Shown here in pieces: positions 1 through 64,000 of a DNA stretch of 64,000 nt. This stretch comes from Robiginitomaculum sp. (GTDB lineage: Bacteria; Pseudomonadota; Alphaproteobacteria; Caulobacterales; Maricaulaceae): contig NVXK01000002.1 in NCBI GenBank assembly GCA_002733905.1, positions 9,751-73,750 of the forward strand, in the 5' to 3' direction. A model generated the notes under the pieces. The model did not search any database and was not told the DNA's origin. It worked only from the letters and a program-made list of their open reading frames with translations. Position 1 is the stretch's first letter, and each line of letters begins with the position of its first letter. The translations under genes and the position numbers were made by a program.

Positions 1-206
1 ACCAATCAGCGGCGACCAATACTGGAGACCAATCAGCGGCGACCAATACTGGAAACCGTTCAGCGGCGACCAATACTGGAAACCGTTCAGCGGCGACCAA
101 TACTGGATACCGTTCAGCGGCGACCAATACTGGAGACCGATCAGCGGCGACCAATACTGGAGACCGATCAGCGGCGACCAATACTGGATACCGTTCAGCG
201 GCGACC
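1..206 (+). repeat. 27-bp coding tandem repeat
   Basis: Seven full 27-bp units and a final 17-bp partial unit run from the window edge. Each unit contains the invariant stretch cagcggcgaccaatactgga, and variation is confined to the flanking codons. The unit length is a multiple of three and one frame is open throughout, so each unit encodes nine residues of the pattern [DNY][QR]SAATNTG. The array continues to the left of the window. Confidence 0.95.
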
Positions 207-416
207 GTAGAGGGTAAGTACTCTGTTGCGGTGGCTTCTGGTTGCCAAGGCAGAGCCAGAGCTTCACTTGGTAGTGCAATCGTACTTGTCGAACGGGATA
301 GTGACACATGGGAAATTTTGCACGTGTATTCAGCTATCACGAAGAAACGTGGAAAAATAAAACCAGACACTTGGTACACGCTTGAAAATGGCAAGCCTGT
401 CAAAGTCGAGAAATAG
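3..416 (+). CDS. Phage-type nine-residue repeat protein, 5' partial
   Basis: The reading frame is open from position 3 to the stop at 414-416, so the gene enters from the left. The first 68 or so residues are repeats of the type SAATNTG plus two variable residues. The C-terminal part, about 60 residues, contains GRARASLGSAIVLVERD and KPDTWYTLENGKPV. From memory this architecture matches a phage and prophage protein family with NTG-type repeats and a DUF7666-like C terminus; the function is unknown. The GTG at 231 could be taken as a start, but that would cut off the in-frame repeats. The repeats probably form an extended or solenoid region; this is inference. Confidence 0.75.
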   Translation, partial: QSAATNTGDQSAATNTGNRSAATNTGNRSAATNTGYRSAATNTGDRSAATNTGDRSAATNTGYRSAATVEGKYSVAVASGCQGRARASLGSAIVLVERDSDTWEILHVYSAITKKRGKIKPDTWYTLENGKPVKVEK

Positions 417-456
417 CCTAACCCATCCCTCTCGTTTTTACTTAAGGAATATAGAT

Positions 457-750
457 ATGTCAGACGCATATAAGAAAGCAAAAGCTAGTGGGTACTCTAA
501 GGGGTATGTTGCAGGGCAAAAACGTACAGAAAAAGAAAACGCAAGATGGATGAAAATCCATGACGATATAAGCAAAGCAGGAATCCGTACACGTAATGAT
601 GCTTTCAATTCTGCCTACCTAATTGCCCTTGAATCTGTTCTTTCGAGCTCTTGGAAAACAGAAAACAAGACGCATACAACCGTGGAAGAGCATACAGGCA
701 TGGCAGCAATCATTGCGGCGTCTTCACTAAAGCACATGAGGTTCAAATGA
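457..750 (+). CDS. Small hypothetical element protein
   Basis: A 97-residue protein that I do not recognise. The ATG at 457 is chosen over an upstream in-frame start because aaggaat lies just before it and the preceding gene ends at 416. The N terminus is rich in Lys, Gly and Tyr (KKAKASGYSKGYVAGQKR) and looks soluble, with a probable helical middle. Its stop overlaps the start of the next gene as ATGA, implying translational coupling in the element operon. Confidence 0.6.
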   Translation: MSDAYKKAKASGYSKGYVAGQKRTEKENARWMKIHDDISKAGIRTRNDAFNSAYLIALESVLSSSWKTENKTHTTVEEHTGMAAIIAASSLKHMRFK

Positions 751-935
751 CCACAACAACCCATATATCAAGCCCCACCACATGCTTAATCTTGGCGGCT
801 ACGGCTACTCTTGGCGCTGTGTTTGCACTTGGTGTTGTCCACCCGGCACTCCATTCCGAAATTCAGCAAACCAATCAAATATCTGAAAAGATCGATAACC
901 CTTGTGCTTGTAAGCCTTGGGAGGAAAGTGAGTAG
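747..935 (+). CDS. Small single-pass membrane protein
   Basis: A 62-residue protein starting at the ATG that overlaps the previous stop (ATGA). Residues of about 10 to 30 (CLILAATATLGAVFALGVV) form one hydrophobic segment, followed by a short polar tail with a CACKPW motif. Size, operon position and a single membrane span resemble small phage membrane or lysis-accessory proteins, but nothing identifies it as a holin or spanin. The function is unknown. Confidence 0.55.
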   Translation: MTTTTHISSPTTCLILAATATLGAVFALGVVHPALHSEIQQTNQISEKIDNPCACKPWEESE

Positions 936-938
936 ATA

Positions 939-1211
939 ATGGATAGAGTATTTAAATTCAAAACTGAAAAGTCCGCACAAAACGCACTTGTGAAAGCTAA
1001 GTGTTCATTAGGTACACTAGAACGCGATGCGCCACGGGGAATTATGCCCGATGATTGGATGGTTCTGAAGTGGAAAAACCTATCTCGCAGTGATCGGGAC
1101 TTACTACATGGCGTGTACCAAAGACAAGAACGTGATGGGCCTACAACTATAACCCTTAGAAGCCACTGCCCTCAAAATGTCATTGATATTATTGCGGAAG
1201 AAAGTGAGTAG
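939..1211 (+). CDS. Small hypothetical element protein
   Basis: A 90-residue soluble protein with no motif that I recognise. It follows the preceding stop by three bases and has a purine-rich stretch upstream (gaggaaagtgagtagata). The last residues, AEESE, and the sequence around its stop (gaggaaagtgagtagat versus gaagaaagtgagtagat) nearly repeat the end of the gene before it. This suggests short duplicated gene-junction sequence inside the operon. Confidence 0.55.
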   Translation: MDRVFKFKTEKSAQNALVKAKCSLGTLERDAPRGIMPDDWMVLKWKNLSRSDRDLLHGVYQRQERDGPTTITLRSHCPQNVIDIIAEESE

Positions 1212-1213
1212 AT

Positions 1214-1564
1214 ATGAGTGAATTTACTAAAGGGCCTTGGAGAGCCAACGTTAAGTGCCTTCATCCAGATATGGGTGGCAATCACCAAATGACGTATTCT
1301 ATACGCATACCTTGCAATTCCGTAGGTAGAACAATTCACACAATATGGCTTGGGGGTGGGAGAATAAATGACACCAAAATTGTTGCCGCCAACGCCCACC
1401 TTATAGCCGCCGCCCCAGATATGTATGAAGCTTTGGAAAGAGCAAAGGTGTTCATAGAGAACGGCATTGAGTTTGGATATATTCAGCTTCCAGAACAAGG
1501 CGATCCCGCACTTGAAACGCCAAAGCTAATAAGTACCGCTCTTGCAAAAGCCAAAGGGGAATAG
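1214..1564 (+). CDS. Phage KGPW / ANAHLIAAAP family protein
   Basis: A 116-residue protein of a family that is very common in prophages. The N terminus has TKGPWRA and the middle has VAANAHLIAAAPDMYEALE, the recurring signature of these proteins. The family has no established biochemical role that I can name. It starts two bases after the previous stop and is followed after two bases by the next gene, so it belongs to the same operon. Confidence 0.7.
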   Translation: MSEFTKGPWRANVKCLHPDMGGNHQMTYSIRIPCNSVGRTIHTIWLGGGRINDTKIVAANAHLIAAAPDMYEALERAKVFIENGIEFGYIQLPEQGDPALETPKLISTALAKAKGE

Positions 1565-1566
1565 AG

Positions 1567-1923
1567 ATGTTTTACGAATTAGAAAAACTTGAAAGACACC
1601 TCAAAATGAATAAAAGCGTGATGAAAGCATTAAGAGAAGAAAGAACAAGATTTGAAATTGAAAACATTAAACTCAATAAAGAAATCCAATCCCTACAAGC
1701 CAAACTAAAATCCCTATCCCCTGTTGCTATAGATGAAATGCCAACTCTTGATGTAGGGAAGTATGTGGATATATTTAACGCATATGGTGGGCGATTCCCC
1801 GATGCAATATGGCGTATAATTTCAACAGGTGAAAGCTACTGGGAGAGTGCATCAGGGCATGAAATATCAAAACCTACACATTACATGCTTCCCCCAAAAA
1901 TAGGAGGTGGCGATGAAGGCTAA
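1567..1923 (+). CDS. Coiled-coil phage-type hypothetical protein
   Basis: A 118-residue protein. Residues 1 to about 50 are strongly heptad-like and charged (LREERTRFEIENIKLNKEI), predicting a coiled coil. The C-terminal half is compact and ends with PTHYMLPPK, which resembles the W-M-P-L-P ending of DUF551-type phage proteins. That similarity is weak. The gene overlaps the next one by 11 bp, and the Shine-Dalgarno of the next gene lies inside it. Confidence 0.6.
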   Translation: MFYELEKLERHLKMNKSVMKALREERTRFEIENIKLNKEIQSLQAKLKSLSPVAIDEMPTLDVGKYVDIFNAYGGRFPDAIWRIISTGESYWESASGHEISKPTHYMLPPKIGGGDEG

Positions 1924-2491
1924 ATATGATTTTGTGCCAGACTTATCGCCCATAGGGAACAGGGCAATAGATTATACAGGGCATTCGCACGGAATGATTA
2001 CAATAAGTACTTTAGCGGGAAGGCTTTGTAACGCTAATGGGAAAGTGACCCATACAGTATGGAACGGGAAATGCGAGTGCGGTGTTTCAAGGGTCTTTAG
2101 TTCAGCGAGCTTACGGCAAAAGAATGAAAGTTGCGGTTGTTTGAACAGGGCTGCGTTAAAGATTGCGACAACAACGCACGGGCTAAAACGTCGAGGGAAA
2201 GCACATGAGCTTTACGGTATTTGGTGTGGCATGAAAGATAGATGCTCGAATAAAAACAACCCGCGTTGGCGTAGATATGGGGGAAGAGGGATTAAAGTCT
2301 GCTCTAAGTGGCTTGATAATTTCACCGCCTTTGTTGATGACATGGGCTGTCGACCAAGCCTTACCCATTCAATAGATAGAATAAATAATAACGGCGGTTA
2401 CACTCCTGATAATTGCCGATGGGCAACGCCTAAACAGCAAGCAAATAATCGTGGGCAATCTCCCCACGGCATTACAGTGGAGGGGGAATAG
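1913..2491 (+). CDS. HNH-like phage protein
   Basis: A 192-residue protein. An in-frame GTG at 1907 falls within the sequence aggaggtgg that acts as ribosome binding site, so the ATG at 1913 is preferred. The N-terminal half has a Cys-rich strand pair (GKCECGVS and ESCGCL), a probable zinc-binding knuckle. The C-terminal half has HELYGIWCGMKDRC, YGGRGIKVC, SIDRINNNGGYTPDNCRW and a terminal NNR, the pattern of phage proteins usually annotated as HNH-like. This suggests DNA binding or nicking. The canonical HNH catalytic triad is not obvious, so nuclease activity is uncertain. Confidence 0.65.
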   Translation: MKAKYDFVPDLSPIGNRAIDYTGHSHGMITISTLAGRLCNANGKVTHTVWNGKCECGVSRVFSSASLRQKNESCGCLNRAALKIATTTHGLKRRGKAHELYGIWCGMKDRCSNKNNPRWRRYGGRGIKVCSKWLDNFTAFVDDMGCRPSLTHSIDRINNNGGYTPDNCRWATPKQQANNRGQSPHGITVEGE

Positions 2492-2794
2492 ATGGGGAAT
2501 GAAGTTTCAACCATAGTCAATCGTTTACGTAACGCAGGGTATGAAGTCACACCACCAATCATTGCAAGATTGGGCGCATTAGGTTTTCCTCAACGCTTAA
2601 AGATGTTGAGAGAGCGTCATAACTTATCCCTACAACAGCTTGCAGACACAATTGGTATGAGCAAGGCATATGTGTGGGAGTTGGAAAAAGACCGTACTGG
2701 AGACATGAGTGCTCTCACCTTATTCAAGCTCGCCAAGGTCTATAAAATGGATGCAACCGAGCTTTATTTCGGCTTTAAAGGAGCAACCCAATGA
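2492..2794 (+). CDS. XRE-family HTH regulator
   Basis: A 100-residue protein with a Cro/C1-type helix-turn-helix at about residues 33 to 90: RLKMLRERHNLSLQQLADTIGMS, then KAYVWELEKDR and a LFKLAKVYKM helix. It begins directly after the preceding stop and its own stop overlaps the next start (ATGA). The domain binds DNA as a dimer. In this setting it may control the element, but no matching operator was identified. It sits in the middle of the operon instead of facing it, so a housekeeping repressor role is not assured. Confidence 0.8.
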   Translation: MGNEVSTIVNRLRNAGYEVTPPIIARLGALGFPQRLKMLRERHNLSLQQLADTIGMSKAYVWELEKDRTGDMSALTLFKLAKVYKMDATELYFGFKGATQ

Positions 2795-2913
2795 CTGATA
2801 CTAACATCAAAGACTTAATCGCATTCAATAAGAAGATTTATCAAAATTGGCTAAATAGCTTGCCTTATGTGGTTTTTGTTAATGGCAAAGTGGAGTGGAG
2901 ACGCAATGACTGA
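2791..2913 (+). CDS. 40-residue element protein
   Basis: A short frame of 40 codons that starts at the ATG overlapping the XRE stop (ATGA) and ends with a TGA overlapping the next start by 8 bp. The flanking overlaps match the coupling style of the whole operon, which is the main argument that it is translated. Its middle is hydrophobic (LPYVVFVNGKVEWRR). Its first five codons are identical to those of the next gene because of a 17-bp direct repeat. The function is unknown. Confidence 0.45.
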   Translation: MTDTNIKDLIAFNKKIYQNWLNSLPYVVFVNGKVEWRRND

Positions 2914-3334
2914 TACTAACTTGATAGAAGAATACACATCCACCTTGAAAGCTTTTGCCGATGCGTACGCCAATCTAACTGGTGACCAGACATTCGGTAT
3001 CGAGTGCGGAAGCAGTAAGGGCCGCGCCAAAATAGCCCAAGCCATGCACGACCAATCCGCACCTGATAATAAGATCGACGGGTATAAACTCAATAGCTGT
3101 TTTCAACATAAAGGTGTTTGGCACACACTAAGTGTTCAATATTATGTTGAAGAACAAGCATCTAAGATTATGTCTCTACAAAAAGAGAATGAGGAATTGA
3201 AGACGATAGTTAACCTTGGAATTGTCATAGCTGACCCAATCTCAAACACACAGGAGTTTCAAGGAGAGGAATGCCAAAACATTCCTGCAATGTATATTGA
3301 GCGAGCCCTTAAAGCCCTAAAGGTGAAATCATGA
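2906..3334 (+). CDS. Hypothetical element protein
   Basis: A 142-residue protein beginning MTDTNLIEE. The upstream in-frame start at 2867 is rejected because it would run through the 40-residue gene, whereas the ATG at 2906 overlaps that gene in the operon style. The sequence is soluble, with a helical segment near residues 85 to 102 (ASKIMSLQKENEELKTIV). I recognise no family. The stop overlaps the next start (ATGA). Confidence 0.6.
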   Translation: MTDTNLIEEYTSTLKAFADAYANLTGDQTFGIECGSSKGRAKIAQAMHDQSAPDNKIDGYKLNSCFQHKGVWHTLSVQYYVEEQASKIMSLQKENEELKTIVNLGIVIADPISNTQEFQGEECQNIPAMYIERALKALKVKS

Positions 3335-3837
3335 GTGCTGATATAATAGAACATTGTGACGGGTACAAAACTCTTGAAGCGGCAATAGCGCGTGACGGAG
3401 AAAAATATGGTGATCCAGAGAGATACAACCCTAAACTTGGTTGGGCTGTTGCAAGGGCCAAACACTATGCCGAAAAAACAGGGTTGCGAGCCACTGACAT
3501 ATTAAACTCATGGGAATCTAAGCGCAATTATTGGTACATGAATTATTACCAAGACTGCCAACAGCCAGAAATCAAAGGTGATGATGTTAGAGTGTTTGAT
3601 ACACCTGACGCTCTTCATGATAGTATTGGTAAAACTGGCTTTCGGTGCCCTATGTGTGAGAGCATCTCCAAATCTCCTTATGTTTGCGACAGTGGGAAAG
3701 AAATGGAGAAAGGCAAGGTATGTGATTGGAAATCCTACGGCTTGTTTGGAACGATGGGAAAGGGTGTGTACGTCTTTGTTAAAAGCGCTTTACGTGGCGA
3801 GTCAATATTTAAGCCAATATCATGGGAAAAATCATGA
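3331..3837 (+). CDS. Hypothetical protein with Cys-rich centre
   Basis: A 168-residue protein starting at an ATG that overlaps the previous stop. The N-terminal two thirds are helical and aromatic-rich (WESKRNYWYMNYYQDC). Around residues 104 to 132 there is a CPMC pair followed by further cysteines (YVCD and KVCDW), which could form a zinc ribbon. No catalytic motif is evident and I do not recognise the family. Confidence 0.6.
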   Translation: MSADIIEHCDGYKTLEAAIARDGEKYGDPERYNPKLGWAVARAKHYAEKTGLRATDILNSWESKRNYWYMNYYQDCQQPEIKGDDVRVFDTPDALHDSIGKTGFRCPMCESISKSPYVCDSGKEMEKGKVCDWKSYGLFGTMGKGVYVFVKSALRGESIFKPISWEKS

Positions 3838-4004
3838 GCAGGCTTACTGAACAAGAAATCCGTTTAGACGAAAGACGTAAATGCATTGCTGAAATTCGCT
3901 CAATGAATGCCGAAAAAACAGGCCACGAATGGGTTAAATTTAGTGTGTGGGACAATGCGATTGAGCTTGCGGCAAAAGAACTTGAAACAAAGGACACCCA
4001 ATAG
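3834..4004 (+). CDS. Small hypothetical element protein
   Basis: A 56-residue, charged, probably helical protein (MSRLTEQEIRLDERRKC). The ATG at 3834 overlaps the upstream stop (ATGA), and is preferred over an in-frame ATG four codons earlier. The next gene follows its TAG stop without a gap. The function is unknown. Confidence 0.5.
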   Translation: MSRLTEQEIRLDERRKCIAEIRSMNAEKTGHEWVKFSVWDNAIELAAKELETKDTQ

Positions 4005-4352
4005 ATGAATGCACAGGCTCGAAAAGCTATCCATGACGTTGACGTGGCCAAGATGTACGGTATCAACCTTACACGGCTGCGAAAGGTGATAGATGATAAC
4101 GGCCTTTGTCTTCGGGTGGGGAAAGGGCCGAGAAGATTACTGCCCCGACACTTGAACTCACTGGAAATTATACTGACACCAAAACCATGCCCCTCTATCT
4201 CGACAAACGAAAAGCATCCGAAATTTACCGTATACGTGGGTCACACTACGGAATCCGCATCGACCAAAGCGCTCGAACTCGCTCGAAAGATGAAGCGAAG
4301 CAAATCCTTAAGTCAATCGAAACTCAAATCTTCAAAGAGGTTCACGACTTAA
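4005..4352 (+). CDS. Small HTH protein, excisionase candidate
   Basis: The first 50 or so residues read as a winged or simple helix-turn-helix (VAKMYGINLTRLRKVIDDNG, then a basic GKGPRRLLPRH stretch), the kind of fold seen in excisionases and AlpA-like factors. It lies immediately upstream of the integrase. The frame runs on to 4352 and so overlaps the probable integrase start at 4187 by 166 bp in another frame. The overlapping tail is Ser/Lys-rich and has no recognisable domain. Excisionase function is inferred from position and the HTH only. Confidence 0.5.
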   Translation: MNAQARKAIHDVDVAKMYGINLTRLRKVIDDNGLCLRVGKGPRRLLPRHLNSLEIILTPKPCPSISTNEKHPKFTVYVGHTTESASTKALELARKMKRSKSLSQSKLKSSKRFTT

Positions 4353-5188
4353 ACCCGCCAAAAGAGGACACTAAAACATTTGCAGAAGTCGTCATAAAAT
4401 ACTTAGAGGCAGGTAACGGCGGCGCATACGATTTAGAGGCAATTATCCTTACCTTTGGCGAAACACCTATTAAGGACATCACACAAGGCGACATAGATAC
4501 AGAAGCCTTGAAATTGTACCCTGACCACAAGCCAAGCTCTGTCATTCGCTTGTTCTACGCCCCTATTTCGGCCATTTTAAACTGGGAGCGCAAAGAGCGT
4601 ATGCTTGGCCCCGTCTCAATCAAGAAGCCAAAGCTGAAACAATCGCGTCCAGATTGGCGCACTCCTAAAGAAGCGGAAAACTTAATCAAGCACTCAAGAG
4701 GCATGTCCGCATTGGCAACCTTCTACATTGGCACAGGTGCCAGGTGCAGCGAGGCTATAAATTTAGACTGGAAAGATGTTTCACCAAATAGCGAGCGCGT
4801 AACGTTTTGGGATACCAAGTCTGGATTAGCGCGTAGTGTTGATTTATGCGACCGCACAAGGGCGTCCATGCCCACACGCCCAAAGGACGGGGGCAAAGTG
4901 TGGAGAAAAGACAACGGGCATCCGTGGAGTGACCGTCATGGCCCTGCCCGTAAGCTCAAACGCATTTGTGAGCTATACAAGCTCCCACACTCGAATATTC
5001 ACACATTACGACACACTTGGGCGTCTTGGCATTACGCAATGCACAAAGACCCAATGAAGTTAATGATTGACGGGGGGTGGAAATCACTAGACCTTGTAAT
5101 GGTCTATACGCATATGGGGACACGAGATTTAAAGCGCCAAATCATTTTTAACAACTGGCATCAATATAAAAATGCAAATCCCAATTAA
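4187..5188 (+). CDS. Tyrosine recombinase (integrase)
   Basis: A 333-residue phage-type integrase that catalyses site-specific insertion and excision. The catalytic set is complete: Arg in GTGARCSEAINL, His-x-x-Arg in HTLRHTWASW, Trp in GGWKSLD and the nucleophilic Tyr in VMVYTHMG near the C terminus. An Arm/SAM-like N-terminal part (ETFAEVV-type segment, here DTKTFAEVV) precedes it. The first ATG at 4187 gives MPLYLDKRK; a TTG at 4106 would add 27 residues that also belong to the overlapping HTH frame. The gene points to a tRNA-Thr 139 bp downstream, the likely attachment site. Confidence 0.92.
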   Translation: MPLYLDKRKASEIYRIRGSHYGIRIDQSARTRSKDEAKQILKSIETQIFKEVHDLNPPKEDTKTFAEVVIKYLEAGNGGAYDLEAIILTFGETPIKDITQGDIDTEALKLYPDHKPSSVIRLFYAPISAILNWERKERMLGPVSIKKPKLKQSRPDWRTPKEAENLIKHSRGMSALATFYIGTGARCSEAINLDWKDVSPNSERVTFWDTKSGLARSVDLCDRTRASMPTRPKDGGKVWRKDNGHPWSDRHGPARKLKRICELYKLPHSNIHTLRHTWASWHYAMHKDPMKLMIDGGWKSLDLVMVYTHMGTRDLKRQIIFNNWHQYKNANPN

Positions 5189-5326
5189 TTTATTGCCCGT
5201 ATATTGCCCAACTAAGTTGAGAAAATGGCCTTAAAAGGCGTAAAAACAAGGAAACATTTAGAGAACATCTATTCAGTGCGTTTCTTGATATATCGAGTTA
5301 TATTGAGTAAATACAATGGGTTATGA

Positions 5327-5401
5327 TGGTGCCGCAAGGGAGAATTGAACTCCCGACCTCATCATTACCAATGATGCGCTCTACCACTGAGCTACTGCGG
5401 C
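5327..5401 (-). tRNA. tRNA-Thr (GGT)
   Basis: Read on the minus strand, the 75-nt sequence begins gccgcagtagctcagtggta and folds as a complete cloverleaf. The 7-bp acceptor stem GCCGCAG pairs with TTGCGGC (one G-U). The D arm is GCTC/GAGC, the anticodon stem CATCA/TGATG with loop TTGGTAA, so the anticodon is GGT (Thr). The T arm is GGGAG/CTCCC with loop TTCAATT. The CCA end is encoded. Its 3' end faces the integrase and is intact, consistent with reconstruction by the integrated element. Confidence 0.97.
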
Positions 5402-5503
5402 GTATGGCTAATAATGCCAAATAATGGACAGCCTATAGCCTACTCGCTCATAGGCATCAAGACACAATTGACATATCAATTCACAAGGTTGTATCAAGTA
5501 AGC

Positions 5504-5629
5504 ATGACCGAACAAAAAACACAAAAACAACGTGAAAGAGAAGCCCGTGAAGAACGGGTTGCGAAAGCGCTGCGTGATAATTTACGCAGGCGAAAATCGG
5601 CTGTCCGCAACAGAAAGAACGCTGAATAA
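5504..5629 (+). CDS. Small basic conserved-type protein
   Basis: A 41-residue, highly charged protein of the pattern QREREAREERVAKALRDNL followed by an RRRKSAVRNRK tail. Short proteins of this composition are common in alphaproteobacteria and are usually left as hypothetical. The ATG at 5504 is preferred over an in-frame start at 5414 because the upstream part has no similar bias and lies close to the tRNA. It probably forms a single basic helix that might bind nucleic acid; that is inference. Confidence 0.5.
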   Translation: MTEQKTQKQREREAREERVAKALRDNLRRRKSAVRNRKNAE

Positions 5630-5674
5630 CCCTATAACTTACGCTATTTATCCGTTTCACAATATGTATGGCGG

Positions 5675-6157
5675 TTATGTAGAGGGCGTATCTTCGCCAA
5701 TCAACGGAAATAATTGAGCCGCACGTCGCTCGAATGCCTCAATAATCGTATTGGTCGCTTTGTGAAGTTTTTGTTTAATCAGAAACTCTAGAGGTAAAGC
5801 TTTTAAACGAACATCAAGTTTGAAATCTAGCTCAGTCGTACCGTCCTTAAGTTCTTTAAACACCCATATATTCATAAGGCTTTTGACTGCGCCGCCATGC
5901 CCTGCCCGTTTAATGTTTAAAGTCTTATGTTTTCTATCGACCTCAACAATAGAGCGGAATGTTTCGCTGAAGATTTTATAACTAATATTTACGTCAGCAA
6001 CAAACTTCTCTTGCGTGTCACTAATTTGCGTTTTTTCAAGAATACGAACAGCTGATATCAAATTGATAAAATTAGGATATTTTTCAACATCAGCGACAAG
6101 TGATAACATTTGTGCTGGCGTATGGCGCAATCGCTTTGTGAGATGCACTTTAGCCAT
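5675..6157 (-). CDS. COQ10/RatA-type START-fold protein
   Basis: A 160-residue protein of the polyketide cyclase/START-like group that includes mitochondrial COQ10 and bacterial RatA. Seen motifs are an N-terminal [19 protein letters not shown] and a C-terminal [22 protein letters not shown] helix. Family members bind ubiquinone or other hydrophobic ligands; in alphaproteobacteria this gene commonly follows lipA. Its start overlaps the lipA stop by 8 bp, so the two are cotranslated. RatA toxin function was first assigned in E. coli; a quinone-chaperone role is more likely here, by context. Confidence 0.85.
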
Positions 6158-7121
6158 TTAAACGTTTATTTTTCTTGTCACGATTTGTACGTAATTGAGC
6201 AAAATCAGAATCTGCATGATAGCTAGACCGTGTGAGCGGCGTAGCGGATACCATCAAGAATCCTTTTGCACGTGCAATTGTCTCATAGCCCTTAAACTCT
6301 TCTGGCGTCACGAATCTGTCAACAGCGGCATGTTTACGAGTTGGCTGTAAATATTGTCCAATCGTGAGGAAATCAATACCTGCGATACGCATATCATCCA
6401 TGACTTGCATCACTTCTTGTTTGGTTTCACCCAAACCAACCATCAAACCAGATTTAGTAAATTGATTTGGGTCACGGTCTTTGACACGCTCAAGCAATCG
6501 AAGTGAATGGAAATAACGTGCACCAGGGCGAATTTTCAAATACAGGCGCGGTACAGTTTCAAGATTGTGGTTAAACACATCCGGTTTCGCATCAATGACC
6601 GTTTCAATTGCGCCGTCTTTACGGAGAAAGTCTGGCGTTAAAATTTCAATTGTTGTTGCAGGAGATTTTTGGCGAATAGCATGGATGACATCGACGAAAT
6701 GCTGTGCACCACCGTCTGATAAATCATCACGGTCAACAGATGTAATCACAACATGTTTTAATTTCATTTCAACAACGGCATCAGCAATGTTCTCGATTTC
6801 GTCGTGATTGATTGGCCCCGGCATGCCTGTTTTGATATTACAAAACGCACATGCACGCGTACATGTATCGCCTAATATCATAAATGTTGCATGTGCTTTT
6901 TCCCAACACTCACCAATATTTGGACACGCCGCCTCTTGGCACACAGTGACGAGGCCTTTTTCACGAACAATTTTGTTCGTTGCTGCAAACCCCTGAGATG
7001 TTGGCGCTTTTACGCGTATCCAAGAGGGTTTACGCAATATCGGCGTATCAGGCTTATGCGCTTTCTCTGGATGTCGAGGGCGTGCAGTCTTATTCGCATT
7101 TCTATCAAGTAGTTTGGTCAT
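6150..7121 (-). CDS. lipA: Lipoyl synthase
   Basis: A 323-residue radical-SAM enzyme that inserts two sulfurs into octanoyl groups on lipoyl domains. Both iron-sulfur clusters are recognisable: the auxiliary cluster cysteines are Cys61, Cys66 and Cys72 ([14 protein letters not shown]), and the radical-SAM CxxxCxxC is Cys87, Cys91 and Cys94 (CTRACAFC). The C-terminal RSSYHAD motif supplies the serine ligand. Its products are needed by the lipoyl domains of pdhB and pdhC encoded nearby. It leads the two-gene unit with the COQ10/RatA-type gene. Confidence 0.98.
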
Positions 7122-7238
7122 ATGTTTGAATTATGGGCTTGGCGCACCGACAAAACAAGTATGAATACGCCAAAATGCAAAACTTATTTAATCTTTTTCA
7201 CATATATAAAAAAATAGAAATGTGGGAGTTTTGAAAAT

Positions 7239-8324
7239 ATGTTTAAAGTTGTACAAATTAGTGCTGGGCACGATAATTATTTTACACCGCTTAGGCTAAT
7301 TTTTGCCTATATGGTTCTGGTTGGTCATGCCTTTGTCGTTATCGGTGGCACGAGTGATTCTGAACCTCATGTATTTTTCCACTTTACATTTAGTTACCTT
7401 GCCGTGAACCTGTTTTTCATTGCTTCTGGTTTTCTGGTCACAGGGAGTATATTGTACAGCAAGAACGTCAAATCATTTACAATTTCGCGTTTTTTGAGAA
7501 TCTACCCGGGACTTATCGTTCACGTTCTCTTGCTTATGCTTATTTTTGGGCCACTGACGACGAATATCCCTCTTACAGAGTATTTCGCGAACGGTGATAC
7601 ATTGAAACAACCGTTTGTTGTGCTCCCCTTTATTGAAACAGATATGACTTTACCCGGTATTCTTGCTAGCAATCATGAGCAAGAAGCCTCAGCGGCGCTT
7701 TGGACATTACGTTATGAAGCTCTTGCCTATATAGGGACTTTAATTGCGTTCGTGCTTGGTCTGTTAAAGCATCGCTGGATGTTACTTGCTCAATTCCTTG
7801 TCTTCGCAATTGCTTTTCCCTTAACACAAAAACTCGGCATTTATGATACCTTACCAGCGACACTCCAAAGCCTCTTACGTTTTGGTCTTTGTTATTGTTT
7901 AGGCGCGGCAATATATGGCTATAGAGATGTTTTAAAATTCCACGTAGCACTTATTCCTGTATTTTTCATTATTGCCGCACTGGTCAATGACTATGTAATC
8001 TTTGAAAGTGTTTTCACACTTGCCTTAGGGTATGCATTGTTTTGGATTGCCTATGTAAAAGTCCCTGCGCTAAAGAGTTTGCAAGATATGGGAGATGTTT
8101 CATACGGGCTTTACATCTATCATTGGGCAGTTCTACAAGGCGTCTACTACTTTATGCCTCATCTAAATGTATGGCAATTAATCGCGATCTCAGGGCCAAT
8201 TGCCGCGATAATCGCTGCGCTTTCATGGAAGTTTGTAGAAAAACCCGCACTAAAACTTAAGAGTAGATTTAGCAAAGCTAAAAAACCTATCCCTACAAAA
8301 GCAACATCATCCGTTACTTTGTAA
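7239..8324 (+). CDS. Acyltransferase 3 family membrane protein
   Basis: A 361-residue multi-span membrane protein of the OafA/acyltransferase 3 family, which O-acetylates or otherwise acylates surface sugars. The N-terminal segment has the family pattern PLRLIFAYMVLVGHAF with the conserved His, and SRFLRIYPGLI follows near residue 87. About ten hydrophobic segments are visible, and a hydrophilic Lys-rich tail ends the protein. A ggag sequence lies upstream of the ATG. The gene stands alone between the divergent lipA unit and the convergent lpd. The sugar acceptor is unknown. Confidence 0.88.
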   Translation: MFKVVQISAGHDNYFTPLRLIFAYMVLVGHAFVVIGGTSDSEPHVFFHFTFSYLAVNLFFIASGFLVTGSILYSKNVKSFTISRFLRIYPGLIVHVLLLMLIFGPLTTNIPLTEYFANGDTLKQPFVVLPFIETDMTLPGILASNHEQEASAALWTLRYEALAYIGTLIAFVLGLLKHRWMLLAQFLVFAIAFPLTQKLGIYDTLPATLQSLLRFGLCYCLGAAIYGYRDVLKFHVALIPVFFIIAALVNDYVIFESVFTLALGYALFWIAYVKVPALKSLQDMGDVSYGLYIYHWAVLQGVYYFMPHLNVWQLIAISGPIAAIIAALSWKFVEKPALKLKSRFSKAKKPIPTKATSSVTL

Positions 8325-8338
8325 AATTGGTATAAATG

Positions 8339-9730
8339 CTAGATATGTAAGGCTTTACCATAGGCATCAAGCACAGATTCGTGCATCATTTCCGAAAGCG
8401 TTGGATGTGGGAATACCGTATCCATCAACTCGGATTCTGTACTTTCAAGGCTTTGGGCGACCACATATCCGTGAATAAGCTCGGTAACTTCTGCACCAAT
8501 CATATGGGCACCTAAAAGCTCCCCTGTCTTCTCGTCAAAGATAGTTTTGACAAGGCCCTCAGGTTCACCAAGGGCAATCGCCTTGCCATTGCCGATAAAA
8601 GGAAAACGCCCAATTTTGGTTTTATAGCCAGCATCTTTAGCCTGCTGTTCCGTCATACCCACGCTTGCAATTTGAGGATGACAATATGTACAACCGGGAA
8701 TTTTGGATGCGTCGAGTGGATGCGGGTTTTCACCTGCAATTTTTTCAATACAAATAATACCTTCATGAGTTGCTTTATGAGCAAGCCATGGCGGTGTTGT
8801 CACATCACCAATTGCGTAAAGGCCAGCAATTTTGGTACGTGAAAACTCATCTACGGTCACATGTGTACGGTCAATTTCAACACCGAGAGCTTCGAGGCCC
8901 ATATCTTCCACATTCCCGACAATACCAATTGCCAAAATAATACGGTCAAAGCGCTCACTCACATCTTTACCGCCAATATGAAGCAAAGCGTCAACGCTAT
9001 CTCCATTTGGTTTCACTGATTTCACTTGCGCGTTCGTTAAAATTTTCATGCCCTGTTTTTTAAACGATTTTTCAGCCAGCGCCGATATTTCTGCATCTTC
9101 AGCAGGTAGAATACGGTCAACCATTTCGATGACGGTTACATCCGAACCAAATGCGTTGTAAAAACTGGCAAATTCCATGCCAATGGCGCCAGAACCAATC
9201 ACCAGTAATTTTTTAGGTAAGCTTTGCGGGATCATGGCTTCTTTAGCCGTCCAGATTGTTTTGCCGTCAGGCACAAGGCCAGCCTGTGGGATTGTACGTG
9301 CGCGTGCGCCACTGGCAAGTATCACATGTTTCGCCAGATATGTTTTTCCATCAACAATCACCTTTGGCGCTATTGCATGTTTTTGCAATGTGGCAAATCC
9401 AGATATCACAGTGACCTTATGTTTTTTCATCAAAAACTTAATGCCGCCAGAGAGTTGGTTTGCTATGCCGCGAGAGCGTTTTACAATAGCGGTTAAATCA
9501 AAGCTGGGATTTGCACTTAAGCCGTAATCAGATGCATGTTGCATATTGTGGTAAATTTCAGCGGAACGTAAAAGCGCCTTTGTTGGAATACAGCCCCAGT
9601 TCAGGCATACGCCGCCAAGTTCTGCTTTCTCTATGATCGCCGTTTTAAAACCGAGTTGCGAAGACCGAATAGCGGTCGCGTATCCGCCAGGGCCTGAACC
9701 AATAATGATGACATCAAATTGTGTAGACAT
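8339..9730 (-). CDS. lpd: Dihydrolipoamide dehydrogenase (E3)
   Basis: A 463-residue flavoprotein disulfide reductase that reoxidises dihydrolipoyl groups of the pyruvate dehydrogenase complex with NAD+. FAD binding is at GSGPGGY (residues 11-17). The redox-active cysteines are Cys42 and Cys47 in GGVCLNWGCIPTKAL. The NAD-binding GSGAIGMEFA segment is near residue 178, and the catalytic His442 lies in FPHPTLSE. It follows pdhA, pdhB and pdhC on the same strand, separated by a hypothetical gene, so it serves the same complex. Confidence 0.97.
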   Translation of the reverse strand: MSTQFDVIIIGSGPGGYATAIRSSQLGFKTAIIEKAELGGVCLNWGCIPTKALLRSAEIYHNMQHASDYGLSANPSFDLTAIVKRSRGIANQLSGGIKFLMKKHKVTVISGFATLQKHAIAPKVIVDGKTYLAKHVILASGARARTIPQAGLVPDGKTIWTAKEAMIPQSLPKKLLVIGSGAIGMEFASFYNAFGSDVTVIEMVDRILPAEDAEISALAEKSFKKQGMKILTNAQVKSVKPNGDSVDALLHIGGKDVSERFDRIILAIGIVGNVEDMGLEALGVEIDRTHVTVDEFSRTKIAGLYAIGDVTTPPWLAHKATHEGIICIEKIAGENPHPLDASKIPGCTYCHPQIASVGMTEQQAKDAGYKTKIGRFPFIGNGKAIALGEPEGLVKTIFDEKTGELLGAHMIGAEVTELIHGYVVAQSLESTESELMDTVFPHPTLSEMMHESVLDAYGKALHI

Positions 9731-9877
9731 AAACCGACTCTCTCAAGTTAACTGAACTTGAGTATAGAGTACTTTACGTATGAACTAAACTAATAATCTG
9801 TGTTTTAAAGTCGCAAAAATGCAAAGCTTATTTGCATGCCTGCATGAGAGTACAGTGTTTTTACTTATGCATATACG

Positions 9878-10471
9878 TTATGGGGCGGCAATCGCTTCGA
9901 TGACTTGCAAGCGTAATACATCACGCAAACCATCTGTTTCAACTTGGTCAATGATTGAAAAGGCTCTTTTATGCTGGCCTTGCCTTGCAATCACAATTCC
10001 CATTTGTCCTCGCGATGTATCACGTAATTCTGGTTGGCGAATTTTTAACATAGCCTCTTGCGCTTCATCAAAGAGATTAGCGCGTAAAGCATAATGCACA
10101 ACATCCACAAAGGCTTGGTCTTGTAAGGCTATTTCCTCAATACGCTCTGCTTGCATCATAAGAATACCAAAGGTTTTTATGGTATCAGAATTATATTTTT
10201 TGCGGTTTTGTTTTTGTGTAGTATTAGGCGTCTTTTTTGGGACATCCTTGCTGTCAGTATTTTTGTCAGCATTTCTATGAAGGAGTTTTTGAATTGATGT
10301 TTGATGCGTTTCGGCGCTCTTTGCACTCTTCATATCAGTAGACGTGCTAGGGGTTAGTGCTGAAACACGCGCAGTATTATCTCGCGTTACATTTGGCATT
10401 GAGCCAAAATAAACAGCCGCCGCCGCTACGGAAGCGGTTATTAATATTGCTAATAAGGTTTTAAAAATCAT
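9878..10471 (-). CDS. Hypothetical exported or anchored protein
   Basis: A 197-residue protein lying between pdhC and lpd. The first 25 residues (FKTLLAILITASVAAAAVYF) form a signal anchor or signal peptide. A Ser/Thr/Lys-rich linker follows to about residue 95. The C-terminal 100 residues are helical with paired helices (FVDVVHYALRANLFDEAQEAM, shortened here to its core FVDVVHYALRANL), resembling a tetratricopeptide-like fold. I do not recognise a family. It interrupts the otherwise enzymatic PDH series, and no functional link is evident. Confidence 0.65.
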   Translation of the reverse strand: MIFKTLLAILITASVAAAAVYFGSMPNVTRDNTARVSALTPSTSTDMKSAKSAETHQTSIQKLLHRNADKNTDSKDVPKKTPNTTQKQNRKKYNSDTIKTFGILMMQAERIEEIALQDQAFVDVVHYALRANLFDEAQEAMLKIRQPELRDTSRGQMGIVIARQGQHKRAFSIIDQVETDGLRDVLRLQVIEAIAAP

Positions 10472-10532
10472 ACCGTCTCCAAACGTCTAGAGCCAAGAGC
10501 ATATGATAAATGTAAAACGAGACAAGTAAAGA

Positions 10533-10569
10533 CAGGGGAACAGAGAGTTTACGCTCTTTGCTTTCCCCT
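10533..10569 (-). terminator. Hairpin after pdhC, possible terminator
   Basis: An inverted repeat pairs aggggaa with ttcccct, with additional agag/ctct pairing nearer the loop. It lies between pdhC and the next gene downstream. Read on the minus strand it is followed only by gtcttt, not a long T run, so termination would be weak. Three short imperfect copies of ttaggcgaa/ttaagcgaa sit between it and pdhC. Confidence 0.35.
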
Positions 10570-10617
10570 TTTAGGCGAATACTGTTAGGCGAACACTTTT
10601 AAGCGAACATTGCCCTC

Positions 10618-11928
10618 TTAAAGCATCATCGTGATCGGTTGTTCGATCAGGCGTTTGAAGGCTTGCAACCATCTTGCGCCGATTGCACCATCAACAACGC
10701 GGTGATCGCAAGCAAGTGTAACTGTCATCACAGTCGCAATGGAAAGCTCTCCATCTTTCACGACAGGGCTTGGCGCACCAGCCCCTACAGACAAAATCAT
10801 GCCTTGTGGTTGATTAAGAATTGACTGGAATGATTTTATGCCAAACATACCAAGGTTGGAAATCGAGAACGTCCCGCCTTGGAACTCTTGCGGTTTCAGT
10901 TTACGTTCACGCGCACGGGCGGCTAAATCTTTCATCTCGGTTGAGATAAGAGAAAGGCCTTTATTCTCTGCTTCACGTACAATTGGCGTAATAAGACCAC
11001 CATCAATAGCAACCGCAACCGCGACATCTGCGTGATGATGATAGGCAATACCGTCAGGCGTATAACTTGCATTTGCTTCGGGCACTTGTTTCAATGCAAT
11101 CGCACAAGCACGGATCAGCATGTCATTGACAGAAATTTTAATGCCCTCAGGCGCTTGTCCGTTCAGCTCTTTACGCATGGCAAGCAATGCATCAATCTCG
11201 CAATCAATGTTAAGCGGGAAATGCGGCACATCGCGTGCACTCTCGGTTAAACGCTTTGCGATAATACGGCGCATACCGTTCAGTGGTTCAAGGTCATATG
11301 TCCCCGGCAACACACCTAGTTTTTCAAGGTATTGTGCGCCGCCGCCACGTAACATGCCGACATCTGTCGTCGTTACAACGGGGGCAACTGGCTCAGGCGT
11401 AGTACTTACAGGCGTTTGCACAGGTTGTGACTTGGCCATTTCAACATCGGCTTTAACAATACGTCCTTTAGGGCCAGAGCCCGTAATGTTTGCAATCTCC
11501 AAGCCATATTCTTTCGCAAGACGTTTCGCGAGCGGCGACGCTTTAATACGCTTTCCACTTGCTGCGGGTGTAGATGCAGTTTGCTGTGCTAGGACAGGTT
11601 CAGCTACAGGCGCTACATCAGGTACAGGAGACGGCGCAAGATTTGCGCCAACAGGTGTGTAATTATCCATGATAGACGGGTCTTCACCTTCCTCAAGTAA
11701 GATGGCGATTGGCGCATTGACTTTAACGCCTTCGCTTCCCTCCGCGACCAAAATAGCCGCCACAACACCCTCTTCTACCGCTTCGATTTCCATCGTCGCT
11801 TTGTCGGTTTCAATCTCGGCAAGCAAATCACCAGAGCTGATGGTATCGCCCTTTTTAATAAACCATTTGGTCAAATTTCCCTCTTCCATTGTCGGGGAAA
11901 GTGCTGGCATTAGGATTTCAATTGGCAT
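10618..11928 (-). CDS. pdhC: Pyruvate dehydrogenase E2, acetyltransferase
   Basis: A 436-residue dihydrolipoamide acetyltransferase, the core of the PDH complex. One lipoyl domain spans residues 1-80 with the lipoylated Lys43 in ETDKATM. A Pro/Ala linker leads to the E3-binding domain (about 126-163, ASPLAKRLAKEYGLEI). The catalytic domain follows, with His409 and Asp413 in DHRVVDG. The start MPIEILMPAL at 11928 is chosen because it aligns with the family; six extra codons upstream would overlap pdhB. It follows pdhB by two bases. Confidence 0.97.
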   Translation of the reverse strand: MPIEILMPALSPTMEEGNLTKWFIKKGDTISSGDLLAEIETDKATMEIEAVEEGVVAAILVAEGSEGVKVNAPIAILLEEGEDPSIMDNYTPVGANLAPSPVPDVAPVAEPVLAQQTASTPAASGKRIKASPLAKRLAKEYGLEIANITGSGPKGRIVKADVEMAKSQPVQTPVSTTPEPVAPVVTTTDVGMLRGGGAQYLEKLGVLPGTYDLEPLNGMRRIIAKRLTESARDVPHFPLNIDCEIDALLAMRKELNGQAPEGIKISVNDMLIRACAIALKQVPEANASYTPDGIAYHHHADVAVAVAIDGGLITPIVREAENKGLSLISTEMKDLAARARERKLKPQEFQGGTFSISNLGMFGIKSFQSILNQPQGMILSVGAGAPSPVVKDGELSIATVMTVTLACDHRVVDGAIGARWLQAFKRLIEQPITMML

Positions 11929-11930
11929 GA

Positions 11931-13295
11931 TTAATCCTTGTAACAAACTGATTTTGCGGCCACGACGACGTCATTGGCATTTGGCAAACTAAGTGCTTCG
12001 AGATTACCTGCATAAGGGAGCGGCACATCTTTTTGGAAGACACGCGCAGGCGGCGCATCGAGATAGTCAAACGCACTCTCTGTGACACGGGCTGAAATTT
12101 CCGCACCAATACCAGACTGCCCCCACCCTTCCTCGGCGCAAACAAGGCGATTAGTTTTGCGTACAGATTCTAGAACCGTATCAATATCTAGCGGACGGAT
12201 TGTGCGAAGATCAATAACTTCGGCCGAGATGCCTTCTTGTTCAAGAATCACAGCAGCCTCTAGCGCCCGACCAACCATGCGTGAGTGAGAAACAATCGTC
12301 ACATCAGTCCCTGTACGACGGACTAAAGCCTTGCCGATTGGGATGATATAGTCTTCAATATCCGGCACATCATGTATTTCGCCGTACATCATTTCATGCT
12401 CTAGAAAGATAACAGGGTTAGGGTCACGAATAGCCGCCTTTAACAAACCTTTTGCGTCAGCCGCGTCATATGGCGCAACAACTTTTAACCCCGGTACATT
12501 GGCGTACCAAGACGCGTAATCATGACTATGTTGCGCGCCAACACGACTTGCGGCACCATTGGGGCCTCGAAAAACGATTGGGCATCGCATTTGTCCACCA
12601 GACATATATAGGGTTTTGGCGGCAGAATTTATAATATGATCAATAGCTTGCATGGCAAAGTTCCATGTCATGAATTCTACAATCGGCTTTAGTCCACCCA
12701 TTGCAGCACCGACACCGATACCAGCAAACCCATGTTCAGTAATAGGCGTATCGATCACACGTTTTTCGCCAAATTCTTGGAGAAGTTCACGGGTGACTTT
12801 GTACGCGCCTTGATATTGTGCGACTTCTTCGCCCATGATGAACACACGGTCGTCACGGCGCATTTCTTCGGCCATAGCGTCACGAAGCGCGTCACGAACA
12901 CTTGTTTCAATCATTTTCGTCCCAGCAGGCACTTGCATTTCTACGACCGTGTTGGCAATTACAGGCGCGGCGACAGCTTCGGGTGTTGGCGCTGGAGAAC
13001 TTGCTTCAACGGCAGGAGCCGCGCTTGGTGTGCTAAGGGCTTCAATCCCCTCGCCGTCTTCAAGCAGTTGCAAGATAATAGTGCCGACAAGAACATTTTG
13101 TGCGCCTTCTTCTATAAGGATTTTACCGACAACACCCTCGTCAATGGACTCGACCTCCATAGTCGCTTTATCTGTTTCGATCTCGGCCAAAATGTCACCC
13201 GAACGTATTTCGTCGCCCTCTTTTACGAGCCATTTCGTAAGTGTACCCTCTTCCATAGTTGGCGAGAGCGCCGGCATTTGAATATCAATGGCCAT
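11931..13295 (-). CDS. pdhB: Pyruvate dehydrogenase E1 beta with lipoyl domain
   Basis: A 454-residue E1-beta subunit. Residues 1-80 are a lipoyl domain nearly identical in plan to that of pdhC, with Lys43 in ETDKATM. An Ala/Pro-rich linker follows. From about residue 130 the transketolase-like pyrimidine-binding and C-terminal domains begin ([29 protein letters not shown]). Extra lipoyl domains on E1-beta are known in alphaproteobacteria. The ATG at 13295 overlaps the stop of the DUF3291 gene as TAATG, indicating translational coupling. Confidence 0.96.
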
Positions 13296-13792
13296 TATGC
13301 ACAATCCTTTTCAGGGGCGTCCCAAACAAGGGGCTTCGCGTTCTGTGTGAACGCTTGATTAAATGTAAATGCATCCTTTGAAGGACCAATGTCATCCAGT
13401 AGTGCTAGTTTTTCTTTTGCTTCATTTAAGGTTGGAATATGACCGACAGGCACCCACCACATAACTGTGCTATGGCTTTTTAAATGAGAGAACCAAGCTG
13501 GCTTACCTTTCATGACTTTTGCATGAACCGTGTTAAACACAAATGCATATAGGCTTTGAATATCTTTCCAGACAGACATATTTACAAGCATATTCGGGTT
13601 GTCAAAAGGGCGTAAAGATAAAGCGCCCCCCATATCTGGATTATCATCAACGAGGCGCCAAACGAATCCATCTGCGTCGTCTGCCAATGCATTTACAACG
13701 TCAATACGCTTGGTAAAGCCATCCATGCGTGCATCATCCATGGGGAATTTAGCCTCGGCAATATTCAGTTCTGCAAGGTAATACCCGTTCAT
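13295..13792 (-). CDS. DUF3291 protein between pdhA and pdhB
   Basis: A 165-residue protein with the DUF3291 pattern: an N-terminal [17 protein letters not shown], a central [18 protein letters not shown] and a [16 protein letters not shown] segment. The fold of this family is thought to be a ferredoxin-like dimeric alpha/beta barrel similar to antibiotic-biosynthesis monooxygenases, with no settled role. It is locked into the PDH operon: its ATG overlaps the pdhA stop (ATGA) and its stop overlaps the pdhB start (TAATG). The insertion between two subunits that must be equimolar is odd. Confidence 0.85.
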
Positions 13793-14793
13793 GCCTCTAC
13801 CTCTAACAAAACGTCTGTATATAGCTCTGATGGGTCTGGTTCAGGTGACGTTTTCGCAAATTCTGCTGAATCGTTGACAACAGCTTTAATTTCTTTGTCG
13901 ATCGCTTTTAGCGTATCGAGATCAGCCCATCCCTCTGCGATTAGTCTATTTTTCACCTTGTCAATTGGGTCTTGCTCGTCACGGACTTCATTGACTTCGT
14001 CACGTGTGCGATATTTTGCAGGATCAGACATTGAATGGCCACGATAGCGATATGTCATCATTTCCATAATCATTGGCCCCTTACCGTCACGCGCATGTTT
14101 CGCGCATTTTTTAGCAGCCTCGCGAACGGCAAGAACATCCATACCGTCAACTTGAATACCTTCAATTCCGAAGCTGATGCCGCGTTTGTAAAGTTCTGTT
14201 TGTGCAGACGCACGCTGAATACTTGTTCCCATAGCGTATTGATTGTTTTCAATCACAAATAACGCTGGAAGGCTCCAGAGTTTCGCCATGTTAAAGGCTT
14301 CATAAACCTGCCCCTGATTGGCTGCGCCATCACCAAAGAAAGCGACACTGACATGGCCATTGTCTTTGTATTTATTGGCAAGTGCGAGGCCAGCGCCAAG
14401 AGGGACTTGCGCCCCAACGATACCATGCCCACCAAAAAACTGTTTCTCGACGGAGAACATATGCATCGATCCGCCTTTACCACGTGAATAGCCGCCACTG
14501 CGTCCCGTCAGCTCGGCCATAACTCCACGCGCGGTCATTCCGCATGCAAGCATATGGCCATGGTCACGGTAACCTGTAATCATTTGATCGCCATCAATAA
14601 TCGCGTCGCGAATGCCAACAACAACAGCTTCTTGCCCGATATAAAGATGACAGAAACCTGCGATCAAGCCCATACCGTATAACTGCCCAGCTTTTTCTTC
14701 AAAACGACGTATGAGTAACATTTGGTGATATAAATGAAGAAGATCTTCTTTAGACGTTTTGTATTTTTTGGTCTTGATTATTTTGCTGGTCAT
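13789..14793 (-). CDS. pdhA: Pyruvate dehydrogenase E1 alpha
   Basis: A 334-residue thiamine-diphosphate-dependent E1-alpha subunit. The TPP motif begins with GDG at residues 154-156 and ends with ENN at 182-184. The phosphorylation-loop-like region YRYRGHSMSDPAKYR is near residue 250. With pdhB it decarboxylates pyruvate and reductively acetylates lipoyl groups. It is first in the pdhA-DUF3291-pdhB-pdhC unit. Upstream on the minus strand, ttgaat and tatata spaced by 16 bp could be a promoter, but this is weak. Confidence 0.97.
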   Translation of the reverse strand: MTSKIIKTKKYKTSKEDLLHLYHQMLLIRRFEEKAGQLYGMGLIAGFCHLYIGQEAVVVGIRDAIIDGDQMITGYRDHGHMLACGMTARGVMAELTGRSGGYSRGKGGSMHMFSVEKQFFGGHGIVGAQVPLGAGLALANKYKDNGHVSVAFFGDGAANQGQVYEAFNMAKLWSLPALFVIENNQYAMGTSIQRASAQTELYKRGISFGIEGIQVDGMDVLAVREAAKKCAKHARDGKGPMIMEMMTYRYRGHSMSDPAKYRTRDEVNEVRDEQDPIDKVKNRLIAEGWADLDTLKAIDKEIKAVVNDSAEFAKTSPEPDPSELYTDVLLEVEA

Positions 14794-14871
14794 AACATAA
14801 GCCTTATATAATTTATATATAAACTAATTCAAATATCACTGTCGATGACAGCGCGTATACTAGACAATACT

Positions 14872-15183
14872 TTACGGGCTTTCGTCAAGCCAAATAACAA
14901 ATTCATTCGTGTGCGAAACATTTAAATTTTGCCTTGCAGCCTCATCAAGGCGATCAAGGTCTAAATGACGCGCACGCAGTTGATCGGCGTGCAGTTCTAA
15001 TATTACCTGTTCACCTTGAAGCTTATCAATTTCCTCTCTTAAAGACGATATTCCATCAGAATAATTCGCCCAACTTAAAAGTCCTTGATTGCCGCTAAGG
15101 GCGTGGAAGCTCAAATAAAGATAAAAAACAGCCAGAACGATGAGAGGCCAAGAGAATCGAATCTTTTTACGCGTTTGTGACAT
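14872..15183 (-). CDS. ftsB: FtsB/DivIC-type septum protein
   Basis: A 103-residue bitopic membrane protein. A short basic cytoplasmic start (MSQTRKKIRFSW) is followed by one membrane span (PLIVLAVFYLYLSFHAL) and a periplasmic coiled coil (ISSLREEIDKLQGEQVILEL). This is the layout of FtsB/DivIC, which links FtsQ and FtsL to activate septal peptidoglycan synthesis. The ATG at 15183 is preferred over one six codons upstream because it starts the basic segment. In alphaproteobacteria the gene typically lies between eno and pdhA, as here. Confidence 0.9.
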   Translation of the reverse strand: MSQTRKKIRFSWPLIVLAVFYLYLSFHALSGNQGLLSWANYSDGISSLREEIDKLQGEQVILELHADQLRARHLDLDRLDEAARQNLNVSHTNEFVIWLDESP

Positions 15184-15277
15184 AAGGATATACCTAGCCA
15201 AACAGTGTTAGCAGGAGCTTAAAATTTATGAATTATCAGCAATGCTAAGCTATTGGCAACACATGCATACGCCTGTG

Positions 15278-16588
<1,311 letters not shown>

Positions 16589-16601
16589 TTATGTGTTAGC
16601 G

Positions 16602-16784
16602 TTAGTCTTCTTGTGGTGACAAGATTTGACGACCGCGATACATGCCAGTTTTCAAATCAATGTGATGTTGACGACGTAGTTCACCCGAATCTTTGTCTTC
16701 TACATAATTAGCAGCAGAAAGTGAATCGTGTGAGCGGCGCATGCCACGACGTGAATTGGATATCTTACTTTTAGGGACAGCCAT
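16602..16784 (-). CDS. rpmF: 50S ribosomal protein L32
   Basis: A 60-residue basic ribosomal protein of the large subunit. [20 protein letters not shown] at the N terminus is the conserved start of L32. Four extra in-frame codons upstream are rejected because the ATG at 16784 has tatggaggc eight bases before it and matches the family start. The zinc-binding cysteines found in some L32 proteins are absent, so this is the cysteine-free form. Confidence 0.97.
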
Positions 16785-16944
16785 GAAAGCCTCCATACTT
16801 AATGTGTTAGGACGTCGTTTGGGTTAAGTATTACCCGAAAACACGCCACTGCAATTGCGGATTGGTCAATAGCGCATATATTTGGAACTCGCAAGCCCTG
16901 TTATACGCAAAAACAGAGGTTTATTTTAAGTACACCATACACAG

Positions 16945-17376
16945 TCAATCGTCCGATTTATTGACCTTGCCTCGGGTGGATTTTAAATGACTACGCCGAG
17001 ATTTATCCTCTCGCCTCCTTTTCACCGACCCCCAAGTCGGCTTTGTTGCTTTGCGAAACTTTTGAACCACAAGGGCATCTTTAACTATTTTTGCAAGTCT
17101 CTCCAACGCATCTTGTTTATTTTGCGCCTGTGTACGCGAGGACTGCGCCTTGATAACAATGACGCCAGCCTCAGTAATACGGCGATCTCGGCATGCAAGC
17201 ACGCGTGTTTTATGATATTCGCTAAGGCTCGAGGCTTTCACATCAAAACGTAAATGAATAGCACTCGAAACCTTATTCACATTTTGTCCCCCGGGCCCTT
17301 GAGCCCGAATTGCATGCAATTCGATCTCATGAATCGGGATACGCACACGCGTATTTATGTTTAGGGCATCGGTCAT
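16945..17376 (-). CDS. arfB: Peptidyl-tRNA hydrolase ArfB (ribosome rescue)
   Basis: A 143-residue protein that releases nascent peptides on ribosomes stalled without a stop codon. The release-factor GGQ motif is at residues 29-31 in GPGGQNVNKVSS. The C-terminal 40 residues are strongly basic (KRRREDKSRRSHLKS), as required for entry into the empty mRNA channel. The absence of a codon-recognition domain distinguishes it from RF1 and RF2. It lies 15 bp after the start side of the M16 peptidase stop. Confidence 0.93.
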   Translation of the reverse strand: MTDALNINTRVRIPIHEIELHAIRAQGPGGQNVNKVSSAIHLRFDVKASSLSEYHKTRVLACRDRRITEAGVIVIKAQSSRTQAQNKQDALERLAKIVKDALVVQKFRKATKPTWGSVKRRREDKSRRSHLKSTRGKVNKSDD

Positions 17377-17391
17377 ACGCGGGCCCTATTT

Positions 17392-20262
17392 TTATGGATT
17401 AATTTGTATGGGATCACCAAAACCAAGTGCTTTCATACGATTCATTTGTGTTTTACCATCGCCAACAATCAGATAATGCATCGAATCAGGGCGAAGATAT
17501 TGATCTGTCAGACGTTTAATATCTTCCAGTGTCAGTGCTTCAATTATATTCGCATTTTTAGAGCGGTAATTATGAGCATATCCGTATGAAGCAATATCAT
17601 CCAACAGACCAAGTTTGGCACGCAATGTTTCCGCAGAGAGCGCCTGCCCTTTTATGAGTGCGCTTTTCATCGTTCCGAGGTCCTCCGCCGTGAATTCACG
17701 CCCATAATTGCTCAAAATATCACGTATAAGCTGCGTTGCTTCGAGCGTTACATTTGCACGCACACTTGATCTTACTGTGAATGTACCGCGTTCTTTCCCT
17801 GCATTAAACCGAGAACCTATGCCATACGTATACCCTTTATTCACACGCAATTCTGTGTTCAGTTTGGATGTATAAATATTTCCAAGCAAATAATTCATTG
17901 CCTGAACCCCTGAATAATCAGCATCAAGCGCCGTAAGCGAAGGATAACCAAAACGCAATACAGATTGCTTTGCGCCCGGTACGTCATAGAAATACACTTT
18001 TGACGTTTTCGGAGATTTTGCTTGCGGCAAATTCACCTCTGCGCGTGCATGATTGCCTTCACGCCCCTCTGCCCACGCGTTCTCGATTGACTTCACAGCC
18101 TTTACAACACGTGTTTCAGATACATCGCCAACAATGATTAGGCTCGCGCCTTGTGGTGTATAGTTTGCGGCATAGAATGCCTTCAAATCCTCAAGGCTTG
18201 TCGCCTGTACCTTCTCTTTTGGCCCCGAAGCGGTGAAGCTATACATATGATCAGAGGGGTACATGACCTTGCTCCACTCACGACGTGAAATCGCGCCCGG
18301 ATTGCCTTCGGAAACTTTAATAGCGTCCACAGTCGAGGTGATAAGAAGGTCAAATTCCTCTTGATCCCAACGTGGTTCAACGAGCATTTCTTGCGCGAGT
18401 GCTATGGTTTTTTCAAAATTCCGTGAAAGCGTTGTGCCCGAAACCCAAGCTTCACCATTCCCTGAACTCACACTTATAGACGAACCGAGAGCCTTAATTG
18501 CATTCTCCAACTCAGCAGTTGTCTTGTTCGCAGTGCCTTTTTCCAACATATTTGCCGTGAGGCTCGCGACGGCAGGCTTATCAATATTCCCGTATTTACG
18601 GCCTGCATTTAGTGTAAGCCTAAAATTAACGAGGGGCGTCTCGCTCGTCTCGATCCCGTACATGCTAATTCCATTTTTTGAGCTTTTCTCCCAAATATCA
18701 GGAGTTGGGAGCGTATAGCTTCCTCCGAATTCAGGCTCGTGTGTACGGTCAAAACTTGATGCTGTGCGTTCAAAATCACGCTTATCTTCAGTCTCGATTA
18801 TTTTCTTCTCGGCGCCTTGTACAATTTTCTCTTCGACGATACCTGCTTTAACCGCACCTTTGAGCGCAAGCGATGTCTGTCCTTTTGGTGTCATGCTCAC
18901 AGCGACATAAGGCTTATCTTTGATATATGTATTATAAACACGCATTACGTCTTCACGCGTCACGGATTGAATATTTTTGATGTCTTGTGTAATGAAACCT
19001 GGATTGCCAGTATATGCATTATACTCACCGAGCTGGATCGCTTTTCTCAACACACTTTGCATGTTTTGATAAAAGTCTACTTCTTGACCAGCGATAATAC
19101 GGTCAAGGTCAGCTTGCGGAACACCATTTTGCTCAAACCGCGCAAAGGCTTTATCAAGCGCAGGCATGAGAGCGTTTAAATCACCACCGTCTTTCGCATT
19201 GATCATAATATAGGTCTCGCCCGCCATTTCAGCACTGTTTTGGAAAACGCCGACTTGTGATGTTAGTTTTTCTTCGTCAATTAGCACTTCATTTAACGGT
19301 GCATTTTTGCCTGTGGCTAAATATGTAGTGAGAATATCAAGCGCGTAACTGTCTTTGTGAAACTGCGGTGTAGATGGCCAGACAAGGTTTAACTGCGGGA
19401 CTGTCGCAAAATTATCTTCGTGGTAGAAGGATTTGATCGCGTCGAGCTTGCCTGCGCGTGGTATAACTTTTTCAACATCTGCGCCACGCGGTATTTCAGA
19501 GAAATATTTATCAACCCAGATTTTTGCTTGGGCAATATCGAAATCACCAGCAATTGTCACCGTAACATTATTAGGCACATACCAACGCTTATAAAAGTTT
19601 TGTACGTCCTCAAGCGAAGCGGCTTCTAAGTCCGCGAGGGAACCGATAACCTGCCAGTTATATGGATGGTCTTCAGGGTAAATCGCTTTGCCAATAATAT
19701 ACCAACGATGACCATAAGGCACATTGTCAACACGTTGCCGCTTTTCGTTTTTTACGACCTGTTTTTCTTTATCAATGACTTGCGAGGTCACAGTATTAAT
19801 AAAATAACCAATTTTATCTGCTTCTGCCCAAATGATTTTTTCAAGCGCGTCTTTTGGTACGGCTTGGAAATATTTGGTCACATCATTGGTGGTATAGCCA
19901 TTCGTACCCTCTCCGCCAATGCGCGTATTCATTTCATCAAGGCCGCCATAACCCAAGTTTTCAGAATCAAGAAAAAGTAGATGTTCGAATAAATGCGCGA
20001 AACCTGTGCGCCCTGTAATCTCGCGTGAAGACCCGACATGTGCAGTCAAATCGATTGCAACGATTGGGTCAGATTTATCAACATGCAAAATTACATCTAG
20101 CCCATTGGCCAATGTGTATTTTTCATATTTCACTTCTGTTACGCCACCTGTTTTTGTCACCACAGATTTAGTAATGTCTTTAACAGTCGCCGTTTTTTCT
20201 CCACACGATGCTAATGCGATTGCCATAACACCAAGTGCGACACCTAAATACCGAGCTTTCAT
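17392..20262 (-). CDS. M16 family zinc metalloprotease lipoprotein
   Basis: A 956-residue two-module pitrilysin-type peptidase. The signal peptide ends in a lipobox with Cys20 (IALASC), so the mature protein should be lipid-anchored in the periplasm or outer membrane. The N-terminal module has the inverted zinc motif HxxEH at residues 90-94 (HLFEH). The second module (from about residue 520) lacks HxxEH but keeps the M16C-type sequences, as in many fused M16 proteins in which only one half is catalytic. A gaaaaggga sequence precedes the ATG. The peptide substrate is unknown. Confidence 0.93.
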   Translation of the reverse strand: MKARYLGVALGVMAIALASCGEKTATVKDITKSVVTKTGGVTEVKYEKYTLANGLDVILHVDKSDPIVAIDLTAHVGSSREITGRTGFAHLFEHLLFLDSENLGYGGLDEMNTRIGGEGTNGYTTNDVTKYFQAVPKDALEKIIWAEADKIGYFINTVTSQVIDKEKQVVKNEKRQRVDNVPYGHRWYIIGKAIYPEDHPYNWQVIGSLADLEAASLEDVQNFYKRWYVPNNVTVTIAGDFDIAQAKIWVDKYFSEIPRGADVEKVIPRAGKLDAIKSFYHEDNFATVPQLNLVWPSTPQFHKDSYALDILTTYLATGKNAPLNEVLIDEEKLTSQVGVFQNSAEMAGETYIMINAKDGGDLNALMPALDKAFARFEQNGVPQADLDRIIAGQEVDFYQNMQSVLRKAIQLGEYNAYTGNPGFITQDIKNIQSVTREDVMRVYNTYIKDKPYVAVSMTPKGQTSLALKGAVKAGIVEEKIVQGAEKKIIETEDKRDFERTASSFDRTHEPEFGGSYTLPTPDIWEKSSKNGISMYGIETSETPLVNFRLTLNAGRKYGNIDKPAVASLTANMLEKGTANKTTAELENAIKALGSSISVSSGNGEAWVSGTTLSRNFEKTIALAQEMLVEPRWDQEEFDLLITSTVDAIKVSEGNPGAISRREWSKVMYPSDHMYSFTASGPKEKVQATSLEDLKAFYAANYTPQGASLIIVGDVSETRVVKAVKSIENAWAEGREGNHARAEVNLPQAKSPKTSKVYFYDVPGAKQSVLRFGYPSLTALDADYSGVQAMNYLLGNIYTSKLNTELRVNKGYTYGIGSRFNAGKERGTFTVRSSVRANVTLEATQLIRDILSNYGREFTAEDLGTMKSALIKGQALSAETLRAKLGLLDDIASYGYAHNYRSKNANIIEALTLEDIKRLTDQYLRPDSMHYLIVGDGKTQMNRMKALGFGDPIQINP

Positions 20263-20375
20263 ATCAAGTCCCTTTTCACTATTCTATATTATCACCCGTC
20301 ACTATATTGATAAACGATATTAAAGATACAAAAATTTATATGACGAAAAGCTATTTTCCAGTGTTGTAGCGGCTC

Positions 20376-22550
20376 TTAGTCCTGTGGGCGGTAAATTCGG
20401 GATGCCTTTGCGCGGATGTCTTTTTCACCCAACAAGGCTTTTCGCCACTGCTTTTTTACAAACAATGGTGCTTGGTCTGCATAATGCGGAGAGTTTTCTG
20501 TTAGGGTCGCCGCGCCGTATTGATGAATGACATCGGCTGAAACATCACCGTTTTCATCCCACTCGACCAATGCAATCCATGTGTCGCCAGCCACCGCATT
20601 CAACTTACCATCATCGCCTATCTCTTGAGGGTAGATCGCCCGTAAAATATCGGGGCCACCGTCTACAGCGAGACTGAGATCGCCGCGTGTGAGACGGTTC
20701 AATTCGCCCCATTGCGGATCAATGCGGCCATAATGGGTGTTGAGATAAGCAACTGCGTTTCGAAAAGCCGCTTCTGGCGGCGGTGCTTTGGTGTGGGTAA
20801 ATGTCTCTGTAATCATTTCGAGCACAGTTAACGTGCCAAGGGCCGCATGACGGCTGTCGGCCGCCGTACTTAAATCCCATTCAGATAAGTGTTTCGCGGC
20901 TTTTGCCAGCTCAGAATCATGGCTCCAATCTATGGCGAGAATATTCGCGACACGTTTCGCCGCCTCAGAGTTTTGAGCATATTTATCATCAAATTTTATA
21001 TCGAGCAAAGCCTGCCGATCAATCAATGATACCCCATCAGACAATTCCATTATCCGCATTGACCGACTTGTCTGATTTGTTTGAATGCCCATAGACGCAG
21101 GGAAATTTTCAGCACGTAAATTATCTATACCATCTGTCGCGCTAAAGGGTGTGTTATTAGCGTTGAATATAAAACCAGATTCAGGGTTGATAAGCTTTGG
21201 CACATCTGAATATGGACGATACCCCTTCCAGATAAGCTCTGAACGATCCCCCGGAATGTCTTTACTCCAATCTACACCCGCTTTGTCTTCATCCATACGG
21301 TTTGGATATTGACCGTTATAGACATAGCCAATATTCCCCTCTTTATCGCCGTAAATGTAATTAATGCTCGGCAAAGCATTCATTGCCATAGTCTTCAAGA
21401 ACGCCTCAAGACTTTCCGACTTATTCAGACGGTAATATTGCTCTAATTGCCGCACCTCGCCCATGCCTGCATAGCGCAAAGCATATGTACCGTGCTTTGC
21501 CTCGATAACGGGGCCATGTTCCGAACGATGTATTTTTTTCTTACTGGTAAAAACAAATGGGCCAAAGAGTTTTACTTTAATTTCAACAGTTTTCGTTTCA
21601 AAATCACGCCAACCGCCATCTAATTTGTACTGGTGTTTATTATCGGGGTTAATGGTGAGAACATAAACGTCCGTCAAATCTTGTGCATTAACCGTATTTG
21701 CCCACCCTATATGATTGTTAAAGCCTTGAAGAATAATAGGAACGCCTGGAAATGTTGCGCCCGACATATCTAGCCCCTGCTCTGATACAATATGGGCTTC
21801 ATACCATGCGACGGGCCCTGTCATTGGTTGATGTGAATTAATCAGAAGACGAGTAACGCCATCACCTGAACGCTTACCGCTGACAGCAAATGCGTTAGAA
21901 CCACGCGCAACCAAGGCCTTTGGCCCGACATGCCAAGCTTTACGGTTACCCGACGTATTGAGAGCGAGCTCTTGTTTGTATTTCGGGGCGCGCTCGTCGT
22001 CAAACAACTCCATAAGGGTTGTATCTAGCCCATAGAAAAACGGCCCTTTAAATACAAAACCAGCGACAATGTCCTCTGGCGTAAAAGGGGCTAGGCCCTT
22101 CCATACGACAGACGGGTTTTTCGCGGCGTAGAGATTCAGGCCGTCGGCATAAGCAATGGCCAGTGCTTTCACATCCTGTGGAATGTCTTCTTCATAATGC
22201 GCCTCTACGGTTTCCCATACATCAAGCAAGGATACGATATAGTCGGTTGGCGCAGCATCTGCGCCTTGATAGCGTGCAAGATGACCACGCGCGGCGGCCA
22301 CAATCGCCTGTATGGTTTCAAAATCATCTTCGGCTTCTGCGTAGGCAAGGCCGAAAGATACATCTGCATCTTTCTTGCCGTAAATATGGGGAACACCCCA
22401 ATCATCGCGCACGATTTCAACACTGTAATTCGCCGCATTTTCACGCAAAGTTTCTGCACTGGGATTTGCTGGTAACGGGTCATATAAAAATGCCCCGACA
22501 GCGATAAGTATTACAGATGCACCAATGCCTATTTTACGCTTTAGGCCCAT
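20376..22550 (-). CDS. Penicillin acylase family N-terminal hydrolase
   Basis: A 724-residue Ntn-hydrolase precursor with an N-terminal membrane anchor or signal (IGASVILIAVGAFLY). Autocleavage is expected at Gly217-Ser218 in ARGSNAFAVSG, freeing the serine as N-terminal nucleophile of the beta chain. An alpha chain with WGVPHIYG and a beta chain with NNHIGWANTVN fit the family. The group includes beta-lactam acylases and acyl-homoserine-lactone acylases of the PvdQ type, which cannot be told apart by eye. The ATG at 22550 follows an aaaaaaggagc ribosome binding site. Confidence 0.92.
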   Translation of the reverse strand: MGLKRKIGIGASVILIAVGAFLYDPLPANPSAETLRENAANYSVEIVRDDWGVPHIYGKKDADVSFGLAYAEAEDDFETIQAIVAAARGHLARYQGADAAPTDYIVSLLDVWETVEAHYEEDIPQDVKALAIAYADGLNLYAAKNPSVVWKGLAPFTPEDIVAGFVFKGPFFYGLDTTLMELFDDERAPKYKQELALNTSGNRKAWHVGPKALVARGSNAFAVSGKRSGDGVTRLLINSHQPMTGPVAWYEAHIVSEQGLDMSGATFPGVPIILQGFNNHIGWANTVNAQDLTDVYVLTINPDNKHQYKLDGGWRDFETKTVEIKVKLFGPFVFTSKKKIHRSEHGPVIEAKHGTYALRYAGMGEVRQLEQYYRLNKSESLEAFLKTMAMNALPSINYIYGDKEGNIGYVYNGQYPNRMDEDKAGVDWSKDIPGDRSELIWKGYRPYSDVPKLINPESGFIFNANNTPFSATDGIDNLRAENFPASMGIQTNQTSRSMRIMELSDGVSLIDRQALLDIKFDDKYAQNSEAAKRVANILAIDWSHDSELAKAAKHLSEWDLSTAADSRHAALGTLTVLEMITETFTHTKAPPPEAAFRNAVAYLNTHYGRIDPQWGELNRLTRGDLSLAVDGGPDILRAIYPQEIGDDGKLNAVAGDTWIALVEWDENGDVSADVIHQYGAATLTENSPHYADQAPLFVKKQWRKALLGEKDIRAKASRIYRPQD

Positions 22551-22688
22551 GATCGCTCCTTTTTTGGAGCAGTCTGTCACAAAAAGGTTTGAATTGCCAT
22601 ATCCACGCGCAAATGCAGATCACATACTCGCTATACAATTTTGCAAGCTTGTGGATATATTTAGCAAATCACAACGAAGGTGATAAAA

Positions 22689-24344
22689 TCAAACAAGGCG
22701 GCTTTTCTTAAGAGCGGCAGCGATGAAACCTGCGAATAGTGGATGAGGTTCGAATGGGCGGGATTTAAGCTCTGGATGGAACTGAACGCCAATAAACCAC
22801 GGGTGATCTGGGATTTCGACGATTTCAGGCAAAATACCATCAGGTGAAAGCCCTGAAAATTTAAGGCCCACTGCCTCAAGTCGATCTTTGAAATCTATAT
22901 TGACCTCATAACGGTGACGATGACGTTCGCTAATTGTTGTCGTACCGTACATTTTTGCCACGAGACTACCCTCTTCCAAGATTGCAGGATAGGCGCCAAG
23001 ACGCATAGTACCACCAAGATCGGTCGATTGCGTGCGGGTTTGTTTTTCCTTACCACGAATCCACTCGGTCATAAGACCGACAACGGGCGTATCTGTTTCT
23101 CCAAACTCCGTTGAGCTTGCATTTTTCAAGCCTGCAAGATTACGCGCAGCTTCTACGACGGCCATTTGCATGCCAAGGCATATACCAAAATACGGCATAT
23201 TATTTTCACGGGCATAGCGCGCCGCCTGAATTTTACCTTCACTGCCGCGTGAACCAAATCCACCAGGAACCAAAACGCCGTGCATGCCTTTGAGTGCGTC
23301 ACCGCATTCGCCCTTAGAGAAAGCTTCGCTTTCGATCCATTTCACATTTACTTTCACATTATTGGCGATACCGCCGTGAACAAGTGCTTCGAAAAGAGAC
23401 TTATAGGCGTCAGGCAAAATCGTATACTTGCCAACAACTGCGATATTCACTTCCCCGTCTGGATTATGCAGTGTTTCGGAAATATCGAGCCAACGCGTTA
23501 AATCAGCATCTGGCGCGTCGTCTAATCTGAAATGGCGTAGCACTTCATGGTCAATGCCTTCTTTATGGTAGGCCAATGGCACATCATAAATTGAACGGGC
23601 ATCAAGCCCTTGAATAACGGCACTTTCGCGCACATTACAAAAACGTGCGATCTTGCTAATATCACTATCAGAAATCGGACGATCAGCGCGACATAAAAGA
23701 ATATCAGGTTGAATACCAATAGAGCGAAGTTCTTTCACACTATGTTGTGTGGGTTTTGTTTTCACTTCACCCGCCGTCGCGATATATGGCAATAGGGTTA
23801 CGTGTAAAAACAAGACTTGTTCACGGCCTAATTCTTGTCCCAATTGACGCAGGGCTTCGAAGAATGGCAGACCTTCAATATCACCGACTGTGCCGCCAAC
23901 TTCACACAATACAAAATCTACATCACCGGCGTCTGAAAGTATAAAATCTTTGATCTCGTCTGTAACGTGAGGAATAACCTGAACGGTTGCGCCGAGATAA
24001 TCACCACGGCGTTCTTTTTGGATGATATTGGAATAAATACGCCCTGTGGTAATGTTGTCCGCTTGATGCGCGGACACTCCTGTAAAGCGTTCATAATGAC
24101 CAAGGTCAAGATCGGTCTCGGCGCCATCGTCCGTAACGTAGCACTCGCCATGTTGATAAGGCGACATCGTGCCTGGGTCTACGTTCAAATAAGGATCTAG
24201 CTTGCGCAAGCGTACTTTATAGCCGCGCGCCTGTAGAAGCGCCCCAAGAGATGCAGATGCTAGTCCCTTACCAAGGGAAGACACAACTCCACCTGTAATG
24301 AAAATATAGCGTGGCTTTGGCACTCGTGATGTATTTTCTGGCAT
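22689..24344 (-). CDS. pyrG: CTP synthase
   Basis: A 551-residue amidotransferase making CTP from UTP, ATP and glutamine. The synthetase domain starts with [17 protein letters not shown], and has [19 protein letters not shown]. The glutaminase domain has the nucleophile Cys389 in [11 protein letters not shown] and the catalytic His-x-Glu in FHPEL near the C terminus. The ATG at 24344 is chosen because it directly precedes the conserved start and is preceded by aggaaatggg; ten in-frame upstream codons are not conserved in type. It follows secG, a known neighbour. Confidence 0.98.
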
Positions 24345-24388
24345 GACCCATTTCCTAAAAACAAGAAATACCAATCAATACGAAGAGG

Positions 24389-24826
24389 TTAGCCTTCGTC
24401 TTTTTTCGGTTTTTCTTGGACTTCCGCTTCTGATTCTTCTGTTTTAGAATCTGCTTCCAACGGGGTCGTAGTATTGCCTGAACTTGCCTCTTTATTCAAG
24501 GGGGCATTTTCATTTTTATCCACAGTATTTGCAGGCTGCACCAATCCACTCTCTGCATTTTCAGCGTCAAGCAAGCCTTTATTCGCTTGCTCAATGTTAA
24601 ATGCTATCGAAATCAAAAGTGTTACAAGTAAAAAAGCTGCGCCAAATACAGCCGTCATTTTTTGCACAAGATCAGCAGTTCCGCGTCCAGACATAAGCCC
24701 GCCGCCACCGCCGCCACCGCTTCCGCCGCCAATGCCCAGAGCACCGCCTTCAGAGCGTTGAATAAGGATTAGGCCGATCAGGATTATACTGATGATCAAC
24801 AAAATAATAAGCAATACATTTGCCAT
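24389..24826 (-). CDS. secG: Preprotein translocase subunit SecG
   Basis: A 145-residue inner-membrane protein of the SecYEG channel. It has two hydrophobic spans (VLLIILLIISIILIGLILIQ and VFGAAFLLVTLLISIAFN) separated by the characteristic Gly-rich loop with RSEGGALGIG. The tail after residue 80 is long, acidic and Ser/Glu-rich, extending well beyond the core of the family. Such tails are common in alphaproteobacterial SecG. It precedes pyrG by 44 bp on the same strand. Confidence 0.93.
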   Translation of the reverse strand: MANVLLIILLIISIILIGLILIQRSEGGALGIGGGSGGGGGGGLMSGRGTADLVQKMTAVFGAAFLLVTLLISIAFNIEQANKGLLDAENAESGLVQPANTVDKNENAPLNKEASSGNTTTPLEADSKTEESEAEVQEKPKKDEG

Positions 24827-25230
24827 AATAAATTCCTATTGAAGCCAAGCTTCTATCATTTTTAAGACCCCAATACACCGATACGCCGTATCAAAGGGCA
24901 TGAATACTTGCGCGGTTTACATGAGGTTTACACATAATACCAGCACTATCCGTGTTAAATATAGGGGGTGCAGCCAAGATTTCCAGAGTTTAGTGGTTGG
25001 CATTCTCGCTTTCCCACTTTTTTCTCACGCACACACCTAATATATGTTCACTTATTTGTAGGCACTCCCTGTTGTTGATACAGTGCTTCTTGCTTGTTTA
25101 AGGGACGTTTTGATATATTCTCCCTTATTCGCCTCATGAAACCTTTTTACATTATTTTTGTTTTGTTTACGTCAAGGTAAGGTGCTCATTATAAAATTAT
25201 AGCTAATTGTGATTCTATATGGAAATAGTG
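24827..25230. other. Intergenic region between secG and the PleD-like gene
   Basis: This gap of about 400 bp separates two divergent genes and should hold the promoters of both. I see no RNA gene, no repeat and no convincing terminator. A purine-rich ggaaatagtg lies immediately before the plus-strand start at 25231. Confidence 0.5.
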
Positions 25231-26547
25231 ATGAGTATTTTAGCCAAATCTGTTCTTATTATATCAAACTCAGATAAAACTGATGATGAGCTGAGTGAGG
25301 CCCTTTATACGAAAGGCTATCTTCCGCATGAAATTAATTTAGATAGGTTTTCAGAATTAGATCTTTCAACGATCCCTCCTAAAGCCATTATATTAAAAGC
25401 GGACATCAATAACGATCATGTGCAAACGCACCTACGTGATATTAAAAGCCTATATGCGGAATTTAACATCCCGATTTTGGCTTTGATTGATACGCAAAAC
25501 CACACGACACCTCTTTCAGATGCAGCCATGCTTTGCGATTCCGTTTTACTTGCACCTCACCATCCAATGCAGATTGTTTTACGCACAATGGGGCTCATAC
25601 GCTTGACGGTTATGGAACAAGAAATAAATTTGAGAATGCAAACCTTGCAGGAGGATTTTGAATTCACACCTGAACTAATAACACCGAATACAGATGAGAG
25701 GTTCAGGATACTCTTCATAGGAAAAGCCTCTCCTGAATTCATGATTATTATTAATGCACTACAAAGAGAAAATGTAAATATTTCTGCAGCCTTCACTTCA
25801 TTTACAGCATTTGACTATCTTTATGAGCAGACATTTGATGCAGTTGTGATGAATGGCCTAAAAGGCATAGAACCTGCATATTCTGTGACACAGACCATGA
25901 GGAAGAATGCAAAACTCTATCATGTACCTGCCCTTCTCCTTGTTGATACGGAAACATTTGATGATCATGAGTTGATTTATGAAGCAGGTATAAATGATAT
26001 TATTGATGCAAAATCTGCGCTTGATGATATTCGCGGTCGTATTTTAGAACAGGCAAATTTCCACCAAACCCATACAGCGCTAAAGAATGAATTTGTCGCA
26101 TTAGGTGACTCAACATGCATTGATGAATTAACGCAATTATACAACCGCGCGTTTTTCAATGCCCATCTGCCAAGAGTGACACGCTTTTACGAATCACAAG
26201 GCTTACCCATCTCGCTTTGCCTGATCCGGGTGCGTACCCAGGAAATAGATATATCACGTCAACAAAGCGATATGATTTACAAACAACTCGGGAGTATGAT
26301 CAAAAACCTTGTACGTTTACATGACATTACGGCGCGCCTTGATGATAATTTATTTGCCATCGCCTTTCCTGGGCAATCAAAAGAAGAGCTTAGACCTGTT
26401 TCTGAACGTATTTCGTCTATTCTAAAGATAACGAGCTTAAGCGATCAAGAAACGGGGCGTCCGTTAAAAGTTGAGCTGGACATTACTTTTAGCGAGTTGG
26501 ATGGAAAAGACACGGCTGGAAACAAACAGTCTGCCGCCCTAATTTAA
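25231..26547 (+). CDS. Degenerate PleD-like receiver-receiver-GGDEF protein
   Basis: A 438-residue protein with the PleD layout. Residues 7 to about 125 and 157 to about 270 look like receiver folds, and residues 298 onward resemble a GGDEF domain, opening with DELTQLYNRAFF. The catalytic GGDEF site is replaced by DDNLF (371-375, in ARLDDNLFAIAFPG), so cyclase activity is not expected. In the second receiver the phosphoacceptor position reads VVMNGLKG with Asn208 where Asp is expected. It probably acts as a binding or scaffold protein, as argued for PopA-type PleD paralogues. The ATG at 25231 has a ggaaatagtg upstream. Confidence 0.75.
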   Translation: MSILAKSVLIISNSDKTDDELSEALYTKGYLPHEINLDRFSELDLSTIPPKAIILKADINNDHVQTHLRDIKSLYAEFNIPILALIDTQNHTTPLSDAAMLCDSVLLAPHHPMQIVLRTMGLIRLTVMEQEINLRMQTLQEDFEFTPELITPNTDERFRILFIGKASPEFMIIINALQRENVNISAAFTSFTAFDYLYEQTFDAVVMNGLKGIEPAYSVTQTMRKNAKLYHVPALLLVDTETFDDHELIYEAGINDIIDAKSALDDIRGRILEQANFHQTHTALKNEFVALGDSTCIDELTQLYNRAFFNAHLPRVTRFYESQGLPISLCLIRVRTQEIDISRQQSDMIYKQLGSMIKNLVRLHDITARLDDNLFAIAFPGQSKEELRPVSERISSILKITSLSDQETGRPLKVELDITFSELDGKDTAGNKQSAALI

Positions 26548-26559
26548 CCCTTGGCTCCC

Positions 26560-29500
26560 TTACCCCTTGGATAGTGAACTCAACAAAGCTTTCAATGTGC
26601 GTTCAACCGAATTAAGTCTCTCGCCAGCTTCATCAAGACGGCCATATACAAATACAGTTTGATCTGGACGTAAACGCCAATTTGGTTGTGATTGAATGGC
26701 GCCAAGGATTTTCGCAGGATCCTTTACATCCTCATGTCGGAATGTATAGACAGCCCCTTTTGGCCCTGCATCAATTTTCGCAATACAGCATTGTTTTGCC
26801 CAGCGTTTAATCGCCATGACTTGTAATAAATATTTCACCTCAATTGGAAGTGAACCGAAGCGGTCAATCATTTCGGCCGCGAATGCATCGCCTTCCTCAT
26901 CATTGCTGACTTCAGACAAACGACGATATAGTGACAACCGCACATTCAAATCTTCGACATAGTTTTCTGGAATAAGAATTGGCACGCCCACATTTACGAG
27001 TGGCGACCAAGAACGTGTCGTAACACTCTCGTCTTGGCGTAGTTCTGCAACGGCTTCTTCAAGCATATGTTGATAAAGTTCTACGCCTAAGTCTTTGATA
27101 TGACCTGATTGTTCTTCACCTAAAGGATTGCCGCCGCCGCGCATATCCAAATCATGGCTCGCAAGAGAGAAGCCTGCACCAAGTGTATCAAGCGATTGTA
27201 GTATCTTCAAACGCTGCAAAGCCCCTTTGGTCATTAGGTGGGTATCTGGTGTTGTAAGATAGGCATAGGCTCTGATTTTAGAGCGCCCGACACGGCCACG
27301 CATTTGGTATAATTGGGCAAGACCAAAACGGTCAGCGCGGTAAATCACCATTGTATTGGCGGACGGAATATCAATACCACTTTCAATGATTGAGGTTGAA
27401 AGAAGCACATCATATTGACCATCATAAAAGGCCGTCATAACGTCTTCAAGCGCCGCAGGGGCCATTTGTCCATGGGCGATTACATATTTCACCTCTGGAA
27501 CATGATCGCGCATAAAGTCTTCGCATCGGCGTAAATCTGAAATTCTTGGTACGACAAAGAAACTTTGACCGCCGCGATATTTCTCGCGCAAGAGCGCTTC
27601 GCGTAAAATAACTTGGTCATATGGCGTCACATACGTACGAACCGCCAAACGATCTACAGGCGCAGTGGCAATCAATGATAAATCGCGAATCCCAGACAAA
27701 GCCATTTGCAATGTTCGCGGAATTGGCGTCGCAGTTAATGTCAGTACATGTACATTTGCACGCAAGGCTTTGAGCTGTTCTTTGTGTTGCACGCCAAAAC
27801 GCTGTTCTTCATCGACAATTAGGAGGCCTAAATCAGAAAACTTAACCGTCTTCGCCAAGAGAGCATGTGTGCCAATTACAATATCACACTGTCCATTCTC
27901 CATTTCGACTTTCGTAAGCTTCGTCGTTTTTGTTGGGACAAGCCTTGAGAGTTGACGAATATTTATTGGCAGTCCTCTGAAACGATCGGTAAAAGTCTTG
28001 AAATGTTGGCGAGACAGAATTGTTGTTGGCGCAACAATGGCGACTTGCTTGCCCGACATTGCCATTAAGAATGCCGCGCGCAGGGCAACTTCCGTTTTGC
28101 CAAAACCCACATCACCACAAATAAGGCGATCCATAGGACGCCCTGACGTTAAATCAGTGACAACATCATGGATTGCACTTAACTGGTCTTCTGTTTCTGC
28201 ATATGGAAAGCGTGCACAAAACTCTGAATATGCCCCGTCTGGTACATCGATGGCTTCGCAGGTTTTGAGGGCGCGTGCGGCGGCGATCTTAATAAGGTCG
28301 CCGGCCATGTCTTTGAGGCGTTTCTTGGCTTTGGCTTTGCGTGACTGCCAAGCTGTGCCGCCAAGGCGGTCAAGGATCGGGTTCTCACTCCCTGCCCCAT
28401 ACCGTGACAAAAGTTCAATGTTTTCAACAGGTAGAAACAATGTGCTACCACCTGCATATTCAATTTTTAGACAATCATGAGGCGCATTTTGCACATCCAC
28501 GGTCTCAAGACCGAGATAGCGCCCAAGGCCATGATCGATATGAATGACCAGATCACCCTCTTGGATAGATGACACCTCAGCAATGAAGTTCTTGCCTTTA
28601 TGCCGTCGTCCTTTGCGAACCAAACGATCCCCTAGAACATCTTGTTCGCTCAATACGCTGAGATCACTTATTGTGAATCCATTTTCAATAGGCAGGACAA
28701 CGCGTTTGATTTGACCGCTCGCCAAAGTTTCGATATCTTTAGCAGTCTCAAGACTACCAATCACGAGATTATGATCTGCGAAAACACTGCCCATGCGTTC
28801 GCTAGATCCTGTTGTCCATGACGCTAAAATGGTTTTTTGGCCAGATTGTGCAAGGTCTTTCAAATAGTTAGATGCAATTTCGAAGACATTCACGCCTTCG
28901 GTTTGTCGTTCTTTATTAAAGTTACGCGCCTGTTTGCCCCCCATATTCATCGTGTTATCCCCCTGCGCCAATGAGAACATGGAATGGGCGCGTGATGTAA
29001 GAGGCACTAAAGCTTTCGCGTAATCATCACCCAGCAAATACATTTTATCTGGATCAAGCGCACGGTAGCTTTGTGATTTATCGGCGTAAGAATTTCGGGC
29101 TTCAAAATAATCACGGATGAGTGTCTCGCGTTCAATCAAGGCCTCTTTACACAATGCGTCAAATCCCCACAGGGTATTATCTGGAACATAATCGAACAGA
29201 GTTTCGACACTTGGGTATAAAAGGGGCAACCAATGTTCTAGTCCTTGATAGCGTATCCCTTGGGACACGGCGGCATAAACAGGGTCTTCGGAAAGTCCTC
29301 CTCCGAACGTAGCCGTATAGCTACGCCTGAAATGAGCGATTGTTTCTTCGTTTAGAAAAAGCTCGCTTACAGGAGCCAGCTCTACACGGTCATGTTTTTT
29401 AGTGGAGCGCTGGCTATCAATATCAAATGACCGCACACTTTCTAATTCATCTCCAAAAAAATCAAGACGAACAGGACTATCAAATCCCGGTGGAAATACA

Positions 29501-30012
29501 TCAACAAGGCCACCGCGCACGGCAAAGTCCCCGTGTTCAATCACCGTTGACGCGCGTGTATAGCCATTCATTGTAAAATATGTATCCAAGGCCTCGCGCG
29601 GTACATCATCACCAACACGCAAGACAAGACCTGCGGCGTTCATTAAACTACGCGGCGGTACTTTTTGGCTTAACGCATTCACAGTCGTTATGAGAACTGC
29701 ACAATTATTGGGTTTGAGGTTGCAAAGTTTGTTAAGTGTCCCTGCTCGCTTTGCCGAAACCATACGGCTCGGTGAAATTCTGTCATATGGCAAACAATCC
29801 CACGCAGGAAAATCGAGTATTTCCAAACTGGGTGCGAAAAATTTTACTGTATTTTTGAATGCGCTTGCACGCGCATCATCACGTGCAACAAACACATTGA
29901 GGCCACGTCGTTTTTGCGCGGCTTTTGCAAAGACAAGCGCGTCAGCACCTTCGGGTAATTCCCCGACAAGCCATTGCCCTGTAGCATTTGCATATGTTTG
30001 AATCGCAAGCAT
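26560..30012 (-). CDS. mfd: Transcription-repair coupling factor Mfd
   Basis: An 1150-residue ATP-dependent translocase that removes stalled RNA polymerase and recruits UvrA. The N-terminal UvrB-like part runs to about residue 350. An RNA polymerase interaction domain includes GDLVIHIDHGLGRYLGLE near residue 485. The helicase domains have Walker A GDVGFGKTE at about residue 634 and the DEEQRFG box at about 733. A TRG/RecG-like module with GQMAP and the C-terminal UvrA-binding domain follow. It follows sdhE by three bases on the same strand. Confidence 0.98.
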   Translation of the reverse strand: MLAIQTYANATGQWLVGELPEGADALVFAKAAQKRRGLNVFVARDDARASAFKNTVKFFAPSLEILDFPAWDCLPYDRISPSRMVSAKRAGTLNKLCNLKPNNCAVLITTVNALSQKVPPRSLMNAAGLVLRVGDDVPREALDTYFTMNGYTRASTVIEHGDFAVRGGLVDVFPPGFDSPVRLDFFGDELESVRSFDIDSQRSTKKHDRVELAPVSELFLNEETIAHFRRSYTATFGGGLSEDPVYAAVSQGIRYQGLEHWLPLLYPSVETLFDYVPDNTLWGFDALCKEALIERETLIRDYFEARNSYADKSQSYRALDPDKMYLLGDDYAKALVPLTSRAHSMFSLAQGDNTMNMGGKQARNFNKERQTEGVNVFEIASNYLKDLAQSGQKTILASWTTGSSERMGSVFADHNLVIGSLETAKDIETLASGQIKRVVLPIENGFTISDLSVLSEQDVLGDRLVRKGRRHKGKNFIAEVSSIQEGDLVIHIDHGLGRYLGLETVDVQNAPHDCLKIEYAGGSTLFLPVENIELLSRYGAGSENPILDRLGGTAWQSRKAKAKKRLKDMAGDLIKIAAARALKTCEAIDVPDGAYSEFCARFPYAETEDQLSAIHDVVTDLTSGRPMDRLICGDVGFGKTEVALRAAFLMAMSGKQVAIVAPTTILSRQHFKTFTDRFRGLPINIRQLSRLVPTKTTKLTKVEMENGQCDIVIGTHALLAKTVKFSDLGLLIVDEEQRFGVQHKEQLKALRANVHVLTLTATPIPRTLQMALSGIRDLSLIATAPVDRLAVRTYVTPYDQVILREALLREKYRGGQSFFVVPRISDLRRCEDFMRDHVPEVKYVIAHGQMAPAALEDVMTAFYDGQYDVLLSTSIIESGIDIPSANTMVIYRADRFGLAQLYQMRGRVGRSKIRAYAYLTTPDTHLMTKGALQRLKILQSLDTLGAGFSLASHDLDMRGGGNPLGEEQSGHIKDLGVELYQHMLEEAVAELRQDESVTTRSWSPLVNVGVPILIPENYVEDLNVRLSLYRRLSEVSNDEEGDAFAAEMIDRFGSLPIEVKYLLQVMAIKRWAKQCCIAKIDAGPKGAVYTFRHEDVKDPAKILGAIQSQPNWRLRPDQTVFVYGRLDEAGERLNSVERTLKALLSSLSKG

Positions 30013-30015
30013 GAT

Positions 30016-30270
30016 TTAAATCTTAGGAATGAATGCACAAAGTTTGATAAATACTGGCGTATCAAAATCTTTGGGCACTTTTTGTGTGCCATTTATCCAA
30101 TCATAAATATCATGATCTTTTTCTTCGAGCAATGCTTCGAATTGGTCAAATTCCTCATCACTTAACTCACGCGCATACGCTTTGGCAAAGCCACCTAGAA
30201 TAAGGTCAGCCTCTCTGAATCCACGGTAGTTTGCCCTATGGATAAGTCGTTTTATACGTATCTCGCGCAT
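30016..30270 (-). CDS. sdhE: FAD assembly factor SdhE
   Basis: An 84-residue protein of the DUF339/YgfY family that helps attach FAD to succinate dehydrogenase and fumarate reductase. The conserved RGxxE element appears as YRGFREADLILGGF, followed by the family-typical FEALLEEKDHDIYDWI. The ATG has caaggaga upstream. It lies immediately before mfd and is divergent from recG; this three-gene arrangement recurs in alphaproteobacteria. Confidence 0.95.
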   Translation of the reverse strand: MREIRIKRLIHRANYRGFREADLILGGFAKAYARELSDEEFDQFEALLEEKDHDIYDWINGTQKVPKDFDTPVFIKLCAFIPKI

Positions 30271-30343
30271 GAGAATCTCCTTGATGGCCTCCTATAATAC
30301 ATAGATCGCTTGATGTCTTTAAAAAGAGAGCTAACATTACGCT

Positions 30344-32425
30344 ATGAGACCCGATATTTTATTTCCATTATTCGCAGACATAACCGTTATTGACGGCATT
30401 GGCCCGCGTACAGCTGATTTGATTGAGAAATCAGTAGGAAGACGTGTGCGCGATGTCTTGCTGACGCCGCCTTCAAATATGGTTGAACGCAAACGCCTGC
30501 CAAATATTGAGAGTGCGGTCGACGGTGAAATTGCCACATTCAGTGTGACGATAACAGAACACCTCCCTGGGGCTACACGCAAACAACCCTATAAAATCAT
30601 GACCCATGATGAAACGGGGAATTTGCTCCTCACATTCTTTCATGCGCGTGCCGAATATTTGCGGCGGCTTTTGCCTGATGATAGCGAGCGCCTTATCTCA
30701 GGTAAAGTTGAGCGTTTTCGCGGCCAAACACAAATTACCCACCCCGATTATATGTTACCGCTGTCAGATGCTGATGACATTCCAGATTTTGAAACCATTT
30801 ACCCTCTTACCGCAGGACTGTCGCAAAAAATGATGCGAAAAGCCATTACAGGTGTGTTTGAAATGGTTCCAGACATGCCTGAATGGCTTGATAGCGCTCT
30901 TATGGCCTCCAAAGACTGGCCGACATGGAAGACTGCACTAGAGCGCCTGCATTTCCCTGCCAGTAAAATCGAAGCTGGCGGTGATACCATGCACCGTCAA
31001 AGACTGGCCTATGACGAGCTATTTGCCAAACAACTCGCCCTTGCACTTGCCCGTGAAAATACGCGCGCACAAAAAGGACGCCGTTTTCAAGGTTCAGGTG
31101 AATATGTGAAAGAGGTTCTCGCCTCGGCGCCCTTCACGCCTACGAATGCACAGCTTCGTGCCTATGAAGAAATTGCTGTTGATATGGATTCTCCCAACCG
31201 TATGGCGAGGTTGCTTCAGGGGGATGTCGGTGCAGGAAAAACATTTGTCGCCGCCCTCGCCGCCGCACATATTTGTCAAGCAGGCGCACAAGTCGCCATT
31301 ATGGCACCAACTGAAATTCTCGCCAGACAACATTTAAAAAGCATGACAGACTTTTTGGACGCGCCCAACCTCACCGTGGCGGCTCTTACAGGACGTGACA
31401 AAGGCGTGCAACGCGAAGCCATTCTCCGTGGCCTAAAAGAAGGCCATATTGATGTTATTTGCGGTACACATGCCCTGTTTCAAGACGGTGTGGAATTTGC
31501 AGACCTTGGCCTTGTCATCATTGATGAACAGCACCGTTTTGGTGTGAAAGACCGCCTACGCCTGAGCCAAAAGGGGAAGAATGCGGATATCCTTGTTATG
31601 ACCGCCACCCCTATTCCGCGCACACTTGCATTGACCTCTTATGGTGATCTGGACATTTCTATTCTTGATGAAAAGCCAGCAGGCCGCAAACCGATTAACA
31701 CACGTATTGTTCCCATCGAAAAAATGGACGCCGTTGTGGAAGGGCTTAGTCGCGCCATTGAAAAAGGGGAACAAGTATATTGGGTTTGCCCTTTGGTTGA
31801 AGATTCCGATCTTGTTGATCTGTCTTCGGTCGAAGAACGCTTTCGCCACTTAAGCGCCATTTTCAAAGACCGTGTCGGACTTTTGCATGGCAAGATGAAG
31901 GCACAAGAGAAAGAAGCGATTTCTGAAAGTTTTAAGCGTGGTGGCTATGATATCCTTGTCGCAACAACAGTGATAGAAGTCGGCGTAGACGCGCCCAATG
32001 CGACGATTATTGTCATTGAACATGCAGAACGTTTTGGCCTTGCCCAACTCCATCAACTACGTGGGCGTGTGGGGCGTAATGATAAACAATCATCATGTAT
32101 TCTACTCTATAAAGGCCCATTGGGGGTAAGTGGCAAAGCGCGTCTCAGTATAATGCGTGAAACTGAAGACGGATTCGTCATTGCAGAAGAAGACTGGAAT
32201 TTACGCGGTAGCGGTGATTTACTCGGCGCACAACAAAGCGGCCTGCCCGCCTATAAACTTGCTGATTTAGATAAGCATAAGCATTTGTTGGAAATCGCCA
32301 TGCAAGACGCACGTTTACTTGCGAGCACAGATTCGAACTTGCAGACCCCTCGCGGTCAAGCCGCACGAACTTTACTCTATTTGTTTGAGCAAGATTTAGG
32401 GATTACATTGATGAAGTCTGGCTAG
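30344..32425 (+). CDS. recG: ATP-dependent DNA helicase RecG
   Basis: A 693-residue branch-migration helicase that remodels stalled replication forks and Holliday junctions. The N-terminal wedge domain includes IDGIGPRTADLI. Walker A is GDVGAGKTF at about residue 292, the Walker B equivalent is IIDEQHRFGV at about 393, and motif VI appears as QLRGRVGRND. The C-terminal LRGSGDLLGAQQSG is diagnostic. It is divergent from sdhE and is followed by an AT-rich microsatellite. Confidence 0.97.
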   Translation: MRPDILFPLFADITVIDGIGPRTADLIEKSVGRRVRDVLLTPPSNMVERKRLPNIESAVDGEIATFSVTITEHLPGATRKQPYKIMTHDETGNLLLTFFHARAEYLRRLLPDDSERLISGKVERFRGQTQITHPDYMLPLSDADDIPDFETIYPLTAGLSQKMMRKAITGVFEMVPDMPEWLDSALMASKDWPTWKTALERLHFPASKIEAGGDTMHRQRLAYDELFAKQLALALARENTRAQKGRRFQGSGEYVKEVLASAPFTPTNAQLRAYEEIAVDMDSPNRMARLLQGDVGAGKTFVAALAAAHICQAGAQVAIMAPTEILARQHLKSMTDFLDAPNLTVAALTGRDKGVQREAILRGLKEGHIDVICGTHALFQDGVEFADLGLVIIDEQHRFGVKDRLRLSQKGKNADILVMTATPIPRTLALTSYGDLDISILDEKPAGRKPINTRIVPIEKMDAVVEGLSRAIEKGEQVYWVCPLVEDSDLVDLSSVEERFRHLSAIFKDRVGLLHGKMKAQEKEAISESFKRGGYDILVATTVIEVGVDAPNATIIVIEHAERFGLAQLHQLRGRVGRNDKQSSCILLYKGPLGVSGKARLSIMRETEDGFVIAEEDWNLRGSGDLLGAQQSGLPAYKLADLDKHKHLLEIAMQDARLLASTDSNLQTPRGQAARTLLYLFEQDLGITLMKSG

Positions 32426-32484
32426 TTTAGATTTTAGATTTTAGATTTTAGATTTTAGATTTTTATTTTTATTTTTATTTTTTT
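32426..32484. repeat. AT-rich 7-bp and 6-bp microsatellite
   Basis: Immediately after the recG stop there are four and a half copies of the 7-bp unit attttag, passing without interruption into three copies of attttt and a longer T tract. The array runs through the stop and last codon region of the convergent DUF502 gene. Such runs can change length by slippage and could also act as a simple bidirectional termination zone between the convergent genes. Confidence 0.9.
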
Positions 32485-33149
32485 GGATCAATTAAATCTT
32501 CATTTGATGTGACCATACCGCCAGAAATAATCATTTTAGCCCCTTCTTCTGGCGTCATGTCGAGTATGGTTAAATCTTCACGTTTTACGAATAGCAAAAA
32601 CCCCGAAGTAGGGTTTGGCGTCGTTGGTACGAAGACACACACAAAATTACCTGTTAAATACTTGGAAGGCGCGCCTTTTAAATCAGATGTAATAAACCCA
32701 ATCGCGTAAAGGTCTTTGCGTGGATATTCAAGCAAGCACACCTCTTTAAAAGCTTGATCTTTTTGCTGTGCCATCGTCACAACGATTTGCTTCATTGTGC
32801 CGTATATATTGCTCACAAGTGGAACACGTGCAAGTACCCCCTCGCCGAACCGTATTAAACGGCTCCCAAGGAAATTGGTCGCCAATGCGCCAAGCATCCA
32901 CAAAGCGATAATCGAAACAACAATACCGACTCCTGGGACCGAAAACGGCAAATAGGTATCTGGGTTTAATTCAGACGGAATCAGAGGTTTTACACTGCGA
33001 TCCACAAAATCAACGAATTTAATAATCAGCCATAAAGTTACAGCAATAGGGAGCGCCACAATAACGCCAGTAAAGAAGCTATTACGAATTGAGCCAACAA
33101 AACTTAACTTTGGTTTTTTAATGTCGTGCTCTGGGGATGAATGGGTCAT
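32475..33149 (-). CDS. DUF502 family membrane protein
   Basis: A 224-residue inner-membrane protein. Two hydrophobic segments are visible (FFTGVIVALPIAVTLWLIIKF, core FFTGVIVALPIAVTLWL, and VGIVVSIIALWMLGALATNF). The stretch GSRLIRFGEGVLARVPLVSN, then IYGTMKQIV, is characteristic of DUF502. The role of this family is not established, although plant homologues localise to endomembranes. The ATG at 33149 replaces a longer in-frame start nine codons upstream because it begins the polar N terminus. The C-terminal coding end lies in a microsatellite. Confidence 0.88.
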   Translation of the reverse strand: MTHSSPEHDIKKPKLSFVGSIRNSFFTGVIVALPIAVTLWLIIKFVDFVDRSVKPLIPSELNPDTYLPFSVPGVGIVVSIIALWMLGALATNFLGSRLIRFGEGVLARVPLVSNIYGTMKQIVVTMAQQKDQAFKEVCLLEYPRKDLYAIGFITSDLKGAPSKYLTGNFVCVFVPTTPNPTSGFLLFVKREDLTILDMTPEEGAKMIISGGMVTSNEDLIDPKK

Positions 33150-33231
33150 ATGAAGAGTTCCTAAACTGCAAACCATGTTGTAAACAGTATTATACTTTGG
33201 TCAAATTGCTTTACAGTAATGGGAGATTTTT

Positions 33232-34461
33232 TTGTCTATAAAAAGGCGCATTATAAATAAATCCAATGTTTTTGTGTGGGCAAGCTTGCCTGTCTTAGCC
33301 ATATCGTTCCTTCTTATATTGACGACTTGGTATTACCGCGATGATGTATTCCAGACCATTTATGACCCAGGAGAGCCTTTTCAGACATATACACCGCCTC
33401 TTGCGCCTGATTATGCCAAATCCAATGCATGGTTAATGCGGCCTGATCTCGACATGGATTCGATAAATATAAAGGGCGGCGATGTTTTTGTCGTCACGCC
33501 TACAGTCTATCTAGGCCGTTATCACTGGAATGCGCCGTTAGAGAATAAAAAGTTCATGGGGAGATTACAACGCATTGTTTTGCCAAATTATGTGCAACCC
33601 TATCAATCTGCTGGACGGGTTTTTGCCCCTCATTACCGACAGGCATCTTTATACAGTTTTTTGAACAATCGTGATGACGCGCAAATCTCACAAAAATTTG
33701 CTTATTATGATGTGAAGCGTGCGTTTGAGGTGTTTTTACAAGCGAACCCTCTCGAAAGGCCTATTACTCTTATTGGGCATGGTCAGGGTGGATTGCATGT
33801 CCAAAGATTATTATCGGAGTATTTTACAGGCGCACGCAAACAAAAACTTGCAGCGGCCTATATTATCGACCACCCGTTTCCACTTGATCGGTTTAATGCC
33901 GAACTCACGGCATTATCGCCTTGTGAAACGAAGAACGATATAAATTGTGTCATTGCATTTGGGGCGTTTCAACCAAAAGAAAAGACAAGGTCCAGCATGT
34001 TCAAAGGCAAAACCCTTGTCTGGAACGGTGCCAAATTGGAATCTGTAAACCAGCGGCCACTACTTTGTATTAACCCCCTCATTTGGACACGCTCTACACA
34101 ATATGCACCTGCAAAACTGCATCTCGGCGGTGCGGCAGCAGAAGGTCTTGGCAATGTTGATATTGTGCCTGCACCGATTGCGAAGCAAACGAGCGCACAG
34201 TGTCAGGACGGCATTCTACTGATTGATAAGCCAAAACAAAAAAGCTTGCGACGACCAAGCAGGTTTGGTGGTAAATTTCGTACGCCACCTTCGAACTTGT
34301 TTTACGAGGACATTCGCATGGACGCGGCTAACCGCGTGCAATTGCTTCTCGACAAAAACATCTTACCTCGCAGAGCCCCCCTTATGGAAATGCATGACAT
34401 TGAAATTCGGGACAGTCCGATTACAGAACCGTTGGCACGTATGAAAAAACCTAGAAAATAA
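33232..34461 (+). CDS. DUF3089 alpha/beta hydrolase, membrane-anchored
   Basis: A 409-residue protein. An N-terminal signal anchor (VWASLPVLAISFLLILTTWY) suggests export to the periplasm. The body matches DUF3089, a group with an alpha/beta-hydrolase fold: DVFVVTPTVYLGRYHWNAP, YYDVKRAFEVFL, and the nucleophile-elbow-like LIGHGQGGLHVQRL, where the usual serine is replaced by Gln (GHGQGG). Loss of the serine, if the alignment is right, would make it non-catalytic at that site. The start is a TTG at 33232 with gggaga upstream. The substrate is unknown. Confidence 0.78.
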   Translation: MSIKRRIINKSNVFVWASLPVLAISFLLILTTWYYRDDVFQTIYDPGEPFQTYTPPLAPDYAKSNAWLMRPDLDMDSINIKGGDVFVVTPTVYLGRYHWNAPLENKKFMGRLQRIVLPNYVQPYQSAGRVFAPHYRQASLYSFLNNRDDAQISQKFAYYDVKRAFEVFLQANPLERPITLIGHGQGGLHVQRLLSEYFTGARKQKLAAAYIIDHPFPLDRFNAELTALSPCETKNDINCVIAFGAFQPKEKTRSSMFKGKTLVWNGAKLESVNQRPLLCINPLIWTRSTQYAPAKLHLGGAAAEGLGNVDIVPAPIAKQTSAQCQDGILLIDKPKQKSLRRPSRFGGKFRTPPSNLFYEDIRMDAANRVQLLLDKNILPRRAPLMEMHDIEIRDSPITEPLARMKKPRK

Positions 34462-34472
34462 GAATTTTAAAT

Positions 34473-34524
34473 GCTTTAAGGCAAGGCTTTAAGGCAAGGC
34501 TTTTACACAAGGCTTTTACACAAG
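34473..34524. repeat. Four 13-bp tandem units at the kdsA stop
   Basis: Two copies of gctttaaggcaag are followed by two copies of gcttttacacaag, all 13 bp and without gaps. The last unit and a half lie inside kdsA and supply its final codons and stop. The first two are between kdsA and the convergent DUF3089 gene. The two unit types differ at only a few positions, so the array probably grew by successive duplications. Confidence 0.93.
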
Positions 34525-35354
34525 TCATCAAACGCCTTTATATCCTTCAACAAGGCTTCGAATTCTCCCATTGGGATCATATTTGGCCCATCGGACGGTG
34601 CATTATCTGGGTCAGGGTGCGTTTCTAAAAACATGGCGGCGACACCAATGGACGCGGCTGCACGCGCCAAAACTGGGACATATTCTTTTTGACCGCCTGA
34701 TGTCCCACCTTGTCCACCCGGTTGTTGTACGGAATGGGTAGCGTCGAACACGACTGGTGATCCAAAGCCTTTCATAATCGGGAGGGACCGGAAATCAGAG
34801 ACAAGCGTATTATATCCAAAGCTTGCGCCACGTTCACAGGCCATGACATTGCCATTGCCAGCCTCAACCACTTTGTTAAGGACATTTTTCATATCCCAAG
34901 GTGCAAGAAACTGTCCTTTTTTCACATTGATGATTTTTCCTGTTTGTGCTGCAGCTACCAATAAATCAGTCTGACGGCATAAAAAGGCAGGAATTTGCAA
35001 GACATCAACAACTTCGCCAACAAGGCGACAATGTTCTTCTGTGTGCACATCTGTGACACATGGCAAGCCTGTTTTTTCACGGATTTCAGCAAATATTGGC
35101 AAAGCTTTATCCAAGCCGATTCCGCGAGGTGAATGAATGCTTGTACGGTTTGCCTTGTCATATGAAGACTTATAAATAAGGTTGAGCCCCACATTTTCGG
35201 CGATTTCTTTGAGCATAAACGCTGTTTCAAGCGCATGTTCACGGCTTTCCATAGCGCAAGGCCCCGCGAGGATCGTCAATGGTTTATCATTGCCAATTTC
35301 ATATAAACGACCATCAGGCGCCGTTAAACGGATACACTTATTCGCGACTGCCAT
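34503..35354 (-). CDS. kdsA: 3-deoxy-8-phosphooctulonate synthase
   Basis: A 283-residue enzyme condensing phosphoenolpyruvate and arabinose 5-phosphate to Kdo 8-phosphate for LPS core synthesis. Recognised stretches are ILAGPCAMESREHALETA, the substrate-binding YKSSYDKANRTS, FLCRQTDL and DATHSVQQPGGQGGTSGGQK. Its presence confirms a Gram-negative envelope. The C-terminal CKSLV is encoded in a 13-bp tandem duplication. Unlike many alphaproteobacteria it is not adjacent to pyrG or eno here, though both are in the window. Confidence 0.97.
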   Translation of the reverse strand: MAVANKCIRLTAPDGRLYEIGNDKPLTILAGPCAMESREHALETAFMLKEIAENVGLNLIYKSSYDKANRTSIHSPRGIGLDKALPIFAEIREKTGLPCVTDVHTEEHCRLVGEVVDVLQIPAFLCRQTDLLVAAAQTGKIINVKKGQFLAPWDMKNVLNKVVEAGNGNVMACERGASFGYNTLVSDFRSLPIMKGFGSPVVFDATHSVQQPGGQGGTSGGQKEYVPVLARAAASIGVAAMFLETHPDPDNAPSDGPNMIPMGEFEALLKDIKAFDDLCKSLV

Positions 35355-35538
35355 ATTAAACTCCTAAATCATTTCTCTCATATCGTATCATATGCAACAG
35401 CAAGACACATATGAAAAGACTTATTCGCATTAATTTGGGGCAATATTTTGTTGTAATAGGTGTAAAAAGTCTTGTGTGATTTCACCTTAAGCCTTACCTG
35501 TTTTAGCCATATATAGAAATATACATTTGGAGATTATA

Positions 35539-36534
35539 ATGTCTGCATCATCAGTCATAGATTTAATCGGAAACACGCCTCTTATTCGCCTTAAGGCAGC
35601 CTCAGAACTTACTGGATGTGAAATTCTTGGTAAAGCCGAATTTATGAACCCCGGACAATCGGTCAAAGACCGCGCCGCTCTTTCCATCCTTAGACAAGCC
35701 GAGAAAAACGGCAAACTCAAACCCGGCGGCATTGTGGTCGAAGGGTCTGCTGGCAATACAGGTATCGGGCTTGCTATGGTGTGTGCAGCCCTTGGATATA
35801 AATGCAAAATTGTTATTCCCCGTACCCAGAGCCAAGAGAAAAAAGACGCGATCCGCCTTATGGGCGCAGAACTCATTGAAGTCGATGCCGTCCCTTATAC
35901 GAACCCAGATAATTATATTCATTTCTCTGAGCGGTTAGCAAATGAACTCGCCAAGACAGAGGCGAACGGCGCGATTTGGGCTAATCAATTTGATAATACG
36001 GCCAACCGTGACGCACATATCGAAACAACCGCCCCCGAAATACTTGAACAAACCAATGGTAAATTGGATGGGTTTATATGCTCTGTAGGTTCAGGTGGTA
36101 CGCTTGGCGGCATGTCGATTGCGCTAAAAGCTGCAAACCCAAACATTCAAATTGGCATTGCCGACCCAGGTGGTTCAAAAATGTACGAATTTTATAAAAA
36201 TGGTGAGCTTGCAACTGCGGGTGGTTCTATTACCGAAGGTATTGGGCAAGGCCGTATAACTGCGAATTTGGATGGTATACTTGTTGATAGGGCTTACCGT
36301 ATTACGGATACAGATGCCCTCAATATTCTCTTTGATTTGACCGAGAATGAAGGCCTTTGCCTCGGCGGCTCATCAGGTATCAATATCGCTGGCGCGATTG
36401 CGATGGCAAAGGATATGGGACCGGGGCATACGATTGTGACAATGCTCTGTGATCACGGCGCACGTTATCAATCCAAAATTTACAACCCTGTTTTCTTAAA
36501 AGAAAAAAACCTCCCTATTCCGAGTTGGATGTAA
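35539..36534 (+). CDS. cysK: Cysteine synthase (PLP fold type II)
   Basis: A 331-residue O-acetylserine sulfhydrylase-like enzyme forming cysteine from O-acetylserine and sulfide. The PLP lysine is Lys43 in NPGQSVKDRAALS. The substrate loop reads GSAGNTGIG where classical CysK has TSGNTG. The phosphate-binding GSGGTLGG occurs near residue 195. QFDNTANRDAH is typical of the alphaproteobacterial subgroup. The ATG at 35539 has a ggag seven bases upstream; four in-frame upstream codons overlap it. The next gene starts one base after its stop, implying a transsulfuration or cysteine turnover operon. Confidence 0.9.
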   Translation: MSASSVIDLIGNTPLIRLKAASELTGCEILGKAEFMNPGQSVKDRAALSILRQAEKNGKLKPGGIVVEGSAGNTGIGLAMVCAALGYKCKIVIPRTQSQEKKDAIRLMGAELIEVDAVPYTNPDNYIHFSERLANELAKTEANGAIWANQFDNTANRDAHIETTAPEILEQTNGKLDGFICSVGSGGTLGGMSIALKAANPNIQIGIADPGGSKMYEFYKNGELATAGGSITEGIGQGRITANLDGILVDRAYRITDTDALNILFDLTENEGLCLGGSSGINIAGAIAMAKDMGPGHTIVTMLCDHGARYQSKIYNPVFLKEKNLPIPSWM

Positions 36535-36535
36535 C

Positions 36536-37696
36536 ATGAAAAACGCAACGAAATTTGCTCATATAGGCCGTCCGAAAATCGGTGTTGGCACCAGTGTTAA
36601 CCCTCCTCTTGTCAGAGCGTCGACTTTATTGTTTGATAAAGCGGACGATTTATATAATGGCGGTCACCGTATTTACGGACGACACGGCTCCGTTGTCCAC
36701 GATTCCCTATCCGAAGCTTTCTGTGCCCTTGAAAATGGCGCAGGCACTACCCTAACCCCGTGTGGTTTGTCCGCGAACACGCTTTCCATTCTTGCTAATG
36801 TCAAAACTGGGGATCATGTCTTGATTACCGATAGCACTTACGGCCCAGTTCGTCATTTTTGTAATAGCCAACTCACCAAATTCGGTGTCGAAGTAGAATA
36901 TTACCCGCCTGCTATTGGTGCAGATATTAAAACCCTGATCAAAAGCAACACGTCTTGTATATTACTGGAAAGCCCGGGGTCTCTCAGTTTGGAAATCCAA
37001 GACCTACCCGCAATTGTCAAAATCGCAAAAGCCAATAATATTGTTACCATCGTTGACAATACGTGGTCGGCTGGTTTGGTCTATGCGCCATTAGATTTAG
37101 GCGCCGATATCGCTGTTCACGCTGCCACCAAGTTTTTTAGCGGCCATAGCGATATATTATTTGGCGCTGTTGTTTCTCGCACGGAGGCAATGGCTAAAAA
37201 TGTTAGGCTCACCGCCGCGGCCTACGGAAATTCCACATCTCCTGATGACGCTTACCAAATATTACGCGGGTTTCGCACAGTGGTCACACGGTTTGAGCGG
37301 CAAGAAAAAACCGCAATTTCCCTTGCAACATGGCTGCAAAGTCACGGAAAAGTGGCACGGGTTATCCACCCCGCCTTACCATCCCACCCCAACCATGATA
37401 TGTGGAAACGTGATTTTAGTGGATCGAGTTGCCTCTTTAGCATCGTATTGCAACCATGCACCGAGACCGAAGTTCTTGCTCTACTTGACCGTCTTAAGCT
37501 CTTTGCGAAAGGGTTTTCTTTTGGTGGCTTCGAAAGCCTGATTATCCATTGTGATCCGCAACTCAATCGTGATCACGACCCTAAATTTGGCGGCCCATTA
37601 ATCCGCATAGCTTGCGGTCTTGAGGACATTACCGATTTGCAGCAAGATTTAACACAAGGACTGGAAGCACTTAGACTCGATGGTGAAATTACGTAG
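36536..37696 (+). CDS. metC: Cystathionine beta-lyase
   Basis: A 386-residue Cys/Met metabolism PLP enzyme that cleaves cystathionine to homocysteine, pyruvate and ammonia. The PLP lysine is Lys199 in HAATKFFSGHSDILFG, and YGRHGSVVHDSLSEAF carries the intersubunit Tyr-x-Arg phosphate-binding pair. The C-terminal SFGGFESLI and RIACGLED are typical of the beta-lyase subgroup. It follows cysK by one base. The pair moves sulfur between cysteine and methionine. Its last 17 bp overlap the next gene. Confidence 0.92.
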   Translation: MKNATKFAHIGRPKIGVGTSVNPPLVRASTLLFDKADDLYNGGHRIYGRHGSVVHDSLSEAFCALENGAGTTLTPCGLSANTLSILANVKTGDHVLITDSTYGPVRHFCNSQLTKFGVEVEYYPPAIGADIKTLIKSNTSCILLESPGSLSLEIQDLPAIVKIAKANNIVTIVDNTWSAGLVYAPLDLGADIAVHAATKFFSGHSDILFGAVVSRTEAMAKNVRLTAAAYGNSTSPDDAYQILRGFRTVVTRFERQEKTAISLATWLQSHGKVARVIHPALPSHPNHDMWKRDFSGSSCLFSIVLQPCTETEVLALLDRLKLFAKGFSFGGFESLIIHCDPQLNRDHDPKFGGPLIRIACGLEDITDLQQDLTQGLEALRLDGEIT

Positions 37697-38984
37697 CTTT
37701 TTTCCAAGACGAAAACATATTTGGCTCTTATGGGTGATTGCGCTCATATTTTTGAGTATTTTCATCAGGTTTGGCCCGACTAAACTCACCCTTTCTCGCG
37801 CAAAATTAAAACCTCACGGTCATCAGGCTTACCCTGCACTTATTTCCCCGCAGACTAATTTGATAGACTGGGAAAACTATATTCGTCCAAAATTGCAACG
37901 TAAATTGCAAGAAAGTATTTATGGATATTTACCTAGTTCCTCCCAAACGACTATTATTGATCACCGCATATTGGCCACTAATGCTTATCATAACCTAGGC
38001 CGTATTGAGGAATATACGCTTACCGCCTCGGCTTCTTTTAATGGTATTACTTCAATATCCACCCCTTTCAAAATGGTTGTGGTTATACCAAAGGAAGCTG
38101 CTAATTTTGCACCTGTCATCCTTATGGAAAGCTTTTGTCCAAATCATAATACTGTAGATCATCCAAGCGTGGGTAAAGCTATTTTAAGTGATTTTTCATG
38201 TGATGGTGATGGGGTTATGAATGATATTATGCTTTATGTTTTCGGAAGGTATATTGCGACTCCACCCATCGAGATGATGCTTGAGCGCGGTTATGCATTT
38301 GCAACAATCTTCCCGTCTGATTTTGTACCCGACCGTGCGATCAACGGACAGGCGGCACTTAAGGCGCTTTCACAGGGACATCTGGATAACAATACGCGGT
38401 GGGGAGCAATTGCTGCTTGGTCATGGGGGTATTCCAGAATGATTGACGTTCTTCAGGAGAGACCAGGTTTCGGGAATAAGAAATGGATCGCATATGGCCA
38501 TTCTCGATATGCAAAAGCTGCACTTGTTACAGGTGCATTCGATGAACGTATCGACGGCGTTATTGCCCACCAATCTGGCACGGGTGGCGCTTCTTTAAAT
38601 TGGCGCAAAAAGGGCGAATCTGTTCATGAAATCACACAAAGCTTTCCGCATTGGTTTTCAAATGCATATAAGGATCTCTCTGATAATGACTTCCCAGATA
38701 TTGATCAACACGCCCTTCTTGCGCTAAATGCACCTCACCCCGTGCTTTTGGGGAATGCACGACGAGATGTTTGGTCCGATCCGAATGGCGCGTTCCGTGC
38801 GGCACAAGGCGCAAGTTTAATTTATAAACTTTATAACAAACAAGGGCTTAATCAGGACAAGCTCATTCCCTTTAAACCACATTCCGACATTAGTTTTTAT
38901 CTACGTCCGGGTACACATGGTGTCGTGAAAGAAGATTGGCCTGCATTTCTAAATTTCTTAGATATTCATTTTCAAAATAAATAA
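37680..38984 (+). CDS. CE15-like (glucuronoyl esterase family) hydrolase
   Basis: A 434-residue alpha/beta hydrolase with an N-terminal membrane anchor or signal (IWLLWVIALIFLSIFI). The nucleophile elbow is GHSRYAKAALVTGAFDERI with Ser275, and it is followed by IAHQSGTGGASL. This pairing is the pattern of carbohydrate esterase family 15, whose members cleave 4-O-methyl-glucuronoyl esters linking lignin to xylan. A C-terminal PGTHGV supplies the likely catalytic histidine. CE15 proteins usually have GCSR; here it is GHSR, as in several bacterial relatives. The sulfur-metabolism neighbours offer no functional link. Confidence 0.8.
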   Translation: MVKLRSFFPRRKHIWLLWVIALIFLSIFIRFGPTKLTLSRAKLKPHGHQAYPALISPQTNLIDWENYIRPKLQRKLQESIYGYLPSSSQTTIIDHRILATNAYHNLGRIEEYTLTASASFNGITSISTPFKMVVVIPKEAANFAPVILMESFCPNHNTVDHPSVGKAILSDFSCDGDGVMNDIMLYVFGRYIATPPIEMMLERGYAFATIFPSDFVPDRAINGQAALKALSQGHLDNNTRWGAIAAWSWGYSRMIDVLQERPGFGNKKWIAYGHSRYAKAALVTGAFDERIDGVIAHQSGTGGASLNWRKKGESVHEITQSFPHWFSNAYKDLSDNDFPDIDQHALLALNAPHPVLLGNARRDVWSDPNGAFRAAQGASLIYKLYNKQGLNQDKLIPFKPHSDISFYLRPGTHGVVKEDWPAFLNFLDIHFQNK

Positions 38985-39053
38985 ATGGCGATTCCAGTAG
39001 AAACGCCCCAAACCAATTGTTTCACGGACTTCGTGCCCCAAAAAACGGACATA

Positions 39054-39335
39054 CTATCGCCAAACCTGATCTACATTGACTAATTTTAGCCAAATACGCA
39101 CAACACCATGATCGTCAAGGGCACGGTTTTCGTTTGTGCCAAAGTCTTCATCAATGACGGTATTCAGACCTGCATGAATGAGCGCGTTAATAGCGCCCTT
39201 CCCCTGATTTCTTGCCGTGCCAACAACGTCCATATGGAGTTTATCACCGTCAATACGTAGTGTGCCATCAACAGGCTGGGCCTGCCCTTCCTCACTCAAG
39301 ATTTACTCGATTTTATCAATGTCAGTTTGTTTCAT
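39054..39335 (-). pseudogene. Unknown small gene with in-frame stop
   Basis: Reading from the ATG at 39335, which has ggaaag ten bases upstream, the frame gives MKQTDIDKIE, then TAA (codon 11), then continues open for 82 more codons to 39054. Either the stop inactivates the gene or translation restarts at the TTG at 39299. The downstream part contains DGTLRIDGDKLHMDVVGTA and GKGAINALIHAGLN; I do not recognise it. It follows two unknown genes on the same strand. Confidence 0.55.
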
Positions 39336-39379
39336 AATATTTCTTTCCAAAAAAACCTCTCACAAGAGAAAAATTTCAT

Positions 39380-39781
39380 CTAAAACGGATAATTCGAACC
39401 TGCGAAGACAGGTCTGATACTTTGCACACCTGCAATTTGCTCTGGTGATAATTTTGTGCGTAAGAGATGGTGGTCGGTTGCCGAGAGTGAACGGTCATGT
39501 TCACTCAATGCATATGGCTTGTCCCATAAATCATCATCAATTTCGGGTGTGGCGATAGCCATCCAATAGCCGTCCGCAAGTATTTCGGCTGTTAGTAAAA
39601 CGGGGCTTTCAGTGTCGGTATACTCCCAAACGGCCTCTTGATTTATAACTGTAATTTCCATAATGCCACATTTGAATTTTGGCACCCAAAAGGAATTACC
39701 GTCTTCGTCAGTTGTGCGCCAATCAGCAAGTGCAGCACGTGCGATCGCTTCATTTGGAAAGCTTAAAATATAATCAATCAT
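39380..39781 (-). CDS. Hypothetical protein, phage-like context
   Basis: A 133-residue acidic protein beginning MIDYILSFPNEAIARAALAD. It is rich in Trp, Asp and Glu and has no signal or membrane segment. Its ATG overlaps the stop of the gene before it (ATGA). The size, acidity and coupling resemble small phage or gene-transfer-type proteins, but no family was recognised and the resemblance is weak. Confidence 0.6.
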   Translation of the reverse strand: MIDYILSFPNEAIARAALADWRTTDEDGNSFWVPKFKCGIMEITVINQEAVWEYTDTESPVLLTAEILADGYWMAIATPEIDDDLWDKPYALSEHDRSLSATDHHLLRTKLSPEQIAGVQSIRPVFAGSNYPF

Positions 39782-40008
39782 AGTGCGCTCAATTCTTGTA
39801 ATCGGGAGGGTGTCGGACTTTCATCTAAAATCTGAATATCTGTGATGAGATATGCTGTTTCAACAATCCCGCTATAGCGACTTCCAAGATTTGCCTGAGT
39901 GAACACGGATAAATCAGGAAGCTTATTCAGATATGTTGAAACCGTTCCGCCAACAGCCCCGAAAGAAACATCCTCGCCATCAAAACCAATCACCACTCGC
40001 ATATGCAT
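39778..40008 (-). CDS. Hypothetical small protein
   Basis: A 76-residue protein (MHMRVVIGFDGEDVSFGAVG) that opens a three-gene minus-strand unit. Two ATGs three codons apart could serve as start; ggagaata lies a little upstream of both. The sequence looks beta-rich and soluble. I do not recognise the family. Confidence 0.5.
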   Translation of the reverse strand: MHMRVVIGFDGEDVSFGAVGGTVSTYLNKLPDLSVFTQANLGSRYSGIVETAYLITDIQILDESPTPSRLQELSAL

Positions 40009-40840
40009 CTGTCATTGTATTCTCCATAAAAAAGCCCCACTTGGAGTCGTGTTGGTTAAGTGTATGAGGGCATTAGTGGGCGTGGATTATTTTTTTATCG
40101 CCAAGCTTGCGTTTCAGAACTTCACCAATTGTTTGGCAAATATTTCCCCATATTCACTACCAATGACGTCAGTGAAACTTTGGACGTGACACGGCTTAGT
40201 TCCAGGCTGGCTACCCATTAAGTGGACGTATTTTCGAAGGCAATAGCTGATATTCCGTCTAGACTGGAATGCCGCTATTTTGGATTACAGAACCCATTAA
40301 TGTATTTAAACAAAGCGATATGCACCTGTCTTCTGATCAGTCAGATCTTTCTTCAGCTCTACCTACTTAATAGTATTAAAGAATATTTCCATGACTGTAT
40401 TGCCCCTCCAAAAAAAGAGTAGGCTGCGCGTTCATAACAATTACCTTTCCCGCTTATAGAAGCTTTGAAGCCATGTTATTTAATATTTGCTGGTAATCAT
40501 GCGATCAATATTTAGAGCTGCGATCTCTATGATGGATACAGTCCCTTGCCCCCTTGTGGAATATACTCATGCCGTTCTTAACAACGGCCGTGACAAGTCC
40601 ACCACGTCAACGTTTAATACTTTACCGCTACTTACAGTTTTTAAACATTAGAATAGTTTTTTTCACGTTTACAATCACCCTTGACTATCGATATATCGAT
40701 ATGTATATAACGATATATCGATAACGAACAACCTTACGAGTGAAAGCCTTATGAAACGAGATACCCATTTGGGATCAAAGCCAATTCAACCAAATCTAAA
40801 TCAAGACTAAAGGCCCCTTGTTTAATTAGGAAACTCCGAG
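40009..40840. other. Long intergenic region upstream of the PadR gene
   Basis: More than 800 bp without a convincing gene. A 66-codon frame near 40222-40422 has no ribosome binding site or recognisable sequence. The left part may carry the promoter of the minus-strand unknown trio. The right part carries paired palindromes at 40686-40720 before the PadR gene. Confidence 0.5.
40686..40720. promoter_or_regulatory. Paired palindromic operator, candidate PadR site
   Basis: The sequence tatcgatatatcgata (40686-40701) is a perfect 16-bp palindrome. The 10-bp core cgatatatcg recurs at 40711-40720. The centres are 22 bp apart, about two helical turns, so two dimers would bind the same face of DNA. 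It lies about 120 bp before the PadR-family gene, the natural candidate binder. Related AT-rich TCGATATA-type palindromes are known for the NfeR (YqjI) system, as far as I recall. Confidence 0.65.
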
Positions 40841-41392
40841 ATGAAAAACAAACAATGGCCTAGGCAGGCTACTGATGATGAACAACATCACCATAGAACA
40901 GATGACAGTTATTCCCATTCACGCCATCGGCGTAAACGACCTCTTGCAAGAGGTGAATTACAGTATTTGGTGTTGAGCTTAATCGCTGATACCCCGCGTC
41001 ACGGATATGACTTAATTGGGGCGATTGAAAACTGCACCAATGGAACTTACAAGCCAAGCGCGGGGACCATGTATCCAATATTGGATTTATTGCAAGATAT
41101 CGGTTGGGCTAAAGTCAAACTCACTAAATCAAAGCGCGTATTCCACATTACAAAAGAAGGGGAAGCGTGTTTAAAAAGCAATGAGCAACTGATTTCCAAA
41201 ATCACCACTCGCCTAAAGCAACTGGATGTAATGGTGGATGTTGGCGCCCACCAAGATGCACGCCTTGCAATGAATCAGTTACGGCATTTGGTAAAAACAT
41301 CTCTTAAAGATACACATGCAGACGATGAGAAAAAAGAGAAAATCATAAAAATTATCCACTCCGCGCGCGATCAAATCGCAGCAATCAAATAA
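40841..41392 (+). CDS. PadR-family regulator, NfeR/YqjI-like
   Basis: A 183-residue regulator. The N-terminal 36 residues are His-rich (DDEQHHHRTDDSYSHSRHRR), followed by the PadR winged helix: LARGELQYLVLSLIADTP, HGYDLIGAIE and PSAGTMYPILDLL. A helical dimerisation region completes it. A His-rich leader on a PadR protein next to a siderophore-interacting reductase is the layout of E. coli YqjI/NfeR, which senses nickel and represses the reductase gene. Here the two genes are in tandem (17 bp apart), unlike the divergent E. coli pair. Metal sensing is inferred. Confidence 0.88.
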   Translation: MKNKQWPRQATDDEQHHHRTDDSYSHSRHRRKRPLARGELQYLVLSLIADTPRHGYDLIGAIENCTNGTYKPSAGTMYPILDLLQDIGWAKVKLTKSKRVFHITKEGEACLKSNEQLISKITTRLKQLDVMVDVGAHQDARLAMNQLRHLVKTSLKDTHADDEKKEKIIKIIHSARDQIAAIK

Positions 41393-41409
41393 ACAAAAAG
41401 AAGGTTAAA

Positions 41410-42180
41410 ATGAAAAATACGATTTTAAAACAAGAAGGCAAAACGCTTACCCAAGGCTCGCCAGCCATCACCCGTGTGCGCCATGAAAATGTAAGAAAAC
41501 GCACCCTCGACGTAATAAGTGTAAAAGATATAACGCCTAATATGCGCCGCATTGTACTCCACTCACCAGAACTGCATGACTTTGTGAGTTCGTCCCCTGA
41601 TGATCACGTTAAGCTTTTTTTCCCGAGCGGGGCAGAAAAACCCTTAATGAAAGATTATACGCCCAGATCATTTGATACGGAGGCAAATACGCTGACGATA
41701 GACTTTGCCATGCATGAACTCGATGATATAGGGCCTGCCACGCTTTGGGCGCTTAACGCTAAACGCGGTACACAACTCACAATTGGCGGCCCCAGAGGTT
41801 CGGCAGTCATATCCGATGCTTTCGATTGGTATTTGCTCATAGGAGACGAAACAGCCCTGCCCGCAATTGGCCGCCGTATTGAAGAGTCGCGCGCGAAATG
41901 CGATGTGATAAGTTTGGTTGTCGTAGATAGCGAACTTGAAAAACAAACATTCGTTAGCAAAGCAAATTGGACAGGACATTGGGTGTTTCGAGACATTGAT
42001 GGACAGGATGACGCAGAAAATCTAAGTAAGTTAATTGCTAGTATTATTCCGTCTAGCGGGAACGGTTTTGTCTGGATCGCGGCAGAAGCAATTGTAGCAA
42101 AGTCTCTAAGGGCTTACATGGTGGATACGCAAAACTTCTCTATCAATTCCGTCAAAGCATCCGGGTATTGGGTGAAATAG
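41410..42180 (+). CDS. Siderophore-interacting FAD ferric reductase
   Basis: A 256-residue NAD(P)H:flavin-type protein of the siderophore-interacting family (YqjH/NfeF, ViuB). The FAD-binding segment has DYTPRSFDTEANTLTIDFAM, corresponding to the family RxYTxR pattern. The NAD(P)-binding domain has DWYLLIGDETALPAIGRRIE, the hallmark GDETALPA. It should release iron from ferric siderophores by reduction in the cytoplasm. An aagaagg site precedes the ATG. The PadR gene upstream probably controls it. Confidence 0.93.
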   Translation: MKNTILKQEGKTLTQGSPAITRVRHENVRKRTLDVISVKDITPNMRRIVLHSPELHDFVSSSPDDHVKLFFPSGAEKPLMKDYTPRSFDTEANTLTIDFAMHELDDIGPATLWALNAKRGTQLTIGGPRGSAVISDAFDWYLLIGDETALPAIGRRIEESRAKCDVISLVVVDSELEKQTFVSKANWTGHWVFRDIDGQDDAENLSKLIASIIPSSGNGFVWIAAEAIVAKSLRAYMVDTQNFSINSVKASGYWVK

Positions 42181-42282
42181 ACCCTTGCACAGCATACAAA
42201 TTCACATGACAGTGGACGGATTAGGGGAGTTCTTTTGTATAAATGAGTAGATTGCAAAATGACGTTTTAGAAATTTTTCAAT

Positions 42283-43212
42283 TTACTCATCTTCCCTATA
42301 CACTAAACGAAAACCAATATGTGATGTTGAAAAATCTTTTTCCTGACTTTGCTTGGCTGAAGGCCGGTAGCGTTTACAATAGAGTGGGGAACACAAAAAT
42401 GAGCCCCCTTTAACAATGCCAATATTGCTATTTTCATCCCCAACACTATCTTTTGTCCATTCCCATACATTGCCCGTCATATCGTATAAACCAAAAGAAT
42501 TTGAAGAAAAACAACCAGTAGGCGCTGTCCCTAGAAACCCATCTTCTTGACTATTTACAATTGGAAAGGCGCCTTGCCAAGTATTTGCTTTCACCTTACC
42601 TACGTCCAGTTTTTCTTCACCCCACGCATAGGTGGCGCCTTTAAGAACACCCCTCGCCGCATATTCCCATTCAATTTCTGTGGGCAAATCACCTCCTGCC
42701 CATGCGGCAAATGCCATTGCATCTGCGTACGCTATATGGACAACTGGGTGATCAGGCCGCCCCTTAATATCACTATTAGGGCCTTCTGGGTGCTTCCAGT
42801 CTGCCCCCTCTAAAAACTGCCACCAATTCATATTCCCACTAAGTTTGGGGGAAATAAATATAGCGGATCCAGATGTTAATTTATCAGCAGGTATATTGGG
42901 GTGGAGTTTACGGTCAGGCGTTTTTTCCGCTTGCGTAATATAAGCGGTTTCTTTGACAAATTGTGAAAAGCGAGCGTTTGTCACCTCGAGGGAATCAATA
43001 GAAAATGGTGCGACCTTTACCTGTCTTTTAGGGGCTTCTTCTTGGTATGCTACATCGCTCCCCATTGAGAATATCCCTCCCGACAAAGCTATTTTTTCTA
43101 GGCTAGGCCCACATTTTTGCAGAACGCTTTGTTCTTCCCCTTTCTGGCAGGACGCGATAAGTGGCGCACAAAAAGTAAAGGCAATAAGCAGATGGGATGT
43201 TTTTAATTTCAT
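42283..43212 (-). CDS. Exported formylglycine-generating enzyme (lipoprotein)
   Basis: A 309-residue SUMF1/FGE-family protein. The N terminus is a lipoprotein signal with Cys22 (LIASC), so it should act outside the cytoplasm. The FGE fold is marked by SMGSD, DSLEVTNARFSQFV, LPTEIEWEYAARG and MTGNVWEWTKD. Both active-site cysteines are present: Cys274 and Cys279 in GGSFLCSPLYCKRYR. Family members oxidise the cysteine of C-x-P-x-R in sulfatases to formylglycine with copper and oxygen. It is the last gene after two sulfatases, its likely clients. Confidence 0.9.
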   Translation of the reverse strand: MKLKTSHLLIAFTFCAPLIASCQKGEEQSVLQKCGPSLEKIALSGGIFSMGSDVAYQEEAPKRQVKVAPFSIDSLEVTNARFSQFVKETAYITQAEKTPDRKLHPNIPADKLTSGSAIFISPKLSGNMNWWQFLEGADWKHPEGPNSDIKGRPDHPVVHIAYADAMAFAAWAGGDLPTEIEWEYAARGVLKGATYAWGEEKLDVGKVKANTWQGAFPIVNSQEDGFLGTAPTGCFSSNSFGLYDMTGNVWEWTKDSVGDENSNIGIVKGGSFLCSPLYCKRYRPSAKQSQEKDFSTSHIGFRLVYREDE

Positions 43213-43309
43213 AATAGCATCTAGAAAAATGATTAAACTTTAACCTCTTACAAACTACACACCTTCAAGAAAGTGACAACATTTTTCCATCAGCCTCTTT
43301 GCGTAAAAT

Positions 43310-45631
43310 TTATTCCGCGTCGAGGTAAGTAAAGGTAAGCGGACCAAGAACGCCTTCGAATACAAAAGGCTTCCCCGTTTCTTCTACTACCAGCGTACCG
43401 ACTTCTCGGCCAATCCCTACCCCATTTGCGCCCCAATGAGAACGAACAGTCGCAGAAATATCAAGCGTTTTCTCGCTGCCGCTGACGGTACGAATAAACA
43501 TTTGCGCTGGGCCAGACGGTTTGTTCGAACTAGGCCTCATGCCAAACTCCAATACGTATTTCCCCGGCTTTAGCTTTTCGCCCAATTTCAAGCGCGCCAC
43601 TGGGTGTGGTTCGTTCAGATACAAGAAGGTCGGCTCCCCATCAAAAAGATAGACACCCCACCCATAGGGCCAGCCCCCTTGACTGATCACAGTACCCTGC
43701 GTGTTTGTATCGGTAATTATAACAGGTACAGATATGCTCCACGCACGGTTATTAATGGACGGGAAGGCATCGTCTAATAAAGGGCGTTTAGAAGGTAAGA
43801 ACACACGGCTTCCATTCGTAAACCGAGACGGACGATTGGCAGGGTTGGCGCGCTCTTGGATCCCACCATCTAATACGGCAGAGCCATTTTCAGCCAATTG
43901 ATCTGAAAATGCAGCAACCATTTTCGATAAACGATCAGGAAACTGTTTCGCTAAATTCTTAGATTGTGAATAATCCTGTTCAAGATTATATAGTTTCCAT
44001 ATTTTATCCTGATTTGCCTTTGGCGCCCACATTACATTGGGCGGGTCTAAAACGGCGAGCCAGCCATTTTGATAAATACCAGAATTCCCCAGCATTTCAT
44101 AATACTGGGTCGTATGCTGCTCTTTGGCATCCGCCTGATTAAAGCTATAGACAAGGCTACTGCCATCAATAGGTATTTGTTTGACGCCGTTGACAAAATC
44201 CGGAGCTTTGATGCCTGCGGCTTCGTAAAGAGTTGGCGCAATATCATTGACATGAGCATATTGGCTCCGCAGCCCGCCACCCTCTTTGATCTTATCAGGC
44301 CAACTTATCACGACGCCATTTCTCGACCCGCCCAAATGCGAAGCGTGCTGTTTGAACCATTGAAAAGGTGTGTTCATTGCCCATGCCCAAATGGCAGAAT
44401 AATTGCCAACATGATGCGGCCCGCCAATTTGGTCTATATTTTCGAGCATATATTCAACGGGTTCGTCAGGACGATTAAGAAGCCCGAGTAACGTGCCATA
44501 AAGCCCGCCCTCACCGCTGGCGCCATTGTCTCCATCTATAAAAATCACGAGCGTATTATCCCATTCACCCGTTTCTTTGATAGCCTGCACTACACGACCG
44601 AATTGATCATCAAAATAGGCACGTTGTGCGGCGTGAGCCTCCATAAAGCGCGCTGTAAGTTTCTTCTGGTCTGGGGTCAGTGATGACCAAGCAGGAAAGA
44701 GATCAGGCCGCACAGTAAGTACTGCGTCTTTAGGGATAATCCCTTGCGTTTTTTGACGTAAAAAAGTTTCTTCTCGCGTTTTATCCCAACCTTGATCAAA
44801 TTTACCGCTAAATTTCTCAAGCCATTCTTTTGGCGCTTGGTGCGGTTCGTGACCTGTACCCGGGGCCATATAAATCATAAACGGTTTATCAGGGGCTGCG
44901 GCGTGCTGGGCACTCATCCAATGAATGGTTTGGTCTGCCATATCTTTGTCAAAAAAATAGCCATTTTCTGCGCCGCTATTTTCAGGGTCAAATACTGTTG
45001 TGTTCTCTACTAAAACAGGGCTGATTTGATCGCTTGCACCGTGCATAAATCCGTAAAAATATTCAAACCCCAACCCCGTTGGCCAGCGATCAAAAGGCCC
45101 TGCATTGGTGAGTTCCCAAATTGGCGTAACATGGTTTTTACCAAACCACGCGGTGTTATAGCCATTGTCGGTAAGAACTTTACCGATCGTCGCCGCAGAT
45201 TTAGGCAAGACACTAGAATACCCCGGTGTACCTACGGCTAAATTGACGATACCCCCCATTTCAACGCGGTGATGGTTTCGCCCTGTCAATAAAGAGGCTC
45301 TGGTTGGTGAACACATGGCCGTGGTATGAAATCGGTTATACAGCAAGCCTTCTGCTGCCAAATTATCAAGATGAGGCGTGGGAATTGGGCCACCGAAAGT
45401 ACTATCAGCAGAAAACCCAATATCGTCCATCAACACGATCAATATATTAGGCGCATTCCGATCCTTAAGCACCAAATCTGGCACAGGAATAATTTTGTTT
45501 GAGGGGCGCGTTTGAGTGTTAAGGTTTTTTCCGTTCGCGATATCCGTATTGGTGTGTCCACCAAACTGATCACATGCGGATAGGGCGAGGAATGCCCCAA
45601 TCATGCCTATTGAAGCTATTCCTCGTTTCAT
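43310..45631 (-). CDS. Arylsulfatase (alkaline phosphatase superfamily)
   Basis: A 773-residue sulfatase with a lipoprotein signal (Cys20 in LALSAC). The active-site motif is Cys107 in MCSPTRASLLTGR, the C-x-P-x-R site to be converted to formylglycine. Metal ligands are visible in LIVLMDDIGFS near residue 65 and in IFIDGDNGASGEGG. It belongs to the long arylsulfatase type with a C-terminal beta-sandwich extension (from about residue 560). It follows the second sulfatase by nine bases and precedes the FGE gene. The sulfate ester substrate is unknown. Confidence 0.94.
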   Translation of the reverse strand: MKRGIASIGMIGAFLALSACDQFGGHTNTDIANGKNLNTQTRPSNKIIPVPDLVLKDRNAPNILIVLMDDIGFSADSTFGGPIPTPHLDNLAAEGLLYNRFHTTAMCSPTRASLLTGRNHHRVEMGGIVNLAVGTPGYSSVLPKSAATIGKVLTDNGYNTAWFGKNHVTPIWELTNAGPFDRWPTGLGFEYFYGFMHGASDQISPVLVENTTVFDPENSGAENGYFFDKDMADQTIHWMSAQHAAAPDKPFMIYMAPGTGHEPHQAPKEWLEKFSGKFDQGWDKTREETFLRQKTQGIIPKDAVLTVRPDLFPAWSSLTPDQKKLTARFMEAHAAQRAYFDDQFGRVVQAIKETGEWDNTLVIFIDGDNGASGEGGLYGTLLGLLNRPDEPVEYMLENIDQIGGPHHVGNYSAIWAWAMNTPFQWFKQHASHLGGSRNGVVISWPDKIKEGGGLRSQYAHVNDIAPTLYEAAGIKAPDFVNGVKQIPIDGSSLVYSFNQADAKEQHTTQYYEMLGNSGIYQNGWLAVLDPPNVMWAPKANQDKIWKLYNLEQDYSQSKNLAKQFPDRLSKMVAAFSDQLAENGSAVLDGGIQERANPANRPSRFTNGSRVFLPSKRPLLDDAFPSINNRAWSISVPVIITDTNTQGTVISQGGWPYGWGVYLFDGEPTFLYLNEPHPVARLKLGEKLKPGKYVLEFGMRPSSNKPSGPAQMFIRTVSGSEKTLDISATVRSHWGANGVGIGREVGTLVVEETGKPFVFEGVLGPLTFTYLDAE

Positions 45632-45640
45632 TTTAATTCC

Positions 45641-47074
45641 TTAATTCCGGTCTGCAAAATATTCAGAAGCTTTTTGAGAAAATGACTTTTCTGGGTATGG
45701 CAACATGCCCGCATTCCACTCTTCCCACTCGGCTTTCATTTTTTGAAACCTGTCAGGGTATTTTTCTTCGAGCCACGCTCTCTCACGGGCATCCTCGGCC
45801 AAGTTCAACAAATGTTCATGCGACCCAATCTTCAAATACTTCCAATCACCGTCCCGCATAGCCCGTTGTTCTTTTGTTTTATGCCGCCAAAACAGTTTGC
45901 GAGAAAAACTTGGAGCGCCCTCGACCAATTGAGCTGATAGGTCTTTGCCGTCAATACCATCTTTGGGAATAGCCCCACCAGCAATTTTGACAAAGGTGGG
46001 TAAAAAATCCATCGAAATCATCATTTGATCGGATATTTGCCCTGCTTCAATCTTTGCAGGCCATTGCATAAGGATCGGTACGCGAATTCCGCCTTCTAGA
46101 ACTTCGCCTTTCACCCCGATAAAGGGCCACGTATCAGAAAACCGCTCTCCGCCATTATCGGATGTGAAAACAATAATCGTGTTATCCAACATGCCTTTAC
46201 GCTCAAGAGCCGACAATATTTTACCAACATTGTCATCCATTGCACTCATCATGCGAGAGAAAGTTTCTATATTGCCACCATCTTTATGAAAGAAGCTTTT
46301 GAGACTATTGGATATTTCTTCGTCTTCCCGTCCCTCCCACGGCCAATGCGGCGCAGTGAAATGAAGGCTAAGGAAGAGAGGCTTATCCCCGATTTGTTCA
46401 ATTTGCTTCACAGCGTAATCGCCAAAAATATCGGTTAAATACCCAGCAATGTCTTGGCGTTCATTATCAACAAACAAATCGTTCGTGGCCACTTTACTAT
46501 TCATAATGGGGGCGTGTTTAAAATAATCAGCACCGCCTTGGGAAATCCCGACAAAATGGTCATACCCATATTGCAAAGGGCCGTTTTCAGGAATTTTACC
46601 CAAATGCCATTTCCCGATTAATGCCGTTTCATAGCCTTGTTCTTTAAGGACAGAGGCAATCGTTGGCTGTTCTTTAGGCAGGTGAGAATTTTCAGCCCAA
46701 GGCCCTAAGGGTTCATGTAAACCGACCTCAAATCGTTGCTGATATGCCCCTGACAAAAGGCCTGTTCGGGTCGGAGAGCAAATTGCTGCATTGGCATAAC
46801 CATCCGTGAGGCGAATACCGTTGGCAGCAAGGCTGTCAATATGAGGCGTATTCACGTGACGCGCCCCTGTGACACTAAGATCGGCATACCCCATATCATC
46901 AGCCATGATGAAAATAATATTGGGTTTTTGCGATGTGTGTTCTGCTGACGTGTTCTCAGAGCCAGCCTCTGACAACGGTTGGCACGCAGAAAGAGCAAAA
47001 CTAGTAAAGAGAGCGAAACTGGTCATTATTGGCAGTAATTTAAATCGCCCACTATTTTCTTTCCAAAGAATCAT
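45641..47074 (-). CDS. Sulfatase lipoprotein
   Basis: A 477-residue sulfatase. The signal ends with a lipobox at Cys31 (FALSAC). The catalytic cysteine is Cys99 in ICSPTRTGLLSG, and FIMADDMGYADLS supplies metal ligands. The stretch VFTSDNGGERFSDTWPF, then GVKGEVLEGGIRVP, is typical of the group that includes N-acetylgalactosamine- and aryl-sulfatases. It is much shorter than the arylsulfatase downstream, so the two probably attack different esters. A start at 47026 (MTSFALFTS) is an alternative to the 16-codon longer one. Confidence 0.94.
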   Translation of the reverse strand: MILWKENSGRFKLLPIMTSFALFTSFALSACQPLSEAGSENTSAEHTSQKPNIIFIMADDMGYADLSVTGARHVNTPHIDSLAANGIRLTDGYANAAICSPTRTGLLSGAYQQRFEVGLHEPLGPWAENSHLPKEQPTIASVLKEQGYETALIGKWHLGKIPENGPLQYGYDHFVGISQGGADYFKHAPIMNSKVATNDLFVDNERQDIAGYLTDIFGDYAVKQIEQIGDKPLFLSLHFTAPHWPWEGREDEEISNSLKSFFHKDGGNIETFSRMMSAMDDNVGKILSALERKGMLDNTIIVFTSDNGGERFSDTWPFIGVKGEVLEGGIRVPILMQWPAKIEAGQISDQMMISMDFLPTFVKIAGGAIPKDGIDGKDLSAQLVEGAPSFSRKLFWRHKTKEQRAMRDGDWKYLKIGSHEHLLNLAEDARERAWLEEKYPDRFQKMKAEWEEWNAGMLPYPEKSFSQKASEYFADRN

Positions 47075-47093
47075 TTTCTCTCCTTATTCACAT

Positions 47094-47129
47094 CTAAAAA
47101 AAGAGGGCCGGTCACAAGGACCGCCCCTC
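47094..47129 (-). terminator. Rho-independent terminator after the TonB receptor
   Basis: On the minus strand, gaggggcggtc (47129-47119) pairs with gaccggccctc (47113-47103) around a five-base loop cttgt. There is one mismatch in an 11-bp GC-rich stem, and seven T residues follow directly. It lies between the receptor gene stop and the sulfatase start, so it would stop or attenuate transcripts entering the sulfatases from the receptor promoter. Confidence 0.85.
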
Positions 47130-47154
47130 ATCAATTTAAAGATATCTGATTCTA

Positions 47155-49596
47155 TCAAAATTTAGAACCAAACCGCATTCCATAAGTCATATCAGCACCA
47201 ACCGTCACATAGGCAACGCCCAAAAGAGGATTTTGCGTGGAACGGACACGGTTTTTATTCTCTAGGTTACGAGCATAGAGGCCAAAATACCAATCGCCTT
47301 CTAGCGGTTCGAAGGTTAAATCGATGTTCGTAGTGGTATATCCGTCGATATTTTCGTGCTCAAGGTTATTAAATCCACCAACCTGATCGCTTACATATGT
47401 AGTATCCGCGCCCAGTACGATTTGCATGCTGTTTTCTAATGAGAACGTATGTTCGATACCGGCCTTGATTGTCCACTCAGGAGAAAAAATAGATTTATTT
47501 CCTGAACAATCAAACAACAGATCAGGACTACCGCTAGAGGTCGTACCGACAATTGTCGATGGACAATTAATATTATCGCGAGGCGTTGTTGAGCTAAAAA
47601 ACAACTCATCATAAGACGCATCAAGATATTGAACCGTACCATCAACAATAGTGTTGTCCCCCACCAACCAAGTCACATCAACTTCGATGCCCCGATTGGT
47701 CGCTTTACCGACATTACGAGTGGTATTTTGCAAAACACCATTATCGCTCAAATTGAAATAAGAGATCTGTTGATCTTTATAATCCCACCAAAACGCCTCG
47801 GCGTTCAATCGTAATGTACCATCAAGCAAGGTGTTTTTGATACCCAAAGTATAGGCATTGATGAATTCAGGATCGTAAGAATTACCCGTTGGCTCTAAAC
47901 CACCAGCACGATAACCGTGGCTATAATTAGCAAACATCATGGAATTTTCAGAAATATCTTTTTCCAAAGTCGCCCGATACGTAGGCTCATTATAACTAAT
48001 CGTTTCATGAACAGTGCTCTGGGCGTGTAAAATTTGCCCAATACCATTATTAAGCGGGATTAGAAAACCCGGAGGGATCGCGATTCGGGTCGAAGACCAG
48101 CCATTATCCTCTAAAAAGGCATAAGCTTCTTCAGGTGTATCCAAAGTTGGGAAATGCGGTAAATTTCCAGGAACAGCACAACCATGCGCGAAACTTCCAG
48201 GAGGTGTTACAAAGCTTGGACCGAGCCCACCACAGAAGGTGATGAAATTATCAATGCTACCGTCCATTGTCTTTTTGTCTTCGGTATAACGCGCACCAAC
48301 AATAGCACGAGTGCTCTCATTGATATTAAAAGTCGCTTCACCAAAAACGGCCCACGAAGAATTCTCTACAGTATACTCCTGCATCGGCAGAACGAACTCT
48401 TGGTTAAAGGTATTATTACCAGAAATATCTTCATCAGAATAATAAGCACCAATAATATAATCAAATAATTCAGAACCATGCCCTGCATAGTTAACCTCGA
48501 TAGATTTTTGAGCAGACTCGTCTTGCCACCAACCAGAGTTAAAGCCAGGTTGACCAAATCGTGAATCCTGTGAGGTTTCACGATAGCCCGGTAAGATTGT
48601 TAAATCTCCACTACCAAGTTCAAATTTAATTTCAGCATTTAGCCCCCATAATTCGCCGCTTTGATACCATTCGTCTTGAATGTCATTCAAAAAACCAAAG
48701 CCTGGCCCCGCCAAAATAGTTTGCCTAAAAGCACGGCTTTCAGCGCTACGAGGCCCAGAATTCAAAGCAATACCACTCTCTACAAGCTCAAACGAGCCTA
48801 ACCCTAAACGCTGGTAAGAGCCAACAGGTGTTGCGCCTGCGCCTATTCCGCCAATATCCGTATAGTCACCGGCAAGGCGAATACTAACGCTATCATTTAT
48901 TTCGGTCAGGAATTGCGCGCGGAAACTTTTGCGATCATCATCACTCGTGCCATCGGTATTATAGCCGTCATGCTTAACTTTACTCGCGGCAACCCGAAAT
49001 GCGCTATTTTCACCCACAGGCACATTAGCAAAAGCGCTAAAGTTTTGAGAGCTATAATTACCAAAATCAGCCGCAAACCCTGCTTCACGAACGCCAATTT
49101 CAGGCTTATTTGGAACAATATTAATCACGCCGCCCGTAGCATTCTTGCCATAGAGTGTACCTTGCGGTCCTTTCAGGACCTCGATACGGTTTATATCGTA
49201 AAACGCACCAATCGACGTCGCCGAACCACGTGCCAAAGCAACGCCGTCATAATTCAAAATAATGGCTGGATCGAGATAATTGGTGGCCCCTCGATTACCA
49301 ATGCCGCGCATATAAACTTGGCCATTAATCCCACCACCACTTATGATCGTCAAAGCAGGCACAGCATCCGTCAAACCTGCGGCACTATTAATCCCGTTTT
49401 TCAACAAATCGGCACCTGTTAAAGCATCGATGGCCAAACTTGTTTCTTGCAAGCCCTGCGATTTTTTCTGTGCGGTCACAACGATTTCGTCTAGGACACG
49501 ATTTGTTTGAGCTAAGGCAGAACCTGTCGCCATAACAAAAAATATGGTGGCCATTGAAGCGCCAGTGAGTAACCGGCTATTTCTTAAAATTGACAT
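47155..49596 (-). CDS. TonB-dependent outer-membrane receptor
   Basis: An 813-residue receptor with a signal peptide (ATIFFVMATGSALAQ) and a short region with VLDEIVVTAQKKSQGLQ, the TonB-box type start seen in many FecA-like receptors. The plug domain has VYMRGIGNRGATNYLDP and VLKGPQGTLYGKNATGGVIN. The remaining 600 or so residues form the beta barrel, ending in a C-terminal Phe (MRFGSKF). It would import a ligand through the outer membrane, here probably a sulfated or desulfated compound handled by the following sulfatases. No N-terminal signalling extension is present. Confidence 0.95.
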   Translation of the reverse strand: MSILRNSRLLTGASMATIFFVMATGSALAQTNRVLDEIVVTAQKKSQGLQETSLAIDALTGADLLKNGINSAAGLTDAVPALTIISGGGINGQVYMRGIGNRGATNYLDPAIILNYDGVALARGSATSIGAFYDINRIEVLKGPQGTLYGKNATGGVINIVPNKPEIGVREAGFAADFGNYSSQNFSAFANVPVGENSAFRVAASKVKHDGYNTDGTSDDDRKSFRAQFLTEINDSVSIRLAGDYTDIGGIGAGATPVGSYQRLGLGSFELVESGIALNSGPRSAESRAFRQTILAGPGFGFLNDIQDEWYQSGELWGLNAEIKFELGSGDLTILPGYRETSQDSRFGQPGFNSGWWQDESAQKSIEVNYAGHGSELFDYIIGAYYSDEDISGNNTFNQEFVLPMQEYTVENSSWAVFGEATFNINESTRAIVGARYTEDKKTMDGSIDNFITFCGGLGPSFVTPPGSFAHGCAVPGNLPHFPTLDTPEEAYAFLEDNGWSSTRIAIPPGFLIPLNNGIGQILHAQSTVHETISYNEPTYRATLEKDISENSMMFANYSHGYRAGGLEPTGNSYDPEFINAYTLGIKNTLLDGTLRLNAEAFWWDYKDQQISYFNLSDNGVLQNTTRNVGKATNRGIEVDVTWLVGDNTIVDGTVQYLDASYDELFFSSTTPRDNINCPSTIVGTTSSGSPDLLFDCSGNKSIFSPEWTIKAGIEHTFSLENSMQIVLGADTTYVSDQVGGFNNLEHENIDGYTTTNIDLTFEPLEGDWYFGLYARNLENKNRVRSTQNPLLGVAYVTVGADMTYGMRFGSKF

Positions 49597-49874
49597 AATT
49601 CTCCCCTTTTTTGAACTGTCCCATTTCTTCTAATGATCAAGCCGTGTCAAGACGACCTGAATATATTCATGGGAACTATTCACAAAATCAATGGTCTTAC
49701 CTCAAGCACCTGCACCAACTTAACTCCACATGATAATATCGACGTTTTCTTACGATTAAAAAGCATTATTACGAGGCCTAAAAGCTCGCCGTTTACCAAA
49801 CAAAACGCATGAACTGTTGAGGCGTTCATATCTAGTGATATATTAGCACAGTTTAACGCAGAGACTGTAAAGCA
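49597..49874. other. Intergenic region between receptor and hydrolase genes
   Basis: This region of under 300 bp lies upstream of the receptor gene and downstream of the minus-strand hydrolase gene. It should contain the receptor promoter. I see no clear terminator or RNA gene. Confidence 0.4.
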
Positions 49875-51035
49875 TTAATCCGTATGCCCTCCTAAAGTTT
49901 CGGCAAACCAGTCCGCAATGTAAGAGCGCCCATAGGACATATTATCAGCCCCAACATGTTCGACACCACCCTCGCGACTGGTGAATATTTTTAGCTCTGG
50001 ATTGGTAGAGTTCGTCATTTGCTCAAAAGCTTGATAGGCGTATTTAACAGAAATTTGACGGTCGCTTTCGCCATGGGTTATAAGAAACGGCATTCCAATT
50101 TTATGCATATGACCATTCATATTCATGCCTTCGGTTTTTTTAAAAAAATCCTCTTTGCCTGTGGCCCCAAACACCCAATATACATGTTTCCAATAATGCG
50201 GGACAGGGTTTTCACCTTCATTTTTAAGGCGTCCAATTTGTACTTCGTGCCAATTATGGTTCGCGCCCCAGACCGCCCCAGACGCGAAGCGTGGCTCATA
50301 GGCTGCGGCGCGAGCAACAAAATGCCCTCCCAAAGAAATGCCAGTAATGCCAATACGTACATCGTCAACATCATCGCGTGATGCCAAATATTCATAACAC
50401 GGCGTGGCCCATTCTTCGGTGAACGGCGTAGCGGGTAAGTCATGAACACGTAAGGCCTCACCAGTTCCGGGTTGATCAATACAAAGCGTTGAAATGCCTC
50501 GTTTTGCCAGAGCTTGCGGCAACCACGTCCAGTATAATAATTCTTTACAACTATCCAAACCGTTGGTGAACAATACACAAGGGCCCTCCCCCTCTATGCC
50601 TTCGCCTTTGGTAAAGAGAGCCGGAATGGCTTTGCCTTTGTACGGAATATCAATGCGTTCACAATTTTCTTTGCCGTATTTCACATATTCTTTGAAGGCT
50701 TTTTGCGCCTTAGCAGAGGTTTCCCCTCGCCCCGGATGCCCGTGCCCCTGCATGCGCTCGGCCGTAATAAAATAAAGGGAAGCACGGCGGAGTTTATCGG
50801 ACGCAGACAATTTGCGGCCACGGGCCAAGTCTTCTTCAGCCAATTCAGCTAAGGTTTCGGCCTTGGCAGCCCATTGTTTCATAAATTCAGGCGTACCTGC
50901 ATCGGCACCTGCATCGGCGGCACGCTTAATTGGTTCACACATGTCGACAATTTCGCCGAGTTCGGCTCCACTCGCAACCGCAATGGCTACGGAGAGGTTC
51001 CAAATATAATTGGGGAAGAATTCATATAATGCCAT
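49875..51035 (-). CDS. Alpha/beta hydrolase, C-C hydrolase-like
   Basis: A 386-residue protein of the dienelactone/FrsA-like type that includes 2,6-dihydroxypseudooxynicotine hydrolase. A helical N-terminal cap (1 to about 125) precedes the hydrolase domain. The nucleophile is Ser234 in GITGISLGGHFVARAA, an oxyanion segment is CVLFTNGLDSCKE, and a C-terminal GGVEHVGADN supplies the likely catalytic His. It is followed in the genome by an extradiol dioxygenase gene upstream on the same strand, suggesting that it hydrolyses a ring-cleavage or side-chain C-C bond. The substrate is unknown. Confidence 0.85.
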   Translation of the reverse strand: MALYEFFPNYIWNLSVAIAVASGAELGEIVDMCEPIKRAADAGADAGTPEFMKQWAAKAETLAELAEEDLARGRKLSASDKLRRASLYFITAERMQGHGHPGRGETSAKAQKAFKEYVKYGKENCERIDIPYKGKAIPALFTKGEGIEGEGPCVLFTNGLDSCKELLYWTWLPQALAKRGISTLCIDQPGTGEALRVHDLPATPFTEEWATPCYEYLASRDDVDDVRIGITGISLGGHFVARAAAYEPRFASGAVWGANHNWHEVQIGRLKNEGENPVPHYWKHVYWVFGATGKEDFFKKTEGMNMNGHMHKIGMPFLITHGESDRQISVKYAYQAFEQMTNSTNPELKIFTSREGGVEHVGADNMSYGRSYIADWFAETLGGHTD

Positions 51036-51037
51036 GA

Positions 51038-51937
51038 TTATACCTTTGCGGATTTAAAGAGAGCGGGATCTGCGTGTAATGCTGGCATGGTTTTCGGCCC
51101 CCCGACGCCAGTGCTCCACTGATCCATTACCAATTGAGACGGTTTATAGGTTGTCGGCTGCCAATTTTCATCAACTTGTTCAAGTTCAGATGTATATTCA
51201 ACCACATTACCATTTGGCGATTGGAAATAACTAAAGGTATTATTACCAGCAGTATGACGCCCCGGCCCCCATAAGACATCTGTATCGTTTTTTTTGAGCC
51301 GGTAAATCCCTCTGAACATATCATCAATGGTCGGCATGTCATAGGCGACATGGTCCAAACAAGGCGGCCCCGGCAAGACGGCTAAACGATGATGCCATTT
51401 ATTGCACCGCAAGAAACACATGAAATCGCCCAGCCAATCAGATATTTTAAACCCTAGAACATCGACAAAATATTTCACCAAATCATGATGGTTCGGAGAA
51501 TGCAGTACGACGTGACTAATACGTTCTGGTACGGCGTCCCAACGTTCTAATATTTCTATTTCTTTAGTCTCGACATCGGTCGATATTTCAAACGGCAAAC
51601 CATCAGGGATAAAAAACCTAAACCCGTATCCCCCCCCTAAAGTTTCGAGGTTTTTGGGTGCAAAAATAATTTTACTCCCGAATTTCTTCACCCGCTCAAA
51701 TAACGCGTCAACATCTTGGCGCGTGTCGGCCTTGAGCGCCACAATATCAATACTGTTCTCATCTGATTGACGGAGCCGAACTTGATATAATTCTGCGGAC
51801 CCTTTTGCTGCAAAATAAACAAGGTCATTTTCTTCTTTTACCTCGTCTAGCTTCCAAACGTCTTGGTAAAACTTTTGTTCCGACGACAAATCCTTTACGG
51901 CATATCCTACATAACGAATATCTGAAATTACCCCCAT
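51038..51937 (-). CDS. Extradiol dioxygenase (VOC, type I)
   Basis: A 299-residue two-module VOC protein that should open a catechol-type ring next to the hydroxyls. By analogy with BphC, the iron ligands are His142 (SHVVLHS), His196 (LDHVAYDM) and Glu247 (VVEYTSEL). The second-sphere residues are also present: His182 or His183, His228 and Tyr237. The ATG at 51937 follows ggagagac, whereas the longer frame upstream has no domain content. It precedes the hydrolase gene by two bases, a typical dioxygenase-hydrolase pair. Confidence 0.9.
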   Translation of the reverse strand: MGVISDIRYVGYAVKDLSSEQKFYQDVWKLDEVKEENDLVYFAAKGSAELYQVRLRQSDENSIDIVALKADTRQDVDALFERVKKFGSKIIFAPKNLETLGGGYGFRFFIPDGLPFEISTDVETKEIEILERWDAVPERISHVVLHSPNHHDLVKYFVDVLGFKISDWLGDFMCFLRCNKWHHRLAVLPGPPCLDHVAYDMPTIDDMFRGIYRLKKNDTDVLWGPGRHTAGNNTFSYFQSPNGNVVEYTSELEQVDENWQPTTYKPSQLVMDQWSTGVGGPKTMPALHADPALFKSAKV

Positions 51938-52209
51938 GTCTCTCTCCATGATCAATTGTGTAAGAAAAATACACCAACGAAATTTAGCGCCAACACGTTG
52001 GTTTTTAACATTAGGTAGCAAAACCATATTCTCAAAACCTATTATATTCATACTTCAGTATCCACAAAGTCCATAGGTTGCAGCACGAACTATGAAAACC
52101 GTGAATAGCCGAACATCCAAAGAAACGGTTTTGAAAACACGTAAATTTCTAGAATACTACGGCAGAATACAAACCCAACGATCTGTCACCCTTCACCAAA
52201 TGAGAAACA

Positions 52210-52638
52210 ATGCTTGATTTAGAAACAGCCCTGACCCTAGCCAAAGAAACCCTCGCTGAGGGTCGTCGCCAAAAATTCGCACCGATGACCATTACCGTAT
52301 TGGATACTGGCGGTCACACGATCGTCGTACTCCGTGATGATGGCGGTGCCATATCACGGTGCGAAATCGCCACAGCAAAAGCCGCAGGGTGTTTGGGAAT
52401 GGGGTTTGGTGGTCGCGAGTTAGAGCGCCGCGCGAATATGATGCCAACATTTTTCAACTCTCTTACCGAGATATTTCCCAAAGGCATGATTGCCTTGCCA
52501 GGCGGTGTTTTATTACGCGATGCGGACGGTAAATTACTTGGGGCCGCTGGCGTCAGCGGTGACACCTCTGACAATGACGAAATTGCTTTATTGGTTGGGG
52601 TTAAGGCGGCTGGATTAGTAGCGCAAACAGGGGCGTAA
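52210..52638 (+). CDS. GlcG/HbpS family protein
   Basis: A 142-residue protein of the GlcG/HbpS (DUF336) family. Seen patterns are TLAKETLAEGRR, MTITVLDTGGHTIVVLRDDG, TAKAAGCLGMG and the C-terminal GAAGVSGDTSDNDEIAL. Family members bind small ligands or haem, or act as accessory subunits in catabolic clusters; a clear enzymatic role is lacking. It starts the plus-strand unit divergent from the dioxygenase and is separated from the next gene by one base. Confidence 0.88.
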   Translation: MLDLETALTLAKETLAEGRRQKFAPMTITVLDTGGHTIVVLRDDGGAISRCEIATAKAAGCLGMGFGGRELERRANMMPTFFNSLTEIFPKGMIALPGGVLLRDADGKLLGAAGVSGDTSDNDEIALLVGVKAAGLVAQTGA

Positions 52639-52639
52639 T

Positions 52640-53887
52640 ATGGGCAGAACCCTTTATACCAATATTCAAATTTTTGACGGAAGTGGTGCAGACCTCTACC
52701 CTGGTGAAGTCCTCGTCGAAGGCAATAAAATAACGGCTGTTAATCAAGGAACTGACGAAAAACTATCGACCGAAAATGCGTTTATTATTGATGGTAAGGG
52801 CGCGACCCTCATGCCTGGTATGGTCGAAGCTCATGCACATCTTACGTGGCCAACCAATGTTGAACGCACGATTAATGCGATGAAATTACCGATCGAAGAG
52901 CATGTACTCGTTACGGCACAAAATGCACGCATTACTTTGGATTATGGCTTCACCTCTGCATATTCGGCTGGATCGGTCGGGGAAAAGATTGAACCACATT
53001 TGCGGGATATGATTAATGCAGGACACATTCCTGGCCCACGCTTGCGTGCATCAGCCTTGGAAAAAGGGATGGAAGATGTGATGGGGGTTCCCGAAGGATA
53101 TGACCCGACCCATGACCGCAGCATAGAAGGCCTACGACAATATATTCGCGATATGAAAAAACTAGGCTGTGACACCGTTAAAATCATGCTGTCGAGTGAT
53201 GAAGGCTTTCAACTTGGTGGCTCTGAACGACTATTGTATACGCAAGAAGAAATCACTGCCATTGGCGAGACAGCACGCGAAGAAAATATTTGGCTAGCGT
53301 GTCATTCTCAATCCACGGAATCGGTTAAGATGGCCTGCAGGGCTGGCTTTCGTAATTTATTTCATTGTATTCATATTGACGAAGAAGGACTTGATTTGAT
53401 GGAGGCCCGCAAGGATGATCTTTTCATGTCTCCTGCCCCTGGACTTTTGTATGCTCGCATTCATGAAGCCCAAGACTTTGGCATTGGCCCCAAAGAAGCC
53501 CGTAAAATGGGCGCCTATCTTGGTCTTGAATCCAATCAAAAAAATATACCAAAAATGCGCAAGCGCGGCATTCGTGTCTTACCCGGAGGTGATTATGGGT
53601 TTCCGTATAACCCGATTGGACGTAATGCCCGCGACCTTGATATATTTGTTAAAATGTTTGGCTTCACGACACATGAAGCTTTGGTCGCAGCGACGAAGCA
53701 CGGCGGTGAGCTAGTTGACTGGCCAGTTGGCATGATTAAAGCAAACATGTTAGCCGATATTTTATTGATTGACGGCGACCCAACCAAAGACATTACGGTT
53801 TTACAAGACCTGTCTAAAATTTTGTCGGTTATGAAAGATGGTAAGTTTCACCGCGCCCCGCCGCGCCGGTATGAGGTCTTCGCGTAA
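52640..53887 (+). CDS. Metal-dependent amidohydrolase
   Basis: A 415-residue amidohydrolase with the N-terminal beta-sandwich and a TIM barrel. Metal ligands are His65 and His67 in VEAHAHLTW, a likely carboxylated lysine in CDTVKIMLSS, histidines in LACHSQST and LFHCIHID, and the aspartate in PGGDYGFPYN. Members hydrolyse amide or ring C-N bonds (imidazolonepropionase/prolidase-like group). Within an aromatic cluster it may process a lactam or amide intermediate; that is inference. Its end is preceded by the alternative start of the following GST frame. Confidence 0.9.
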   Translation: MGRTLYTNIQIFDGSGADLYPGEVLVEGNKITAVNQGTDEKLSTENAFIIDGKGATLMPGMVEAHAHLTWPTNVERTINAMKLPIEEHVLVTAQNARITLDYGFTSAYSAGSVGEKIEPHLRDMINAGHIPGPRLRASALEKGMEDVMGVPEGYDPTHDRSIEGLRQYIRDMKKLGCDTVKIMLSSDEGFQLGGSERLLYTQEEITAIGETAREENIWLACHSQSTESVKMACRAGFRNLFHCIHIDEEGLDLMEARKDDLFMSPAPGLLYARIHEAQDFGIGPKEARKMGAYLGLESNQKNIPKMRKRGIRVLPGGDYGFPYNPIGRNARDLDIFVKMFGFTTHEALVAATKHGGELVDWPVGMIKANMLADILLIDGDPTKDITVLQDLSKILSVMKDGKFHRAPPRRYEVFA

Positions 53888-53918
53888 TCTATATATATCT
53901 TCACAGGAATACGGTTAT

Positions 53919-54704
53919 ATGATTGAATTTTATGACAATGACATGTCCACGTGCGCCCAGAAAGTGCGCCTCGTTTTGGCGGCCAAAGGGCTAAAGTATC
54001 AGCGTCATTATTTAGATATCCGCGCTGGCGAGACCCAGACACCAGAATACCTAAAGCTAAACCCAAATGGTGTTGTGCCAACGATTGTTGACAATGGCGA
54101 AGTTATCATCGAATCCGCTGTAATTATAGCCTACCTTGATGATGCCTACCCTACTCCGTCCCTCAGCCCTGATAACGCCATAGCCCGTGCCGATATGTTG
54201 CGATGGATTATTCGTCCAGACGCGGGCCTGCATCAAGCGTGTGGCGAAACCAGTTTTGCCTTGGCGTTTCGTCATCAAATATCATGCCTACCTGAAGCCA
54301 CGCAGCAAAAATTATTTTCAAAAATGCCTAGCGAAAAACGCCGAAACGAAATTCATGCTATCGTCGAACATGGCTTGTACGCGCCCGGCATCGGGCTAGC
54401 GATACGCACTTATTATAAAGCCATTTACGATATGCAAATACAGTTAAGTAATACAAAATGGATTGCAGATAGTAAGTGGACTTTAGCTGATGCGACCTTA
54501 TTGCCATATGTGCTTCGCCTAGATCATCTTGGACTATCATGGTTTTGGGACGATAAACCGCTTGTTGCCAACTGGTATCAAGAGGCAATATCTCGCCCTG
54601 AATTTTCCGTCATCACAGACTATATGAACGAAGATTATTTGTCCTTAATGGCGGCGGTGACACAGGCCGAACATGCGCGAGTGAAGCAAATTTTAGGAGA
54701 ATAA
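53919..54704 (+). CDS. Glutathione S-transferase, LigF/zeta-like
   Basis: A 261-residue GST. The N-terminal thioredoxin-like domain has FYDNDMSTCAQKVRLVLAAK, with Ser and Cys at the glutathione-activating position, and the cis-Pro segment NPNGVVPTIVDNG and ESAVIIAYLDD. The C-terminal helical domain follows. The start is placed at ATG 53919 with aggaat upstream; an in-frame start at 53838 overlaps the amidohydrolase and adds no GST residues. GSTs of this type cleave beta-aryl ethers or isomerise maleyl intermediates; either would fit an aromatic pathway. Confidence 0.88.
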   Translation: MIEFYDNDMSTCAQKVRLVLAAKGLKYQRHYLDIRAGETQTPEYLKLNPNGVVPTIVDNGEVIIESAVIIAYLDDAYPTPSLSPDNAIARADMLRWIIRPDAGLHQACGETSFALAFRHQISCLPEATQQKLFSKMPSEKRRNEIHAIVEHGLYAPGIGLAIRTYYKAIYDMQIQLSNTKWIADSKWTLADATLLPYVLRLDHLGLSWFWDDKPLVANWYQEAISRPEFSVITDYMNEDYLSLMAAVTQAEHARVKQILGE

Positions 54705-54710
54705 ATCACG

Positions 54711-55355
54711 ATGAATTTCAGCCCCCAAGCCCAATCTATTTTCGATGCCTATGAAAACCGCTGGCAAGATGAGAGTGAAAAAATGCGGACGGGTGATCCC
54801 AAGGCTATAATGTTAAACCGTGATGACCTCTTACTGGCAATCGGCAAAGAAACTGGTGAATTTCTTGTCTCCTTATTGGTCGCGCATGGGGCAAAAAACA
54901 TCATTGAAGTTGGCACAAGTTATGGTTATTCGACCTTGTTTCTTGCCCATGCAGCCCAACAAACCGGAGGACGACTTACCACCCTTGAAATCGATGCCAA
55001 CAAACAAAACTATGCACGCGAAAAAATGCAGGCGGCAGGGTTAAGTGATGTCATTGATTGGCATTGCGGGGATGCAGTTTCTTGGCTGGAAACAGCGCAA
55101 GACCCGTTTGATTTTGTTCTTTTGGATGTATGGAAAGAATTATATATACCGTGCCTTAATGCCATAAAAGGCAAGATGAGTGAAGAAGGTATAATTGCAG
55201 CGGATAATATGATTTCTCCACCTATGCACCGCCAAGAAGCGCGAGAATATCGTAACATTATTTCTACTATGCCAGAATTCAATTCAGTATTATTACCCAT
55301 AGGGTCTGGCATAGAATTAAGCTGTAAATGGAGCCAAGAGAATACCAAACTCTAG
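54711..55355 (+). CDS. SAM-dependent O-methyltransferase
   Basis: A 214-residue class I methyltransferase of the small catechol/caffeoyl-CoA-type. Motif I is IIEVGTSYGYSTLFLA, an acidic GRLTTLEIDANK binds the ribose, and FDFVLLDVWKELY provides the metal-binding aspartate region. It follows the GST by six bases. Its role in a degradative cluster is not obvious: it could detoxify a catechol by O-methylation, or move a methyl group in another way. Confidence 0.88.
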   Translation: MNFSPQAQSIFDAYENRWQDESEKMRTGDPKAIMLNRDDLLLAIGKETGEFLVSLLVAHGAKNIIEVGTSYGYSTLFLAHAAQQTGGRLTTLEIDANKQNYAREKMQAAGLSDVIDWHCGDAVSWLETAQDPFDFVLLDVWKELYIPCLNAIKGKMSEEGIIAADNMISPPMHRQEAREYRNIISTMPEFNSVLLPIGSGIELSCKWSQENTKL

Positions 55356-55387
55356 ACTTTAAAAGGTTTCTCAAATCAATGGAACCA

Positions 55388-56171
55388 TCAACTACCATCT
55401 GTAATTGATGTACCACCATCGACCACAAGGCAGTGCCCTGTGATAAAACTGGCACGATCAGAGGCCAGAAAAAGAGCGGCATCAGCAATTTCATTTGGCT
55501 CACCTACGCGGCGTAATGGTGTCATTTGCATGCGACGTGCGCTCTTAACAGGGTCGGATAAAATCGCCCCTTCCCAACCCGTAGCAATCAATCCAGGTGC
55601 AACAGAATTTACGCGCACCCCTTTTGGCCCAAATTTTACCGCCATGTCTTTTGCTAACTGTACAAGCGCCGCCTTGGTTAGAGAATATACACCAATATTA
55701 CCATTACCGCGCAAGGCGGAAAGGCTGGCCGTCATCACAATACTACCCTGACCGCGTTCAGCCATTTTAGGCGCAAAACTTTCAGATAAAATTCGGGAAT
55801 GGTGTAAATTTAAGTTAAACACATTTGTGATTTCAGCTTCATAGCCGTCATCACCTGAACGTTTTTGGCCTGTCATACCCGCATTACAAAATAAAGCGTC
55901 AACAGGCCTAAATTTCTTCCAAGTTTCAGCCGCCATATCATGAACCGCGTCTGCGTCCATTAAATTTGCAGGGTAGATACTCGCACGACCACCGGCCGCA
56001 ACGACCTGCTTCATTTTGTCTTGGCAATCTTTTTCGTTCTCGGAATTGATGATGACATGAGCGCCCGCTAACGCCAAAGCATCAACAATCGCAGCTCCTA
56101 TTCCTTTGGTACCGCCTGTGACTAGAGCTGTTTTGTTGGTAAAATCAAATGGCGCTATAAGGCGTGCTCAT
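55388..56171 (-). CDS. SDR oxidoreductase with apparent frameshift at start
   Basis: The frame from 56077 back to 55388 encodes an SDR with the catalytic YSLTKAAL, NAG (LFCNAGMT) and the NSVAPGLIATG loop. The Rossmann start TALVTGGTKGIGAA lies upstream of the TTG at 56077 in the same frame, but that frame has no ATG, GTG or TTG before its TGA. An ATG at 56171, overlapping the dioxygenase end, would join it if one T of the TT at 56160-56159 were removed, giving a natural start of STPIAPFDFTNKT. So this is a frameshift or an unusual start codon. Confidence 0.75.
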
Positions 56172-57207
56172 CTTCTTCTGTGATTTTACTCAGATCACCT
56201 GTTGGCTTTCGTGAAATACGGAAGGGCTCAAAAGATTTTTGGTCAAGGTCAAATTCCATATCCCACGGAATGTCATCTCCTCTGAAAATAGGAGGCGTAT
56301 TATGTGACCATAGCAGGGATCCAAATTTAAAGTCCCACGCGCGCGGCACCCAATTATCATCCACATAATCCGTATCGGCGTGGTATTCCGCTTCGCCACC
56401 ACATGGCATATCGCAATAATAATAAATCGCCGAAGAAATACGGTGACGAGAAATACCGCCAGATGAATTGTTCGACGTATTCGTCCAGCCTCTTTTTTCC
56501 ATAATATTGGCACCGAGCATAACCTCGTCAATATCATCAAGGCCAAAGGCAATGTGCATAAAACCGAAACGGCCGGGGGCAACAGGTAATTGATCATTCA
56601 CCCAAAAAATGGAATGGTGCTCATGCGTGCCATCAGGACGCGCAAATATACCAACACCTTTGGAATGATCCGTATAGCGAAAATCAAGGTATTTTTGGTA
56701 AAACTCAAATGACGCAACATAATCTCCAGAGAAAAACACCACATGATTAATGGTCTTAGGGATAGCTTTGTGACGCCATGTGCGGTGCAGGTTTAGCCGC
56801 TTAATATTACCGGGTGCATTAACGGCATCTGGCTGTGAAAATACGACTTTTTTATCCCAAACCCTCAGCCCAATCCATTGCCCATCCGGGGCCTGACATA
56901 ATACAGACCCATCATCTTGCCGAATCACATCAAAATCAGCCTCTAGCCGCGAAGTATAATCATCAAGAGAATCCTGCGTATCCACCCCCCAATAGGTTAG
57001 CTTCACCCCTTCGCCAGGAAAGGATTCAGCGGGTAAACGGTCGTCGCCGAGCTTGCGTACAATCAGCTTTGATCCAGTTGCGACATCAAATACACTTTCT
57101 GTTTCATCCGATGAAACCGAGTTAAGGCCAAAATCGATCCAAAATTGTGTATTTTTCTCTAAATCTTTTACAGCAAATACAACTGCTTCAATCCCTAAAA
57201 TGCTCAT
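56155..57207 (-). CDS. Extradiol dioxygenase (VOC), second type
   Basis: A 350-residue two-module VOC protein distinct from the one at 51038. Iron ligands by analogy with extradiol enzymes are His155 (NHVVFFS), His218 (MHIAFGL) and Glu274 (AEYHADTD). Second-sphere residues appear as His197/His198 (EHHSIF), His255 (SRHRIS) and Tyr263 to Tyr265 (IYYYCD). This is the complete set for ring cleavage, so it should be active. A C-terminal extension of about 65 residues (from DNWVPRAW) is unusual. It shares an operon with the SDR. Confidence 0.88.
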   Translation of the reverse strand: MSILGIEAVVFAVKDLEKNTQFWIDFGLNSVSSDETESVFDVATGSKLIVRKLGDDRLPAESFPGEGVKLTYWGVDTQDSLDDYTSRLEADFDVIRQDDGSVLCQAPDGQWIGLRVWDKKVVFSQPDAVNAPGNIKRLNLHRTWRHKAIPKTINHVVFFSGDYVASFEFYQKYLDFRYTDHSKGVGIFARPDGTHEHHSIFWVNDQLPVAPGRFGFMHIAFGLDDIDEVMLGANIMEKRGWTNTSNNSSGGISRHRISSAIYYYCDMPCGGEAEYHADTDYVDDNWVPRAWDFKFGSLLWSHNTPPIFRGDDIPWDMEFDLDQKSFEPFRISRKPTGDLSKITEEDEHAL

Positions 57208-57348
57208 AATAATCCCTACTCATTTAGAAGGCTATATTGGCACGCTGCACATATTGATAAAAATGTTTTTTATAGAGGCTTAGCATTCATCAGACAAATA
57301 GGACGATTTCAAACAAAGACAGACAATAAAGAGAATAGCCTCAGTCTT

Positions 57349-58272
57349 TTACCATTCCACTTTGCCCCATGTTTTCTCACTATGCTCTATCAATTTTTTG
57401 ACGACCCATTGTAAGGCAGCATTTCGCGCGTTGAATGAGTGCCACTGAATGGCAAGCCGAAGGCCTTCCATTTCAATAGGCATTTCGTGTATTGTGATAG
57501 GCAAATATTGTATCATTTTTTCCGCCATTTTACGGTGGACCGTTGCAACCCTATCTGTACCAACTGTCAAAATCGGAGATAAGGAAAAAATTGGCGAAAT
57601 AACCTCAACCCGCCTCACTATATCGCGATGTTTAAAAAACCATTCTTCGGCGGCTGGAATGCGCGCTTTCCCAAACCGTGTAACGACATGACCAAGTTCT
57701 AGAAATTTCTCCAAAGTAAGTGGTTCTTGTAAATGTTTGTTTTTTTCCCAACCGACGACAACAAAATCATCTTTGACCAAAAGTTCCATCGGATGATCTT
57801 CGGAACATAACATATCAATACAAATCAACAAATCTGCGATACCGCGTTCAAGGTCAGCCACAACATTACCGCCCATACTCAATATTTCAAACTTCATATG
57901 AGGCGCTTCTACTTGAATGGCTGAAATCGCATCAGCCAAAACAATTTGCGTAATGTAATCTGACGCCATGATAGAGATCGTTGCTTTGTTTTCTGCTGGG
58001 TCAAACTCCGGCACTTTAACGATGGTTTGGCGAATTTGCTCTAACACATCTCGTACTGGTTCTACCAACTCTTCTCCACGCGGCGTCATCATCATTTGCC
58101 GTCCCTTTAAGACCAGCAAATCATCTTCAAAATACTCTCGCAACCGCCCCAGCGCACTACTCGTTGCCGATTGGCTGAGACAAATTCTTTCTGCGGCCTG
58201 AGACACACTTCTTTCGGTTAACAAAGCGTCTAAAGCAACGAGTAAATTTAGGTCAAGACGGTCAAATCGCAT
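57349..58272 (-). CDS. LysR-type regulator, NodD-like
   Basis: A 307-residue LysR family protein. The winged HTH occupies residues 5-65 (DLNLLVALDALLTERSVSQA, then AERICLSQSATSSALGRL). The C-terminal effector domain starts near 90 and contains ATISIMASDYITQIVLAD. The N-terminal RFDRLDLNLLVALDALL is typical of the NodD/LinR/PcpR branch, which responds to aromatic compounds. It lies upstream of the second dioxygenase on the same strand and is the only obvious regulator of the catabolic island, so it probably senses the substrate or an intermediate. Confidence 0.92.
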   Translation of the reverse strand: MRFDRLDLNLLVALDALLTERSVSQAAERICLSQSATSSALGRLREYFEDDLLVLKGRQMMMTPRGEELVEPVRDVLEQIRQTIVKVPEFDPAENKATISIMASDYITQIVLADAISAIQVEAPHMKFEILSMGGNVVADLERGIADLLICIDMLCSEDHPMELLVKDDFVVVGWEKNKHLQEPLTLEKFLELGHVVTRFGKARIPAAEEWFFKHRDIVRRVEVISPIFSLSPILTVGTDRVATVHRKMAEKMIQYLPITIHEMPIEMEGLRLAIQWHSFNARNAALQWVVKKLIEHSEKTWGKVEW

Positions 58273-59160
58273 GCCATATCCTTTATCATATTTCTAATTC
58301 GTCCAGAGACGACGCTAGATAAGTTTCTAACAAGGGAACTTTATTGACATAATTAGCGACCATTTTTTGAAATCTTCCAACAAGATTCAAAACAATACAC
58401 ACAAAGATAACATCATAACACAATGAATCTATTATCAAAAAAATATATTTTTTTTCAAATATACTCAATACCGTTTATATAATACTAAATGAATCTTCCC
58501 TTGATAAATTCAGTTAGTATGTTTGATCGCTCAGAGTTTTATGAATAAAACGAATACTCGGCCTTAAAACTATGAACGGCTCCCCAAATGAGAATGCTAC
58601 GATTTAGGACAGCGGAAAACCAGCAATTCACGACCATAGTAGACACAAGCAACATACCCTCTTTTATTTAAAAAATCAATTCCCCAGAGAAGGCAGCATT
58701 CATTTCATAGAGATGTGTTGCAAAATAACAACTCATTATACTCATGACTTTTCAAAATCAATTTAGCCTTGTTCTAGCCTTAGCAAGACAAGTAAAAAAG
58801 CGCAGTGATCACTAAAAAACAAACGTATTGAAATCAGGGTAGCAAAAAACTTTCTGTGTTTTCTTTTCATGAAAACTGTGAAAATGAAAGGAGGCAAACA
58901 GCCCAATGAAAAACGCTCTACATTACCTGTTCAACGAAGGCGAAATTCAAATTTCGACCCAAACTACCTACACCTAGCCCCCACACCTAGCCAAGCAAAC
59001 GTACTCATGAGGTCAATTTTAAAACTATGTAGCGCCCCCCATGTTCACCCAAAACAGGCCCGTTTAAATTTGACCTGTACAAAATAATATAGAGCGCCCA
59101 TTTGCATCACGGCACTCATACTTTACCGTTTATGCTATATTGAGGAAAAACAAGGCCTCA
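58273..59160. other. Long intergenic region in the catabolic island
   Basis: Nearly 900 bp between the LysR gene and the flavin hydroxylase gene without a convincing coding region. The part just upstream of lysR (58273-58480) is very AT-rich with several T or A runs, as expected of a promoter. A perfect Shine-Dalgarno-like aaaggagg at 58887-58894 precedes a 23-codon frame at 58906-58977. The repeat acacctagcc occurs twice near 58968-58990. No RNA gene was recognised. Confidence 0.5.
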
Positions 59161-60282
59161 CTAAAATGGCTTTGCCAACCTATGAATTGCAGCGCCAATC
59201 AAATCACCAACTTCGTCTGGATCACCGCCCTCTAATTGCTTTTGTCCGATCGCAATCGAACTTTCCACAACATCACGACAACGTGAATACCTACGCTCGT
59301 TATACGCCATAAGCGCGTCTTGAATACTCACGCCCTCGACGTTTAATTCTTGCGACAAGACAACGCCGCCCTCTACGGCCATGCCAGCCCCCGAAGCCAA
59401 ATGCGGAGTTGTTGCATGAGCGCTATCGCCCAACAAAACGATCCTACCATTTGCCCATGGGCCAGGTTGTAAGACAGCGGCGAGAGGACGATAATTAATC
59501 CAATCATCCTTGGTCATATTTTCGCGAATCCATTTTGGGGTGCCACCAAAGTCTTTTAGCCGTTCAGACAACATCTCCATAGCCTCTTCATCTTTAACCC
59601 AAAGGCTTCCATCATCGGGCGTTAACAACCACATATACATTTCATCCACGCCGCAACGCGTGATACCAGCCGTATATTTATGGCCGAAATAAAATTCACT
59701 TCGTTTTATATCTGGCGGGCATTTCATAGAAATCCGCCAACACCCCTGTCCCGTAGGAATTGGGTCTTGCGAATTATCAAATGCCAGCTCACGAACTTTA
59801 GAATTAATACTATCGGAACCGACAACAACGTCATAACGGCCTTTTTGGCCATTACTAAATACAACATCGACACCATCTTCGTCTTGAATCAAACTATCAA
59901 CAGTTACACCAAGATGCACGGGAATATCTAATGCCCGAATACGCTTTTGCATTAATTCATGTAATACAGGGCGCATTATACCGCCCGTAGCGGGCAGCCC
60001 TTCTTCGAGTACCGGTTCGTCTAAATCCTTCAAATAGGTACCATCATAATTAAAAATTTTTGCGCCATTCGTAATCGCACCATGGGATGCGATATCATCA
60101 ACCATATCCAGATGTTTATAAGCGCGTAACGTCGCCCCTGTAATCGTTATCCCCGCACCATAAACCCTCCAGTCAGGATCAATATCAACAAGGTCAATAT
60201 CATGCCCTGTTTTCCCCAACATGATAGCCGCAGCCATACCGCCTATACCGCCACCGACGATGAGTACCTTATGTCTTGCCAT
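59161..60282 (-). CDS. FAD-dependent aromatic hydroxylase
   Basis: A 373-residue class A flavin monooxygenase. The dinucleotide-binding start is VGGGIGGMAAAIMLG, the DG motif-like stretch is YDVVVGSDSINSKVRE, and the GD motif is VLLGDSAHATTPHLASGAGM. These place it in the p-hydroxybenzoate/salicylate hydroxylase superfamily, which adds a hydroxyl to an aromatic ring using NAD(P)H and O2. It ends the fumarylacetoacetase-like, cupin and hydroxylase series. The aromatic substrate cannot be deduced. Confidence 0.92.
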   Translation of the reverse strand: MARHKVLIVGGGIGGMAAAIMLGKTGHDIDLVDIDPDWRVYGAGITITGATLRAYKHLDMVDDIASHGAITNGAKIFNYDGTYLKDLDEPVLEEGLPATGGIMRPVLHELMQKRIRALDIPVHLGVTVDSLIQDEDGVDVVFSNGQKGRYDVVVGSDSINSKVRELAFDNSQDPIPTGQGCWRISMKCPPDIKRSEFYFGHKYTAGITRCGVDEMYMWLLTPDDGSLWVKDEEAMEMLSERLKDFGGTPKWIRENMTKDDWINYRPLAAVLQPGPWANGRIVLLGDSAHATTPHLASGAGMAVEGGVVLSQELNVEGVSIQDALMAYNERRYSRCRDVVESSIAIGQKQLEGGDPDEVGDLIGAAIHRLAKPF

Positions 60283-60519
60283 GAGTTTACCTTCTTAATG
60301 TTATTTAGAAACTTAAGTTAAAAGTTTGAATCGATTTACAAAAATTCATTTTATCAAAGTTTGGTATCTACAAAACAGCGCAATAGCCCCGAGATAACTT
60401 TGCGTGCCTTTTTTAAACAATCATAATTCGCTATTGCCTCCGTGAACATTCACGATTGAAAGCCACCTGTGATAGTGGGTTTGGCGATTTTTTTGATCGT
60501 TTCGATTGACCTCAACCAA
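60283..60519. other. Spacer between cupin and hydroxylase genes
   Basis: This gap of about 240 bp is long for genes on one strand and may hold a separate promoter for the hydroxylase. A small palindrome gtgaacattcac is present near 60443, and a weak hairpin follows. No gene or clear terminator is seen. Confidence 0.35.
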
Positions 60520-61020
60520 TTACGGATCTTCAGGTTTATCTTGCCTCAAAGGCATACCATTATGAGAATACGGTTTTGCTTCAATCAAGATAAAGGCCAA
60601 ACGACAGGTTTGCGTTTTCGATGGGTTTCGCCATAAATGCATCGTACCCCGTTGCACAATCACCTCACCGGCAGAGACAGTTTTCTTGATGCCATTATCA
60701 AGCTCTAACTCGATTTTCCCTTCGAGAACAATGCCATAATCAATGGAATTGGTGCGGTGCATCGGGCTGACTTGCAGTGGGTAAATATCACAAATACGAA
60801 TGACCGACCCGCCATTCAGCGTCAAGCCAGACTCCCGATCTCGACCATCTGTTTCATCATTATTGTCAACAGGATAAGTATCCGTTGTCCAAATCGTTGT
60901 CATCGCGGCGTCTTTGGTTGGCGTCATATCTAGGCCGTAAACATCATCAGCCGTGAAAATAGCGTCTCCGTGCTCATCATGCCCCGTTACGACACGTCTT
61001 ACTCTTTTACTCTCGCTCAT
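60520..61020 (-). CDS. Cupin-domain protein
   Basis: A 166-residue single-cupin protein. Motif 1 is SPMHRTNSIDYGIVLEGKIEL and motif 2 is GEVIVQRGTMHLWRN. The usual HxH metal pair of motif 1 appears as HRT and the motif 2 proline is an Arg, so a metal site may be incomplete. It could be a small dioxygenase, isomerase or ligand-binding protein. It lies between the fumarylacetoacetase-like gene (33 bp upstream) and the hydroxylase. Confidence 0.85.
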   Translation of the reverse strand: MSESKRVRRVVTGHDEHGDAIFTADDVYGLDMTPTKDAAMTTIWTTDTYPVDNNDETDGRDRESGLTLNGGSVIRICDIYPLQVSPMHRTNSIDYGIVLEGKIELELDNGIKKTVSAGEVIVQRGTMHLWRNPSKTQTCRLAFILIEAKPYSHNGMPLRQDKPEDP

Positions 61021-61052
61021 TATAACGCTCCTTTGGCTATTTCTAACAACCC

Positions 61053-62039
61053 TCAGTTTTTGCAGACAACTTTTTGATCAAGAACACCAAATATGACCTC
61101 ACCATTTTCGCCAACAACTTCCATACGCACATTTTCACCAAAGGACATAAATGGCGTTTTAGCCGCGCCTTCATCAACAATTTCAATGCCGCGACGCTCT
61201 GCGATACAGGCCGAGCCAATTTCTCTGAAATTTTCGTTTGATACGGTCCCCGAACCAATCACCGTACCAGCCACCAAATTACGCGTCGCACATGCATGGG
61301 CCACCAATTCGTGAAAACCGTGCCCCATTGGCGCGCCGTGCGGACTTCCGAATAAGTCCTCACCGCGTTTGACATTTAAATTTAAGTGTACGCGACCATC
61401 TTTCCACGCATCCCCTAATTCATCAGGTGTGACCGCAAAAGGAGCCATGGCACAATGAGGTTTTGCCTGCACCCAACCAAAGCCAGTTTTCATTTCAACA
61501 CCCGCCAAAGCACGGAGCGACCAATCATTAATTTGTACGACGAGGCGAATATATTTAAACGCATCTTCGGCACACGTTCCCATGGGAACAGCGTCAACGA
61601 TAATGCCAAATTCGCCTTCGAAATCGATTCCTAACTCTTCAGACGCCATCACCACGTCCTCGGTCGGGCCATAGAATTTATCGGATACGCCTTGATACAT
61701 TAAAGGGCGGTCGGTCTTTTCTGGATTGATACCGATCACTTTATCCATCAAGTCCCCGTGCGACGCAAAAGCAGAACCGTCCAACCATTGCCATGCCCGC
61801 GGTAGCGGTGCAGCAATGGTTTGCCCCTCAAGGCTTTGACCAAAACTCTCATCCTCTAGCGCCTTTGCCAACGCCCGCAAAACGGGCTCGGCTAGTTGCC
61901 AATCTTCAAGGGCCGACTGCAAGGTAATCTGGGACGCTCCTGCACTGATAAATCGCTTCCCATCATGTGATACGACGACGAGCGTTCCGTCTGGCTGGGC
62001 ATCTGTTTTATTCACATCGATTAAGGTTGCAAGCTTCAT
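61053..62039 (-). CDS. Fumarylacetoacetase-family hydrolase
   Basis: A 328-residue protein resembling alphaproteobacterial fumarylacetoacetase. It starts with MKLATL and has APLPRAWQWLDGSAF, the metal-binding GIDFEGEFGIIVD with two glutamates, QINDWSLRAL with the aspartate, and IGSGTVSNENF. Such enzymes hydrolyse C-C bonds in fumarylacetoacetate, fumarylpyruvate or related 2,4-dioxo acids, the last step of gentisate- or homogentisate-like pathways. It is the first gene of its unit and is divergent from the HisD-like gene. The C-terminal VKRGEDLFGSP region fits the family. Confidence 0.9.
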   Translation of the reverse strand: MKLATLIDVNKTDAQPDGTLVVVSHDGKRFISAGASQITLQSALEDWQLAEPVLRALAKALEDESFGQSLEGQTIAAPLPRAWQWLDGSAFASHGDLMDKVIGINPEKTDRPLMYQGVSDKFYGPTEDVVMASEELGIDFEGEFGIIVDAVPMGTCAEDAFKYIRLVVQINDWSLRALAGVEMKTGFGWVQAKPHCAMAPFAVTPDELGDAWKDGRVHLNLNVKRGEDLFGSPHGAPMGHGFHELVAHACATRNLVAGTVIGSGTVSNENFREIGSACIAERRGIEIVDEGAAKTPFMSFGENVRMEVVGENGEVIFGVLDQKVVCKN

Positions 62040-62224
62040 ATTATCTCCAATATTTCACATATTCTATCACTCCAAAATAAATGCGGAAAAGGCATAGCCT
62101 CAATAGGAAGTCTCCACAGGATGAATTTGAAACCTCCGTGATTACCGATGTAGTGAATACCGAAGCTAGCCTTACGGACTGCTCGCGTGATTTAATATAA
62201 TATAGTTCCACTGGAGAGATTATC

Positions 62225-63556
62225 ATGGCCAAATGGCTGAAGCGCGGGGCGACCGCGCAAACGAAAAAAGATCAAGACCGCAAAGTACGTGATATCGTAG
62301 AATCCACCCTCGACGATATTGAACAACGTGGAGATGTTGCGGTACGTGAACTGTCCATCAAATTCGACAATTGGGATAGAGACAGCTATCGCCTCAGCGA
62401 CCGTGAAATCCAAGATGCCATCGATAGTTTAACCGCACAAAACTTGAAAGACATCGAGTTCGCCCAAACCCAAGTTCGTAATTTCGCACAAATTCAACGC
62501 GCGTCCATGACCGATGTTGAGGTTGAGACCTTACCCGGCGTAATTCTCGGCCATAAAAACTTGCCTGTAAACGCCGCAGGGTGTTACGTTCCCGGTGGTA
62601 AATATCCATTACTGGCATCAGCACATATGTCTGTAATAACCGCCAAAGTTGCTGGTGTGCCCCGCATTGTGACATGTGCCCCACCTTTTAACGGCAAACC
62701 TGCACCTGCGATTGTTGCGGCGCAAGCCATGGCTGGCGCCGACGAAATTTACGCGCTGGGCGGCATTCAAGCCATCGGCGCAATGGCACTGGGGACGGAA
62801 ACGATTGCCCCTGTTGACATGCTCGTTGGCCCTGGCAATGCTTTTGTGGCCGAAGCCAAACGGCAATTGTTTGGCCGTGTCGGGATTGATCTGTTTGCAG
62901 GCCCTACCGAGACCATGGTGATTGCCGACGAAACCGTTGACGGCGAAATTTGCGCGACTGACCTGCTAGGTCAAGCCGAGCATGGCCCTGATAGCCCATG
63001 TGTTTTGATCACCACATCCGAAGCCTTGGCCAAAGACACTATGGCCGAGATTGAACGCTTGCTCAAAATCCTGCCTACAGCCGAATATGCACGCAAAGCT
63101 TGGGATACATTTGGTGAAGTGATTGTCTGCGAAGACGAAGACGAAATGATCAAAGTCGCCGACGAAATTGCCTCTGAACATGTTCAGGTCATGACCAAAA
63201 ATCCAGATTACTTCCTTGAAAATATGAGCAATTACGGCGCGCTCTTTTTGGGGCCACGTACGAATGTAGCTTATGGCGACAAAACCATTGGCACAAACCA
63301 TACGCTACCTACCAAGAAAGCTTGCCGTTATACGGGCGGACTTTGGGTGGGTAAATTCCTAAAGACGTGCACCTACCAAAGAATTACAACTGACGAAGCC
63401 ACCACGTTAATCGGTGAATATTGTTCGCGCCTATGCGCCCTCGAAGGGTTTGCAGGACACGGAGAACAGGCCAATATTCGTGTGCGTCGTTACGGCAAGC
63501 GCAATGTGCCCTATGCTGGTGTCGCCACACCTAGCGAGTTTACGAAAGCCGACTAA
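62225..63556 (+). CDS. HisD-family alcohol dehydrogenase, HpsN-like
   Basis: A 443-residue NAD-dependent dehydrogenase of the histidinol dehydrogenase superfamily. Zinc ligands and catalytic residues are visible: Gln and His in [17 protein letters not shown], an Asp in [15 protein letters not shown] and a C-terminal His in [15 protein letters not shown] binding is expected near [17 protein letters not shown]. The absence of other his genes, the start MAKWLKRGA and the [14 protein letters not shown] segment suggest the HpsN-type branch (sulfopropanediol 3-dehydrogenase), or another alcohol in this pathway. The ATG at 62225 has ggagag upstream. Confidence 0.88.
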
Positions 63557-63560
63557 AACC

Positions 63561-64000
63561 ATGACGATTTTACCCGATATCCCCAGTTTTCGCCTTGATG
63601 GTCGCCGTGCTTTGGTGAGCGGAGCGGGACGAGGTATCGGGCTTGGTTGCGCCTATGCGTTGGCTCATGCAGGCGCACACGTCACCTTGGCGGCACGTTC
63701 CGAAGGCGAGATTAAAGCGGCTAGCGAAGCGATAGCCGACCAAGGTCTCAAAGCCACATATCAGGTTTTGGATGTATCTGACCTGGAGGCTGTTCGGGCC
63801 GTTTTTAAGGCGGCGGTTCCGTTTGACATTCTCGTCAATAATGCAGGAACCAATCGCCCTAAGCCGATGCAAGATGTGAGTGAAGATGATTTTGACGCGG
63901 TGATGAACCTCAATGTTAAATCAGCCTTTTTTGTCGCGCAAAGTTTCGCGCAAAACTTGATCACCCATAAAAAATCAGGCTCCATGATCCATATTGGCTC
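63561..64000 (+). CDS. SDR oxidoreductase, 3' partial
   Basis: A frame starting at ATG 63561, four bases after the HisD-like stop, remains open to the window end. It encodes the SDR N terminus: LVSGAGRGIGLGCAYALAHA (TGxxxGIG type), the acidic AARSEGE and the NNAG motif in ILVNNAGTNRP, then MNLNVKSAFFVAQ. The catalytic YxxxK lies beyond the window. Close spacing implies one operon with the HisD-like enzyme. The two probably perform consecutive oxidations. Confidence 0.9.
   Translation, partial: MTILPDIPSFRLDGRRALVSGAGRGIGLGCAYALAHAGAHVTLAARSEGEIKAASEAIADQGLKATYQVLDVSDLEAVRAVFKAAVPFDILVNNAGTNRPKPMQDVSEDDFDAVMNLNVKSAFFVAQSFAQNLITHKKSGSMIHIG

Follow-up and report, generated by a model that had tools for sequence, protein, structure and literature searches.

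A predicted lipoprotein formylglycine-generating enzyme encoded beside two lipoprotein sulfatases in Robiginitomaculum sp. and its probable action in the periplasm

We analysed a 64,000-nucleotide stretch of DNA from Robiginitomaculum sp. (family Maricaulaceae), called here the window, in which a formylglycine-generating enzyme (FGE) with a lipoprotein signal is encoded beside two sulfatases bearing signals of the same kind. Judging from the sequences, this lipid-anchored FGE would make formylglycine in the periplasm, after Sec export, a reading that we hold with good confidence. That the sole FGE with a CxxxxC pair lies together with both sulfatases, no others having been found in the genome, was counted in favour of periplasmic maturation.

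The sulfatase and FGE genes

The genes for the FGE, both sulfatases and a TonB-dependent receptor were all found on the minus strand, where the original prediction had placed them. Sulfatases A (773 aa; 43310–45631) and B (477 aa; 45641–47074) matched PF00884 (2e-58 and 2e-60, respectively) and carry the C-x-P-x-R motif of Cys-type S1 formylglycine sulfatases as CSPTR (45299–45313 in A and 46766–46780 in B), with Cys107 and Cys99 as the expected formylglycine residues. The only cysteines are 20 and 107 in sulfatase A and 31 and 99 in sulfatase B. The nearest solved relative of sulfatase A is the Pseudomonas aeruginosa arylsulfatase 1hdh (residues 60-583), beyond which it has a C-terminal extension of about 190 aa, and that of sulfatase B is the exo-4S-kappa-carrageenan sulfatase 6prm.

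The FGE (309 aa; 42283–43212), which starts 97 bp after sulfatase A, matched PF03781 in a Pfam profile search (E 1.7e-70, 238 bits), had human and bacterial FGEs as its top PDB sequence matches, and gave a predicted fold resembling human FGE 1y1j (Foldseek, 1.7e-25; model pLDDT 76.8), so that both the FGE-sulfatase domain and the expected fold were recovered. In the stretch GGSFLCSPLYC (42376–42408), Cys274 and Cys279 align with the active-site pair of known FGEs, which was kept in 80 of 80 relatives; the original prediction was thus right that both active-site cysteines are retained. The FGE family binds copper through these two cysteines. Candidate substrates of the Cys type are also at hand, both sulfatases of the genome having CSPTR. 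Sequence, predicted fold and the two active-site cysteines together mark the window protein as a true FGE. The idea that it might instead be an FGE-fold lipoprotein devoid of activity draws on GldK and PorK, lipoproteins that share the FGE-type fold and the lipid anchor, and on the second PF03781 protein of the genome (L002), which has a lipobox and lacks the cysteine pair. GldK and PorK are, unlike the window FGE, structural parts of the T9SS, and their match is far weaker: true FGEs were hit at 5e-65 vs 2e-14 for PorK, and the GldK match reached 103.9 bits vs the NCBIfam cut-off of 350. As the window FGE retains both cysteines, we rejected this explanation as very improbable.

The TonB-dependent receptor (813 aa; 47155–49596; PF00593 and PF07715) has an ordinary Sec signal and had been proposed to serve uptake within the same unit. 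The case for its membership is weak: a terminator-like hairpin followed by a T-run (47096–47129; −20 kcal/mol, z −3.78) separates it from sulfatase B, so that it is probably a separate transcription unit, and a similar receptor occurred within 5 kb in 2 of the 188 loci with an exported FGE described below. The receptor link is specific to the window locus, and the best reading of the working unit is sulfatase B, sulfatase A and FGE.

Lipoprotein signals and the proposed site of maturation

The three proteins of this unit show the n-region, hydrophobic stretch and cysteine-containing lipobox of bacterial lipoproteins, the lipidation itself being predicted. Lipid attachment would occur at Cys22 of the FGE (residues 1-22, ending in LIASC; 43147–43212), Cys20 of sulfatase A (ALSAC; 45572–45631) and Cys31 of sulfatase B (ALSAC; 46982–47074), in agreement with the lipoprotein signals originally predicted for all three. 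Signal calls rest on a home-made rule complemented by reading, not on SignalP. The lipobox rule returned false positives in 76 of 3580 shuffles of N-terminal regions and in 0 of 1369 internal segments; a stricter version accepted 69 of 6380 shuffles vs 55 of the 63 FGEs of the host family, the window included, and we therefore rejected chance lipoboxes. The Sec part of the rule was less specific (601/3580 shuffles; 362/6380 in the stricter version). After reading, 62 of these 63 family FGEs were considered exported.

The FGE should thus leave the cytoplasm and be membrane-tethered near both sulfatases; a lipobox does not distinguish between the membranes or their faces. The residue following the lipidated cysteine is Q in the FGE, D in sulfatase A and Q in sulfatase B, and mostly Q, G, S or N in the lipoprotein FGEs of the family. 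In sulfatase A the cysteine is followed by Asp-Gln, a sequence for which the E. coli rule would favour the inner membrane. The original description of the enzyme as surface-localised, or at the outer membrane, finds no sign of surface exposure in the sequence; maturation outside the cytoplasm, the other part of that proposal, stands as an inference from the exported FGE and sulfatases.

Paired additional cysteines are consistent with an oxidising compartment. Among the 55 lipoprotein FGEs of the host family, 53 have either 0 or 2 extra cysteines; the N-terminal arm plus 234 was recorded in 43 and 47 plus 66 in 11, a distribution which suggests that the two alternative pairs are clade-specific disulfides. 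In the window FGE the proposed partners are Cys34 (codon 43111–43113) in the N-terminal arm and Cys234 (codon 42511–42513), the latter present in 50 of the 63 family FGEs; the 10-residue blocks that contain them have mean pLDDT values of 76 and 73. No such paired pattern was seen in Planctomycetota (8/14 even) or Bacteroidota (12/18 even). On the side of the substrates, the cysteine to be modified was the sole cysteine in 53 of 69 sulfatases beside exported FGEs vs 0 of 31 beside leaderless FGEs. This supports export of the sulfatases and says nothing on the site of their modification, because cysteine poverty is common among exported proteins.

We propose that the FGE and both sulfatases would be exported unfolded through Sec and lipidated at their N-terminal cysteines. 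The FGE would then fold in the periplasm, where a disulfide between Cys34 and Cys234 would probably hold the N-terminal arm against the core, and bind copper through Cys274 and Cys279. With O2 it would oxidise the single free cysteine of each sulfatase before or during sulfatase folding, and the reductant needed could come from DsbD-type systems, for which three genes are present in the genome. A different site would apply if the FGE modified nascent sulfatases while still in the cytoplasm and was itself exported only slowly afterwards, with the anchor meant for a later role. We regard this as quite unlikely, given that a folded FGE could not cross Sec, that paired extra cysteines suit an oxidising compartment, and that leaderless FGEs pair with leaderless or Tat sulfatases in 29 of 31 decided loci. 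In its favour, prokaryotic FGE is described as resident in the cytosol in PMC4505483. A review (PMC3920027) has Cys-type sulfatases as typically cytosolic and Ser-type ones as periplasmic.

Other maturation enzymes in the genome and the family

The proposal of periplasmic maturation would be weakened by a second, cytoplasmic FGE or an anaerobic sulfatase maturase (anSME/AtsB). The latter are cytoplasmic and differ from FGE in being radical SAM enzymes. They likewise make formylglycine in sulfatases, according to PMC3920027. In the genome assembly (43 contigs, 96.9% complete) the window FGE is the only one recognised with the cysteine pair, A and B are the only sulfatases found, and no anSME passed the curated TIGR03942 cut-off. 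The only other PF03781 protein, L002, was rejected as a cytoplasmic FGE since it lacks the pair, and L005, a distant radical-SAM match (57.7 bits vs the cut-off of 349), was rejected as an anSME.

Across the 137 genomes of the family, 55 had both an FGE and strong sulfatase matches, 10 sulfatases only, 3 an FGE only and 69 neither. Thus, an FGE at E 1e-30 was missing from 10 of the 65 genomes with strong sulfatase matches; four of these (G402, G420, G450 and G494) are at least 99% complete, which leaves room for another maturation route or for missed genes. An unrecognised cytoplasmic enzyme could modify the sulfatases, in which case the exported FGE would act on other substrates, if on any. 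Besides these 10 genomes, this reading is compatible with the finding of an anSME above the cut-off in 0 of 137 family genomes, with the sub-threshold radical-SAM matches seen in 24 of them, the host included (best 163 bits vs 349), and with the fact that Cys-type sulfatases can be modified in E. coli without a known FGE. Against it count the 97 bp between sulfatase A and FGE, the strong co-occurrence of FGE and sulfatase across the family, and the observation that next to exported FGEs the gene met most often is a sulfatase (83 of 188 loci), with 59 of 94 genes within 300 bp. Taken together, we consider this possibility unlikely.

Exported FGEs in other bacteria and comparison with known systems

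Of the 260 FGEs sampled across several phyla, 188 seem to be exported (174 by automatic label and 14 by reading), indicating that an exported FGE is not special to the window locus and is common in several Gram-negative groups. The 14 changed from no signal to exported were L051, L067, L171, L172, L186, L213, L215, L321, L323, L351, L369, L380, L394 and L396; some of them have an apparent uncleaved membrane anchor. Ten of the 260 were labelled unclear, two fragments of one G493 FGE and, for want of the cysteine pair, three rows plus L317 were dropped, and in Planctomycetota all but 13 of the 46 matches listed were read. Sulfatase was the only widely recurring partner among the 28 commonest neighbour clusters within 5 kb. 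These counts are lower bounds, many loci being short; cluster representatives were read and three run against Pfam, so that not all 28 are annotated. Among the representatives read, none was recognisable as a copper chaperone. One cluster has a DSBA-like thioredoxin domain (6/188 loci).

Export of the FGE and of the sulfatase matched closely. Where a decided Cys-type sulfatase lay within 2 kb of the FGE, 89 of 94 loci were concordant, 60 with an exported FGE and a Sec sulfatase and 29 with a leaderless FGE and a leaderless or Tat sulfatase. The five discordant loci combined a leaderless FGE with a Sec sulfatase (L191, L231) or an exported FGE with a sulfatase that has a Tat-like signal or none (L339, L395, L394). 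Sulfatases undecided between Sec and Tat (L176, L193, L195, L213, L214) were left out, and three labels (L044, L051, L372) had been switched to Sec by reading. With the automatic labels only, the first 176 FGEs gave 44 exported/Sec, 4 exported/Tat, 1 exported/none, 21 leaderless/none, 8 leaderless/Tat and 5 leaderless/Sec loci. On the FGE tree, export state changed only 3 times, giving 2 independent pairs, so the match is not statistically independent and is essentially one deep split; a wider sample, taken for more independent changes, again gave 3 changes and 2 pairs, and the confounding persists.

Human FGE (SUMF1), which resides in the ER, shares with the window FGE the fold and the CxxxxC pair, and resembles it in the oxidising compartment, the exported sulfatases and the structural disulfides proposed for the window enzyme, whereas its signal is not a lipobox. 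Its disulfides (Cys346-Cys235 and Cys365-Cys218, as given in PMC4505483) differ in position from the bacterial extra-cysteine pairs. The FGEs of actinobacteria, Streptomyces coelicolor among them, share the fold and active site and are stated to be cytosolic in PMC4505483; the actinobacterial rows sampled were leaderless by reading. The stretches CHRSYC and GFRC of human FGE are similar to those of leaderless bacterial FGEs, and because of this likeness in two stretches the ER arrangement would be read as a parallel solution. In the open-licence papers searched, as far as their accessible text goes, we found no report of an exported bacterial FGE. For the production of such sulfatases, PMC8746622 describes removal of the signal and co-expression of Mycobacterium tuberculosis FGE.

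We lean, by a narrow balance, towards a deep and widespread periplasmic lineage of bacterial FGEs, tethered or secreted, in which maturation and export route correspond and to which the animal ER would be a parallel rather than a unique solution. Sec sulfatases would be matured outside by exported FGEs, and leaderless or Tat ones inside by leaderless FGEs. If true, this would offer a genetically tractable bacterial parallel to maturation in the ER. The samples suggest FGE export in many Bacteroidota, Planctomycetota, Cyanobacteria and Proteobacteria, and if it is so widespread, the activation of environmental sulfatases, its cost in copper and O2, and the production of these enzymes in the laboratory would have to be rethought.

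Layout of the locus and identity of its products

The FGE encoded at 42283-43212 (minus strand) matched PF03781 at 1.7e-70 and solved FGEs at 5e-65, its active-site pair being Cys274 and Cys279, and an AlphaFold2 model (38 sequences, pLDDT 76.8) retrieved human FGE as its top PDB chain (TM-score 0.75). The nearest solved relatives of sulfatases A and B were the P. aeruginosa arylsulfatase and an exo-4S-kappa-carrageenan sulfatase, respectively. Both carry the CSPTR motif, and their sole cysteines are the predicted lipid-bearing one and the substrate one. The approximately 190 residues of sulfatase A beyond its sulfatase domain (43310-43882) gave no Pfam match at E 0.001.

All four genes lie on the minus strand, transcribed in the order TonB-dependent receptor (49596-47155), sulfatase B (47074-45641), sulfatase A (45631-43310) and FGE (43212-42283). 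Since a hairpin followed by a T-run (-20 kcal/mol, z -3.78) separates the receptor gene from sulfatase B, the former is probably a separate transcription unit. Only 9 bp separate the two sulfatase genes, and 97 bp lie between sulfatase A and the FGE start; sulfatase B is preceded by a good ribosome site (AAGGAG) and sulfatase A by a fair one, and no obvious site was seen in the FGE start region. Upstream of the receptor, adjoining the sulfatase genes, aromatic-degradation-type genes were observed (49875-62039), encoding two glyoxalase/extradiol dioxygenase-type proteins, an alpha/beta hydrolase, an SDR, a FAD-binding monooxygenase-like protein and a fumarylacetoacetate hydrolase, and aromatic sulfates are thus no less plausible than sulfated glycans as substrates.

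FGEs predicted to be exported and their neighbours

According to a passage in PMC4505483, the FGE of prokaryotes "resides in the cytosol", and among the results listed by our literature searches none describes export of a bacterial FGE. Among 260 FGEs picked by similarity to the window FGE (E 1e-30 or 1e-40), a sample whose shares are no census, 188 were scored as exported, 62 as leaderless and 10 as unclear; of the exported ones, 174 were recognised automatically (112 by a lipobox, 56 by a Sec signal and 6 by a Tat-like one) and 14 by reading. The family set (63 rows, window included, two G493 fragments dropped) gave 55 automatic lipoboxes and 62 exported proteins after reading, L191 being the one leaderless FGE. 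In additional samples, exported forms made up 34/36 rows in Bacteroidota, 29/31 in Planctomycetota (13 further matches left out), 20/33 in Alphaproteobacteria and 6/14 in Gammaproteobacteria. The 80 public-genome relatives, all with the cysteine pair, were first read by hand as 38 exported and 42 leaderless, the final labels being 35 exported, 40 leaderless and 5 unclear. By reading, the cyanobacterial proteins among them have Sec signals, the alpha- and gammaproteobacterial ones mostly a lipobox (leaderless examples are L028, L032, L060, L070 and L078), and the actinobacterial ones lack an export signal and frequently show a CC[AG]P motif close to their N-terminus. Motifs of this type occur in many leaderless FGEs among L018-L085 (e.g. 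L068, L071, L080) and possibly serve copper or thiol handling.

Mature cysteines beyond the active pair numbered 0 or 2 in 53 of the 55 family lipoprotein FGEs, the pairs combining an N-terminal-arm cysteine with 234 (43 rows) or 47 with 66 (11 rows). Outside the family, exactly two extra cysteines, namely the 34/234 pair, were found in 10/15 lipobox rows of the public relatives and 8/8 of the alphaproteobacterial sample, and in the 18 cyanobacterial Sec FGEs the N-arm cysteine was accompanied instead by one at position 71. The even-cysteine rule was absent from Planctomycetota (8/14 even), Bacteroidota (12/18) and gammaproteobacterial lipobox rows (1/2). Different pairs in different clades fit disulfides formed in an oxidising compartment.

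A sulfatase was the commonest neighbour of exported FGEs (83/188 loci; 59 of 94 genes within 300 bp). Of the gene set that the original prediction proposed to look for elsewhere, the sulfatase recurred widely; a receptor resembling the window's TonB protein appeared within 5 kb in 2/188 loci (151 of the 188 being at least 9 kb long), both belonging to the family set, in which the window locus is counted. A DSBA-like thioredoxin-domain protein, possibly unrelated, was observed in six of the 188 loci (L222 and five others), four times within 300 bp.

Match between FGE and sulfatase export

Labels could be decided in 94 loci where a Cys-type sulfatase lay no more than 2 kb from the FGE; of these, 60 combined an exported FGE with a Sec or lipoprotein sulfatase, 29 a leaderless FGE with a leaderless (22) or Tat (7) sulfatase, and 5 were mismatched. 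The sulfatases next to three alphaproteobacterial leaderless FGEs (L233, L235, L237) have a Tat signal of the classic kind, DRRSLLIG. A single genome, G658, has a lipoprotein FGE beside a Sec sulfatase and a leaderless FGE beside a leaderless one; no sulfatase was found near its third, leaderless FGE. A Sec substrate would reach the outside unfolded and be modified there; a Tat substrate would be modified and folded inside. The observed pairing fits a place of modification set by the export route. Because there are just 3 changes of export state on the FGE tree (FastTree, 258 rows, 250 labelled) and no more than 2 independent pairs, the matching rule rests essentially on one deep split plus within-clade consistency.

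The substrate cysteine was the sole mature-domain cysteine in 53/69 sulfatases beside exported FGEs and in 0/31 beside leaderless ones, kinship being ignored. Even cysteine numbers are favoured in exported proteins, as a section of PMC7678975 reports; a lone sulfatase cysteine is therefore a special case, and one that formylglycine formation would remove. Portions of three further papers describe Cys-type sulfatases as typically cytosolic and Ser-type as periplasmic (PMC3920027), export signals on Shark Bay mat cyanobacterial sulfatases, without a word on where the FGE itself resides (PMC9723792), and export of most sulfatases in two Kiritimatiellales strains (PMC6388578).

Maturation enzymes in the genome and the family

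In the window genome (3.48 Mb, 96.9% complete), PF00884 retrieved sulfatases A and B only, and PF03781 the window FGE and one other protein, L002 (1474-2436, G000:C3), whose adjoining ORFs read as sugar aminotransferase-like and acyltransferase-like. The original prediction named a second cytoplasmic FGE or an anSME that matures these sulfatases as one refuting outcome, and this search recognised neither: L002, a predicted lipoprotein with a lipobox, lacks the active-site cysteine pair, and the best match to the anSME model scored 57.7 bits, below the cut-off of 349. Across the 137 family genomes, none had an anSME over cut-off and 24 had weaker matches (best 163 bits). At E 1e-30, 58 held an FGE, 65 a sulfatase and 55 both (Fisher p 4.6e-24, computed ignoring kinship). 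The 10 with a sulfatase and no FGE (G402, G420, G432, G435, G450, G464, G487, G491, G494, G517), again without an anSME over cut-off, include four at least 99% complete.

These four near-complete genomes, together with the sub-threshold radical-SAM matches in the family, lend slightly more weight to an unrecognised cytoplasmic enzyme that would modify the sulfatases, leaving the exported FGE to serve other substrates or none, and slightly less to modification outside. We regard such a cytoplasmic enzyme as unlikely, and it is quite probable that the FGE, predicted to be lipid-anchored, makes formylglycine in the periplasm.
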